Source: Candidatus Sulfotelmatobacter sp.
GTDB taxonomy: Bacteria > Vulcanimicrobiota > Vulcanimicrobiia > Vulcanimicrobiales > Vulcanimicrobiaceae
Direction: 5' to 3'
Length of the DNA stretch: 37,058 nucleotides
Assembly: GCA_035504415.1 (NCBI GenBank)
Contig: DATJRY010000018.1
Coordinates: 1 to 37,058 of the forward strand
Both the position numbers and the translations under genes were made by a program. A model generated the notes under the pieces. It worked only from the letters and a program-made list of their open reading frames with translations, was not told where the DNA came from and made no database searches. Shown in pieces: positions 1 through 37,058 of the stretch (position 1 is its first letter; each line of letters starts with the position of its first letter).

Positions 1-173
1 TCCCCGTGCTGATACGGGTTCATGGTGCCGGCGTCGACGTTGATGTACGGGTCGAGCTTCTGGATCGACACCGAGACGCCGCGGCTCTTCAAGAGCCTCC
101 CCAATGAGGCGGCGGTTATCCCTTTCCCGAGCGAACTGACCACCCCGCCGGTAAAGAAGATAAATTTCGCCAT
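1..173 (-). CDS. pyrG: CTP synthase, N-terminal fragment (runs off the window)
   Basis: The minus strand from the ATG at 173 encodes the first 57 residues of CTP synthase, which converts UTP to CTP in the cytoplasm using ATP and glutamine-derived ammonia. The start reads [19 protein letters not shown], followed by [10 protein letters not shown] and then [19 protein letters not shown]. This is the very conserved amidoligase N-terminus with the P-loop-like [10 protein letters not shown]. The ammonia-ligase core and glutaminase domain lie outside the window. It is downstream of prmC, with a 95-base gap (174-268) in which I see no strong ribosome-binding site or terminator. Identification is near certain; only the extent is unknown. 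Confidence 0.95.
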
Positions 174-268
174 GGGGGATGCTGCGCTTCGCCGAGTCCG
201 CTCCTGGGACCCGCCGCGGCCGGCCGATCCGTCAGACGCTCGGTTGCTTTAGTCGTCCATTCGGAGGG

Positions 269-1120
269 TTACGGAACGACGGCGACGACGAAGCGGTCGA
301 GATCGGCGTAGTCGCGGATCGTTTCGACGCCGGCGGTCGGCAGCCACTCGCGCACGAGCGTTTCGAGCGTGCTCGCGTTCGCGGGGCCGGCTTCGAGGAT
401 GGCGATGCCCCGCGGCGCGATCAGGTGCGGCAAATCCGGCAATAGGCGGCGGTAGAGATCGAGTCCGTCGCCGCCACCGTCGCGCGCGAGCAGCGGCTCG
501 AACGACACCGGATCGGGCGGCGGCGCACACGCGGCCGATGGGACGTACGGCAGGTTCGCGACCAGCGCGTCGAACGGTGCGAACGGCAACAACGGCGCGG
601 CGAGGTCGCCACGCACGAACGTGACGTGCTGAAACACGTTGTTGCGCGCGGCGTTGCGGCGCGCGACGTCGAGTGCGTCCGCCGAGACGTCGCTCGCGTA
701 CACGCTCAGGTCCGGCAGCTCGGCCGCCAGCGTGACGGCGATCGCGCCGCTGCCGGTGCCGATGTCCGCGGCCTTCCCGCCTTCACGGCCGATCGCACGC
801 ACGTGCCGAACGGCCCACTCGACCGCCAGCTCCGTTTCCGGGCGCGGGACGAGCACGCGTCGGTCGACGCCGAACATGCGGCCGTGGAAGCCCGCCTCGC
901 CGGTCACGTACGCCAGCGGTTCGCCGGCCGCACGACGTTCGACCACCGCCGCGAACCGCTCGGCGACGTCGGGGTCGAGCTCGCGGTCGCGGTGCGCGAT
1001 CATCTCCTGCCGGGTGACGCCGCCGGCGAACGCCAGCAGGAACGCCGCGTCGAGCCGCCCCGTCCCGCCGACGGGCTCCAAGCGCACCGCGGCGTCGCGC
1101 AGCGCTTCGCCGATCGTCAT
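269..1120 (-). CDS. prmC: Peptide chain release factor N5-glutamine methyltransferase PrmC/HemK
   Basis: This 283-residue cytoplasmic enzyme methylates the glutamine of the GGQ motif in release factors RF1 and RF2 using S-adenosylmethionine. An N-terminal helical domain (about 1-85) precedes a Rossmann methyltransferase domain. Visible motifs are VPRPET at 91-96, the SAM-binding GTGSG at 121-125 and the catalytic NLPY at 189-192. The family consensus for the last is NPPY; Leu in the second position is a conservative variant. Its substrate gene prfA lies upstream in the same gene string, a classic pairing. The ATG at 1120 starts 4 bases after the stop of the upstream oxidoreductase, so expression is probably polycistronic. 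Confidence 0.95.
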   Translation of the reverse strand: MTIGEALRDAAVRLEPVGGTGRLDAAFLLAFAGGVTRQEMIAHRDRELDPDVAERFAAVVERRAAGEPLAYVTGEAGFHGRMFGVDRRVLVPRPETELAVEWAVRHVRAIGREGGKAADIGTGSGAIAVTLAAELPDLSVYASDVSADALDVARRNAARNNVFQHVTFVRGDLAAPLLPFAPFDALVANLPYVPSAACAPPPDPVSFEPLLARDGGGDGLDLYRRLLPDLPHLIAPRGIAILEAGPANASTLETLVREWLPTAGVETIRDYADLDRFVVAVVP

Positions 1121-1124
1121 CGCG

Positions 1125-2096
1125 TCAATCGCGGACGACGACGACGGCTTTGCCGACCAGCTTGCGGTCCATCAGCGCTTCGACGGCAGCCGGGGCGTTG
1201 GCCAGTGTGTATCGTTCGTGCACGCGCGGGCGCAGCGTGCCGTTGCGTCGCAGACCGAACATCGCTGCGAAGTTCTCGCGGTTCGCGGCTGGGTTCTTCG
1301 CACTCCAGGGGCCCCAGTAGACGCCCAGCGCCTCGCTCTCGCGCAGCAGCAACCGGTTCGCCGGGATCGCCGGGATGCGGCCGCTGGTGAAGCCGACGAT
1401 CAGTGCGCGCGCGTTCCAGTCGAGCGTGCGCACCAGCGCGTCGAACTGATCGCCGCCGACGTTGTCGAACAGGACGTCGAGCGCGCCGATGGTCGTCTTC
1501 ACGCGCTCGGCGAGATCTTCGCCGTCGACCAGCACGTGCGCGGCGCCGGCGTCGCGCGCGGCGCCGAGCTTGGCCTCGGAACCGACGATCCCGAGCACCT
1601 TCGCGCCCAGCGCCTGACCGATGTCGACGGCCGCCGTGCCGACGCCCCCGCCGGCGCCGGTGACCGCGAGCCGGTCGCCCGCGCGCAGACGGCCACGATC
1701 GACCAGCCCGTGATAGGCGGTGCCGTAGGTCATGATCATCCCGGCCGCGGTGACGAAGTCGAGATCGTCGGGCAGCTTCACGCTGCGCGCGGCCAGCGCG
1801 GTCGTCGCCTCGGCGAACGCGCCCGCGCTCGGGAGCGCGCCGACCCGGTCGCCGACGGCGAAGTCGGTGACCCCCTCACCGAGCGCGTTCACCACGCCGG
1901 CGACTTCGACGCCGAGCGTGAACGGCAGCGGCGGCTTGTCCTGATACTTGCCTTGCGCGAGCAACGCGTCGGGAAAGTTCACGCCCGCGGCATACACCTC
2001 GAGCGCGATCTCGCCGGGCTTGGGCGCCGGGGCGGGAACCTCGGCCAGCACCAGCTCGCGCGGATGGCCGAGCGTGTGCACTTGAATCGCGCGCAT
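1125..2096 (-). CDS. Zinc-independent quinone oxidoreductase/enoyl reductase-like MDR protein
   Basis: A 323-residue medium-chain dehydrogenase/reductase of the NADPH:quinone oxidoreductase type. The GroES-like N-terminal domain contains NFPD at 40-43, typical of the QOR branch (NxxD). The Rossmann domain has the cofactor loop GAGGGVGTAA at 147-156. The cysteine and histidine zinc ligands of true alcohol dehydrogenases are not apparent, so a zinc-free NADPH-dependent reduction of quinones or enoyl thioesters is expected. The exact substrate cannot be read from sequence. The ATG at 2096 follows the stop of the MaoC-like hydratase (2098-2100) by one base, so the two are probably co-translated. 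Pairing with a hydratase hints at acyl-thioester metabolism, but this is inference. Confidence 0.85.
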   Translation of the reverse strand: MRAIQVHTLGHPRELVLAEVPAPAPKPGEIALEVYAAGVNFPDALLAQGKYQDKPPLPFTLGVEVAGVVNALGEGVTDFAVGDRVGALPSAGAFAEATTALAARSVKLPDDLDFVTAAGMIMTYGTAYHGLVDRGRLRAGDRLAVTGAGGGVGTAAVDIGQALGAKVLGIVGSEAKLGAARDAGAAHVLVDGEDLAERVKTTIGALDVLFDNVGGDQFDALVRTLDWNARALIVGFTSGRIPAIPANRLLLRESEALGVYWGPWSAKNPAANRENFAAMFGLRRNGTLRPRVHERYTLANAPAAVEALMDRKLVGKAVVVVRD

Positions 2097-2097
2097 G

Positions 2098-2553
2098 TCA
2101 GGCGGGCGCTCCGACCAGCATCGTCAGCCACTCGGCGACCAGCGCGGGCCGCTCGGCGCCCTCGACCTGGACTTCGACGTTCTGCTTGAGCTGCAGCTGT
2201 CCGTCGCCGCGCGGCTCGATCGAGGCGACCGTGAAGACGCCCCGGACGCGCGATCCGACCGGCACCGGCGCGACCAGCCGCAAGCGGTCGAAACCGTAGT
2301 TCAAGCCCACCATGCCGGCCGGAAGATCGAGCGGACCGGCGTCCGCCGCCAACTGCACCAGCAGCGAGGTCGTGTAGAAACCGTGCGCGATGGTGCGGCC
2401 GAAGGGACTATGCTGCGCGCACCAGACGGGATCGAGGTGGAGCGGATTGCGGTCGCCGGTCAGCTCGCCGAACGCGGTGACCGCGCCTTGCTCGACGGTG
2501 AACCAGGGCGAGGTGCGGCTCGTGCCGACCAGGGTCGCGAGGTCGGCGGCCAT
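2098..2553 (-). CDS. MaoC-like (R)-specific enoyl-CoA hydratase, hot-dog fold
   Basis: A 151-residue single hot-dog-fold protein of the MaoC/PhaJ type, which hydrates 2-enoyl-CoA to (R)-3-hydroxyacyl-CoA. The hydratase signature GDRNPLHLD is at 33-41. By family comparison the catalytic dyad is Asp34 and His39. HGFYTTSLL follows at 57-65, where the family usually has AHG(M/F)L. Start choice: the ATG at 2551-2553 overlaps the stop of the upstream secreted-protein gene as TGATG; longer upstream reading in this frame belongs to the neighbour. Length fits monofunctional MaoC hydratases. Substrate chain length is not predictable. Confidence 0.88.
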   Translation of the reverse strand: MAADLATLVGTSRTSPWFTVEQGAVTAFGELTGDRNPLHLDPVWCAQHSPFGRTIAHGFYTTSLLVQLAADAGPLDLPAGMVGLNYGFDRLRLVAPVPVGSRVRGVFTVASIEPRGDGQLQLKQNVEVQVEGAERPALVAEWLTMLVGAPA

Positions 2554-3170
2554 CAGTGCTCGTCCGCCAACGCGACGTGCGCGCCGAGCGCGCCGGCCAG
2601 ATCGAACATCGCCTGGTTCGTCATCTTGTGATATAGCTCGTCGGTCTGCTTGCCGTACTTCGCTTCGATCGCGTCCATGTCGGCGTCGTGAATCCCGTGC
2701 GTGACCAGGCGATCGAGCATGTAGCCGGTCCAGAACGTGCCGTCGTTGTCGCCGTCGTGCACGAGCCGTGCCGCCAGCGCCGTACCGGAGAGCGTCGTCG
2801 GCGGTAAGGCCACCCCGGCGGCGGTCGCACGCTGCAGCGCCTCGGGGATCAGAAAGTTCCACACCGTCACCCACGTGACGACCGCGTCGCTGCCGTACTG
2901 CTTCGAGAGCTTCGCAACTTCGGCGTCGTAGAGTTTGTCACCGGCGATGGCGCGCAGGGCGACCCGCACGTCGAAGGCATTCGGCCCGCCGCCCGCCTTG
3001 ACGAAGGCCGCGGTGGCCTCGAGATCCGGCGCGCCGTAGTAGGCGTCGCCGCCGTAACGGTTGTCCATCTCCATCGTCGGCGAGGGGCCCGGGGCGGGCT
3101 GCGCCGCGGCGGCCAGGGTGCCGGCGCACGCCAAGGCGGCGCCCAGGGCGAACGTGACGAGAATCCTCAC
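2553..3170 (-). CDS. Secreted protein of unknown function
   Basis: A 205-residue protein I do not recognise. The GTG start at 3168-3170 overlaps the prfA stop (GTGA), so translation is probably coupled to prfA. Residues 1-23 form a signal peptide (basic start, hydrophobic Ala/Leu core, AAA before a Gln), implying export. A short Pro-rich stretch follows (about 25-32), then a predominantly helical body rich in Ala, Asp and aromatic residues. The segment around 125-165 (HDGDNDGTFWTGYMLDRLV and a following His) is notable but matches no motif I can name. It ends in a TGATG overlap with the MaoC-like gene. An unknown exported protein between translation factors and a hydratase is an unexplained arrangement. 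Confidence 0.75.
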   Translation of the reverse strand: MRILVTFALGAALACAGTLAAAAQPAPGPSPTMEMDNRYGGDAYYGAPDLEATAAFVKAGGGPNAFDVRVALRAIAGDKLYDAEVAKLSKQYGSDAVVTWVTVWNFLIPEALQRATAAGVALPPTTLSGTALAARLVHDGDNDGTFWTGYMLDRLVTHGIHDADMDAIEAKYGKQTDELYHKMTNQAMFDLAGALGAHVALADEH

Positions 3171-4252
3171 GCCACGGAGGGTTCGCCGGCCAGCAGCCGA
3201 GCCTTCTCGTCCTTTTGGAGCTCGACGACCAGCTTGTCCATGTCGCCGTCGAGGATCGCCTTGATGTTCTGGAAGTTCTGGTTGATGCGGTGGTCGGTGA
3301 TGCGGTCCTGCGGGTAGTTGTAGGTGCGGATCTTCTCGCTGCGGTCCCCGGTGCCGACCTGGCTGCGCCGCAGCGCGCCCTCGGCTTCCTCGCGCTCGCG
3401 CCGCTGGCGCTCGGCCAGCTGCGCGCGCAGCATCCCCATCGCGCGCTCGCGGTTCTGCAGCTGCGAGCGCTCCTCGCTGCACGAGACGACGATCCCCGTC
3501 GGTTTGTGCGTGATGCGGATTGCCGACTCGGTCTTGTTGACGTGCTGTCCGCCCGCGCCGGACGCCTTGAAGGTGTCGATCTCCAGGTCGCTCGGGCGAA
3601 TCTCGATCGCGCCGTCGTCTTCGACTTCCGGCAGCACGGCGACCGTCGCGGTCGAGGTGTGGATGCGGCCGGCCGCCTCGGTGGCGGGGACGCGCTGCAC
3701 ACGGTGCACGCCGGACTCGTACTTGAACCAGCGATACGGCTCGCCGCCTTTGACCGCGATGACGACTTCTTTGTAGCCGCCGGCCTCGTTCTCGCTCTCG
3801 CTCAGCAGCTCGACTCGCATCCGCTTCGATTCGGCAAAGCGCGTGTACATGCGCAGCAAGTCGCCGGCGAAAATGCCGGCCTCGTCGCCGCCGGCGCCGG
3901 CGCGAATCTCGATGAAGACGTCCTTGTCGTCGTTGGGATCGCGCGGCAGCAGCAGCTCCTGCAGCTGCTCCTCGAGCGCGCGGCGTCGCTCGCGCAGCTC
4001 GCCGGCCTCTTCTTCCGCCAGCGCGGCCAGCTCCGGGTCGCTCTTGTCGGCACGCAGCGCGTCGTTCTCGGCGATCGTGCGCAGCAGCGCCTCCAGCTCG
4101 CGAAACACGACGACGGTCGGCTCGATCGCGGCACGCTCCTTGGTCAGCGCCGTGAAGCGTGCCTGATCGAAGCCGCCGCTCGTGTCGGCGAGCGCGGCGT
4201 CGATTTCGGCGAAGCGTTTCGAGAGCGTCTCGAGGCGATCGGTGTGCTGCAT
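3167..4252 (-). CDS. prfA: Peptide chain release factor 1 (RF1)
   Basis: RF1 recognises UAA and UAG in the ribosomal A site and triggers peptidyl-tRNA hydrolysis. The 361-residue product shows the stop-codon tripeptide PAT at 189-191 (within RVQRVPATEAAGRIHTS), which marks RF1 rather than RF2. The catalytic GGQ is at 234-236 in SGAGGQHVNKTESAIR. Length is normal for the family. I chose the ATG at 4250-4252 because the protein then begins like other RF1s (MQHTDRLETLSKRF); the open frame continues upstream through rpmE but that part is not RF1. No clear Shine-Dalgarno is visible. The GGQ glutamine is the substrate of PrmC, encoded downstream in the same string. Confidence 0.96.
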   Translation of the reverse strand: MQHTDRLETLSKRFAEIDAALADTSGGFDQARFTALTKERAAIEPTVVVFRELEALLRTIAENDALRADKSDPELAALAEEEAGELRERRRALEEQLQELLLPRDPNDDKDVFIEIRAGAGGDEAGIFAGDLLRMYTRFAESKRMRVELLSESENEAGGYKEVVIAVKGGEPYRWFKYESGVHRVQRVPATEAAGRIHTSTATVAVLPEVEDDGAIEIRPSDLEIDTFKASGAGGQHVNKTESAIRITHKPTGIVVSCSEERSQLQNRERAMGMLRAQLAERQRREREEAEGALRRSQVGTGDRSEKIRTYNYPQDRITDHRINQNFQNIKAILDGDMDKLVVELQKDEKARLLAGEPSVA

Positions 4253-4273
4253 ATGGATGGTCGGGGAAGAAAA

Positions 4274-4300
4274 GAAGCGAGCCGCACTGCGGCTCGCTTC
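4274..4300 (-). terminator. Rho-independent terminator after rpmE
   Basis: A perfect inverted repeat with 13-bp arms (4274-4286 and 4288-4300) and a one-base centre lies 19 bases past the rpmE stop. On the minus strand it is followed by TTTTCTTCC (4265-4273). A hairpin with a T-rich tail between rpmE and prfA would end or attenuate rpmE transcripts. The real loop must be at least 3-4 bases, so the inner pairs would open. Confidence 0.75.
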
Positions 4301-4319
4301 CGGAGACGAACGGGCGCCG

Positions 4320-4598
4320 TTAAACGGACGCGGGAACGGTTTCCTGGTCGGCCTTCTTGCGCGTCTTGCGAGCGGCGGCTTCGGCCTTCTTCTTGTCGGC
4401 CATCGCCACGCGCTGATTGAACTTGTCGACGCGGCCCGCGGTGTCGAGGAACTTCTGCTGCCCGGTGTAGAGCGGGTGGCATTGCGAGCACACTTCGACC
4501 GCAATCGTCGGCACGGTCGAACCGGTGGTGAACGAGGCACCGCAAGCGCACGTTACCTTGGCTTCCGGATACCATTTGGGGTGGCCCTGGGTCTTCAC
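4320..4598 (-). CDS. rpmE: 50S ribosomal protein L31, zinc-binding type with C-terminal extension
   Basis: A 92-residue protein of the large ribosomal subunit. Cys17, Cys19, Cys37 and Cys40 (CAC and CSQC) form the zinc ribbon of C+ type L31. The core ends near [20 protein letters not shown] (about 41-60). A Lys/Ala-rich tail of roughly 25 residues ([16 protein letters not shown]) extends beyond the usual L31 length of 66-75 residues and probably contacts rRNA. The ATG at 4598 gives [13 protein letters not shown]; bacterial L31 proteins commonly start M-K-x-x-I/G-H-P. Zinc-binding L31 paralogs are often zinc-regulated in other bacteria, but no operator is evident here. Confidence 0.95.
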
Positions 4599-4628
4599 AG
4601 CCCCCCTATCTTATCACCGGGCGCAAGA

Positions 4629-4656
4629 GGGCCCCGGGAATTGCTTCCCAGGGCCC
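4629..4656 (-). terminator. Terminator-like hairpin after the sedolisin gene
   Basis: Arms 4629-4640 and 4645-4656 pair over 12 positions. Read on the minus strand there is one G-U wobble (4635/4650) and a GCAA tetraloop (4641-4644, GNRA type). It lies 28 bases past the protease stop codon. The tail is TCTTGCGCCC, so the U-tract is poor; it may act as an RNA 3'-end stabiliser as much as a terminator. Confidence 0.6.
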
Positions 4657-4684
4657 GCCTGCCTGCTTGGTCCGGTGGGTGGCG

Positions 4685-6772
4685 CTAGACGCCGACCACC
4701 GTTTGGATGAGGTGGCGAGCGAACGGCACCCCGATACCGGTTACCAGGTCGTAGCCGACGCCGGCCGTGTACTGTACCGTCGGCGTGGGATACGGGGTCG
4801 CCCCGCTGCACGTTCCGTTGACTTCGCAACCCGGCATGGTGTTGGTCCCGAAGGTCACGTCGTAGAACGAGAACGGGTACTCCGTCGCGTTGTTGTAGAT
4901 GCCGTAGAAGTACGGCGCCGCGTTGCCCAGGCGATAGGGCTTGGCCCCGGTCGCCTTCGCGCACGACGGCGCCTGCGAGCAGGCCTGGAGCACGAGTGCC
5001 CACATGGCCGCCGCTTCCGGCGCCGCGACGCTGGTGCCGCCGTACGTCGACACCGTTGCGCCGGTGAAGTCCGTGTTGGCCAGCACGCCGACGCCGCTGT
5101 ACGGATCGCCTTCCAGCGAGATGTCGGGTTGCGAGCGGCCCGAGGTCGGCACGTTGGTGCCGGTCTGCCACGGCGGCACCGGGGTGACGGTGGACGTTCC
5201 GCCGCCGCTCGCACCGCCGGAGTTGGTCTGCGTACCCCAGGCCGTGATCGGCCCGGTGTACTGTCCGGCGTTGTTGAGCGGGACGAAGACGCCGCCGACC
5301 GAGGTCACGCTGACGTCGCCCGACGGATACGAGACGCACGGCGTGTTCTCGAGCGAGAGCGAGTACGGCGCGCAGCCGACTTCGCCTTGATCGCCGGAGG
5401 AGACGAACACCGCGATGCCTTCCGCCGCCAGCGCCGCGAACTCCGAGGGGCCGAACCCGACGGGGTCGTACGCGCCGCCGACGTTCTGGTTGTAGAACCC
5501 GTTGAGCATCTCGGGACCGCCGTAGCTCAGCGAGAGCACGTCGGCCGTGTTGTCCGCGATTGCCTGCTGGATCTCGTCGTCGGACTCCGCCAGACCCTGA
5601 TAGTCGTAGCCCAGGCCGGTGCTCGGGTCGGGCGAGCAATCCGCCGCGCCGTCGCCGCATTCGACCGGCACGTACGCCAAGTAGAACAGGATGTTGGCGT
5701 TGTACGCGAGCGAGGCTTGCTCGGTGTCGATCTGCGCCTCGTAGTCCTCGGGATTGCAGGTCGCCGTCGGCGACTCCGACGGATCCGTATACGGGCTGCT
5801 GGCCTGATTGCACGGCGCGGTTACCGGCGGCGGCGTCGCCGTCGGCGAGCCCGCGTAGCCCCAGCCCAAGCTGTTCAGCGCGTTCTGCGAGAGCACGGGA
5901 ACCTCGGTCAGCGTGCCGGAGCCGCCGGCGACGCCGCCGCCCGGGAACCCGTACGTCGAGTGGAAGACCTTGAAGTCGTTGTATCCGAACGTCGCGTCGA
6001 TCGGTCCGGTGCCGATGATCCCGATCGAGATGCCGGTGCCGGTGTAGCCGGCCGCGTACGCGCTGGTGTAGTCGAAGGCGCGCGCGATCTGCTGCGGCGT
6101 GTTGCCGCCGGTCGAGTTCATCTGCGGGCCGCCGCTGGCGCCCTGGACGAACTGCCGGTGCTTGGCCTGCAGATCGATGACCGCGTCCGCGATGTCCGTT
6201 ACGGGGAGCGCCTTGGTGAACGTGATGTTGCCGGTCGGCGCGATCAACGTGTGTCCTTCGGAGCTCTTGTAGAACGAGAACGTCGTTCCGAGCGCTTGCG
6301 CGAACTGTGCCGGCGTGCCGGCGACCGTGAGCGCCAAGCGCTGCGGGAAGCCGCCGACCTTGAGGCCGTACGACCCGAAGTAGTTCGCGACGGTGACGTA
6401 GTCGCTCTTCGACGCCCCGAACATGTCGCCGATTTGGCTGGCCGTCAGGAACTGACGGTACGTGCCGCTGCCCGGCTTGTTCGCGGCGGCCGCGTAGGCG
6501 ATCAGCCCTGCGGCGTTGCGCTGGTTGACGACGACGTGCATGACCAGGCCGCCGATGTTCATCGCGGAGCCCGTCAGCTTGGCGGTCGAGGTGAACTTCG
6601 CGCTCGGTTTGAGCGTGCGCGTCAGGGCCGCCGAGGGCGTCGACGGACCGACGTTGTTCGAGCCGGTGGAGGGCACCGCGTGCGCGCCGCCGCCGCCGCC
6701 GGAGCAGGCCGCGAGGCCGCCGACGAGCGCGAGCGCCACCAGACGCCGCGTGATTGCAAGGGAGCGCATCAC
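4685..6772 (-). CDS. Sedolisin-family (S53) serine-carboxyl peptidase, lipoprotein precursor
   Basis: A 695-residue exported acid-type endopeptidase. Residues 1-23 are a lipoprotein signal ending in LAAC (Cys23), followed by five Gly and a Ser/Thr/Pro-rich linker. A pro-kumamolisin-type activation domain follows (about 55-205). The catalytic domain (about 225-695) shows the S53 Glu/Asp pair in EAQID (Glu345, Asp349), the oxyanion Asp461 in SSGD and the nucleophile Ser581 in GGTSVAAP. The C-terminal YDVTFGTN and GYDLVTGIG segments resemble the calcium site of the family. Start: GTG at 6770-6772, next to an ATG at 6767-6769, with GGAGG at 6782-6786. The start overlaps the stop of the upstream lipoprotein gene (GTGATG). 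Local acid proteolysis at the cell surface is likely. Confidence 0.93.
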   Translation of the reverse strand: MMRSLAITRRLVALALVGGLAACSGGGGGAHAVPSTGSNNVGPSTPSAALTRTLKPSAKFTSTAKLTGSAMNIGGLVMHVVVNQRNAAGLIAYAAAANKPGSGTYRQFLTASQIGDMFGASKSDYVTVANYFGSYGLKVGGFPQRLALTVAGTPAQFAQALGTTFSFYKSSEGHTLIAPTGNITFTKALPVTDIADAVIDLQAKHRQFVQGASGGPQMNSTGGNTPQQIARAFDYTSAYAAGYTGTGISIGIIGTGPIDATFGYNDFKVFHSTYGFPGGGVAGGSGTLTEVPVLSQNALNSLGWGYAGSPTATPPPVTAPCNQASSPYTDPSESPTATCNPEDYEAQIDTEQASLAYNANILFYLAYVPVECGDGAADCSPDPSTGLGYDYQGLAESDDEIQQAIADNTADVLSLSYGGPEMLNGFYNQNVGGAYDPVGFGPSEFAALAAEGIAVFVSSGDQGEVGCAPYSLSLENTPCVSYPSGDVSVTSVGGVFVPLNNAGQYTGPITAWGTQTNSGGASGGGTSTVTPVPPWQTGTNVPTSGRSQPDISLEGDPYSGVGVLANTDFTGATVSTYGGTSVAAPEAAAMWALVLQACSQAPSCAKATGAKPYRLGNAAPYFYGIYNNATEYPFSFYDVTFGTNTMPGCEVNGTCSGATPYPTPTVQYTAGVGYDLVTGIGVPFARHLIQTVVGV

Positions 6773-8109
6773 TTGACAGAACCTCCGCGGTGGCTCATCG
6801 CCGCCAGGCGGCGTTTGAGCGCCTGATGAGCGAGGTGCTCGACGTGCGAGAGCGCCAGCGCGCGCGGCAGCACGACGCCGCCCTGCAGCGCCGCCGTCGC
6901 ACGTTCGGTGCTCAGGCTCTGCGCGTTCGTCGCCTTCAACGAAAGCGTCTCGGTGATCGCGATCACCTCAGCCGGCACCGTCGCGGAACCGGACGGGAAG
7001 AGCCGTGGGGAACCGCCTTCCGAGCTGCTGTAGTCGTAGAACGTTTCGATGGTGTCGCTGGCGACCGTGCAGACCGTGCCCGGTCCGGCGATGTCGTACG
7101 CCGAGGTCGTCTTCGTCTCGAGCGTCCCGAACACGGCGTCGGCCGTCGTAACCGTCTGCGTGACCTTGTTGGCCGTGCCGGTGTACGAGGTGGCGCAGGT
7201 CGGGTCCAGCGTCGCGCCGGTCGTGATCGTGTCGGTCTCCATCGACGGCTGGGTTTGCGTGGCGGGGATCCAGTCCGGCACCGTCGTCGACGACGTCGCG
7301 CCCGACACGCCGTTGTAGTACGTGTAGGTGATGTTACCGCCGGTCGGCGCCCCGAACGTGAAGAGGCGGCCACCCGCGAGTGAGTTCAGCGCGAGCGTCC
7401 CGGTGAAGGCAGCCGCGGCGGGCGAACTCAGTGGTCCGGTCTCGATGGCGACGTTGTCGACCCAGCTTCCGCCATCAGAGAGCGCGCCGTTGCACTGCGT
7501 GTACGAGCCGTCCGCGAGTTGCTCGCGGTCGATGCTGACGGTCCCGCCCGCGCTCGGGCAGTCGACGCCCGCCGCCGCGGTCGCCGACGAGATGCCGGGA
7601 TCCGACTCGGTGTACGAGAGGGTCGCATCGTTGTTGAACGTTCCGGTCGCTTCCGGGATCACGTCGATCAGCCCGTTGTTCGCACCGTACACGGTCGTGT
7701 AGGTGACGCCGTCGGAGTCGGACGCCACGACCTTGGACTCGCGCAGTTGCGTCGAACCGCCCGACTGCGTGTAGGCCACGGTCGCGGCCGTCGTCGTCGT
7801 CGTCGTCGCCAACGTGCCGGTGTCCGTCTCGGTGGACGTGAACGTCGTGTTCGAGCTGGTGCCCGTGGCGGTGACGTTCGCAACCGCGGTCGACGCCATC
7901 GTCATGGTGACGGGCGAAGAGCTGATGAGATTGTTGGTGTCGGTCTCCGAGAGCGCGCCCGTGTAGCTCGCGTTCAGACCGCTCGCGTTGGGACGATCGC
8001 TCCCCGGTGTCGAGACCGGGTTGGGATTGGGTGCTGACGTCGAGCTGCCGCCGCAACCGGCTAAGAGCAACGCGACGCCGACGCACAAGAGGACGCGCTG
8101 GATATGCAA
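6769..8109 (-). CDS. Thr-rich lipoprotein of unknown function
   Basis: A 446-residue exported protein. I start it at the TTG at 8107-8109 because GAGG lies 8 bases upstream and the product then begins with a compact lipoprotein signal, LHIQRVLLCVGVALLLAGCG, with the lipobox Cys at 19. The mature part is very rich in Thr, Ser, Gly and Ala with alternating polar residues, suggesting beta-sheet or a low-complexity surface protein. It includes a run of six Thr near residue 105. The last 60 residues become helical and basic (ending HLAHQALKRRLAAMSHRGGSVK). I see no catalytic motif. Its stop codon overlaps the sedolisin start, so the two are co-translated; a substrate, anchor or chaperone role for the protease is possible but unproven. 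Confidence 0.75.
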   Translation of the reverse strand: MHIQRVLLCVGVALLLAGCGGSSTSAPNPNPVSTPGSDRPNASGLNASYTGALSETDTNNLISSSPVTMTMASTAVANVTATGTSSNTTFTSTETDTGTLATTTTTTAATVAYTQSGGSTQLRESKVVASDSDGVTYTTVYGANNGLIDVIPEATGTFNNDATLSYTESDPGISSATAAAGVDCPSAGGTVSIDREQLADGSYTQCNGALSDGGSWVDNVAIETGPLSSPAAAAFTGTLALNSLAGGRLFTFGAPTGGNITYTYYNGVSGATSSTTVPDWIPATQTQPSMETDTITTGATLDPTCATSYTGTANKVTQTVTTADAVFGTLETKTTSAYDIAGPGTVCTVASDTIETFYDYSSSEGGSPRLFPSGSATVPAEVIAITETLSLKATNAQSLSTERATAALQGGVVLPRALALSHVEHLAHQALKRRLAAMSHRGGSVK

Positions 8110-8117
8110 ACGCCGCA

Positions 8118-8121
8118 CCTC
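8118..8121 (-). promoter_or_regulatory. Shine-Dalgarno deciding a TTG start
   Basis: The minus strand reads GAGG here, 8 bases before the TTG at 8107-8109. It supports starting the Thr-rich lipoprotein at its signal peptide, although the frame is open well upstream. Confidence 0.5.
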
Positions 8122-8361
8122 GTAGGCAAACGAATAGTGGAAAGGACGTCGGGACGCCCATACGGACACCCGGCGAGTAGGCGATACATACCCGCCGTCC
8201 GCGCGGATGCCTTCCCCTGCAACGACCGAAGTCGGACGTTTAGCGATTGTGATGGCAGAAGGAAGCAAGCGGACGGACCGCGTCGGCATGATCGACGGTC
8301 CCGGCTGCGAACAGAGAGCCGTTCGCCCCCGTTACGTCTCCATGTCGATGAAGAGGTCCCG

Positions 8362-9012
8362 TTGAACGTTCGTCAGCTCGTGCTCGTCGGGCTCGCCGCC
8401 CTTGCCCTTGGCGCCGGCGCCGCAGTCCAGGTCGGACAGGCCGCCGCCCAAAGCGCACCCCCGACGCCGCCCCCGCCGAACAATCAGGCGACCCCGGGCG
8501 TCCTGTTAGGCACACCGGTGCCGGCCTATTCGGCACCGCCCGTCGCGCTGCCGTCGCCCTCGCCCAGCGCCGCCCCCGAACGCGGTCGCGGCCGCCGCGG
8601 CAGGCCTGCCGCCTCCCCCGAGGCGAGCCCCAGCGAGACGCCCGAACCACCGCAGTTCTCGACGCTCGACGGGGTGTGGGAGATGGCGATCCAGCCGCTC
8701 AACGGCGCCCGCACGACCTACTCGCACCTCTACATCACCCAAAAAGGTGACCAGTTGAGCGGCACGTGGGTACGCGGCGAAAAGAAGGGCAAGGAAACCT
8801 CGACGTTCACCGGCAGCTTCGACGGCCGCCTGTTCAAGCTGAGCGGCACCGACGCCCACGCGACGTTCACCCTCTCGGGCTACGTGGAGAACTTCTCCGA
8901 CATGGTCGGCCTACTGACCGCCGTGCCGCCCGGAAGCACGGCGACACCGGCGCCCGGCGTCCCGTTCACGGCGGGCCACCGCAAAGCGTCACGGGACAAG
9001 GGAGTCATCTGA
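8362..9012 (+). CDS. Secreted protein with Pro-rich linker and small beta domain, unknown function
   Basis: A 216-residue protein starting at the TTG at 8362, with GAGG at 8353-8356 five bases upstream. Residues 1-29 are a signal peptide with cleavage probable near AAAQ. Residues 31-98 are a Pro/Ser/Ala linker with a basic RGRGRRGR patch. Residues about 102-190 form a compact domain beginning LDGVWEMAIQ and containing HLYITQKGDQLSGTW and GKETSTFTGSFDGRLFKLSG. This resembles the lipocalin-like or beta-barrel pattern found in many exported proteins that compare modified and unmodified material, but I cannot name the family. The metY-like gene starts 4 bases downstream, so it may share its transcript. 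It is divergent from the lipoprotein/sedolisin pair across 252 bases. Confidence 0.75.
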   Translation: MNVRQLVLVGLAALALGAGAAVQVGQAAAQSAPPTPPPPNNQATPGVLLGTPVPAYSAPPVALPSPSPSAAPERGRGRRGRPAASPEASPSETPEPPQFSTLDGVWEMAIQPLNGARTTYSHLYITQKGDQLSGTWVRGEKKGKETSTFTGSFDGRLFKLSGTDAHATFTLSGYVENFSDMVGLLTAVPPGSTATPAPGVPFTAGHRKASRDKGVI

Positions 9013-9016
9013 GGCG

Positions 9017-10321
9017 GTGAGCGACCGGGCGTTCGGGTTCCGCACGCGCGCGCTGCACGCCGGGACACCACCGGACGCGGAGACGGGGGCGCGCGCGCTC
9101 CCGTTGCATCTCTCGACCAGCTTCGTCTTCGACTCGACCGAGCACGCGGCCGAGCTGTTCGCGCTGCGCACCTACGGCAACATCTACACCCGCATCTCGA
9201 ACCCGACCGTCGCGGCGTTCGAAGAGAAGCTCGCCAACCTCGAGAGCGGCCTGGGCGCCGTGGCGGCCGCCAGCGGCCTGGGCGCGCAGCTGATCGCGGT
9301 GCTGGCGCTGGCGCAGGAAGGCGATCATCTCGTCGCTTCGACGAACCTGTACGGCGGCACGATCACGCAGTTCTCGGTGACGCTCAAGCGGATGGGCATC
9401 ACGACGACGTTCGTGCCCGGCGGCACCGTCGCGGGCGTGCGGGACGCCATTCGTCCCAACACGCGGGCGGTCTTCACCGAGACCATCGGTAACCCGACCG
9501 GCAACGTCGCCGATCTGACCGCACTGGCCGAGGTCGCGCACGCGGCCGGCGTCCCGCTTCTGGTCGACAACACGTTCGCCTCACCGTACCTGTGCCGCCC
9601 GATCGAGTGGGGCGCCGACGTCGTCATCCACTCGGCGACGAAGTTCATCGGCGGCCACGGCACCGTCATCGGCGGCGCGCTGGTCGAATCGGGCCGGTTC
9701 CCGTGGGGCGCGGGCCGCCATCCGCTGCTCTCCGAGCCGAGCCCCGGCTATCACGGCATCAACTTCGCCGAGACGTTCGGCGAGTACGCCTACCTGATGC
9801 GCGCGCGCGCCGAGGTGCTGCGCGACGTCGGCGCGTCGATCTCACCGATGAACGCGTGGCTGCTCGTGCAAGGCTTGGAGACGTTGGCGGTCCGGATGCC
9901 GCAGCACGTCGCCAACGCGCGCGCGATCGCGACCTTCCTCGCGCAGCGCGACGAGGTCGCGTGGGTGTCGTATGCCGGCCTGCCCGACAGCCCCGAACGG
10001 GTGCTGGCGGCGAAGTACCTTCCGCTGGGCGCCGGTGCCGTGTTCACCTTCGGGTTGCGCGGCGGCCGCGACGCCGGCCGCGCGTTCATCGAAGCGCTCG
10101 AGCTGTGGAGCCATCTCGCCAACGTCGGCGACGCCAAGAGTCTGGTGATCCACCCGGCATCGACGACGCACCAGCAGCTCACCGACGAGGAGATGCGCGC
10201 GGCCGGCATCGGGCCCGACACGGTGCGCCTCTCGGTTGGGCTCGAAGACGTGGAAGACCTGATCTGGGATCTCGAGCGCGGGCTCGCCGCCGCGGCCAAG
10301 GTCGCGCGGGTGGAAGCATGA
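9017..10321 (+). CDS. metY: O-acetylhomoserine sulfhydrylase-like PLP enzyme (Cys/Met metabolism)
   Basis: A 434-residue cytoplasmic enzyme of the trans-sulfuration PLP family. MetY makes homocysteine from O-acetylhomoserine and sulfide. The N-terminus FRTRALHAGTPPD and YTRISNPT (57-64) are typical. The PLP lysine is Lys209 in HSATKFIGGHG. SGLGAQLIAVLALAQEGDH and NLYGGT are standard cofactor-domain segments. Length (about 430) fits MetY better than the 380-400-residue MetB/MetC enzymes. It starts at a GTG at 9017. Its stop overlaps the next start as ATGA, coupling it to a CoA-binding protein, an arrangement common beside metX/metY genes. Cystathionine gamma-synthase activity cannot be excluded. 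Confidence 0.9.
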   Translation: MSDRAFGFRTRALHAGTPPDAETGARALPLHLSTSFVFDSTEHAAELFALRTYGNIYTRISNPTVAAFEEKLANLESGLGAVAAASGLGAQLIAVLALAQEGDHLVASTNLYGGTITQFSVTLKRMGITTTFVPGGTVAGVRDAIRPNTRAVFTETIGNPTGNVADLTALAEVAHAAGVPLLVDNTFASPYLCRPIEWGADVVIHSATKFIGGHGTVIGGALVESGRFPWGAGRHPLLSEPSPGYHGINFAETFGEYAYLMRARAEVLRDVGASISPMNAWLLVQGLETLAVRMPQHVANARAIATFLAQRDEVAWVSYAGLPDSPERVLAAKYLPLGAGAVFTFGLRGGRDAGRAFIEALELWSHLANVGDAKSLVIHPASTTHQQLTDEEMRAAGIGPDTVRLSVGLEDVEDLIWDLERGLAAAAKVARVEA

Positions 10322-10797
10322 TCCTCGAGACCGCCGGCGAGCGGCGCGCGCTGCTCGACCGTTCGCACACCGTCGCGATGGTCGGCGCTTCGCCCAAGGC
10401 CGACCGCCCCTCGTACTTCGTCTTCTCCTACTTGCGCACCAAAGGCAAGTTCGACATCGCGCCGATCAACCCGACGACGCCCGCCATCGACGGCGTGCGC
10501 TCGTACCCGACGCTGGCCGCGTACGCCGCCGAGCACGGCGCGCCCGACATCGTCGACGTCTTCCGCCGCCCCGAGGAAGCGCCGCACGTCGTGCGCGACG
10601 CGATCGCGGTGGGCGCGAAAGCGATCTGGTTCCAGTACGGGGTCGTCAACGACGAAGCGATCCGGCTGGCCGACCAGGCGGGACTCGACGTCGTCGTCGA
10701 CCGCTGCATCAAAGTCGAGTCGGCGCGCTTCGACGGCGGCCTCGCGTTGGGCGGCCTGAACACCGGGCTGCTGACGGCCAAACGCCGCAGCCGCTGA
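10318..10797 (+). CDS. CoA-binding domain protein (YccU-like)
   Basis: A 159-residue protein composed of a single Rossmann-type CoA-binding domain. It shows VAMVGASPKADRPSYFVFSYL (about 18-38), the glycine-serine nucleotide loop of the succinyl-CoA-synthetase-like CoA-binding superfamily. FRRPEEAPHVVRDAIAVGAKAIWFQYGVVNDEA (about 82-114) and a late DRCIKVE follow. This matches small stand-alone YccU-type proteins, whose biochemical role is unclear; no acid-CoA ligase ATP-grasp domain is present. The ATG overlaps the metY stop (ATGA). The luxE-like gene starts 2 bases after its stop, so it may supply or sense acyl-CoA in this string, which is inference. Confidence 0.85.
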   Translation: MILETAGERRALLDRSHTVAMVGASPKADRPSYFVFSYLRTKGKFDIAPINPTTPAIDGVRSYPTLAAYAAEHGAPDIVDVFRRPEEAPHVVRDAIAVGAKAIWFQYGVVNDEAIRLADQAGLDVVVDRCIKVESARFDGGLALGGLNTGLLTAKRRSR

Positions 10798-10798
10798 C

Positions 10799-11884
10799 GT
10801 GAGCGACGCCGCCTCGCTCGACGCCCGCATCCTGGCGGCGATCGACGCGTACGCGCTCGACGACGCGGCGTTCCTCGCGCTGGCGCGCGATCTGTTCGCA
10901 TTTCAGGTCGCGCACGACGCACCGTATGCGGCGTACGCGCGCAGCCTGGGCTTCGACGCGGACCGGTTGCCGGATCGGGTCGAAGACATCCCCGCCGTTC
11001 CGTCCGCGGCCTTCAAGGAAGCGCGGCTGGCGACGTTTCCGCCGGAGCGGACCGCGCTGTGGTTCGAGACCAGCGGCACGACGCAAGGCCGCGGCGGCCG
11101 CCACGAGTTCGACACGCCGCGGCTGTACGAGGCGGCCCTGTTGGCGTCGTTCGACCGCCTGTTGCTGGGCGACGGCGCGCGACTGCGCTACCTGCAGCTG
11201 GTCCCCGATCCGCGCGAACGGCCGCACAGCTCGCTGGGCTACATGATGCGGGTGGTCGCGCGGGAGCGCGGCGACGGCGAGGAGGGCTGGTACTTGCACG
11301 ACGACGCGCTCGACGTCGAGCGCTTCGTGCACGACGCGCGCGCGGTGAGCGACGCCGGCAGCCCGGTCTGCGTCGCGACGACGGCCTTCGCGCTGGTCGC
11401 GCTGCTCGACGAGCTCGACGGGCGCGGCATCGCGCTGCGGCTGCCGCCCGGCTCGCGCGTCATGGAGACGGGCGGCTTCAAGGGCCGCACCCGGGTCGTC
11501 GAGCGCGCCTGGCTGTACGAACAGGCCGCGGCGCGGCTGGGCGTCCCGATCGGCTCGATCGTCGCCGAGTACGGGATGACCGAGCTGTCCTCGCAGTACT
11601 ATGACGCGCCGCGCACGCGCGGGCGGATCGAGCCGCGGGTCAAGACGCCGCCGCCGTGGCTGCGACCGATCGTCGTCGACGGCGAGGGCCGGCCGGTCCC
11701 GGCCGGCGTCGTCGGCGCCCTGCGCCACGTCGACCTGGCCAACCGCGGCTCCGTGATCGCGATCGAGACCGAAGATCTGGGCGCGATCGTCGAGGACGGG
11801 ATCGTCCTGATCGGACGCGAGCAGGGCGCCGAGCTGCGCGGCTGCTCGCTCGACGCCGAGACGCTGCTGGCTCGCCGGGGCTGA
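10799..11884 (+). CDS. LuxE-like acyl-protein synthetase (adenylate-forming)
   Basis: A 361-residue member of the LuxE/PaaK-like adenylate-forming group. In luminous bacteria LuxE activates fatty acids as acyl-AMP and passes the acyl group to a cysteine for reduction by LuxC. Visible motifs are the phosphate-binding loop TSGTTQG at 91-97, followed by RHEFD, and EYGMTEL at 257-263, a strong LuxE-family signature. The C-terminal sub-domain is short (RPIVVDGEGRPVP to LIGREQG), as in LuxE. The GTG start at 10799 follows the previous stop by one base. A LuxC-like reductase lies two genes downstream and no luciferase is present, so a non-luminous acyl-reduction role is expected. The substrate is unknown. 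Confidence 0.88.
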   Translation: MSDAASLDARILAAIDAYALDDAAFLALARDLFAFQVAHDAPYAAYARSLGFDADRLPDRVEDIPAVPSAAFKEARLATFPPERTALWFETSGTTQGRGGRHEFDTPRLYEAALLASFDRLLLGDGARLRYLQLVPDPRERPHSSLGYMMRVVARERGDGEEGWYLHDDALDVERFVHDARAVSDAGSPVCVATTAFALVALLDELDGRGIALRLPPGSRVMETGGFKGRTRVVERAWLYEQAAARLGVPIGSIVAEYGMTELSSQYYDAPRTRGRIEPRVKTPPPWLRPIVVDGEGRPVPAGVVGALRHVDLANRGSVIAIETEDLGAIVEDGIVLIGREQGAELRGCSLDAETLLARRG

Positions 11885-11956
11885 CGGCGCGACGGACGGC
11901 TGCCGGGCTTCCGACAAACGTCCGTCGAATGGTATACCAGACCGCGCGTCTCGCCT

Positions 11957-11961
11957 GGAGG
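11957..11961 (+). promoter_or_regulatory. Shine-Dalgarno deciding a TTG start
   Basis: GGAGG lies 9 bases before the TTG at 11971. It fixes the start of the ketopantoate/opine-dehydrogenase-like gene just ahead of its Rossmann motif, although the frame is open further upstream into the luxE-like gene. A TATACC at about 11934-11939 could be a -10 element for this gene but lacks a good -35 partner. Confidence 0.5.
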
Positions 11962-11970
11962 GCTTTCTGC

Positions 11971-13038
11971 TTGAGCACCGTCTACCGGACCTTGATCCTC
12001 GGAGCGTCGTATGGGTCGCTCCTCGCGACGAAGCTGCTGTTGGCGGGACACGACGCCACGCTGGTCTGCCTCCCCAACGAGGTCGAGGCGATCAACGCCC
12101 GCGGCATCCGCGTGCGCATGCCGATCAAGGGGCGCGACGGGCTGCTCGAGGTCGACTCGCGCACGCTGCCGGGGACGCTGCGAGCGGCCGGGCCGTCCGA
12201 GGTCGACCCGGCGGACTTCGACCTGGTCGCGCTGGCGATGCAAGAGCCGCAGTACCGCTCGGCGGGGGTGCGTGAGCTGCTCGACCGGGTCGCGACCACG
12301 CGCGTGCCCTGCATGTCGATCATGAACATGCCGCCGCTGCCGTACCTGGCGCGCATTCCGGGGCTCGACACGAGCCTGCTGCACGACTGCTACACCGACG
12401 CGGCCGTCTGGAGCAGCTTCGATCCGGCCACGATGACCTTGTGCAGCCCCGATCCGCAGGCATTCCGTCCGCCCGACGAAGAGATCAACGTCCTCCAGGT
12501 CACGCTGCCGACCAACTTCAAGGCGGCGCGCTTCGACGACGACGGGCACACCGCGATGCTGCGCACGCTCCAGGCCGACATCGAAGCCAGCCGCTTCGCG
12601 AGCGACGTCGAGCTGCCGGTCAAGCTGAAAGTGCACGACTCGGTGTTCGTGCCGCTGGCGAAGTGGGCGATGCTGATCACCGGCAACTACCGCTGCGTGA
12701 CGGCGTCGGGTCCGCGCGCGATCCGCGAAGCGGTCTGGGACGATCCCGATCAGTCGCGGGCCGTCTACGATTGGGTCCGCTCGCTCTGTGTCGATCTGGG
12801 CGCCGTCCCCGAAGACCTGGTGCCGTTCGAGAAGTACGCCTCGGCCGCGCAAGGGCTCACCCGTCCGTCGTCGGCGGCGCGCGCGCTGTTCGCCGGCGCG
12901 CCCAACATCGAACGCGTCGACAAGCTCGTGCAGGGCATCGCCGCGCAGCGTGGGATGCGCAACGCCGTCCTCGACGAGACCGTCGAGCTGGTCGACCTGC
13001 AGCTCGCCGTCAATCGCGCACAGACCGCCGTGGCCTGA
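11971..13038 (+). CDS. Ketopantoate reductase/opine dehydrogenase-like NAD(P)-binding protein
   Basis: A 355-residue protein with a Rossmann N-terminus: TLILGASYGSLLATKLLLAGHDATLVC, glycine motif at 11-16, then residues like those that contact the adenosine ribose. This matches the N-domain of 6-phosphogluconate-dehydrogenase-like enzymes such as ketopantoate reductase and opine dehydrogenases. The C-terminal half is helical (KLKVHDSVFVPLAKWAMLITGNYRC, about 210-235). Ketopantoate reductases are about 300 residues, so this is longer and probably has another substrate. It sits between luxE-like and luxC-like genes, which suggests it acts on the same metabolite, but that is context only. I give no gene symbol. 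Confidence 0.65.
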   Translation: MSTVYRTLILGASYGSLLATKLLLAGHDATLVCLPNEVEAINARGIRVRMPIKGRDGLLEVDSRTLPGTLRAAGPSEVDPADFDLVALAMQEPQYRSAGVRELLDRVATTRVPCMSIMNMPPLPYLARIPGLDTSLLHDCYTDAAVWSSFDPATMTLCSPDPQAFRPPDEEINVLQVTLPTNFKAARFDDDGHTAMLRTLQADIEASRFASDVELPVKLKVHDSVFVPLAKWAMLITGNYRCVTASGPRAIREAVWDDPDQSRAVYDWVRSLCVDLGAVPEDLVPFEKYASAAQGLTRPSSAARALFAGAPNIERVDKLVQGIAAQRGMRNAVLDETVELVDLQLAVNRAQTAVA

Positions 13039-13045
13039 GCGCCGG

Positions 13046-13558
13046 ATGGCGAAACGCCGCGGCGTCGCCGCACCCGACACCAGCTGCGTTCCCGTTCCGC
13101 AACGCGACGGCGGCTTCGCCGTCGAGCTGCGGTTTCGCCTCGATCCGGGTGCTCCGCCCGATCGCGTCGACGCGCTGCAACGGGCGCTGCGCCTGCGGCC
13201 CGAGTCGATCACGGTGCAATTCGCGTACGAGCCGCGGGCGCGCGGCCTGCGCATCAGCGGGCTCGAGGTCGGCGAGGTTTTCACCTACGCGACCCGCGTC
13301 GCCGACGCGATTCGCGAGATCGGGGACCTCGTGCGCGACGAACCGCCGCCCGCGCGCACGCCCGCGCGTTCGGTCGAAGACCGCGCCCGCCCCGCGGTGA
13401 CGATCGAGACGACCGAACAGCGGTGGGCGTATGAGCCCCCCGGCTCGTTCTTGGTCGAGCCGCCTCCGCCGACACGGGTCGAGCGAGCCCGCGCGTCGGC
13501 GCGCGCGCTGGTGGCGCGCATGACCGGGCGTAAACCGCGCGCCGACGACGCCGGCTAA
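13046..13558 (+). CDS. Conserved-context protein of unknown function
   Basis: A 170-residue protein I do not recognise. The ATG at 13046 is 7 bases after the stop of the dehydrogenase-like gene. The N-terminal half (about 15-95) looks like a small alpha/beta domain: FAVELRFRLDPGAPPDRVDALQ, then RPESITVQFAYEPRARGLR and a helix with ATRVADAIREIGDLV. The second half is Pro/Arg/Glu-rich and probably disordered, with WAYEPPGSFLVEPPPP near 130-145 and a basic C-terminus. There is no signal peptide or membrane segment. Its position just before the luxC-like gene, with 7 bases between them, suggests a partner or scaffold for the acyl-reduction genes; this is inference. Confidence 0.7.
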   Translation: MAKRRGVAAPDTSCVPVPQRDGGFAVELRFRLDPGAPPDRVDALQRALRLRPESITVQFAYEPRARGLRISGLEVGEVFTYATRVADAIREIGDLVRDEPPPARTPARSVEDRARPAVTIETTEQRWAYEPPGSFLVEPPPPTRVERARASARALVARMTGRKPRADDAG

Positions 13559-13565
13559 CCAGCCG

Positions 13566-14783
13566 ATGTCCGACGGGGCGCTGCGCGCGCTGCCGGCCGC
13601 GCGCGTCGTCGGGTTCGTGGCCGACGCGGCCGAACGCTGGGCCGACGCGGACTTCGCGCCGCGCGTGCGCGCGACGCGCGCGATCGTCGACCGGCTCGGC
13701 TACAGCGAGCCGGTCGTCGACTACGCGCTCGACCGCCTCTTCTTCGGCATCACCCGCGCATCGCTCGAAGCGACGATCGTCGCCGAGCTCGGCAGCCTCG
13801 CCGCGCTCGACGGTCCGGTCGCACGCCACGGCACACCGTCCGGCTGGGCACGCGGCGTCGATCGCGCGGTGATCGTCAGCAGCGACACCACGATCGGCGT
13901 CGCGCTCGTCCCGGCGGTCTTCGCGCTCTGCGCGAAGTGCGACCTGGTCGTGAAGGACCGCAGCGACGCGCTCGTGGCCGCGTTCTTCGCCTCGCTCGCC
14001 GAAGAGCATCCGGCGTTCGCGCACGCGGCGCTCGCGCGCAGCTGGTCCGGGGGCGAGGATCCCGGCGAAGACGCGCTGTTCGCGAGAGCCGACGTCGTCG
14101 TCGCGTTCGGCCGTGACCAGACGCTGCGCGCGATTCGCGCGCGCTCCGGCGTCCAGACGCGCTTCGTTCCGTTCGGCCACCGGATCAGCGTGGGCCGGCT
14201 GCACGCCGCCGAGGTCGCCGCTGCCGATGAGGCACTGCTCGCGGGGATCGCGCGCGATGCGCTGCTGTACGACGGCGAAGGCTGTCTTTCGCTGCACGCC
14301 CTGTTCGTCGAGGCGGACGACGTCGAGCTCACGGAGTTCGCGGTCCGGCTCGCCGCCGCGTGCGAGCGCGTCGCCGTCGAGTTTCCCGCCGGGCGTATCG
14401 ACGCCGCGCGCGGCGCGCGCGCCGCCGCCTACCGGCAGCTGGCGGCATTCCGCGCCGCGAGCGGTCGCGGCGCCGTGCTGCGCGCCGCCGACGCGACCAT
14501 CGTCGCCGAGGCCCCGCTCGACGATCCGCTACCGCTGGTCGCGCGTACGCTGCCGATCTACCGCGGCGACGACGCGACCCTGGCGGCCTACGTCGCCGCG
14601 CAGCGGCTTCCCGTCCAGGCACTCGGCGTCGCGCACGTCGACGACGCCGCGATCGCGCTCGCCGCGCGGCTGGGCGCCGTGCGCGCCGCCGCGCTGGGCA
14701 CGATGCAAGACCCGCCGCTCGCCGGCCGCCACGGCGGCGAACAGCGCATCGCCCCGTTCGTCCGCTGGATCGACGCTCGCTAG
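13566..14783 (+). CDS. LuxC-like acyl-CoA/acyl-protein reductase
   Basis: A 405-residue protein of the LuxC acyl-CoA reductase family, which reduces activated acyl groups to aldehydes with NADPH through an acyl-cysteine intermediate. The key segment is IARDALLYDGEGCLSLHALFVE, where Cys240 aligns with the catalytic LuxC cysteine (family consensus DQQGCLSPQ). FVPFGHRISVG at 200-210 and SSDTTIGVALVPAVFALCAKCDLVVKDRSD (about 105-134) also match the aldehyde-dehydrogenase-like NADP-binding fold of LuxC. It is somewhat shorter than the roughly 480-residue Vibrio LuxC. The LuxE-like partner is at 10799-11884 in the same direction. Aldehyde formation is likely; chain length and purpose are unknown. 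Confidence 0.82.
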   Translation: MSDGALRALPAARVVGFVADAAERWADADFAPRVRATRAIVDRLGYSEPVVDYALDRLFFGITRASLEATIVAELGSLAALDGPVARHGTPSGWARGVDRAVIVSSDTTIGVALVPAVFALCAKCDLVVKDRSDALVAAFFASLAEEHPAFAHAALARSWSGGEDPGEDALFARADVVVAFGRDQTLRAIRARSGVQTRFVPFGHRISVGRLHAAEVAAADEALLAGIARDALLYDGEGCLSLHALFVEADDVELTEFAVRLAAACERVAVEFPAGRIDAARGARAAAYRQLAAFRAASGRGAVLRAADATIVAEAPLDDPLPLVARTLPIYRGDDATLAAYVAAQRLPVQALGVAHVDDAAIALAARLGAVRAAALGTMQDPPLAGRHGGEQRIAPFVRWIDAR

Positions 14784-14799
14784 CCTTGCGGCCCCAGGA

Positions 14800-14818
14800 T
14801 GATGTTATACTCATATCA
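14800..14818 (+). promoter_or_regulatory. Putative promoter/operator of the toxin-antitoxin pair
   Basis: An AT-rich patch in a GC-rich surround holds a perfect extended -10 hexamer, TATACT (14806-14811), inside an imperfect dyad TGAT...ATCA. The antitoxin ATG at 14821 is only 9 bases past the hexamer and no Shine-Dalgarno is visible, so the transcript may be leaderless. The best -35 (TTGCGG, 14786-14791) is at a short 14-base spacing. Autoregulation through the dyad by the antitoxin would be typical, but is inferred. Confidence 0.5.
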
Positions 14819-14820
14819 CG

Positions 14821-15039
14821 ATGACACCGAAGCGAGTTGAACTGCACGTCAGCGAGGAGACGGCCGAGCAATTGAAGCTGCGCGCCACCTTCGAGCGTCG
14901 CTCCGTGAACGAGATCGTCGACGATGCCATCCAAGAGTATGCGGAGGCGCATCCGATCTCGCGGGAGCGCATGGTCGAGATGGCGCGTGCGATTGCCGAA
15001 GAGGATGCTTCGCTGCTTCAGACGCTCGCTGACGCTTAG
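14821..15039 (+). CDS. Ribbon-helix-helix type antitoxin
   Basis: A 72-residue protein. The N-terminal strand KRVELHVSEETAEQLKLRA followed by helices (RRSVNEIVDDAIQEYAEAH) fits a ribbon-helix-helix DNA-binding fold (about 4-45). The C-terminal tail (REMVEMARAIAEEDASLLQTLADA type, about 47-72) would wrap the toxin. The TAG stop overlaps the GTG start of the downstream Doc-like gene (TAGTG), a standard layout for antitoxin then toxin. GC content is lower than in flanking genes, consistent with horizontal arrival. The antitoxin class is inferred from fold pattern and context. Confidence 0.8.
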   Translation: MTPKRVELHVSEETAEQLKLRATFERRSVNEIVDDAIQEYAEAHPISRERMVEMARAIAEEDASLLQTLADA

Positions 15040-15419
15040 TGAATTACTTCACCGAGGACGACCTTATCGCGTTTTACGAGGCTACCATCGGGCCCGCAGT
15101 CCTTCGTTATCGCGATGGCTTAGCATCCGCCGTTGGTCGACCGGGCCAAAGCGTTTTTGGCGAGGATGCTTACCCAACGCTCGCCTTGAAGGCGGCGGCG
15201 CTCATGCAGTCGCTTGCGCAAAATCAGCCGTTCGTCGACGGGAACAAGCGGATCGCTTGGATTTGTGGAAAGCTCATGCTTCAGCTCAACCGACTGACGA
15301 TTCGCGCTACGGACGAAGAGGCGCTCGATCCGTTCGCGAATCGGATTGCTCGTGGCATGAGCGTGGAAGAGCTTGGTGCATGGATCGAGCATCATGCTTC
15401 GCCCTACGAGCCGTCGTAG
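15039..15419 (+). CDS. Doc/Fic-family toxin (death-on-curing type)
   Basis: A 126-residue Fic-fold protein like phage P1 Doc, which phosphorylates elongation factor EF-Tu and stops translation. The core loop at 62-71 reads NQPFVDGNKR, followed by IAW. GEDAYPTLALKAAALMQSLA precedes it, the typical Doc lead-in. The usual catalytic His at the start of the HxFxDxNKR motif is Gln63 here, while Asp67, Asn69, Lys70 and Arg71 are kept. NQ-type loops occur in some Doc homologs as far as I recall, so the protein may belong to a variant subfamily rather than be dead. It starts at a GTG at 15039 overlapping the antitoxin stop. GC is lower than the neighbours. Confidence 0.88.
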   Translation: MNYFTEDDLIAFYEATIGPAVLRYRDGLASAVGRPGQSVFGEDAYPTLALKAAALMQSLAQNQPFVDGNKRIAWICGKLMLQLNRLTIRATDEEALDPFANRIARGMSVEELGAWIEHHASPYEPS

Positions 15420-15430
15420 CATCTGACCTC

Positions 15431-16747
15431 ATGGCGCCGTATCATTTACCCGCCGACGAGTTGGAATCGGTCGTCACGGCGATTCCGGGGCCGCGCTCGC
15501 GTGCGCTCGCGGAACGGCTCGCGCGCTACGAAGCGCCGGGCGTCACCTATCTGGGCGACGACTATCCGGTGTTCTGGGAGTCGGCCCGCGGTGCGCTCGT
15601 CGTCGACGTCGACGGGAACCGCTATCTCGACCTGACCTCGGCGTTCGGCGTCGCGGCGACCGGTCACACCAATCCCGCTGTCGTGGCCGCGATCGAGGCG
15701 CAGGCGCGCATGCTGATCCACGGGATGGGCGACGTGCATCCGACCGAGGTGCGTACCCGGCTGCTCGAACGGCTGGCCGCCATCGCTCCCGGCGACCTGA
15801 CGAAGTCGTTCCTCTCGACGGCCGGCGCCGAAGCGGTCGAGTTCGCGCTCAAGACGGCGCTGCTCGCGACCGGCAAGTCGCGTTTTCTCGCCTATCACGG
15901 CGCCTATCACGGGCTGACGCTCGGCGCGCTCGAAGTCATCGGCATCGACAAGTTCCGCGCGCCGTTCGCGCCGCTGGTCGCCGAGCGCGCGACGTTCCTG
16001 CCGTACCCCGGTGCCGAGACGACCGCCGACGCCGCGCTCGACGCCGTCCGGGTGGCGCTCACGCGGGATCCGGACATCGGCGCCATCGTGCTGGAACCGA
16101 TCCAAGGGCGCGGCGGCGTCATCGTTCCGCCGGACGGCTTCTTGCGCGGGCTGCGCGCGCTGTGCGACGAACGCGGAGTTTTACTGGTGCTCGACGAGAT
16201 CTACACCGGCCTGGGCCGGACCGGCACCTGGTTCGCTTGCGAGCACGACGGCATCGTCCCCGATCTGCTCTGCTTGGGCAAAGCGCTGGCCGGCGGTGTG
16301 CCGCTCTCGGCGACGATCGGTACGCCGCGGGTCGTCGACAGTTGGCCGCGCAGCGCCGGCGAAGCGCTGCACACCTCGACCTTCTTGGGCAACCCGCTGG
16401 CGTGCGCGGCCGCGCTCGCGAATCTCGACGAGCTCGAACGGCAGGACGCGCTGGGGTTGGTGCGCACGCGCGAACCCGTCTTGGCGGAGCGGCTGCACGC
16501 GTTGCGTGCGCTGCCCGGCGTGCGCGACGTGCGCGGCCGCGGCTTTCTCTGGGCCGTCGAGTTCGGCACGGCGGCGCGCGCGAACCGTATCGTCGTGCGC
16601 GGGTTGGCGCGCGGCCTGGTCCTGCTCCAATCGGGGCCGACCGGCACGTCGATCACCCTCGCGCCGCCGCTCACCATCGCCGACGAGCAACTCACCCGTG
16701 CCCTCGACCTGTTCGAGCACACGGTGCGTGAGGAAGGAACACGATGA
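15431..16747 (+). CDS. Class III PLP-dependent aminotransferase
   Basis: A 438-residue aminotransferase of the GABA/ornithine/acetylornithine class. The PLP lysine is Lys284 in LLCLGKALAGGVPLSA. Asp255 in LLVLDEIYTGLGRTG binds the pyridine nitrogen. LSTAGAEAVEFALK (128-141) binds phosphate and HGAYHGLT (156-163) is the cofactor aromatic segment. The amino donor and acceptor cannot be told from sequence; 4-aminobutyrate-type and diamine or aldehyde substrates are all possible. The ATG at 15431 begins 11 bases after the toxin stop. Its own stop overlaps the next gene (ATGA). If the toxin pair is a later insertion, this gene was once next to the luxC-like gene, and fatty aldehydes could be its acceptor; that is a hypothesis. 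Confidence 0.9.
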   Translation: MAPYHLPADELESVVTAIPGPRSRALAERLARYEAPGVTYLGDDYPVFWESARGALVVDVDGNRYLDLTSAFGVAATGHTNPAVVAAIEAQARMLIHGMGDVHPTEVRTRLLERLAAIAPGDLTKSFLSTAGAEAVEFALKTALLATGKSRFLAYHGAYHGLTLGALEVIGIDKFRAPFAPLVAERATFLPYPGAETTADAALDAVRVALTRDPDIGAIVLEPIQGRGGVIVPPDGFLRGLRALCDERGVLLVLDEIYTGLGRTGTWFACEHDGIVPDLLCLGKALAGGVPLSATIGTPRVVDSWPRSAGEALHTSTFLGNPLACAAALANLDELERQDALGLVRTREPVLAERLHALRALPGVRDVRGRGFLWAVEFGTAARANRIVVRGLARGLVLLQSGPTGTSITLAPPLTIADEQLTRALDLFEHTVREEGTR

Positions 16748-17781
16748 GCAAGCTCAAGGTCGGGATCGTCGGCAGCGGCTTCGGCGGCGCGGTGCACGCG
16801 CCGGCGTATGCGTTGCATCCGCGGTTCGAGGTGGTGGCGATCGCCTCGCCCACCAGTGCCGAGCGGGTCGCGCGCGAGCGCAAGATTCCGCACGCCTTTC
16901 CCTCGGTCGAGGCGATGCTGGCCGGGGTCGAGCTGGACGTCGTTTCGGTCGCCTCACCGCCGTTCGACCATCACCGCTCGGTCGTGGCCGCGCTGGGCGC
17001 CGGCAAGCACGTCCTGTGCGAGAAGCCGTTCGCGCTGACGGTGGCGGAGGCCGAAGAGATGACGGCGCTCGCGGTCGGCACCGGCGTCGCGAACGTGATG
17101 GCGTTCGAGTTCCGTTACCTGCCGCAGGTGCGCGCACTGGCCGAGCTGATCCAAAACGGGCACTTGGGCGCGCTGCGCGAGATCGAGGTCGCGCGGCTCG
17201 GCGGCGATCTGCTCGAACGGGTCACCACGCGCGAGCGCGGCTGGTGGTTCGACCGCTCCAAGGGCGGCGGCGTCGCCAACGCCTACATGCCGCACTTCTT
17301 CGACTTGGCCAACCACCTGGGCGGACGCGCGGCGCGCGCGACGCACGGCTTGCTGCGCACCGCGAACGCGCTGCGCACCGACAAGGACGGCCGTTTCGAG
17401 AGCACGGTCGCCGACGGCGCCTTCGCCTTCGTCGACTACGGGGACGGTCTGGTCGGACGCGTCAGCGCCGACTCGACGACGGTCGTCGAGTCGGTCACCA
17501 TCGCGGTGCACGGCGAGGTCCGCAGCGCGATCGCCAGCGGGACGTCGCTCGGCGACCTGACGCTGTTCACGATCGCCGACGACGAGGAAGACGAGCTCGA
17601 GGTCGCGGCGCTCACCTACGCCAAGCACGGCGTCGTCCACCCGAACATCCCGGCGTTCCTCGAATTGCTGGACGGTTTCGCGCGTCGCATCGACCTGGGC
17701 GCGAGCGACGCGCCGACCTTCGCCGACGGCCTCGCGACCCAGCGGCAGCTCGACGCGATCGGCTACGGCACGACCGGCTGA
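16744..17781 (+). CDS. Gfo/Idh/MocA-family NAD(P)-dependent oxidoreductase
   Basis: A 345-residue dehydrogenase. The Rossmann motif GIVGSGFGGAVHAPAY (7-22) is followed by the family signature CEKPFALT, with the catalytic-site EKP at 93-95. A second-domain segment GGGVANAYMPHFFDLANHLGG (about 177-197) carries the His and Asp expected for substrate binding. Members oxidise or reduce sugars, inositols and related cyclic substrates; the substrate here is unknown. The ATG at 16744 overlaps the aminotransferase stop (ATGA), so the pair is co-translated. A dehydrogenase plus class III aminotransferase could convert an alcohol or keto-sugar to an amine, which is inference. It is convergent with the S8 protease, 25 bases away. 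Confidence 0.9.
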   Translation: MSKLKVGIVGSGFGGAVHAPAYALHPRFEVVAIASPTSAERVARERKIPHAFPSVEAMLAGVELDVVSVASPPFDHHRSVVAALGAGKHVLCEKPFALTVAEAEEMTALAVGTGVANVMAFEFRYLPQVRALAELIQNGHLGALREIEVARLGGDLLERVTTRERGWWFDRSKGGGVANAYMPHFFDLANHLGGRAARATHGLLRTANALRTDKDGRFESTVADGAFAFVDYGDGLVGRVSADSTTVVESVTIAVHGEVRSAIASGTSLGDLTLFTIADDEEDELEVAALTYAKHGVVHPNIPAFLELLDGFARRIDLGASDAPTFADGLATQRQLDAIGYGTTG

Positions 17782-17806
17782 CGCCGGCCGTGCCGCGCCC
17801 CGCGCG

Positions 17807-20101
17807 CTACGGTAGGTTGGGGTCGCTCAACGCCGTCGCCATCGCGCGGTAGACGTTGAGACGGCCGCAGCCCTGGTTCGGATCGTTGAGGTTGTCGGCG
17901 GTGGAACAGAGCAGCTGCTTCATCTTCGCGGTCGACTGGTAGGAGCTGTTGACCGACAAGATCAGGGCAGCGGCACCGGCGATGTGTGGGGTCGCCATCG
18001 AGGTGCCCTCGATCTCGACCTGACAGTCGGTGGCACCGCTGCTGCCGGGATAGTCCGGTCCGCAATAGCCGGCGAAGTTCTCGTCGAACGGCGTGCTGGT
18101 CCAGATGTTGGCGATCCAGTGCAGATCGTCGGCGTCGTTATCGTCGCTGGCGTCACCGCCCGGCGCCACGATTCCCCACGACGAAGCACTGCCGAACGAG
18201 TCGGTTCCTGACGGACCGTAGTCGGTGTAATCGGTCACGTACTCGATCGGCGAGCTGCTGCTGCCGCCGGTGTGGCCGGTGCCGTTGAGCTGGCCGTCGT
18301 CGAGCGCGGTCGCGCCGGCGGCGATGACGCCGGTGTCGCACGCCGGTGTTTCGACGGGCGGTCCGTAGCCGTTACCGGCCGCCGCGACGACGACCACGTT
18401 GGCGGCGATCGCGTTCTCGACCGCTTGACCCTCGGCTTCGTCGTCGTCGCCGCCGTCGCCGTTCTGCGGCGTACCGCACACGCCGCCGCCCAAGCTCATG
18501 CTGATCACGTTGGCGCCGTTGTCGACGGCGTCGGTAATCGCCGAGGCGATGTCGGCCGGCTCCGCCCCGCACTGCGGGTCGGTCGTGGTGTCGCTGGTGC
18601 AGTTGTCGTTCGGCGTCGGGAAGACACGGTAGCCCATGAGCGACACGTTGCCGCCGTCGCCGAGATATCCCAGCGAGTTGTTCATGTCGGCAGCCGCGAT
18701 GCCGGCGACGTCCGTGCCGTGGCCCATCGGATCGGTCTCGAAGCTCGAGCTCGATTGCGACGTACCGGCCGCGTTGGTGATGAAGCAGTGCTGGTAGACG
18801 AGCTTCGAGCTCAGCTCCGGATGCGTCGGGTCTTCGCCGGTATCGATGATCGCGATCTTGACGGCGGACAACCCGAGCGCGTTCGCGTTGGTGATCCCGC
18901 TGCCGTTGCCGGGCTGCGAGTACCCGAAGGCGTGCTCGAGGCCGACCGCGTGCATGTCCCATTGTCCGGGAATGGACGCCGTCTCGGCATACGGCAGCTG
19001 CTCGTAGGTGGACGTGCTGCCGGTCTGCGCCGCGGTGAAGCCGTCGAAGTACGGGTCTCGAGGCCAGTACGGCTGGCTCACGGTCGCGGCTCGGCGGCGC
19101 ACGCCGCTCTGCGCGACGCTCAGGACGCCCGGCTCGGCACGCAGCAGCGCTGCGGCGGCGGCCACGCTCTGGCCGGCCGGAACGCCGACGACGCGCGTGA
19201 CCCGGCCGGTGTGCGAGAAGGTCAGCGAGCGCATCAGGCGCACGCCCGCCGCGGACTCACGCTGCGCGACCGCCGCCGCGTTGCGCGAGAGCGTCGCCGC
19301 GTCGTAGGTGACCTCGAGGACGTTCGGCGAGGCACCCAGCGCCGGTTGGCGTCCGTGCAACGCGCGACGCACCGGCCGCGTCGACGACGCGACCGCGACC
19401 GCGTTGGCCGACTGATCGTCGGTCGGGCAGATGAACGCCTGCGGGTTGTCGGTCGGGCTCGGCGAGGGCTGCGGCGAGCTCGAGAGGCCGTACAGCAACA
19501 GCACGTAGGTCTTGCCCGCCAGCACTTGCTGCGTGTCGCCCGAGACCGAGGCGAAGCTGACCGTCGTGCCGCTCAGCGTCCCCGGTCCGAGGATCGTGTT
19601 CCAGCCGGCGCTCGGCGTCGTCGGGTCGTAGAACGCGATGTACAAGTACGGTTCGCTTTGCGCGACCGAGGCGGGAATGGTCAGCGAAAAAGCCGGCGAC
19701 GCGGTGAAGCTGAGCGTCGTCGACGGTGTGAAGGCCAGGTAGACCAGCGGATCGATCCCGCTCACGCCGATGTTCTGCGCGCGCCGGTGCACGCTCTGGA
19801 CGGTCGGCGTCCCGTTGGGCTGCTGGGTCGTGAAGGTGGCGCTGAGCGTCGTCGTGACAGACGTCGGCGGCATCGTGATCGTGCCGCTGTAGCCGGCGGC
19901 CAGCGGCCCGAGCGTCGTCGGCTCCGACGCGGTACTGCTGACCGGGATCGACAGGCTCTGGCTGTTCGTCGGCGTCGGCGTCGGCGTCGGATTGGTCGGC
20001 GGCCCGACGTGCCCGCCGCCCCCTCCGCCGCCACAGGCGGCGAGGCTGACTGACGCCGCCGCAACGAACGCGGCGAGCCGGACGAGGACGCGATGCTTCA
20101 C
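17807..20101 (-). CDS. Subtilisin-like (S8) serine protease, lipoprotein precursor, long paralog
   Basis: A 764-residue exported protease from the GTG at 20099-20101, which has GGAAGG 7 bases upstream. Residues 1-23 are a lipoprotein signal (SLAAC, Cys23), then seven Gly and a Thr-Pro linker. A beta-rich domain absent from its neighbour occupies roughly 55-210. A propeptide-like region follows (about 260-340). The catalytic triad is Asp420 (IAIIDTGEDPTHPEL), His461 (MGHGTDVAG) and Ser701 (GTSMATPHIAG), with the oxyanion Asn577 (AAGN). It lies directly downstream of a paralog on the same strand. It probably degrades extracellular protein at the cell envelope; the extra N-terminal domain may give anchoring or specificity. 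Confidence 0.93.
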   Translation of the reverse strand: MKHRVLVRLAAFVAAASVSLAACGGGGGGGHVGPPTNPTPTPTPTNSQSLSIPVSSTASEPTTLGPLAAGYSGTITMPPTSVTTTLSATFTTQQPNGTPTVQSVHRRAQNIGVSGIDPLVYLAFTPSTTLSFTASPAFSLTIPASVAQSEPYLYIAFYDPTTPSAGWNTILGPGTLSGTTVSFASVSGDTQQVLAGKTYVLLLYGLSSSPQPSPSPTDNPQAFICPTDDQSANAVAVASSTRPVRRALHGRQPALGASPNVLEVTYDAATLSRNAAAVAQRESAAGVRLMRSLTFSHTGRVTRVVGVPAGQSVAAAAALLRAEPGVLSVAQSGVRRRAATVSQPYWPRDPYFDGFTAAQTGSTSTYEQLPYAETASIPGQWDMHAVGLEHAFGYSQPGNGSGITNANALGLSAVKIAIIDTGEDPTHPELSSKLVYQHCFITNAAGTSQSSSSFETDPMGHGTDVAGIAAADMNNSLGYLGDGGNVSLMGYRVFPTPNDNCTSDTTTDPQCGAEPADIASAITDAVDNGANVISMSLGGGVCGTPQNGDGGDDDEAEGQAVENAIAANVVVVAAAGNGYGPPVETPACDTGVIAAGATALDDGQLNGTGHTGGSSSSPIEYVTDYTDYGPSGTDSFGSASSWGIVAPGGDASDDNDADDLHWIANIWTSTPFDENFAGYCGPDYPGSSGATDCQVEIEGTSMATPHIAGAAALILSVNSSYQSTAKMKQLLCSTADNLNDPNQGCGRLNVYRAMATALSDPNLP

Positions 20102-20197
20102 GAGGGTGCCTTCCGTGGACAGGGTTGGGCCCTGGCTTCCACCCGCCCGCCAGCCGTCCTCGCGGCCGGGCGGAAGCCTCACGGAATCCTTAGGTCC

Positions 20198-22084
20198 TTA
20201 GATGCGGACCTTCGCGCTCGCCGCCGGCGGGCTCGGATCGCCCACCGCGATTGCCATCGCGCGGTAGACGTTGAGGCGACCGCACCCCTGGTTCGGATCG
20301 CCGATGTTGTCGGCGGTCTGGCAGAGGAGCTGACGCATCGCCGCCGGCGACTGGTATGGCGAGCTCAGCCCGCCGGTCGCGGAGAGGATCAGTGCCGCTG
20401 CGCCGGCGACGTGCGGGGTCGCCATCGACGTACCGGCGATCTCGGTCCGGCAATCGGGGTTCGTCGCCGACGCCTCGTTCGGGTAGTCGTTGGTGCAGGC
20501 ACCCTCATAGGTCGTGTCGCTCGACGAGGACATGAACGGCGTCGAGGTCCAGATGTTCTCGATCCAGTGCAGGTCGTCGTTGTCCAGATCGCTCGACGGG
20601 TCGCCGCCCGGCGCGACGATCCCCCACGACGAGGGGCTCTGGTAGGTATCGCCGGTTCCGTAGTCCGTGTAACTGGCCACGTACTCGACCGGCGAGGTCG
20701 ACGTGCCGCCCGAATGGCCGCTGCCGTTGGCCTGGCCGTCGTCCAGTGAGGTCGCGCCGACCGCGATCACGCCGCTATCGCAGCCCGGTGCTTCGACCGG
20801 CGGCCCGCTACTGTTGCCGGCCGCGGCCACGACGACGATGTTCGCGGCGATCGCGTTGGCGACGGCCGCCCCTTCGGTCGGATCGTCGTCACCGTTGGGC
20901 GCATCGCCGCTGTCGCCGCACTCATCGCCGCCCAAGCTCATGCTGATGACGTTGACATGCTGCGCGACCGCGTCGTTGATCGCCGAGGCGATGTCGGTCG
21001 TGCTGCTGCCGCACTGCGGATCGTTCTCCGCCTCGCTCGGATCGTTCTCGCAAGCATCGTCCGGCGTCGGGAACACGCGATACGCGTAGATCGAAACGTT
21101 GCCGCCCGCCCCCGCGAAGCCGAGACCGTTGTTCATATCGGCGGCCGCGATGCCGCTGACGTCCGTCCCGTGGCCGTCCGGATCGGTCTCGTAGTTCGAG
21201 GTCGACTGCGCGTTGTTCGGGTTCGAGATGAAGCACTTCTGGTAGGCGATCTTGCCGCCGCCCAGCTCCGGGTGCGTCGGATCCTCGCCCGTGTCGATGA
21301 TCGCGATCTTCACCGACGACGAGCCGAGCGCGTTCGCGTTCGTGATGCCGCTGCCGTTGCCCGACTGCGAGTACCCGAAGGCGTACTCGGAGCCGATGGC
21401 GTGCATGTCCCACTGACCGGGAACGTCGGCCGACTCGGCGTAGGGCTCGACCTCGTACGTCGAAGGCTGATCGGTGTAGCCCAGCGACGGGTCGACCGAC
21501 GCGTTCTGCGCGGCCGTGAAGCCGTCGAAGTACGGATCGTTGGGCCAGTATGGCGTCGTGACCGCGTCCGCGTGACGGCGGCCCGCGCTGCGCTGCACGG
21601 CCAGAACGCCGGGCTGGTTCTTGAGCGAGGCCTCGACCGAAGCCAACTGCGTCGCCGGGACCGAAAGAACGTGCATCACCTGGCCCAGGTGCGAGAAGGT
21701 CAACGAGTTGACCAGCTTCGCGCCGCTCGCCGTCTCGCGCTGCGCGATCGACGCGCTGCTGCGCTGCGCCGTCGAGCTGGCGTACGTCACGACCAATTGC
21801 GTCGTCGACGCCGGCGCATTGCGCTGACCGCGTGAACGCACTGCCATGTGCGTGACCTCGCCGCGCGCATGCGCTCCGGCACCGCGCGCGACCGACGAGG
21901 TCGAGTCACTGGTGGGGCACGTGAAGTCCGCCTGGTCGAAGCTGCCGCTCGGCGTCGCGGTCGGCGTCGGCGTCGGCGTCGCGCTGGTGGGCGGCGTCGT
22001 CTTGCCGCCGCCACCGCCGGAGCAGCCGCCGAGCAACGCGGCAGCCAAGAAGGACGCTAAAAGCGTACGAGCAGTTCGAGACAA
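20198..22084 (-). CDS. Subtilisin-like (S8) serine protease, lipoprotein precursor, short paralog
   Basis: A 628-residue exported protease. I start at the TTG at 22082-22084 because GGAGG lies 7 bases before it; an ATG at 22111 has no such site. The lipobox LLGGC places the lipidated Cys at 21, followed by Gly5 and a Thr-Pro linker. A propeptide-like domain spans about 95-165 (NSLTFSHLGQVMHVLSVPA). The triad is Asp264 (IIDTGEDPTHPEL), His305 (DGHGTDVSG) and Ser553 (GTSMATPHVAG), with oxyanion Asn424. Long stretches are near-identical to the adjacent protease, including GYSQSGNGSGITNANALG, so the two arose by tandem duplication. It lacks the beta-rich insert of the long paralog. Confidence 0.93.
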   Translation of the reverse strand: MSRTARTLLASFLAAALLGGCSGGGGGKTTPPTSATPTPTPTATPSGSFDQADFTCPTSDSTSSVARGAGAHARGEVTHMAVRSRGQRNAPASTTQLVVTYASSTAQRSSASIAQRETASGAKLVNSLTFSHLGQVMHVLSVPATQLASVEASLKNQPGVLAVQRSAGRRHADAVTTPYWPNDPYFDGFTAAQNASVDPSLGYTDQPSTYEVEPYAESADVPGQWDMHAIGSEYAFGYSQSGNGSGITNANALGSSSVKIAIIDTGEDPTHPELGGGKIAYQKCFISNPNNAQSTSNYETDPDGHGTDVSGIAAADMNNGLGFAGAGGNVSIYAYRVFPTPDDACENDPSEAENDPQCGSSTTDIASAINDAVAQHVNVISMSLGGDECGDSGDAPNGDDDPTEGAAVANAIAANIVVVAAAGNSSGPPVEAPGCDSGVIAVGATSLDDGQANGSGHSGGTSTSPVEYVASYTDYGTGDTYQSPSSWGIVAPGGDPSSDLDNDDLHWIENIWTSTPFMSSSSDTTYEGACTNDYPNEASATNPDCRTEIAGTSMATPHVAGAAALILSATGGLSSPYQSPAAMRQLLCQTADNIGDPNQGCGRLNVYRAMAIAVGDPSPPAASAKVRI

Positions 22085-22091
22085 CGTCGGA

Positions 22092-22096
22092 CCTCC
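22092..22096 (-). promoter_or_regulatory. Shine-Dalgarno deciding a TTG start
   Basis: The minus strand reads GGAGG here, 7 bases before the TTG at 22082-22084. It supports the shorter start for the short S8 protease. Confidence 0.5.
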
Positions 22097-22176
22097 GGAG
22101 GATCGGTCCAACGACGGACCGGGCTTTCCCTCATGTACGTATCGGCCGGATGTTAATCCCGGCTGAGAACATGAAG

Positions 22177-22202
22177 GCCGGCTGAGAATTTACTCAGCCG
22201 GC
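22177..22202 (-). terminator. Hairpin at the end of cinA (possible terminator/attenuator)
   Basis: A perfect 10-bp stem (22177-22186 with 22193-22202) and a 6-base AT loop overlaps the cinA stop codon. A second copy of one arm, CCGGCTGAGAA, lies at 22159-22169, so the upstream arm has two possible partners. There is no clean U-tract. It sits between cinA and the S8 protease gene read in the same direction. Confidence 0.55.
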
Positions 22203-23492
22203 ACGGTGGCCGAGCGCGACGTTCGTGGGCGGCGAGCCGTCGGCTGCGTCCGCGAGCCGCCGCCAGAGCAATCCGAGCGCGGCGATGGTTGCACGCTCGC
22301 GAATGTCCGAACGCGTCCCCGGGAAGGTCACCCGTCGCGTCTCGACCGACCCGTCCGGCAGCGCGAGCGCGAACCACACCAAACCGACCGGCTTCTCGGC
22401 CGTCCCACCGTCGGGACCGGCGATTCCGGTCGTCGCGAGCGCGACGTCGACGCCGAGCCGCGCGCGCGCACCGCGAGCCATTGCAGCCGCCGTCTCCTCG
22501 CTGACCGCGCCGACGCTTGCGAGCGTCGTGACCGGGACGTCGAGCAGCGCGGTCTTCACGTCGTTCGCGTACGCGACGATTCCGCCGCGAAACGCGGCCG
22601 ACGCGCCCGCCACGGTGACGATCGCGTCGGCGACCGCGCCGCCCGTGCACGACTCCGCCGTGCCGAGCGTCCAACCGCGCGCGACGAGCTTGGCGACGAT
22701 CGCGCCGGGCAGCGTGACGTCGTCCTCGCCGTACGAGAAGCTCCCGACGCGCGCGCGCAGCTCGGCCAGCACCGGCGCGATCATCGCGTCGGCCTCGGCG
22801 CGGCCGGCGGCCTTCGCCATCACCTTGACGTCGACGCGAAAACCGTGCGCCAGCATCGCGATCTTCGGGTTCTCGAGCGTGCGGAACAGGTCTTCGACCT
22901 TGCGGTCCAGGTCCGACTCGCCGATGCCGACCGTGTGCAACGTGCGCGTGTAGATCGCCTCGCGCAATCCGTACCGCTCGACCAGCCAGGGAATCAGCTT
23001 CTCCGCCAGCATCGGCCGCATCTCGCGCGGCACGCCCGGCATGCACGCGACGAACTTCCCGTCGGCGCGCAGCGCCGCGAAGCCCGGCGCCGTGCCGTGC
23101 GGGTTGTCGAACACGATGCTCCCTTCGGGCAGATACGCTTGGCGGCGATTGTTCTCGGCCATGGTGCGGCCGAAGCGCTCGAAGATCCGCTCGATCGCGC
23201 GCAGCGAGGGTTCGTGCAGCACCAGCGGCCGGCCGACGACGCGCGCCACCGCTTCTTTGGTGAGGTCGTCGACGGTTGGGCCCAAACCGCCGGTCGTGAT
23301 CGCGCCGTCGGCGCGGTCGAGCACGCCGCGCAGCATCGCCTCCAAGCGCTCCGCGTTGTCACCGACGGAATGCTTGGCGTAGACGTCGACGCCGTGATCG
23401 GCGAGCGCGCTCGCCACCTGTGCGCTGTTGGTATCGATCAGGTGCCCGAGCAAAATCTCGGTCCCGATCGTCACGATCTCCGCGGACGCCAC
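22194..23492 (-). CDS. cinA: CinA-family protein: nucleotide pyrophosphatase/NMN deamidase
   Basis: A 432-residue two-domain protein. The N-terminal molybdopterin-binding-like domain (about 5-170) starts EIVTIGTEILLGHLIDTNS and has TTGGLGPTVDDLTKEA; in CinA it hydrolyses ADP-ribose or related dinucleotides. The C-terminal domain (about 265-425) has LGTAESCTGGAVADAI and GIAGPDGGTAEKPVGLV, the PncC NMN-deamidase signature. Both activities recycle pyridine nucleotides. I chose the GTG at 23490-23492 with AGGAGG just upstream; an ATG at 23522 would overlap the preceding gene by 17 bases. The location just downstream of nadE-type genes supports a role in NAD metabolism. Confidence 0.93.
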   Translation of the reverse strand: MASAEIVTIGTEILLGHLIDTNSAQVASALADHGVDVYAKHSVGDNAERLEAMLRGVLDRADGAITTGGLGPTVDDLTKEAVARVVGRPLVLHEPSLRAIERIFERFGRTMAENNRRQAYLPEGSIVFDNPHGTAPGFAALRADGKFVACMPGVPREMRPMLAEKLIPWLVERYGLREAIYTRTLHTVGIGESDLDRKVEDLFRTLENPKIAMLAHGFRVDVKVMAKAAGRAEADAMIAPVLAELRARVGSFSYGEDDVTLPGAIVAKLVARGWTLGTAESCTGGAVADAIVTVAGASAAFRGGIVAYANDVKTALLDVPVTTLASVGAVSEETAAAMARGARARLGVDVALATTGIAGPDGGTAEKPVGLVWFALALPDGSVETRRVTFPGTRSDIRERATIAALGLLWRRLADAADGSPPTNVALGHRAG

Positions 23493-23505
23493 GTGCCCTC
23501 CTTCG

Positions 23506-24147
23506 CTACGCGCCCGCCTCACGGCCGGCGGCGCGTTCGTCGTCCTCGAACCAGGCGGGGTACGTCACCGTGGCGTCGAGCGCGAAACCGTCGGCGGCCA
23601 GGATCATCGCGGCGCGCCGGGCGAGGGCGTCATCCGCCAGCTCGCGCCGGTTCTGCCGCTTCTTCGCCGCGATCGCCTCGACGAAGCGGACGAACTTCGC
23701 GTCGAGCACGCGCTCGAGCGCGGCTTTGAGGATCTTGCCGACGCGCGGCGCGACGCCGCCGGTCGAGATGCCGATCTTCACCGGCCCGGCGCGCACGATC
23801 GCCTGCATCGCGACGAAGCCGTAGCGCGGCTGATCGATCGTGCACAGCAGAAACCGGTGCGCGTCGGCCAGCGCGCGCAAGCGCGCCGAGAGCGCCGCGT
23901 CCTGCGGCGTGGAGATGACGAAGAACGCGTCGCTGACGTCCTCGTCGCGCAGCGAGGCGGGGTCGGTGATCCAGCGCACGACCGCGCCGACGTCTTCCAG
24001 CGCGGCGACTTTTTCGCTCGCCTCGCGGTCGTCGCTGGGCCCGATCACCACGCACGGTCGGCCGACCAGATTGAGGCTGACCGAATAGAACCCGCGCGGC
24101 GGGAGGGGATCGTCCGCGTCGGCCGGCGAGTGCGCGAGCTCGGACAT
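23506..24147 (-). CDS. Precorrin-2 dehydrogenase-like (Met8/CysG N-terminal) protein
   Basis: A 213-residue protein that resembles the NAD-dependent dehydrogenase/ferrochelatase part of siroheme synthase. The order GFYSVSLNLVGRPCVVIG, DVGAVVRWI, DAFFVISTPQDAAL and FLLCTIDQPRYGFVAMQAIVRAGPVKIGISTGGVAPRVGKILKAALE matches the Met8 pattern (strand, Rossmann, then the family FxxP and STGGxxP segments). The usual GGGxVAxRK cofactor loop is altered to GPSDDREASEKV, so cofactor use may differ. No other siroheme or cobalamin gene is in the window. The ATG at 24145-24147 overlaps the nadE stop (TGATG), so it is translationally coupled to nadE, an unusual partner. Confidence 0.8.
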   Translation of the reverse strand: MSELAHSPADADDPLPPRGFYSVSLNLVGRPCVVIGPSDDREASEKVAALEDVGAVVRWITDPASLRDEDVSDAFFVISTPQDAALSARLRALADAHRFLLCTIDQPRYGFVAMQAIVRAGPVKIGISTGGVAPRVGKILKAALERVLDAKFVRFVEAIAAKKRQNRRELADDALARRAAMILAADGFALDATVTYPAWFEDDERAAGREAGA

Positions 24148-24995
24148 CAGAAGTCGACCGGCCGCAGGTAGAACTCGTTGATCGCCGTCGACGAAACGAG
24201 CGCCGTCGTCGGCAGGTGACGCTTCCAGTGCGTCGCGTCGACCCGCCGGCGCACCAGCCGGACCTCCTCGAGCGTCAAGCCGCGGGCGACGATCGCTTCG
24301 TCCTTGAAGCCCAGCAAGATCATGTTGAGGATGCGGTCGGCCTTGGCGTAGGTGATGCCCAGGTCGCCTTCGTCGGTCTGGTTCGCCTCGAGATCGGCGC
24401 TGGGCGCCTTGTCGACGACCTCGCGCGGGACGCCCAGGTGGCGCGCCAGCGCCCAGACCTGCGTCTTGAACAGGTCGCCGATCGGATTGACCGGCGGCGT
24501 GTCGTCGGCGTGCCAGGTGAAGTAGCCCATTAGCCGCTCCGTCTTGTTCCCGGTGCCGACCGGGAGCGCGCCGCGCCGGGCCGACTGATCGAACAGCGCC
24601 AGCATCCGCATGCGCGCCATGACGTTGCCCTTGCGTCGCGCGTCGGCATCGGGCGCGAAGCGCAAGTAGCCGTCGACGGCCTCGCTGATCTCGATCGTCT
24701 CGCCGTGGATGCCGATCGCGTCGATCACGCGCTGCGCGTCGCTCAGCGAGTCGGCGCTCGAGGTGCGGTACGGCATGCGGATCGCGTAGACGTTGTCCGA
24801 GCCGAGCGCGCGGGCGCACAGGAACGCGACCAGCGCGCTGTCGATCCCGCCCGAGAGCGCGACGACCGCGCGCGAGACGCCGCGGCGCTCGACGATCTCG
24901 TCGCGCAGGAACGCCACCAGCCAGTCCGCGGTCAGCGCCGGATCGATCTCGAGCGAAGGCTCTTCGGGACGCGCTTCGATGACGGGAAACATCAT
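24147..24995 (-). CDS. nadE: NAD+ synthetase, ammonia-type (synthetase domain only)
   Basis: A 282-residue enzyme that amidates nicotinate adenine dinucleotide to NAD+ with ATP. SGGIDS at 48-53 is the ATP-pyrophosphatase P-loop. PVGTGNKTERLMGYFTWHADD, NPIGDLFKTQVWALARHLG and KAPSADLEANQTDEGDLG are the NaAD-binding and active-site segments. It lacks the N-terminal glutaminase (about 280 residues) found in glutamine-dependent NadE. The upstream gene encodes a nitrilase-fold amidohydrolase, and their start and stop overlap (ATGA), so the two probably form a split glutamine-dependent NAD synthetase. The first ATG at 24995 is used; a second ATG follows at once. Confidence 0.92.
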   Translation of the reverse strand: MMFPVIEARPEEPSLEIDPALTADWLVAFLRDEIVERRGVSRAVVALSGGIDSALVAFLCARALGSDNVYAIRMPYRTSSADSLSDAQRVIDAIGIHGETIEISEAVDGYLRFAPDADARRKGNVMARMRMLALFDQSARRGALPVGTGNKTERLMGYFTWHADDTPPVNPIGDLFKTQVWALARHLGVPREVVDKAPSADLEANQTDEGDLGITYAKADRILNMILLGFKDEAIVARGLTLEEVRLVRRRVDATHWKRHLPTTALVSSTAINEFYLRPVDF

Positions 24996-25885
24996 ACGCG
25001 TTCCTCGAGCCGCCGCACGACCGGGATCGCTTCGTCGAGCCACAGGTCCGGCAGCACGGCCGAGAGATCGCCCAGCAGCGGCAGCGTCGCGCGCGCCAGA
25101 TCGACCTCGTCGGGGTCGAGCACGATCCGCACGATCTGCGCGCCCAGCGAGGGCGAAGCCGCGATCAGCTCCCCGCGCGGCGAGAACGCGCAGCTGCCGC
25201 CCGACATCCCCTTCCCGCCTTCGAAGCCGGTCAGTCCCGCATACAAGACGTAGACGCCGTGCTCGGCGGCCATCGACGAGAGGATCGCTTTCCAGCGCGC
25301 GTTGCTCTCCAGCTCGCCGGCCGGACCGCCCAGACCGCGCCCGGGCGAAGCGCTCGGGACGATCAGCACGCGCGCGCCCTTGAGCGCGGCGACCGTCGCC
25401 GTCAACGAGTGCCAAGCATCCTCGCAGATCAAGACCGCCGCCGTCCCGAAGACGCTCTCGTACGTCCCCAGGTGCCGGCCGCGCGTGAGGAAGCGTTCCT
25501 CGTCGAAGACGCCGTAGGTCGGCAAGAACATCTTGCGGTGGACGTGCACGACGCGCGCGCCGTCCGGTTCGCCGCAGCGCACCACCAGCGCGGCGTTGTG
25601 GAACGTCCCGCGCGCGTTCTCGTAGAAGCCGATCACGACTTCGACCGGCACGCGCGCGCCGCGCGCACGCCACAGCGCGTCGATCCGCTCCGCCAGCGCG
25701 TCCACGTCGAACGCCAGCTCGTAGACCGCGCCTTCGAGAAAATACCCGGTCAGCGCCGCTTCGGGGAAGACGATCAGCCGCGGCGGATCGTCGGCCAGCT
25801 GCGCGAACACGTCGCCGACCGTCGCCAGGTTCGCCTCGACGTCGCCCTTGCGAGGCTTGAACTGAACCAGCGCCGCCGAGATCAC
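24992..25885 (-). CDS. Nitrilase-superfamily amidohydrolase, probable NAD synthetase glutaminase subunit
   Basis: A 297-residue carbon-nitrogen hydrolase. The Glu-Lys-Cys catalytic triad is visible: Glu42 (VFPEAALTGY), Lys118 (HRKMFLPTYGVFDE) and Cys154 (LICEDAWHS). These segments closely match the glutaminase half of glutamine-dependent NAD synthetases (HRKxxLPTYGVFDE is typical there). The product would release ammonia from glutamine for the adjacent NadE. The GTG start at 25883-25885 follows the preceding stop by 4 bases, and the end overlaps nadE (ATGA). A free amidase acting on another amide is the alternative, but synteny and motif favour the glutaminase role. Confidence 0.87.
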   Translation of the reverse strand: MISAALVQFKPRKGDVEANLATVGDVFAQLADDPPRLIVFPEAALTGYFLEGAVYELAFDVDALAERIDALWRARGARVPVEVVIGFYENARGTFHNAALVVRCGEPDGARVVHVHRKMFLPTYGVFDEERFLTRGRHLGTYESVFGTAAVLICEDAWHSLTATVAALKGARVLIVPSASPGRGLGGPAGELESNARWKAILSSMAAEHGVYVLYAGLTGFEGGKGMSGGSCAFSPRGELIAASPSLGAQIVRIVLDPDEVDLARATLPLLGDLSAVLPDLWLDEAIPVVRRLEERV

Positions 25886-25889
25886 GGGA

Positions 25890-27320
25890 CTACTGCGCCA
25901 CGGCCAGCGATGGGACGGCGGCGAGCCGCTCGGCGATCTCTTCGGCGGGGTAGGTCAGGATCTCGACCAGCGTCGGGTGCAAGTGCGGGATCTGCGCGTA
26001 CTGCCGCACCGTCGCGCCGAACGCCATCGCGACGATCAGCGGTTCGATCAGATCCGAGGCTTCCGGCCCGAGGATCGCGGCACCGAGGATCTTGCCGTCG
26101 CCGGGCGCGGCCAGCATCTTGACGAAACCGCGGGTGCGGCCGAGCGCGACCGCCTTGCCGTGCTCGGCGAACGGGTAGCTGGCCGACAGATACGGCGTTC
26201 CCGCGCGCTCCAGCTCGCGCTCGGTCGCGCCGACCACCGCGACCTGCGGGTCGGTGAAGATCGTGTGCGTGCGGGTCAGGCTGTAGTCCGCCCGTTCGCG
26301 CGCACCGGTCGCGGCGTTGCGCCCCGCGATCTCGCCTTGCTGGATCGCGACGTGCACCAGCGGATACAGTCCGGTCACGTCGCCGACCGCGAAGATGTCG
26401 GGGTTCGACGTGCGCAGCGTCTCGTCGACGTCGATCCCGCTGATCTCGTGGTAGGTGACGCCGGCCGCCTCCAGGTTGAGCCCCAGAACGTTCGGCACCC
26501 GGCCCAGCGCCATGAAGATCTCGTGCGCCGCGACTTCGTGGTCGGCGCCGTCTCGCTTGTACTGCACGACCTTGAGCCCGTCGCGCACGCTGACGCGGTC
26601 CATCACCGCGCCCGTTTCGATGCGAATGCCTTCCTCGCGCAGATACTCCGTCAGCCCGTCGCCGATGTCGTCGTCCTCGGCGCTGAGCAGGTGCTTGCCG
26701 CGCAGCACGATCGTGACCGGCACGCCGGCGCGGTGAAAGAACTGCCCCAGCTCGGCGCCGACGTAGCCGCCGCCCAGCACGATGATCGATTTTGGCGGTT
26801 CCACCAGATCGAGCGCCGCGTCGCTGTCGATGAAGCCGGCCTCGGCCAGGCCCGGCAGCGCGGCCGGCGCGGTGAGGCTGCCGGTGGCGATCACGAAGCG
26901 CGGCGCGTACAGCGTCTCGCCGCCGACGACCAGGGTGGTGGGCGACTCGAAGCGCGCCGGCCCGCTGAAGGTCGGGAACGTCTCGATCCCGGCGATGCGG
27001 TAGTCGGCCCAGCCTTGGACCAGCTCGCGCTTGCGGGCTTGCAGTGCGGCGTAGTCGAGCGCCGGCTCGCCCACCTGGATCGCCAGCGCATCGGAACCGC
27101 GGATCTGGTGCAGCAGGTCACCGGTCGCGATGAGGGTCTTCGAGGGCATGCAGCCGCGCAGGATGCACAGACCGCCCAGCGGGCCGCGATCGACCAGCGC
27201 GACGTTGGCGCCCAGGTCGCGCGCGGTACGAGCGGCCGCGAAGCCGCCGCTGCCGGCGCCGATGACGATGAGATCGAAACGATGTGGAATGGTGCTGACT
27301 CCCTCGGATAGCGACCCCAT
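25890..27320 (-). CDS. Flavin-dependent pyridine nucleotide-disulfide oxidoreductase (dihydrolipoyl dehydrogenase-like)
   Basis: A 476-residue class I flavoprotein disulfide reductase. The FAD motif GAGSGGFAAARTA is at 21-33, the redox pair is Cys52 and Cys57 in GGLCILRGCMPSK, and the NAD motif GGGYVGAELGQFF lies near 183-195. The second FAD motif is DIFAVGDVTG (about 325). The C-terminal HLHPTLVE supplies the His-Glu catalytic base. The layout fits dihydrolipoyl dehydrogenase, MerA-core or mycothione-reductase-like enzymes; no mercury-binding C-terminal cysteine pair exists. No pyruvate dehydrogenase gene is adjacent, so the electron acceptor is undetermined. The ATG at 27320 has no clear ribosome-binding site. 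It diverges from the glycosyltransferase operon over 64 bases. Confidence 0.85.
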   Translation of the reverse strand: MGSLSEGVSTIPHRFDLIVIGAGSGGFAAARTARDLGANVALVDRGPLGGLCILRGCMPSKTLIATGDLLHQIRGSDALAIQVGEPALDYAALQARKRELVQGWADYRIAGIETFPTFSGPARFESPTTLVVGGETLYAPRFVIATGSLTAPAALPGLAEAGFIDSDAALDLVEPPKSIIVLGGGYVGAELGQFFHRAGVPVTIVLRGKHLLSAEDDDIGDGLTEYLREEGIRIETGAVMDRVSVRDGLKVVQYKRDGADHEVAAHEIFMALGRVPNVLGLNLEAAGVTYHEISGIDVDETLRTSNPDIFAVGDVTGLYPLVHVAIQQGEIAGRNAATGARERADYSLTRTHTIFTDPQVAVVGATERELERAGTPYLSASYPFAEHGKAVALGRTRGFVKMLAAPGDGKILGAAILGPEASDLIEPLIVAMAFGATVRQYAQIPHLHPTLVEILTYPAEEIAERLAAVPSLAVAQ

Positions 27321-27384
27321 TTTTCGGCCTGGGGTGGCGAACCATGCAGGCGACCACGACGGGCGGCGGTAAACGAGGCCGACC

Positions 27385-28923
27385 GTGGATGTAGCCCTCG
27401 CCGGGAAGCCGGTCGGATCGAAGCCCGCTGCGCTGTTCGCGGCGGTCGGGCGCCCCGCCGTCGCGGCGGTCGGGATCGCCGGGCTGAGCGTCGGCTTCTT
27501 CGCCTGGTACGCGGTCGCGCTGCGCTCGCCGCACCACGCCCTGTTCCTCGACGTGACCTTGCTGCTGGCGCTGGTGGCGGGGATCGTCGCGACCTACGCC
27601 GCCTGGCTCGCCTACGGGCGCTACTTCGCGCGCCGCGCGTCGGTCGACGAGATCACCGCGCTCCAGTACGACGCCATCACGTGGGCACCGCTGGTGCTGC
27701 TGTGGGGGATGCTGCTCCCTCCGCTCGGGGGCATGGGCACCGAAGTCTGGGCGGCCGTCGCCCTCGGCGCCTTCGCGCTGGCCAAGATCGTCGTCGCGGC
27801 GCGCTGCAACGCGACCGTGCGCGACGTCGCGATCACGTTCGTCGTCACCCGCGTGCCGTTGATCATCATCGCCGAGTTGGCGGCGGTCGTCATCGGTCAG
27901 CGCCCGGGCGTCCACTACGCCGCATCGACCGATCCGCTGCTGGCCGTGTGGGGCCGCTGGGACGCCGAGCATTACATCGGTATCGCGCAGAACGGCTACT
28001 CGGGGACGGAGCCGGCGTTCTTCCCGCTCTACCCCGCGCTGATCGCGCTGGGGGCGACGCTGGTCGGCTCGCACCTGGTCGCCGGGCTGATCGTCTCGAA
28101 CGCGGCCAGCTTTCTCTCGTTGCTCTACCTCTACAAGCTGGTCGAGCACGAGTACAACCGCCAGGTGGCGCACCGCGCGACCTTCTACATCGCCATCTTC
28201 CCGACGGCGATCTTCTTCTCGGCCGTCTACAGCGAGTCGCTGTTCCTGTTCCTGACGGTGGCGACGTTCTACTACCTGCGCGAGCGGCGCTGGCTGGTCG
28301 CCGGCGTGTTCGGGTTCTTCGCCGCCATGACGCGGTCCGAGGGGGTCCTGCTCGCCGCGCCGATGCTCATCGAATGGATCGTCGCGATCCGCGAGGGCGG
28401 CCGCGAGTACCTGCGCTACTGGTGGAGCGACGTCGTGCAGCCGCTGATCGGGATAGCGCTGGTGCCGCTGGGGCTGGGCGCGTACATGTTCTACCTGTGG
28501 GTGCTCAACGGCGACCCGCTGCGCTTCTCGCACGTCCAGGCGCACTGGGACCGCCACCTGGCGCCGCCGTGGGTCGCCTTCCAGCACGCGATCCACCTCA
28601 TCCGCCACTCGCACGTGCAGCAGACCGTCGCCGATCAGGTGCTCGAGCTGGCCTTCACGCTGCTGATGCTCACGGTGCTGGCGGTCGGCTTCCGCCGGCT
28701 GCGGCTCTCGTACATCGTCTACATGGCGCTCTCGGTGCTCATCCCGCTCTCGACCGCGAGCCTGATGAGCATGCCGCGCTTCGCGCTCGTCCTGTTCCCG
28801 ATGTTCGCATTGTTCGGCCTGTGGGGCGCGCGCCCGGCCGTCAACAACGCCTACGTCGCCTTCTCGCTGCCGCTGCTGGGATTGTTCACCGTGCTGTTCG
28901 CCGACTGGTACTGGGTCGCGTGA
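27385..28923 (+). CDS. PIG-V-like integral membrane mannosyltransferase (GT-C)
   Basis: A 512-residue polytopic membrane protein, first gene of a glycosylation string. The signature RWDAEHYIGIAQNGY (191-205) then AFFPLYPALI (211-220) is typical of bacterial relatives of the GPI mannosyltransferase PIG-V; the Asp in RWD is the expected catalytic residue of the GT-C fold. At least ten hydrophobic segments follow. About 190 residues with four membrane segments precede the RWD motif, whereas typical members have it close to the N-terminus, so the N-terminal part is an extension. The GTG at 27385 has GAGG 6 bases before it. It probably uses a polyprenyl-phosphate sugar donor on the outer membrane face. 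Confidence 0.85.
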   Translation: MDVALAGKPVGSKPAALFAAVGRPAVAAVGIAGLSVGFFAWYAVALRSPHHALFLDVTLLLALVAGIVATYAAWLAYGRYFARRASVDEITALQYDAITWAPLVLLWGMLLPPLGGMGTEVWAAVALGAFALAKIVVAARCNATVRDVAITFVVTRVPLIIIAELAAVVIGQRPGVHYAASTDPLLAVWGRWDAEHYIGIAQNGYSGTEPAFFPLYPALIALGATLVGSHLVAGLIVSNAASFLSLLYLYKLVEHEYNRQVAHRATFYIAIFPTAIFFSAVYSESLFLFLTVATFYYLRERRWLVAGVFGFFAAMTRSEGVLLAAPMLIEWIVAIREGGREYLRYWWSDVVQPLIGIALVPLGLGAYMFYLWVLNGDPLRFSHVQAHWDRHLAPPWVAFQHAIHLIRHSHVQQTVADQVLELAFTLLMLTVLAVGFRRLRLSYIVYMALSVLIPLSTASLMSMPRFALVLFPMFALFGLWGARPAVNNAYVAFSLPLLGLFTVLFADWYWVA

Positions 28924-28937
28924 CGGGAGAGACGTCT

Positions 28938-29357
28938 TTGATCGACCGCTTCGCGCTCCACCGCCGCCGCGGCGTGCGCCAGTTCGTCAAGTTCGGCATC
29001 GTCGGCGCGTCCGGATTCGTGGTGAACCTGGTGCTGTTCACGCTGCTGCAGCGCGTGGTGCCGAACCACGCCGCGGCGGGGCCCTACTACACGATCTACT
29101 CGATCTCGTTCTTGGCCGGCGGCGTCTCGAACTGGCTCCTCAACCGCGTCTGGACGTTCCGCTCCTCGAGCCATCCGGGCAAGGAAGGCCTGCAGTTCAT
29201 GACCGTCTCGGTGCTGGCGCTGCTGGTCGGCTTGGCCGTGTCCGCGGTGGTCGCGCCGTACTTGGGCCACGGCCACAAGACGTGGTTCGTCGCGACCTGC
29301 GCGGGCATCGTCGTGAACTTCTTCGTCAACAAGTACTGGACGTTCCGGTCCGCGTGA
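28938..29357 (+). CDS. GtrA-family membrane protein (polyprenyl-phosphate sugar translocation)
   Basis: A 139-residue protein with four hydrophobic segments. The opening RQFVKFGIVGASGFVVNLVLF and the closing FVNKYWTFRS, together with NWLLNRVWTFRS in the middle, are the two halves of the GtrA pattern. Family members help move polyprenyl-linked sugars across the membrane for the glycosyltransferases beside them. I prefer the TTG at 28938 because GGGAG lies 8 bases before it; a GTG at 28920, overlapping the upstream stop (GTGA), is the alternative and adds six residues. The flanking genes are both membrane glycosyltransferases, which fits. Confidence 0.88.
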   Translation: MIDRFALHRRRGVRQFVKFGIVGASGFVVNLVLFTLLQRVVPNHAAAGPYYTIYSISFLAGGVSNWLLNRVWTFRSSSHPGKEGLQFMTVSVLALLVGLAVSAVVAPYLGHGHKTWFVATCAGIVVNFFVNKYWTFRSA

Positions 29358-30946
29358 GCCCCGCGCGCCTATTTTGGGGCGCGACGCTGCTGGTCGCGCT
29401 CATCGGCCTCGTGCTGCGCCTCAAAGGCATCCACGATCCGATCTTCGATCATCCCGGCTGGCGGCAAGGCGACACCGCCGCGATCGCGCGCAACTTCGCG
29501 CAGCTGCAGTACAACCCGCTCTTCCCGCAGACCGACTACGACGGGCCGCCCCCGAACTACGTCGAGCTCGAGCTGCAGATCGTGCCGTTCCTGGCCGCCA
29601 CGCTCTACAAGCTGTTCGGCGTGCACGAGATCTTCGGCCGGCTGATCTCGCTGTGCTTCGGCGTCGGCACGATCATCATTCTCGCCGCCTTCGGTCGCTG
29701 GCTGTTTCGCAGCGCGCTCGCGGGCGTTGCGGCGGCCGCGCTGTTCGCGATTCTGCCGGGGGCGTGGTACTACAGCCGGACGTTCATGCCCGACACGACG
29801 ATGGTCTTCTTCCTCACCGCGGCGCTGTACGCGGGCGGACGATGGATCGTCGACGACGACGCGCGTTCGTGGCGCGGCTGGTGGCCGGCCGCGCTGCTGC
29901 TGGCGGTGGCGTTCCTCGCCAAGCCCGTCGCGGTGCTGGGGGCGATACCGCTCGCGGCCGCCGCTCTCGCGCACCTGGGCTGGCGCCGCACGCTGACGAG
30001 CGTGCAGCTGTGGGCACTGGCGGCGGTGGCGTTCGTGCCGCTGGGCATCTACGATCACATCGTCGCCTCGCACGCGGAGTGGCATTGGGCCAGCGGCATC
30101 ACCAAGCTGCACGTCATCCCCTCGCTGGTCGGCGCGCTGACCTCGCCGGCGGCGTTCGCCGCGAAGGCGCTGGCGTTCGGCCACGCGCTGCGCATGCTGG
30201 CGACGACGATGCTCGGGCCGGTCGGCATCGTGCTGGCGATCCTAGGCTTCTGCGTCCCGCTGCGCTCGCGCAGCGACGCGCTGCTGTGGGGCTGGCTCGC
30301 CGGCGGGCTGCTCTATGCGTACGTCGTCGTCACCGTCGAGCGGGTCGACTACTACCTGTATCCGCTGCTGCCGCTGGGTGCGCTGACGGCGGGCCGCTTC
30401 GCGGCATTCGTGGCCGAGCGCTGGGGTGACGAGTCGCAGCGGCGCGCGACGCTGGCGGGGCTGGGCGCGATCGTATGGCTGTGCGCGCTCGTGGGCGGCT
30501 ATCACCAGATCGCGCCGTACTGGCAGTGGAGCAAAGCCAACTACGGGCGTGCCAAACAGCTCGATGCGACCCTCGCGCCCGGCGCGCTGATCGTGATGGG
30601 GCACTACGACCCCTCGATCCTATACACGATCGACCGCAAGGGCTGGGAGGAAGACCCGCACCTGTGGACGCCGTTCGACGAGCAGAGCGCGATCCGCAAA
30701 GGCGCGCGCTACTTCGTCGCCGTCGAGAACGCGCGCTTGAAGGAGACGAACCTCGAGCTGTACTGCTGGCTGAGCCGCTTCCCCGTGCTCGACCCGGCGG
30801 CGGCCTGGCCGGTCTACGAGACCGATCCCGCGAAGGTGCTCCCCGGCGCGGAAGAACGCTGGCGCGCGTTCCGCCGCCGCGAAGCGGCCGGAACCTACGC
30901 TAACTGGAGGCAGGTATGGAAGTCGGCACCCGACCCGTGCCGGTAA
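29354..30946 (+). CDS. ArnT-like membrane glycosyltransferase (GT-C, GT39/GT83 type)
   Basis: A 530-residue polytopic membrane protein. After the first membrane helix comes HPGWRQGDTAAIARNF (about 34-49), whose Asp is the catalytic residue expected in the first periplasmic loop of ArnT/PMT-type enzymes. YYSRTFMPDTTMVFFLTAAL (about 136-155) matches the conserved second loop. The last 100 residues are soluble and extracytoplasmic. It probably transfers a sugar from a polyprenyl carrier to lipid, protein or glycan; the acceptor is unknown. The GTG overlaps the GtrA stop (GTGA). Its own 3' end overlaps the next gene by 31 bases, and contains that gene's ribosome-binding site. Confidence 0.87.
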   Translation: MSPARLFWGATLLVALIGLVLRLKGIHDPIFDHPGWRQGDTAAIARNFAQLQYNPLFPQTDYDGPPPNYVELELQIVPFLAATLYKLFGVHEIFGRLISLCFGVGTIIILAAFGRWLFRSALAGVAAAALFAILPGAWYYSRTFMPDTTMVFFLTAALYAGGRWIVDDDARSWRGWWPAALLLAVAFLAKPVAVLGAIPLAAAALAHLGWRRTLTSVQLWALAAVAFVPLGIYDHIVASHAEWHWASGITKLHVIPSLVGALTSPAAFAAKALAFGHALRMLATTMLGPVGIVLAILGFCVPLRSRSDALLWGWLAGGLLYAYVVVTVERVDYYLYPLLPLGALTAGRFAAFVAERWGDESQRRATLAGLGAIVWLCALVGGYHQIAPYWQWSKANYGRAKQLDATLAPGALIVMGHYDPSILYTIDRKGWEEDPHLWTPFDEQSAIRKGARYFVAVENARLKETNLELYCWLSRFPVLDPAAAWPVYETDPAKVLPGAEERWRAFRRREAAGTYANWRQVWKSAPDPCR

Positions 30947-32586
30947 CGGTCGGCGACCTCGATCGCGAGGTCGCTACGGTGCGGGAGCATGCCGAGCGCT
31001 GGGCGCGCCTGGGGATCGCCGGGAAGATCCGTCATCTGCGGGCGATGCGCATGCGCACGATCGAGCAGGCCGCGACGTGGGCCGAGCTGGGCGCGCGCGC
31101 CAAGGGCGTCGCCGGCAGCCCGCTGGCAGGCGAGGAATGGTTCTCCGGTCCCTACGCGCTGCTGGCGATGATCGACGCGCTCGGCGCGACGCTCGGTGAC
31201 CTCGCGCGCTTCGGTGCGCCGCACGTTCCGCACGCGCCGCGCGTCCGCGCCGACGGACAGGTCGTGGTCGACGTCTTCCCGGTCTCGACGGCGGACAAGC
31301 TGCTGCTCAGCGGCATACGCGCCGAGACGTGGATGGAGCCGGGCGTCCCGCAAGAGACGGTGCTCACCGAGTACGCCGCCTCGTTCTACCGGCGCGAGCG
31401 GCCCGCGGGGCGGGTGACCCTGGTGCTCGGCGCCGGCAACATCGCCAGCATTCCGCCGCTCGACGTGCTGACGGTCCTGTACGCGCACGGGAGCAGCGCG
31501 ATCCTCAAGCTCAACCCGGTCAACGCGTATCTGCAGCCGGTGTTCGAGCGCATCTTCGCCTCGCTGATCGAGGAAGACGTCCTGCGCATCGTCGGCGGCG
31601 GCGCCGACGTCGGCGCGTACTTGTGCTCGCACCCGGCCGTTGACGCGATCCACTTGACCGGCGGCGAGCGCACGCACGACGCGATCGTCTTCGGCACCGG
31701 TCCGGACGGCGCGCAGCGCAAACGCGAGGGCCGGCCGCTGCTCGACAAGCCGGTCAGCAGCGAGCTGGGCAACGTCACGCCGGTCGTCGTCGTGCCGGGG
31801 CCGTGGAGCGCGCCCGACCTGGCCTTTCAAGCCGCGCACGTCGCGACGATGAAGCTGCACAACGCCGGTGCCAACTGCATCGCCGCGCAAGTACTGGTCG
31901 TGCCGGCCGAATGGTCGCAGACGCCGCGCTTCGTGACGGCCGTCGACGACGCGCTGCGCGCCGCGCCGGCGCGGCCGACCTACTATCCCGGCGTCTCGCG
32001 CACCGAGCGCGCCTTCCTCACCGGCCTCGACGCCGCCGGCGATCCGCTGTTCCGGGAGGAGCTGTTCGCGCCGGTCCTGGGTCAGACCGCACTGCCCGGC
32101 GCCGATCCGGAGACGTTCCTGCGCAACGCGGTCGCGTTCTGCAACGAGCAGGCGCGCGGTACGCTCGGCGTGAGCATCCTGATCCACCCGCGCACGATCA
32201 CCGCGCTCGGTCCCGCCTTCGACGACGCGGTGGCCGCGCTGCGCTACGGCTGCGTCGCGATCAACACCTGGCCCGGCGTCGGCTTCTTGCTGCCGACCGC
32301 GACCTGGGGCGCCTATCCCGGCAACACGCTGGCCGACGTCGGGAGCGGGATCGGCGTCGTCCACAACGCGTTCCTCTTCGACCGCCCGCAGAAGACCGTC
32401 GTGCGCGCGCCGTTCGCGCCGTTCCCGCGTTCGCTGGGCGACGGCGAGCCGACGCTGCTGCCGACGCCGCCGTGGTTCGTCACCCACCGCCGTGCCGACT
32501 CGGTCGCGCGCAAGATGTTCGCCTATACCGCGAAGCCGTCGCTCCCACGCATGGCCGCCACCGCGCTCGCCGCCATGCGGGCCTAG
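30916..32586 (+). CDS. Aldehyde dehydrogenase superfamily protein
   Basis: A 556-residue NAD(P)-dependent dehydrogenase. The catalytic cysteine is Cys321 in LHNAGANCIAAQ. The general base is Glu283 in SSELGNVTP, and the cofactor segment LVLGAGNIASIPPLDVLTVLYAHGSSAILKLNPVN (169-203) is recognisable. ALDHs are usually 480-500 residues; the excess lies in the N-terminal 130 residues and a 40-residue C-terminal tail. The ELGN and LGAGNIAS variants differ from the common ELGGK and GxxxxG, so this is a divergent branch, perhaps with acyl or long-chain substrates. The ATG at 30916 has GGAGG at 30906-30910. Overlap with the glycosyltransferase gene implies co-translation, but no functional link is evident. 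Confidence 0.85.
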   Translation: MEVGTRPVPVTVGDLDREVATVREHAERWARLGIAGKIRHLRAMRMRTIEQAATWAELGARAKGVAGSPLAGEEWFSGPYALLAMIDALGATLGDLARFGAPHVPHAPRVRADGQVVVDVFPVSTADKLLLSGIRAETWMEPGVPQETVLTEYAASFYRRERPAGRVTLVLGAGNIASIPPLDVLTVLYAHGSSAILKLNPVNAYLQPVFERIFASLIEEDVLRIVGGGADVGAYLCSHPAVDAIHLTGGERTHDAIVFGTGPDGAQRKREGRPLLDKPVSSELGNVTPVVVVPGPWSAPDLAFQAAHVATMKLHNAGANCIAAQVLVVPAEWSQTPRFVTAVDDALRAAPARPTYYPGVSRTERAFLTGLDAAGDPLFREELFAPVLGQTALPGADPETFLRNAVAFCNEQARGTLGVSILIHPRTITALGPAFDDAVAALRYGCVAINTWPGVGFLLPTATWGAYPGNTLADVGSGIGVVHNAFLFDRPQKTVVRAPFAPFPRSLGDGEPTLLPTPPWFVTHRRADSVARKMFAYTAKPSLPRMAATALAAMRA

Positions 32587-32648
32587 CGCGAGGCCGCTAA
32601 GCGTTCGGTCGAATAACTATCCTAGCCAACAAGACTCACGTAGGGGGT

Positions 32649-32849
32649 CTAGGCGTGGCTAAGCCTCTTGCGCCGATGCGTTCGACGATCGTCGGCGAGG
32701 TCAGCGGCGATTTCTGCCTCTAACTCAGCGTGGTTGAGTTCTCGACTGTCAGGGACCGCCTCATCGAGTATCTTGACCATTTGAGGTTTGAGCGTCTCTA
32801 GAAAGGCTCGACGTTCCGCCTCGCGCTGCGCCAAAGTCTTCATGCCCAT
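32649..32849 (-). CDS. Small acidic/basic helical protein, unknown
   Basis: A 66-residue protein I do not recognise. It is predicted to be nearly all helix: MGMKTLAQREAERRAFLETL, then a Leu/Glu-rich middle (NHAELEAEIAADLADD) and a basic tail (RRTHRRKRLSHA). No membrane segment or signal is present. I chose the ATG at 32849; a GTG at 32924 would add 25 residues of unlikely composition and would run through an inverted repeat that looks regulatory. It is divergent from the helix-turn-helix gene, with paired direct repeats between them. Lower GC and odd codon use mark it as part of the island. It could be an antitoxin-like or DNA-associated protein, or not a gene at all. Confidence 0.45.
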   Translation of the reverse strand: MGMKTLAQREAERRAFLETLKPQMVKILDEAVPDSRELNHAELEAEIAADLADDRRTHRRKRLSHA

Positions 32850-32876
32850 AGAATCGTTTTTTGGCGTCAAGCGGGC

Positions 32877-32897
32877 GCAGCGTACGAAGTACGTTGC
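32877..32897. repeat. Inverted repeat upstream of the small divergent gene
   Basis: Arms of 9 bases (32877-32885 and 32889-32897) with a 3-base spacer match at 8 of 9 positions. It lies 28 bases before the chosen start of the 66-residue gene and could be an operator or an RNA hairpin in its leader. Confidence 0.5.
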
Positions 32898-32941
32898 GGA
32901 TGGGTCTGATCTAGGTCTGTTCACGATGGTCTGTTAGGGTT

Positions 32942-32984
32942 CCATATTCGGGACCCTTATGGTACCATATTTGGGACGCTTATG
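32942..32984. repeat. Two 20-bp direct repeats at 23-bp period (iteron/operator-like)
   Basis: CCATATTCGGGACCCTTATG (32942-32961) and CCATATTTGGGACGCTTATG (32965-32984) match at 18 of 20 positions, separated by GTA. The junction forms a perfect 12-bp palindrome TATGGTACCATA (32958-32969). The block sits 26 bases before the helix-turn-helix gene, between divergent genes. Near two helical turns in period, the repeats fit binding of protein copies on one DNA face, as in operators or plasmid iterons. Confidence 0.8.
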
Positions 32985-33010
32985 CCACCGTTTCATAGGC
33001 CCTGGACTCA

Positions 33011-33541
33011 GTGGCCGCGCAATTAGCCCCGAAGGCCGCTGGGACCGGCCGGTTTGCCAAATGCGACCCGGAGTGGCTTCGCATGTCTCTGGGAGCCCGA
33101 GAGTTCCGGGTCCTGCTTGCCCTCTCCCTTCATGCGGACTGGCGTCCAGCCGGCTTCGGCCGTTGCTACCCTAAGCGTGACACTATTGCTCTGGCGACGA
33201 ACCTCCAGGTATCGCATGTAAGCGAGGCGGTCAGCGCCCTCTCGGAGGTTGGGCTTATAACCGTTGTGAGACTCGGCCGCAAGAATGTTTATTACGTTCG
33301 GCAGATAGGCTCAAGCGAGCCCATGCCGCCATCGGATGCCGAGCCCTTTTTTACCTACCTGCGTGGTCTTGGGATTCGGTTGATCGTTGCACCCGATGGC
33401 CAGTTGCACTACGCGACGGGCAGTCATCGGTTCGAGAACTTGCCCGGCTTAGCTCGGGCTATCTTCAACGATTACGCAAGCGGCCTGATTCCTCGCAAGT
33501 TCAACGCGGCGATATCCCTACTCTCTCCCGAGCAACCCTGA
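33011..33541 (+). CDS. Winged helix-turn-helix DNA-binding protein
   Basis: A 176-residue protein with a winged-helix domain. ALSLHADWRPAGFGRCYPKRDTIALATNLQVSHVSEAVSALSEVGLITVVRLGRKNVYYV (about 37-96) contains the helix-turn-helix (about 55-80) and a wing with a basic turn (LGRKN, 88-92). The N-terminal RFAKCDPEWLRM resembles the lead-in of replication-initiator-like or MarR-like proteins. The second half (about 105-176) is a small domain with no motif I recognise. It starts at a GTG (33011) with no clear ribosome-binding site. Its stop overlaps the PIN gene start (TGATG). It is the likely binder of the direct repeats just upstream. GC is lower than the host background. Confidence 0.72.
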   Translation: MAAQLAPKAAGTGRFAKCDPEWLRMSLGAREFRVLLALSLHADWRPAGFGRCYPKRDTIALATNLQVSHVSEAVSALSEVGLITVVRLGRKNVYYVRQIGSSEPMPPSDAEPFFTYLRGLGIRLIVAPDGQLHYATGSHRFENLPGLARAIFNDYASGLIPRKFNAAISLLSPEQP

Positions 33542-34074
33542 TGACCGAGATTGCGCGCGCCGTGATCGATACAGGCATCTGGATTGATATCTATCTTCAG
33601 AACTACATCACGCCGCCACCTAAGCAGCCGTACTGCGACATACTAGATGCCTTCTTTGATGCAGAGTTTGTCCCAGTATACAGTCAAGCATCCTTCGATG
33701 AGCTTCTGCGGATGCTGACGACGAGCCGACGCGTCGCGCGCGCACATAATCTGAATCCAGCGAGTGCCGGGGCCTTTGTTGGACTCATCTTCGCTAAGGC
33801 CGGCGAAGAGGTAGTGATCCCAGGAACGCTCGCAGTCAGTACCGATCGTGATGACAATCCAATCATCGAGACAGCCTACGTCGGTCGCGTTGACTACCTC
33901 GTCGCAGACGATGCTCATTTTCACGAACCTGCTGTGCTAGCTCTGATGAAGTCTCTTGGGACCGAAGTGCTCTACTCGAAGCAGTTTCGCCGAGAGCTTC
34001 GCCGCCGACGCGAGGCCTCAGAACGTGCAGACGCGCGGGATGTCGCCAATGCAAGTTCCGACACGGGTGAATAA
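33541..34074 (+). CDS. PIN-domain protein (putative toxin-type ribonuclease)
   Basis: A 177-residue PIN-fold protein. The acidic metal site is visible: Asp10 in AVIDTGIWID, Glu54 in SFDELLRML, Asp104/Asp105 in STDRDDNPIIETA and Asp124 in YLVADDAHF. This order and the DDN..(I/F)xETA..g.vDYLV.DD pattern match COG1569-type PIN toxins, which cut RNA and are paired with an antitoxin. The basic C-terminus (RRELRRRREASERADARD) is longer than usual (typical length about 140). The coupled upstream protein is a winged-helix regulator, not the usual ribbon-helix-helix or AbrB antitoxin. Function as a growth-inhibiting toxin is inferred. GC is again lower than the surround. Confidence 0.82.
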   Translation: MTEIARAVIDTGIWIDIYLQNYITPPPKQPYCDILDAFFDAEFVPVYSQASFDELLRMLTTSRRVARAHNLNPASAGAFVGLIFAKAGEEVVIPGTLAVSTDRDDNPIIETAYVGRVDYLVADDAHFHEPAVLALMKSLGTEVLYSKQFRRELRRRREASERADARDVANASSDTGE

Positions 34075-34155
34075 GCGACGTTCCACATACACCCACCATT
34101 CACGACTCGTTTTTAATTCATGCCCGGAAAGTTCGGCCTGCCCCATCCGAGAGTT

Positions 34156-34824
34156 CTACGGCAACGGCAACAAGCTGGCCGGTGGTGCGAGGGTTGCGGC
34201 ACCCTGTTCGGGGACACCGGATTCGACCAGCTGACGGTATTGGGCCAGGCGGGCGCGCAGGCGCGCGAGGTCCTCGGCCAGGACGTCGCTCTGGCGCAGC
34301 GCCGTGCCGAGGTCGGCGGTGTCGTACGTGTAGTCGAAGCGGCGCAGCGCGTTGATGATCTGCTGGTTCTGCGCTTCGAGCGCGACGTAGCCGCGGCGCA
34401 GGCTCGACCCGGTGTACGCGTACGAGGGGTAGTTCGAGACGACGATGTCGCGCTTGAGCTCGGCCTGCTCGATCTCGTTGCGCACGTCCTTGATGCGGTC
34501 GTCATCCGGCGAGTAGTGCGCCGCGATCGCGAGCGCGTCGATCGCATCCTCGAAGTGCGAGAGCGAATAGTACTTCTGGGCCAAGCGCAGCTGGACGTCG
34601 GTCAGCCCGGCGCGCGCATGTTCGTCGGTCGGGTCGATCTTGAGCGCCAGCTGGTACGCGATCGAGGCGTCGGGATAGTTCTTGTGCGCCATCGCCAGGT
34701 CGCCTTGGTGGTCGCGCGTGCTGACGATCCATTGCGCGACGCCGGCGCCGCAGCCGGTGGTCGTCAGCGACAGCCCGAGGCCGGCCAGGGCGAGCACGAG
34801 GACTCGAAGGATGCGCTTCTCCAT
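34156..34824 (-). CDS. Tetratricopeptide-like lipoprotein
   Basis: A 222-residue envelope protein. Residues 1-25 form a lipoprotein signal (LGLSLTTTGCG, Cys25). The following helices DHQGDLAMAHKNYPDASIAYQLALKIDPTDEHARAGLTDVQLRLAQKYYSLSHFEDAIDALAIAAHYSPDDDR contain about two TPR repeats (about 37-110). A Gln/Arg-rich helical region and a Pro-rich tail follow. TPR lipoproteins typically scaffold envelope complexes. The ATG at 34824 has GGAAAG upstream. It is 10 bases downstream of the Amj-like flippase gene, so it may be co-transcribed and serve cell-envelope assembly; that is inferred. It converges with the PIN gene across about 80 bases in which I see no clear terminator. Confidence 0.82.
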   Translation of the reverse strand: MEKRILRVLVLALAGLGLSLTTTGCGAGVAQWIVSTRDHQGDLAMAHKNYPDASIAYQLALKIDPTDEHARAGLTDVQLRLAQKYYSLSHFEDAIDALAIAAHYSPDDDRIKDVRNEIEQAELKRDIVVSNYPSYAYTGSSLRRGYVALEAQNQQIINALRRFDYTYDTADLGTALRQSDVLAEDLARLRARLAQYRQLVESGVPEQGAATLAPPASLLPLP

Positions 34825-34834
34825 CTGCTTTCCG

Positions 34835-35692
34835 TCAGAGCTTTCCGTGTGGCCAATAGTGAGCGACGATGGCGATGTAGTGGGCGGCCGGAACCAGGAT
34901 CAGCTGCGCCAGCAGCGTGCCGATGAAGGCGGTGACGATCAGCCAGAAGATCATCGCCGCCACGTCGCGCGGCTGCCGCTCGTCGCGCACCGTTTGATCG
35001 ACGATCAGCGCCGTGGTCGGGTCGATGAACAGCGCGAAGGCGATCGTGCCGATCCCGTTGACCAGACCCGAGAGCCCGGTCGCCGTGGTACGCGAGCCCA
35101 GGTCGATGACGCTGGCGTAGAACGCCGCCACCACGCCGACCGCGTAGACCGCGTAGAGCAGCGTGTTGAAGATCAGCAGCTTGCGCGGCACGGCCGAGAT
35201 CGGGAAGTCGGCCAGCGAGAACTTCGGCGGCCGCAAATGCCGCAACAGCCAGAACGCGACCTTGGGATCGAGGACGCGCGCGAGCGCGTGCGGGACCGAG
35301 CCGCGCCGTTCGAACGAGGCGATCCCGCGGATGAAGCCGGCCAGGAACATCGGCACCATCACCGCCCCGATCACGATGCCGACCGAGCCGGCCGCGACGA
35401 TGATCCGCATCTGCAAGTCGTAGATCGCCAGCGCCTGCGGCGGCACGGCGGTGAGATGGTGGCGCAGCGCCGAGTTCGCCGCTCCGTCCGCCAGCGCGCC
35501 CAACGAGGGCGTCATGAACAAAGCGGCGAGGCGGCTGGCGGTGACGAGCAGGCTGAAGAGCGAGATCGCGGTCGCGATGCGGCGGGTGGTGACGCCGGCG
35601 TACCGCGCCGCGTAGGCGCCCATCGCCACCGACTGCGGGACCAGGTTCGCGGCGCTGGCGAGAACGACGTTGCCGTTGAGCAGCGCGCTCAC
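34835..35692 (-). CDS. amj: Amj-family lipid II flippase
   Basis: A 285-residue polytopic inner-membrane protein. Amj (YdaH) was described in Bacillus subtilis as an alternative lipid II flippase to MurJ. The N-terminal ARYAGVTTRRIATAISLFSLLVTASRLAA and the later KLLIFNTLLYAVYAVGVVAAFYAS, SGLVNGIGTIAFALFIDPTTALIVDQ and AFIGTLLAQLILVP segments follow the family pattern: LSGxxNGxxT then DP, then GTLLAQ. Six or more membrane helices are seen. The GTG at 35690-35692 overlaps the M16 peptidase stop (GTGA). It should move lipid-linked peptidoglycan precursor outward; whether MurJ also exists in this genome is unknown. Confidence 0.85.
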   Translation of the reverse strand: MSALLNGNVVLASAANLVPQSVAMGAYAARYAGVTTRRIATAISLFSLLVTASRLAALFMTPSLGALADGAANSALRHHLTAVPPQALAIYDLQMRIIVAAGSVGIVIGAVMVPMFLAGFIRGIASFERRGSVPHALARVLDPKVAFWLLRHLRPPKFSLADFPISAVPRKLLIFNTLLYAVYAVGVVAAFYASVIDLGSRTTATGLSGLVNGIGTIAFALFIDPTTALIVDQTVRDERQPRDVAAMIFWLIVTAFIGTLLAQLILVPAAHYIAIVAHYWPHGKL

Positions 35693-36948
35693 GCGGCTTG
35701 CGCGCCGCGCAAGCGCACGCCGCGCACCTCCGCCGGGCCCAACACGCACAGGCCGCGCGTGGCCGGACCGAGCAACAGCCGCGCCAGCTCGTCGACCTCG
35801 GCCGAGGTCACGGCGTCGAAGCGCTGCTCGACCTCCTCGGCCGAGATCTGGCGACCGTGCACGAGGTGGTTGCGCGCCAGCCGTGACATGCGGTTGTAGG
35901 TGCTCTCCAGCGCCAGCGTCAGGTTGCCCTTGAGGTGCTCGCGCGCGCGCTCGACCTCGTCCTCGCGCACGCCCTCGTGCAGCAGCCGGTCGAGCTCGTC
36001 GACGACGACGTCGACGCACTCCTGGACGCGCTCGGGCGCGCAGCCGGCGCTCACGCCGAACAGCCCCGCGTCGCGGTAGCCTTGCTGAAAGGTGCTGATC
36101 TCGTAGGCCAACGCGCGCTCTTCGCGCACGCTCTGGAACAGCCGGCTCGACATCCCGCCGCCGAGCAGCATGTCGAGCACCGAGAGCGCGTAGCGCCGCT
36201 CGGCGCGCAGCGAGAGCCCCGGCGTCCCGAGCATGACGTACGCCTGCTCCGTCTCGTCGAGCGTCACGTCGACCGCCGGCGTGAAGCGCGGCTGCTCGAG
36301 CGCCGGCGGCGTCGCCGGGCCTGCGAACGATGCGAACGCCTCACCGATGAGCGCGACGACCGCATCGTGCTCGAGATTCCCCGCGGCCGCGACGAACACC
36401 GTCGCCGGCGCATAGCGGCCGGCGCGCCAGGCCAGCAGGTCTTCGCGCTCGAGCGTGCCGACGGTCTCGACGAACCCGATGGTCGGATCGCCGAGGTTCG
36501 CGCCGCGCCACAGCGCGCGGGTGAAGCGATCGTGGAGCACCTCGGCCGGCGCGTCGTCGTACATCCGGATCTCTTCGAGCACGACCTGGCGCTCGCGCTG
36601 CAGGTCGTCGGCCGCGACAATCGCGTGTTGCAGCATATCGGCGAGCACGTCGACGGCGAGCGGAAGATGGCGGTCGACGACGTGAGCGTAGAAGCACGTC
36701 GTCTCCTTGTCGGTCATCGCGTTGAGCTCGCCACCGACCGCGTCCATCTGCTCGGCGATCGCGCGCGCGGTCCGGCGCGGCGTCCCCTTGAACACCATGT
36801 GCTCGAGCAGATGCGAGATGCCGCGGCGCTCGGCCGGCTCAGCCGCCGAGCCGACGTCGCACCACACGCCGAGCGTCGCGGAACGCACGTGCGGCATCGA
36901 TTCGGTCAGCACCAGCAGACCGCTGGGAAGCGTGGACATCCGGATCAT
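35689..36948 (-). CDS. M16-family zinc metallopeptidase (insulinase-like)
   Basis: A 419-residue peptidase of the processing-peptidase/YmxG type. The inverted zinc motif HLLEH is at 46-50 (His46, Glu49 as base, His50). The third ligand is a glutamate in LEEI (125-126), about 76 residues later as expected. The N-terminal SGLLVLTESMPHVRSATLGVWCDVGSAAEP is standard. C-terminal NHLVHGRQISAEEV and RMSRLARN segments belong to the second half-domain. Total length is that of one-subunit M16 B enzymes. The ATG at 36946-36948 overlaps the stop of the upstream partial gene (ATGA). It degrades peptides or processes proteins; no signal peptide, so cytoplasmic. Confidence 0.93.
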   Translation of the reverse strand: MIRMSTLPSGLLVLTESMPHVRSATLGVWCDVGSAAEPAERRGISHLLEHMVFKGTPRRTARAIAEQMDAVGGELNAMTDKETTCFYAHVVDRHLPLAVDVLADMLQHAIVAADDLQRERQVVLEEIRMYDDAPAEVLHDRFTRALWRGANLGDPTIGFVETVGTLEREDLLAWRAGRYAPATVFVAAAGNLEHDAVVALIGEAFASFAGPATPPALEQPRFTPAVDVTLDETEQAYVMLGTPGLSLRAERRYALSVLDMLLGGGMSSRLFQSVREERALAYEISTFQQGYRDAGLFGVSAGCAPERVQECVDVVVDELDRLLHEGVREDEVERAREHLKGNLTLALESTYNRMSRLARNHLVHGRQISAEEVEQRFDAVTSAEVDELARLLLGPATRGLCVLGPAEVRGVRLRGAQAA

Positions 36949-37058
36949 CCGTCGGTTCCCTTCGACAGGGACGCTCGGAAGGCCGGGTCCCAGAAGATCC
37001 CGTGCCCGGCGCGCAGCCGTGCCACGACCGATCCGCGCTCCGCGCGGGGGACGGTGAT
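36945..37058 (-). CDS. 3' end of an unrecognised gene
   Basis: The minus strand from the window edge reads 37 codons (ITVPRAERGSVVARLRAG, then HGIFWDPAFRASLSKGTDG) ending at TGA (36945-36947). The stop overlaps the M16 ATG as ATGA. The tight coupling and the codon bias typical of this genome support a real coding end. The fragment is too short to name. In other bacteria the M16 gene often follows pnp or a dUTPase gene, but I cannot match this tail to either. Confidence 0.55.
   Translation of the reverse strand: MTVPRAERGSVVARLRAGHGIFWDPAFRASLSKGTDG

Follow-up and report, generated by a model that had tools for sequence, protein, structure and literature searches.

We identified a conserved unit of luxE, luxC and a class III aminotransferase gene, usually followed by a gene for a Gfo/MocA oxidoreductase, in a bacterial class of the Vulcanimicrobiota/Eremiobacterota. 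From the observed gene order, conservation, catalytic residues and folds, together with the presence and absence of Que genes, we propose that luxE-luxC-aminotransferase is probably an ATP- and NAD(P)H-dependent module converting an acid to an amine, with 7-carboxy-7-deazaguanine (CDG) as its most likely substrate, which would replace QueC and QueF. Between CDG and preQ1 the known steps are the conversion of the acid to a nitrile by QueC and of the nitrile to an amine by QueF. On balance, the class appears to make preQ1 by a third, nitrile-free route with enzymes unrelated to either. The open-access literature, which does not take in all journals, contained no report of such a route and none linking LuxE/LuxC to queuosine or thiamine riboswitches.

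The genes of the module and those lying between and beside them in the window (the whole stretch of 37,058 nucleotides that was analysed) are as follows:

10799..11884, + strand, luxE, LuxE-like adenylating enzyme of 361 aa with a Pfam LuxE match
11971..13038, + strand, ApbA-like dehydrogenase ORF (other possible ATG at 11929), an insertion outside the conserved unit
13046..13558, + strand, 170-aa ORF with no family match, an insertion outside the conserved unit
13566..14783, + strand, luxC-like reductase gene, 405 aa, with a Pfam LuxC match
14821..15036, + strand, RHH antitoxin-like ORF, part of an inserted toxin-antitoxin cassette outside the conserved unit
15039..15419, + strand, Doc toxin-like ORF, part of the same inserted cassette and outside the conserved unit
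15431..16747, + strand, class III aminotransferase (PF00202), ATG start taken from the sequence
16744..17781, + strand, Gfo/Idh/MocA oxidoreductase (PF01408), kept as a neighbour of the aminotransferase gene in families f1 and f2

Translation bore out the original prediction of intact luxE-like and luxC-like genes on the + strand, including their coordinates and the motifs read from them, EYGMTEL and TSGTT at residues 257-263 and 91-95 of the LuxE-like protein and Cys240 within DGEGCLS of the LuxC-like protein. The two ORFs described between these genes are likewise present, although the identification of the first as a ketopantoate/opine dehydrogenase is weak (Pfam ApbA 18.3 bits, under the cut-off of 22.2), and Pfam and NCBIfam scans gave no significant match to the 170-aa ORF. 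Further downstream the RHH antitoxin-like ORF, which has a low GC3, falls marginally under the RHH_1 cut-off (20.3 against 20.5 bits), while the Doc toxin-like ORF passes the Fic/DOC and DOC_P1 cut-offs. The luxE-luxC-aminotransferase module is broken by two insertions in this genome, and neither the dehydrogenase-like gene nor the 170-aa ORF belongs to the shared unit, both having been inserted in this genome specifically.

luxE is a single-copy gene found in 53 of 60 relatives, and a scan of named genomes returned best 80 loci that were almost all from this lineage, to which the cultured species Vulcanimicrobium alpinus also belongs. About 43 of 45 long contigs keep the gene order; the gap between luxE and luxC is below 100 bp in 39 of the 45, the aminotransferase gene follows luxC in 43 and the Gfo/MocA gene comes directly after the aminotransferase gene, again in 43. 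In family f3 the aminotransferase gene stays beside luxC, with Gfo not adjacent and an MFS transporter gene after the module. The ApbA-like dehydrogenase had one convincing match in the 60 relatives, on a different contig from luxE (G015:C3, with luxE on C2), and was on none of the surveyed luxE contigs; the 170-aa ORF had no match in the 60 relatives and the Doc toxin-like ORF is not in the relatives' operons. The suggestion that the LuxE/LuxC pair works outside bioluminescence and should make an aldehyde from an acid for some other use is supported, but its placement within a four-gene unit is not, luxE and luxC being adjacent in relatives. That prediction also overlooked the true partners, the class III aminotransferase and the Gfo/MocA oxidoreductase encoded immediately downstream. 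Genes for MetY and a CoA-binding protein were considered as members of the module and taken as bystanders, because they are absent at f2 and f3 loci, left behind where luxE relocated.

The LuxE-like protein matches Pfam LuxE (PF04443) with 34.6 bits against a cut-off of 24.9 and fails the bioluminescence equivalog NF052244 (30.8 against 550 bits). Its C-terminal RGCSLD motif, absent from the original prediction, holds Cys349, which 95 of 96 class members share and which aligns with the C-terminal GCSL of chain E of PDB 7xc6, the LuxC-LuxE fatty acid reductase of Photobacterium phosphoreum. Both proteins of the pair have their catalytic cysteines in place and gave confident models. The AlphaFold model of LuxE (mean pLDDT 90.3) has a PaaK/aryl-acid adenylase fold and its best structural matches are aryl-acid adenylases (PaaK, Z 25.9; EhpF, Z 22), although identity to these PaaK-type enzymes is about 15 % and they use CoA as acceptor where LuxE is proposed to use its own cysteine. 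In the case of EhpF the substrate is a phenazine acid and the partner enzyme a reductase, which provides a precedent for heteroaromatic acid reduction. E223 and E257 are acidic residues, invariant in the class, that we place by inference in the acid pocket, and their acidity does not suggest a fatty acid as substrate. LuxE is predicted to activate an acid and carry it on Cys349.

The LuxC-like protein matches Pfam LuxC (PF05893) with 126.8 bits against a cut-off of 21 and fails the bioluminescence equivalog NF052251 (31.8 against 750 bits). Its model (mean pLDDT 94.6) has the ALDH-like LuxC fold and superimposes on LuxC of 7xc6 (chain A) with Z 39.5 and an rmsd of 2.1 over 392 residues; Cys240, through which it is predicted to reduce the thioester to an aldehyde, is conserved without exception (74/74 class members). 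The pair studied here shares the LuxC fold and catalytic cysteine with the 7xc6 complex, as well as LuxE sequence homology, whereas it lies far under the bioluminescence equivalog cut-offs, has an aminotransferase as a fixed partner and is proposed to act on a heteroaromatic acid.

The aminotransferase (PF00202, E 1.4e-102, 343.9 bits), predicted to turn the aldehyde into an amine, belongs to the same family as the class III enzymes PatA and ArgD and shares their PLP lysine, Lys270, in 70 of 70 sequences; PatA is its best sequence match in the PDB (258 bits). Subfamily residues Arg213 and Leu148 (numbered from 15473) are equally constant (70/70), whereas PatA and ArgD have Glu in place of Arg213, and in place of Leu148 ArgD has Arg and PatA has Lys. 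In ArgD and PatA the Arg aligned with position 395 binds the donor carboxylate; here Arg was among the top residues at this position in 0 of 70 sequences, with Ser, Thr or Ala instead. We counted the lack of an ArgD/PatA-type Arg against the preQ1 route, as bearing on the amino donor. The genome has separate ArgD-, PatA-like and HemL-type genes, and a role for the aminotransferase in heme or arginine synthesis was rejected because the genome carries its own ArgD- and HemL-type genes. The neighbouring oxidoreductase matches PF01408 with an E-value of 2e-27.

A census of queuosine genes in 21 genomes identified QueD (as a PTPS match) in all 21, close to a QueE-like gene that was likewise found in 21/21, and a bacterial Tgt in 20. 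The genome's own Tgt passes the queuosine-type cut-off (469 against 306.75 bits) and retains the bacterial Val233 and Cys158 positions, and its QueD scores 93.1 against 89.25 bits. Two QueE-like proteins were scanned; their best matches are QueE models, under the equivalog cut-offs (110 against 240 bits for the protein from this genome). As QueD, a QueE-like protein and bacterial Tgt are present, these bacteria should make CDG and use preQ1. QueF was found in none of the 21 genomes by a search that was positive in 8 of 14 controls. A bona fide QueC was likewise not found in luxE-bearing genomes, where matches were weak, partial or under cut-off only. Strong QueC matches (E 6e-44 to 9e-70) occur in four sister-class genomes without luxE of this type, and the two of these proteins that were checked pass TIGR00364. 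The gap at the QueC/QueF step matches the acid-to-aldehyde-to-amine chemistry of the module in the same genomes. In family f3 queDE lie 15-19 kb from luxE in 4 of 4 genomes. QueA was found in one relative, G036 (NF001140, 325.4 against 324 bits; TIGR00113, 254.8 against 267.45 bits), in a gene truncated by the end of the locus.

Besides the scores of the QueE-like proteins given above, several observations were counted against the proposal. No que genes are found within the luxE operon, and the mutual exclusion of luxE and QueC is near to one phylogenetic switch. In G052, which is 96 % complete, both luxE and QueC are missing. QueC-like matches occur in luxE-bearing G013, G047, G006 and G015, under cut-off or partial; those of G047 and G013 were tentatively set aside as QueC exceptions, the former being under the QueC cut-off and having neighbours that weakly match defence genes and the latter under cut-off and fused to a CxxCxxCC domain, while those of G006 and G015 are partial. 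A search covering 76 % of G036 gave no QueG or QueH motifs.

In the proposed route, for which we infer the substrate, the reaction order and the direction in which the aminotransferase works, CDG, which QueD and the QueE-like protein should supply, would be adenylated by LuxE, which would load the acyl group on its own Cys349. LuxC would accept the acyl group on Cys240 and reduce it to 7-formyl-7-deazaguanine, and the aminotransferase would turn this aldehyde into an aminomethyl group, giving preQ1, on which bacterial Tgt and, after it, QueA would draw. The pathway would, like QueC and QueF, lead from CDG to preQ1 with ATP activation, but through unrelated families, with an aldehyde rather than a nitrile as intermediate and nitrogen supplied by a transaminase.

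Other readings of the module were weighed against this route. It is rather unlikely, though conceivable, that the same module acts on another acid (a fatty, amino or metabolite precursor acid) to give an amine lipid or metabolite, with unrelated enzymes converting CDG to preQ1. Chemistry of this kind is generic, f1 and f2 show no clustering of the module with que genes, the MFS transporter of f3 could mean export, and LuxE and LuxC proper use fatty acids; however, the missing QueC/QueF step fits exactly the chemistry of the module in the same genomes, and the invariant E223 and E257 argue against a fatty acid. A queuosine module with a different division of labour, in which LuxE and LuxC make 7-formyl-7-deazaguanine and another enzyme such as Gfo, as an imine reductase, supplies the amine while the aminotransferase works elsewhere, is improbable: f3 retains the aminotransferase without Gfo beside luxC, although the unusual donor site (Arg213 for Glu and no Arg at 395) and the conservation of Gfo as a neighbour in f1 and f2 would suit it. 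It is extremely unlikely that the four-gene acyl-reduction unit originally predicted, in which the ApbA-like dehydrogenase and the 170-aa protein would take part, is a functional pathway. Its genes share one strand with short gaps and are adjacent in this genome, but their order was found in none of the relatives examined, with one convincing but unlinked match to the dehydrogenase in 60 and none to the 170-aa ORF; this lack of co-occurrence is the outcome that the original prediction itself named as refuting it.

Among named sequences, the closest relatives of this LuxE are encoded next to TPP riboswitches on plasmids (from Pantoea, Azospirillum, Lactiplantibacillus and others). As in the module described here their luxC is adjacent to luxE, and LuxE identity is 30-38 %; those operons however contain an SDR and a transporter in place of the aminotransferase and Gfo, and their LuxE has Asp/Met at residues 223/257 against Glu/Glu here. 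These relatives, together with the aryl-acid adenylase fold matches, suggest N-heteroaromatic rather than fatty acids as substrates. They also lend some appeal to salvage of a thiamine precursor, as proposed for the plasmid operons, in which a pyrimidine or thiazole acid would be reduced and aminated. We consider this very unlikely and rejected thiamine salvage in this class, in view of the different residues at 223/257 and the position of the single TPP riboswitch of the class, which precedes a ThiC-like gene in both genomes examined, with none at luxE. Rfam at gathering thresholds gave nothing at the loci, and the only match when the operon was scanned permissively was at chance level.

If CDG is indeed the substrate of the luxE-luxC-aminotransferase module, a non-homologous aldehyde route replacing QueC and QueF would represent a new branch of tRNA-modification chemistry, and would account for the ability of a large class of mostly uncultured soil bacteria to make queuosine. 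Clusters of LuxE/LuxC/aminotransferase genes that carry bioluminescence or fatty-acid annotations would thereby gain a function. The comparison further suggests that reducing heteroaromatic acids may be a general activity of LuxE/LuxC pairs, of which the TPP-linked plasmid operons would be a second case.

The following genes make up the luxE-luxC region and its downstream neighbours:

10799-11884: LuxE-like gene, scoring above the Pfam LuxE cut-off
Between the LuxE-like and LuxC-like genes: ApbA-like ORF, matching ApbA below the cut-off only
Also between the LuxE-like and LuxC-like genes: 170-aa ORF, no family match in Pfam or NCBIfam
13566-14783: LuxC-like gene, scoring above the Pfam LuxC cut-off
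14821-15419: RHH-Doc toxin-antitoxin cassette of low GC3, inserted between luxC and the aminotransferase gene
15431-16747, plus strand: class III aminotransferase gene
16744-17781, plus strand: Gfo/MocA oxidoreductase gene

The original prediction correctly recognised the LuxE-like and LuxC-like genes and their motifs (EYGMTEL and TSGTTQG; DGEGCLS), although both fall far short of the NCBIfam bioluminescence equivalogs (30.8 of 550 bits and 31.8 of 750 bits respectively). The best structural matches of the LuxE model (pLDDT 90.3) were enzymes that adenylate aryl acids, or related ones, including PaaK (Z 25.9), ClxA, NatL2 and EhpF, a phenazine protein. The sole solved sequence relative of this protein is LuxE of the Photobacterium phosphoreum LuxC-LuxE structure 7xc6; Cys349 lines up with the C-terminal GCSL there. 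The LuxC model (pLDDT 94.6) matched LuxC of 7xc6 with Z 39.5 and rmsd 2.1 over 392 residues, the remaining aldehyde dehydrogenases scoring well below this (Z ~30). Elsewhere in the window, 30916-32586 encodes a 556-aa protein with a weak, partial match to aldehyde dehydrogenase.

The window genome falls within the Vulcanimicrobiota (Eremiobacterota), and its relatives include a same-genus genome assembled as one 3.51 Mb contig (G005). We identified luxE in 53 of 60 relatives, nearly always in single copy. In the relatives there is mostly no gap between luxE and luxC, or the two overlap, and genes for the class III aminotransferase and the Gfo/MocA oxidoreductase come next. Of the 45 named contigs that extend far enough downstream, 42 have luxC within 2 kb of luxE, 43 have the aminotransferase gene after luxC and 43 have Gfo after that. 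Family f3 retains the luxE-luxC-aminotransferase trio without an adjoining Gfo gene, and in some genomes luxE stands apart from luxC, alone next to ribosomal genes. The 53 include a remote match (24 % identity) in G056, a genome of another class lacking QueC, where a GNAT-like gene, the divergent LuxE-like gene and an apparent LuxC-like start lie side by side (4735-7378 of locus L158).

The ApbA-like ORF, the 170-aa ORF and the Doc gene are absent from all of the best 80 luxE loci, and the proposed four-gene acyl-reduction unit (10799-14783), which included the first two, thus did not hold. Among the 60 relatives there is a single convincing match to the ApbA-like gene, on a contig of G015 other than that carrying luxE, and none to the 170-aa ORF. 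Since these ORFs are missing from the relatives' loci and the RHH-Doc cassette splits luxC from the aminotransferase gene, the window holds the conserved operon with two interruptions. Three large putative secreted, protease-like ORFs with starts resembling those of lipoproteins, sedolisin- or subtilase-like by eye, flank the operon (4685-6772, 17807-20182 and 20198-22111, minus strand).

The aminotransferase retains the PLP lysine and is distinct from the genome's ArgD-, PatA-like and HemL-type genes. Arg213 and Leu148 (counted from 15473) are invariant in 70/70 sequences and position 395 is mostly Ser, Thr or Ala, whereas PatA and the genome's own ArgD carry Glu, Lys or Arg, and Arg at positions 213, 148 and 395. 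Judging by the known chemistry of its enzyme families, the luxE-luxC-aminotransferase module would convert an acid, via an aldehyde, to an amine.

The closest named LuxE homologues (30-38 % identity) are plasmid-borne and come from Pantoea, Azospirillum, Priestia, Niallia, Lactiplantibacillus and Pseudomonas; where annotated, they sit in luxE-luxC-SDR operons, most with an ABC transporter having an NMT1/THI5-like binding protein or with an NCS2 permease. A same-strand TPP riboswitch precedes luxE in 6 of 7 plasmid loci (L141, L142, L143, L145, L146 and L147, from Pantoea, Azospirillum, Lactiplantibacillus, Pseudomonas silvicola and Niallia). These operons likely reduce a carboxylated thiamine precursor, which suggests that the LuxE subfamily shared by the plasmids and the class handles N-heteroaromatic acids. 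In the two genomes of the class that were examined, however, the TPP riboswitch stands before a ThiC-like gene, no riboswitch of any kind was found at luxE, and residues 223 and 257, predicted by ANL-motif alignment to line the acid pocket, differ from the plasmid proteins; the class substrate should therefore be another acid.

Among core pathways, queuosine synthesis fits a heteroaromatic acid-to-aminomethyl step, that from 7-carboxy-7-deazaguanine (CDG) to preQ1, normally performed by QueC and QueF (PMC5372724). This prediction was set down before QueD, QueE and QueF were searched for. QueD and a nearby QueE-like radical SAM gene occur in 21/21 genomes, QueF in 0/21 and Tgt in 20/21; the two QueE-like proteins scanned scored below cut-off, and the window genome's own Tgt exceeds the queuosine-type cut-off and has preQ1-type residues. 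Organisms salvaging precursors are described as missing queD, queE and queC together (PMC5372724), whereas this class retains queD and queE. QueC matches in the class are weak or partial: those of luxE-bearing G006 and G015 are partial, and those of G013 and G047 fall below cut-off and appear unlike standard QueC. In luxE-bearing G013 a 403-aa protein (L209, 8455-9666) has its QueC-like domain fused behind a CxxCxxCC domain. Strong QueC occurs in four genomes of other classes lacking this luxE, and both of the two checked pass TIGR00364. Naively counted across the 60 relatives, QueC is present in 4/8 luxE-negative and 0/52 luxE-positive genomes (p ~1.4e-4), although the genomes are not independent and the pattern amounts to nearly a single phylogenetic switch. 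In 4/4 f3 genomes a distance of 15-19 kb separates queDE from luxE, weak evidence since the four are related.

The best-supported mechanism, which we consider somewhat probable, is conversion of CDG to preQ1 via LuxE, LuxC and 7-formyl-7-deazaguanine; we infer its substrate, order and product from the observed gene content, residues and folds. CDG would be activated to CDG-AMP and transferred to a LuxE thioester and then a LuxC thioester, whose reduction would yield 7-formyl-7-deazaguanine and, from it, preQ1. The main weaknesses are the lack of tight que-gene clustering, the QueE score below cut-off, the unusual donor site of the aminotransferase, G052, which has neither luxE nor QueC, and Gfo, for which the route does not account. 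7-Formyl-7-deaza compounds occur in three papers that, by their titles, deal with making preQ1 analogues and queuosine derivatives by chemical synthesis; our search of open-access literature, covering part of the journals, found no biological route through such an aldehyde. QueA is present in G036, and a search of L217-L307, 76 % of that genome, gave no QueG or QueH motif; the pathway to queuosine may have an unusual final step as well.

What the first reader, a model, noticed from the sequence alone, without database searches (positions are those of the whole stretch)
32942..32984. Twenty-bp direct repeats at 23-bp period with a central 12-bp palindrome
Two near-identical repeats (18/20) lie just upstream of the winged-helix gene and between divergent genes. 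The repeat junction creates TATGGTACCATA. The layout suits an autoregulatory operator or a minimal iteron set. No other repeat of this kind was noticed in the window.
Basis: seen in the sequence. Interest (0 to 1): 0.55.

Follow-up and report, generated by a model that had tools for sequence, protein, structure and literature searches.

The report
Phage-type origin repeats beside toxin gene
Two DNA repeats in a small acquired stretch of a bacterial chromosome look like the landing sites of a virus-type replication-starting protein, next to a gene for a likely RNA-cutting toxin; the parts are of known kinds, but the way they are put together here is unusual.

Summary
The repeats are real: two tandem 23-bp units (32939-32984), found nowhere else in the 4.17-Mb genome. 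The same two-part cassette (iterons, then AACAGACC-type 12-mers) sits next to homologous winged-helix proteins elsewhere: in 2 of the 3 closest relatives, and the 12-mers lie inside the lambda-O-like gene in 30 of 64 viral stretches that carry them (0 of 80 with a scrambled motif). So this is a minimal phage-O-type replication origin, with the neighbouring winged-helix protein as its likely binder. It differs from all examples seen: the cassette lies upstream of the gene and points away from it, and the gene overlaps a PIN RNase toxin gene. The whole is a 1.57-kb insert absent from the same site in four sister genomes; a fifth sister has a Xre-RES toxin-antitoxin pair there. Most likely it now controls the wHTH-PIN operon. 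Binding, replication and toxicity are untested. The 'minimal iteron set' reading is supported, the operator reading is plausible, the central palindrome is not special.

The parts
32588..34155 (.). Acquired insert (1568 bp, 57% G+C against 69% for the window) between the stop codons of two convergent chromosomal genes
   Evidence: Flanks abut (0, 11, 36, 37 bp apart) in sister genomes G090, G092, G088, G096; G+C
32939..32961 (-). Iteron 1 (23-bp unit; 21-mer 32942-32962 has a CCATA-N11-TATGG dyad)
32962..32984 (-). Iteron 2 (23-bp unit; 21-mer 32965-32985 has a CATA...TATG dyad)
32958..32969 (.). Perfect palindrome TATGGTACCATA at the unit junction; not unusual by itself
   Evidence: 34 perfect 12-bp palindromes in the window
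32928..32935 (-). 12-mer core 1, AACAGACC, 6 bp from iteron 1
32914..32921 (-). 12-mer core 2, AACAGACC
32903..32910 (-). 12-mer core 3, ATCAGACC (one mismatch)
33011..33541 (+). Winged-helix protein, 176 aa: DNA-binding domain of phage replication initiators (O-like) plus a small C-terminal part; presumed iteron-binding protein
33541..34074 (+). PIN_3-family RNase toxin candidate, 177 aa; start codon overlaps the stop codon of the winged-helix gene
   Evidence: PF13470, 40.1 bits, cut-off 27; D10, E54, D105, D124 invariant in 3 sequences
32649..32843 (-). Divergent small ORF (64 aa from ATG 32843; 91 aa if from GTG 32924, which would overlap the 12-mers); no family; possible antitoxin-like tail, weak

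Best explanation
The repeats are two iterons of a minimal lambda-O-type replication origin: two 23-bp initiator sites, each with a partial internal dyad, followed 6 bp away on the minus strand by three AACAGACC-type 12-mers that correspond to the strand-opening part. The winged-helix protein encoded next door carries the DNA-binding domain of phage O-like initiators and most likely binds these iterons. The 1.57-kb insert is a derivative of a phage or integrase-island replication module in which the origin lies upstream of, and points away from, the initiator gene. That gene is now coupled to a PIN RNase toxin gene (1-nt overlap). In its present chromosomal setting the most likely working mode is that the winged-helix protein sits on the iterons just upstream of its own start and holds down the wHTH-PIN operon; whether the cassette can still open and fire as an origin is open. 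Shown by sequence: repeats, 12-mers, layout, protein families, empty site in sisters. Inferred: binding, repression, origin activity, toxicity, and which protein (if any) is the antitoxin.
For: (1) The winged-helix protein's best PHROGs are replication initiation protein (phrog_270, 3.4e-07) and O-like; AF2 with 15 sequences gives a confident winged helix at residues 20-97, and the viral fold library returns phage HTH, replication-initiator and lambda GpO N-terminal proteins. (2) Its three full-length relatives in the phylum (L017, L018, L019) all carry 22-25-bp tandem repeats within about 100 bp of the gene end; L017 and L018 continue with AATAGACC or AACAGACC 12-mers. Arrays of 18-28 bp: 9 of 24 wHTH loci (own included) against 2 of 22 same-phylum and 5 of 60 PIN loci. 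(3) The window has the same 12-mers 6 bp from the iterons: AACAGACC twice within 22 bp, 0 of 100 whole-window shuffles; three chained cores, 0 of 20000 local shuffles. (4) Joint test (iterons plus at least 2 cores): one place in the window, this one; 2 of 23 wHTH relatives; 0 of 22 same-phylum and 0 of 60 PIN loci. (5) Of 64 viral stretches with two AACAGACCA, 30 have a homologous wHTH ORF with the 12-mers inside it on the same strand, and 25 of those 30 have iterons upstream; for a scrambled motif 0 of 80 loci have such a wHTH. (6) Two iterons plus the adjacent AT-rich region are reported as the minimal unwinding-competent lambda fragment (PMC7466680, passages seen). (7) The iterons end 26 bp before the GTG start, the place of an operator.
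Against: The order and orientation of the cassette match none of the 30 viral or 2 phylum examples, all of which have it inside or after the gene on the coding strand. Only two iterons and three irregularly spaced 12-mers (14 and 11 bp). No DnaA box with 1 or fewer mismatches in the insert, no helicase loader, no integrase. TIGR01610 (phage O N-terminal) is far below its cut-off (17.5 against 45.5 bits). No sigma-70 promoter is reported near the iterons; my best hand-picked hexamers match only 8 of 12. The C-terminal part is modelled with low confidence. Four pieces of named phages with O-like proteins have tandem repeats and mostly 12-bp repeats but not the AACAGACC motif (0 of 4 in the joint test). 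Three of 23 wHTH relatives also have non-chance repeats upstream, with other periods (27, 33, 34). The internal dyad of the window unit is weak against shuffles (P 0.09).
Confidence: 0.75

Rival explanations
1. The repeats are only an operator of a PIN-type toxin-antitoxin operon: the winged-helix protein is the antitoxin/repressor, binds both 23-bp units as dimers, and the origin resemblance is a leftover or coincidence.
For: wHTH and PIN genes overlap by one base, as in TA operons; the same chromosomal slot holds a Xre-RES TA pair in sister G094; wHTH proteins paired with PIN toxins are described (Rv2018/Rv2019, PMC2701414, passages seen); the repeats lie just before the gene.
Against: The adjacent AACAGACC 12-mers are not needed for an operator yet match O-type origins; the wHTH family is that of replication initiators; 0 of 60 PIN_3 relatives have such a wHTH partner and 0 of 23 wHTH relatives have a PIN.
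Confidence: 0.3
2. A still functional mini-origin: excised or transferred copies of the insert can replicate with the wHTH protein as the only initiator, and the PIN toxin acts as an addiction function.
For: The minimal lambda origin is two iterons plus the AT-rich part (PMC7466680); short wHTH frames of 154-167 aa stand beside iteron plus 12-mer or AT-rich cassettes in integrase islands L186 and L188; the order opening region - iterons - rep is that of F oriS (PMC13028717, passages seen).
Against: No integrase, excisionase, primase, loader or DnaA box in the insert; single chromosomal copy; the cassette points away from the gene.
Confidence: 0.15
3. The divergent 64-aa ORF is the true antitoxin: PIN_3 toxins elsewhere sit next to small proteins that share a C-terminal tail, and this ORF ends in a similar tail; the wHTH protein would then be a third, regulatory component.
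For: 41 hand-picked neighbours of 60 PIN_3 loci and the tail resemblance; only 82 of 5000 shuffles of the ORF reach its score with a hand-chosen subset of tails.
Against: Weaker with all tails (216 of 5000 shuffles reach it), and several other window frames score as well; no homolog in the other 148 genomes of the phylum set; the subset was chosen by me after seeing the resemblance.
Confidence: 0.15
4. Chance or decaying repeat without function.
For: Only two units; no second copy of the insert in other genomes searched.
Against: Joint presence of iterons and 12-mers next to the matching protein family; shuffle tests.
Confidence: 0.08

Closest known systems
Lambda-type origin (ori-lambda, O protein, iterons)
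   Same: Winged-helix initiator domain, tandem iterons of about 20 bp with internal dyad, strand-opening stretch next to them; two iterons are the lambda minimum (PMC7466680, PMC5043065, passages seen)
   Different: Origin lies outside and upstream of the gene and points away from it; the opening stretch is AACAGACC 12-mers at about 49% G+C; no O C-terminal half, no P-like loader, a PIN toxin instead
Iteron plasmid origins such as F oriS/repE
   Same: Order opening region - iterons - rep gene, room for autoregulation (PMC13028717, passages seen)
   Different: Single winged-helix domain, no DnaA box with 1 or fewer mismatches, no operator separate from the iterons, chromosomal
Origins of phage-inducible chromosomal islands
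   Same: Small integrase islands with a rep gene and iterons next to an AT-rich stretch (PMC6092414, passages seen); the closest wHTH relatives sit on or near integrase islands
   Different: No integrase, excisionase, primase or packaging genes in this insert; induction cannot be tested
PIN_3 / VapBC-like toxin-antitoxin operons
   Same: PIN_3 toxin as second gene of an overlapping pair with a DNA-binding first gene
   Different: Partner is an O-like winged helix; found in 0 of 60 PIN_3 relatives

Membership tests
Lambda-O-type replicon | Winged-helix initiator domain of the O/replication-initiation families | tested here: met
   PHROGs phrog_270 3.4e-07 and phrog_678 4.7e-05; fold; but TIGR01610 below its cut-off
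Lambda-O-type replicon | Two or more iterons with internal dyad | tested here: met
   Two units; arms of 5 and 4 bp; dyad strength over shuffles is weak (P 0.09)
Lambda-O-type replicon | Strand-opening repeats next to the iterons | tested here: met
   AACAGACC array 6 bp away
Lambda-O-type replicon | Origin inside or 3' of the initiator gene on the same strand | tested here: not met
   Cassette is upstream and inverted; 30 of 30 viral wHTH examples have it inside the ORF
Lambda-O-type replicon | Helicase-loader gene or loader-binding half | tested here: not met
   Only the small ORF, wHTH and PIN in the insert
Lambda-O-type replicon | Autonomous replication | not testable with these tools
   Needs experiment
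Iteron plasmid origin | DnaA boxes near the iterons | tested here: not met
   None with 1 or fewer mismatches to TTATCCACA in the insert; two with 2 mismatches, far from the iterons
Iteron plasmid origin | Opening region, iterons, rep gene in this order | tested here: met
   32903-32935, 32939-32984, 33011-33541
Type II PIN toxin-antitoxin pair | PIN toxin with catalytic acidic residues | tested here: met
   PF13470 over cut-off; D10, E54, D105, D124 invariant in a 3-sequence alignment
Type II PIN toxin-antitoxin pair | Neighbouring antitoxin of a known PIN-associated family | tested here: not met
   No antitoxin family hit for wHTH or small ORF
Type II PIN toxin-antitoxin pair | Toxicity neutralised by partner | not testable with these tools
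   Needs experiment
Autoregulatory operator | Repeats overlap the promoter of the regulator gene | tested here: inconclusive
   Position fits; no promoter reported at 9 of 12
Autoregulatory operator | Binding by the encoded protein | not testable with these tools
   Needs gel shift or footprint

The most novel reading that the evidence does not exclude
AACAGACC-type 12-mers are a widespread, sequence-conserved opening element of phage-O-type replicons (iterons change freely, the 12-mer does not), and this insert is a natural origin-toxin switch: one initiator-like protein reads its own origin and thereby sets the output of a PIN toxin, so that toxin dose follows origin copy number or occupancy.
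Probability: 0.2. Interest if true: 0.7.

Novelty: new variant of a known kind. Interest (0 to 1): 0.45.

Why it matters
If right, a replication-origin cassette has been reused as, or kept as, the control region of a toxin operon, which links replication control and toxin-antitoxin regulation in 1.6 kb. Independently, the AACAGACC 12-mer gives a short DNA signature with which phage-O-type origins can be found in raw sequence, also where the initiator is small or unannotated, and it makes testable the question of which single-stranded sequence such initiators capture on opening.

Tried and rejected
Close homologs of the insert: none. wHTH protein in genome contigs (0 confirmed of 104 pattern stretches), in plasmids at E 1 (none), in phages at E 1 (4 weak records, best E 0.01); PIN in viral contigs (0 of 13 stretches) and plasmids (none); wHTH in 22 genomes that hold PIN_3 relatives (0 of 22; no positive control there) and in 291 genomes of the phylum of L040 (1 weak hit).

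The exact iteron as a widespread operator: one viral match to the pattern CATATTYGGGACNCTTATG, lying inside a coding frame of an unrelated gene, so rejected.

P0002 as antitoxin by its tail: lead only. The subset of tails was chosen by me after seeing the resemblance.

Single-sequence AF2 of the wHTH protein was useless (pLDDT 40). The PDB fold search gave only general winged helices (best E 7e-03).

A stricter 12-mer pattern from L017 had 0 viral matches.

Short direct repeats at the insert ends as attachment sites: GTTYGGYCG has 6 matches in the window against 3.6 expected, rejected.

Literature for the 12-mer: a full-text search for AACAGACCA (368 papers hold the string; the 10 listed look unrelated; listing only) and searches (listings) gave no description of it. 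So it was not found in those searches, which cover open-licence papers only.

Full report
What was claimed and what is there. The finding names two 20-bp direct repeats at 23-bp period (32942-32984). They are there as described, 18/20 identical, and TRF gives one period-23 array at 32934-32984. No other match with up to 3 mismatches exists in the window or in the whole 4.17-Mb assembly. Shuffles: 0 of 1000 for the island stretch, 2 of 40 for the whole window. The palindrome TATGGTACCATA is one of 34 perfect 12-bp palindromes in the window and should not be given weight.

Setting. The repeats lie in a stretch of 57% G+C inside a 69% G+C contig. The stretch lies between two convergent genes, an aldehyde dehydrogenase ending at 32586 and a minus-strand gene whose stop is at 34156. 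Of 10 sister genomes of the genus, four have these flanks next to each other, 0, 11, 36 and 37 bp apart (G090, G092, G088, G096). G094 has 983 bp there, with a Xre_MbcA_ParS/RES toxin-antitoxin pair. G089 has 1.46 kb with two methyltransferase-type genes. The other four (G087, G091, G093, G095) do not show both flanks side by side and say nothing. So 32588-34155 is an insert of 1568 bp in a slot that takes different cargo. That naming is an inference from one relative.

Genes of the insert. 33011-33541 encodes a 176-aa winged-helix protein. Pfam finds nothing over a cut-off; PHROGs gives replication initiation protein (3.4e-07) and O-like families. Aligned with O-like proteins of viral contigs, AF2 yields a confident winged helix at residues 20-97 (mean pLDDT of the whole 75.6), and the viral fold library returns phage HTH, replication-initiator and lambda GpO N-terminal proteins. 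The part after residue 105 is modelled with low confidence. 33541-34074 encodes a PIN_3 protein (40.1 bits, cut-off 27) with the acidic residues D10, E54, D105 and D124 kept (that these are the catalytic ones is recalled); its start overlaps the stop of the wHTH gene. A divergent ORF at 32649-32843 has no family and no homolog in the other 148 genomes of the phylum set.

The overlooked half. The three full-length relatives of the wHTH protein in the phylum (L017, L018, L019) all have 22-25-bp tandem repeats within about 100 bp of the gene end, and several longer relatives have them inside the gene. Over all 24 wHTH loci, own included, 9 have arrays of 18-28 bp, against 2 of 22 other loci of the phylum and 5 of 60 PIN loci. 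In L017 and L018 the repeats are followed by AATAGACC or AACAGACC 12-mers; L027 has diverged 12-mers and L019 an AT-rich stretch. Reading the window on the minus strand gives the same: after the two 23-bp units, 6 bp on, come AACAGACC, AACAGACC and ATCAGACC, 14 and 11 bp apart. AACAGACC twice at that spacing occurs once in the window and in 0 of 100 shuffles; three chained cores occur in 0 of 20000 shuffles of the flanking 60 bp. In L017, L018 and the window the 12-mers lie outside the wHTH frame, so their likeness is not a matter of protein code.

Test in viral contigs. A scan for two AACAGACCA within 1-6 bp gave 64 stretches. Thirty have a homologous wHTH ORF (E at most 2.3e-4), and in 30 of 30 the 12-mers are inside that ORF on the same strand; 25 of the 30 have iterons of 17-37 bp just before, mostly 5-17 bp away, farther (32-56 bp) in the rest. 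With a scrambled motif, 0 of the 80 loci delivered have such a wHTH. The nine proteins sent to PHROGs (six viral, three of the phylum) hit replication-initiation families. A joint test (iterons plus at least two cores) finds this locus alone in the window, 2 of 23 relatives, 0 of 22, 0 of 60, 0 of 4 named phage pieces, and 26 of 64 viral stretches. Three of the four named phage pieces have other 12-bp repeats after their iterons, so AACAGACC is one version of the opening repeats, not a universal one.

Where the relatives live. L186 holds an integrase, an HTH_17 protein, the wHTH, iterons and 12-mers between ordinary chromosomal genes; L187 has an integrase before the same module and ends at a contig end; L188 has integrase and resolvase genes among many small genes. 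They look like compact integrase islands; they resemble phage-inducible islands in having the origin 3' of the rep gene (PMC6092414, passages seen), but induction and packaging were not tested.

What is different here. In this window the origin cassette is upstream of the gene and points away from it, giving the order 12-mers, iterons, initiator gene, toxin gene. None of the 32 examples with 12-mers (30 viral, 2 of the phylum) is like that. No PIN gene was found near any of the 23 wHTH relatives or the 64 viral loci (HMM from a three-sequence alignment), and no such wHTH near any of 60 PIN_3 relatives, whose partners, where I could pick one by hand (41 of 60), are small proteins.

Mechanism. 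Lambda O dimers bind 19-bp inverted-repeat iterons (PMC5043065, passages), and two iterons with the adjacent AT-rich stretch are the smallest fragment that opens (PMC7466680, passages). Plasmid Rep proteins bind both iterons and single-stranded 13-mers (PMC4081077, passages). In F, oriS precedes repE, which is autoregulated (PMC13028717, passages). By analogy the window protein should bind the two units; because they end 26 bp before its GTG start, binding would also shut its own wHTH-PIN operon. The promoter itself is not identified: the scan reports none, and my best pair read by eye (TTCACG at 32920, 17 bp, CATATT at 32943-32948) matches only 8 of 12. I therefore rate 'iterons of an O-type origin' as likely (about 0.85), 'operator of the wHTH-PIN operon today' as somewhat better than even, and 'live origin' as unlikely (about 0.15). 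TA function of the pair is suggested by the PIN family, the gene overlap and the Xre-RES pair in the same slot of a sister, and is not shown. wHTH-PIN pairs of another kind (DUF433-wHTH with PIN, Rv2018/Rv2019) are in print (PMC2701414, passages).

Verdict. It is a new variant of a known kind: a two-iteron, phage-O-type origin cassette, inverted relative to its initiator gene and tied to a PIN toxin.

Noticed in passing
viral loci L122-L185: AACAGACCA 12-mers lie inside lambda-O-like wHTH genes in 30 of 64 viral stretches, after iterons in 25 of these; a DNA signature of such origins that I did not find described in my searches.
   Followed up: partly
L104:518-1500 (sister G094, same intergenic slot): A Xre_MbcA_ParS / RES toxin-antitoxin pair sits at the site that carries the wHTH-PIN insert in the window: a slot for exchangeable toxin modules.
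   Followed up: yes
L186:6277-10700, L187:9622-13922, L188: Compact integrase islands of the same phylum with the wHTH-iteron module (12-mers in the first two, an AT-rich stretch in the third).
   Followed up: partly
L028:2065-2282 and L031:831-998: Two different genomes share related repeats (ACTCCGGGTGAGCCGGTGAGC-like) upstream of long wHTH genes, besides iterons inside the gene in L031.
   Followed up: no
PIN_3 loci L040-L099: Small proteins next to PIN_3 toxins, with different N-terminal parts, share a C-terminal tail like EExxAExxAVRxxR, presumably the PIN-binding part.
   Followed up: partly
window 32649-32843 (-): The divergent small ORF ends in LNHAELEAEIAADLADDRR, loosely like those tails (82 of 5000 shuffles score as well with a hand-chosen subset, 216 of 5000 with all tails).
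   Followed up: partly
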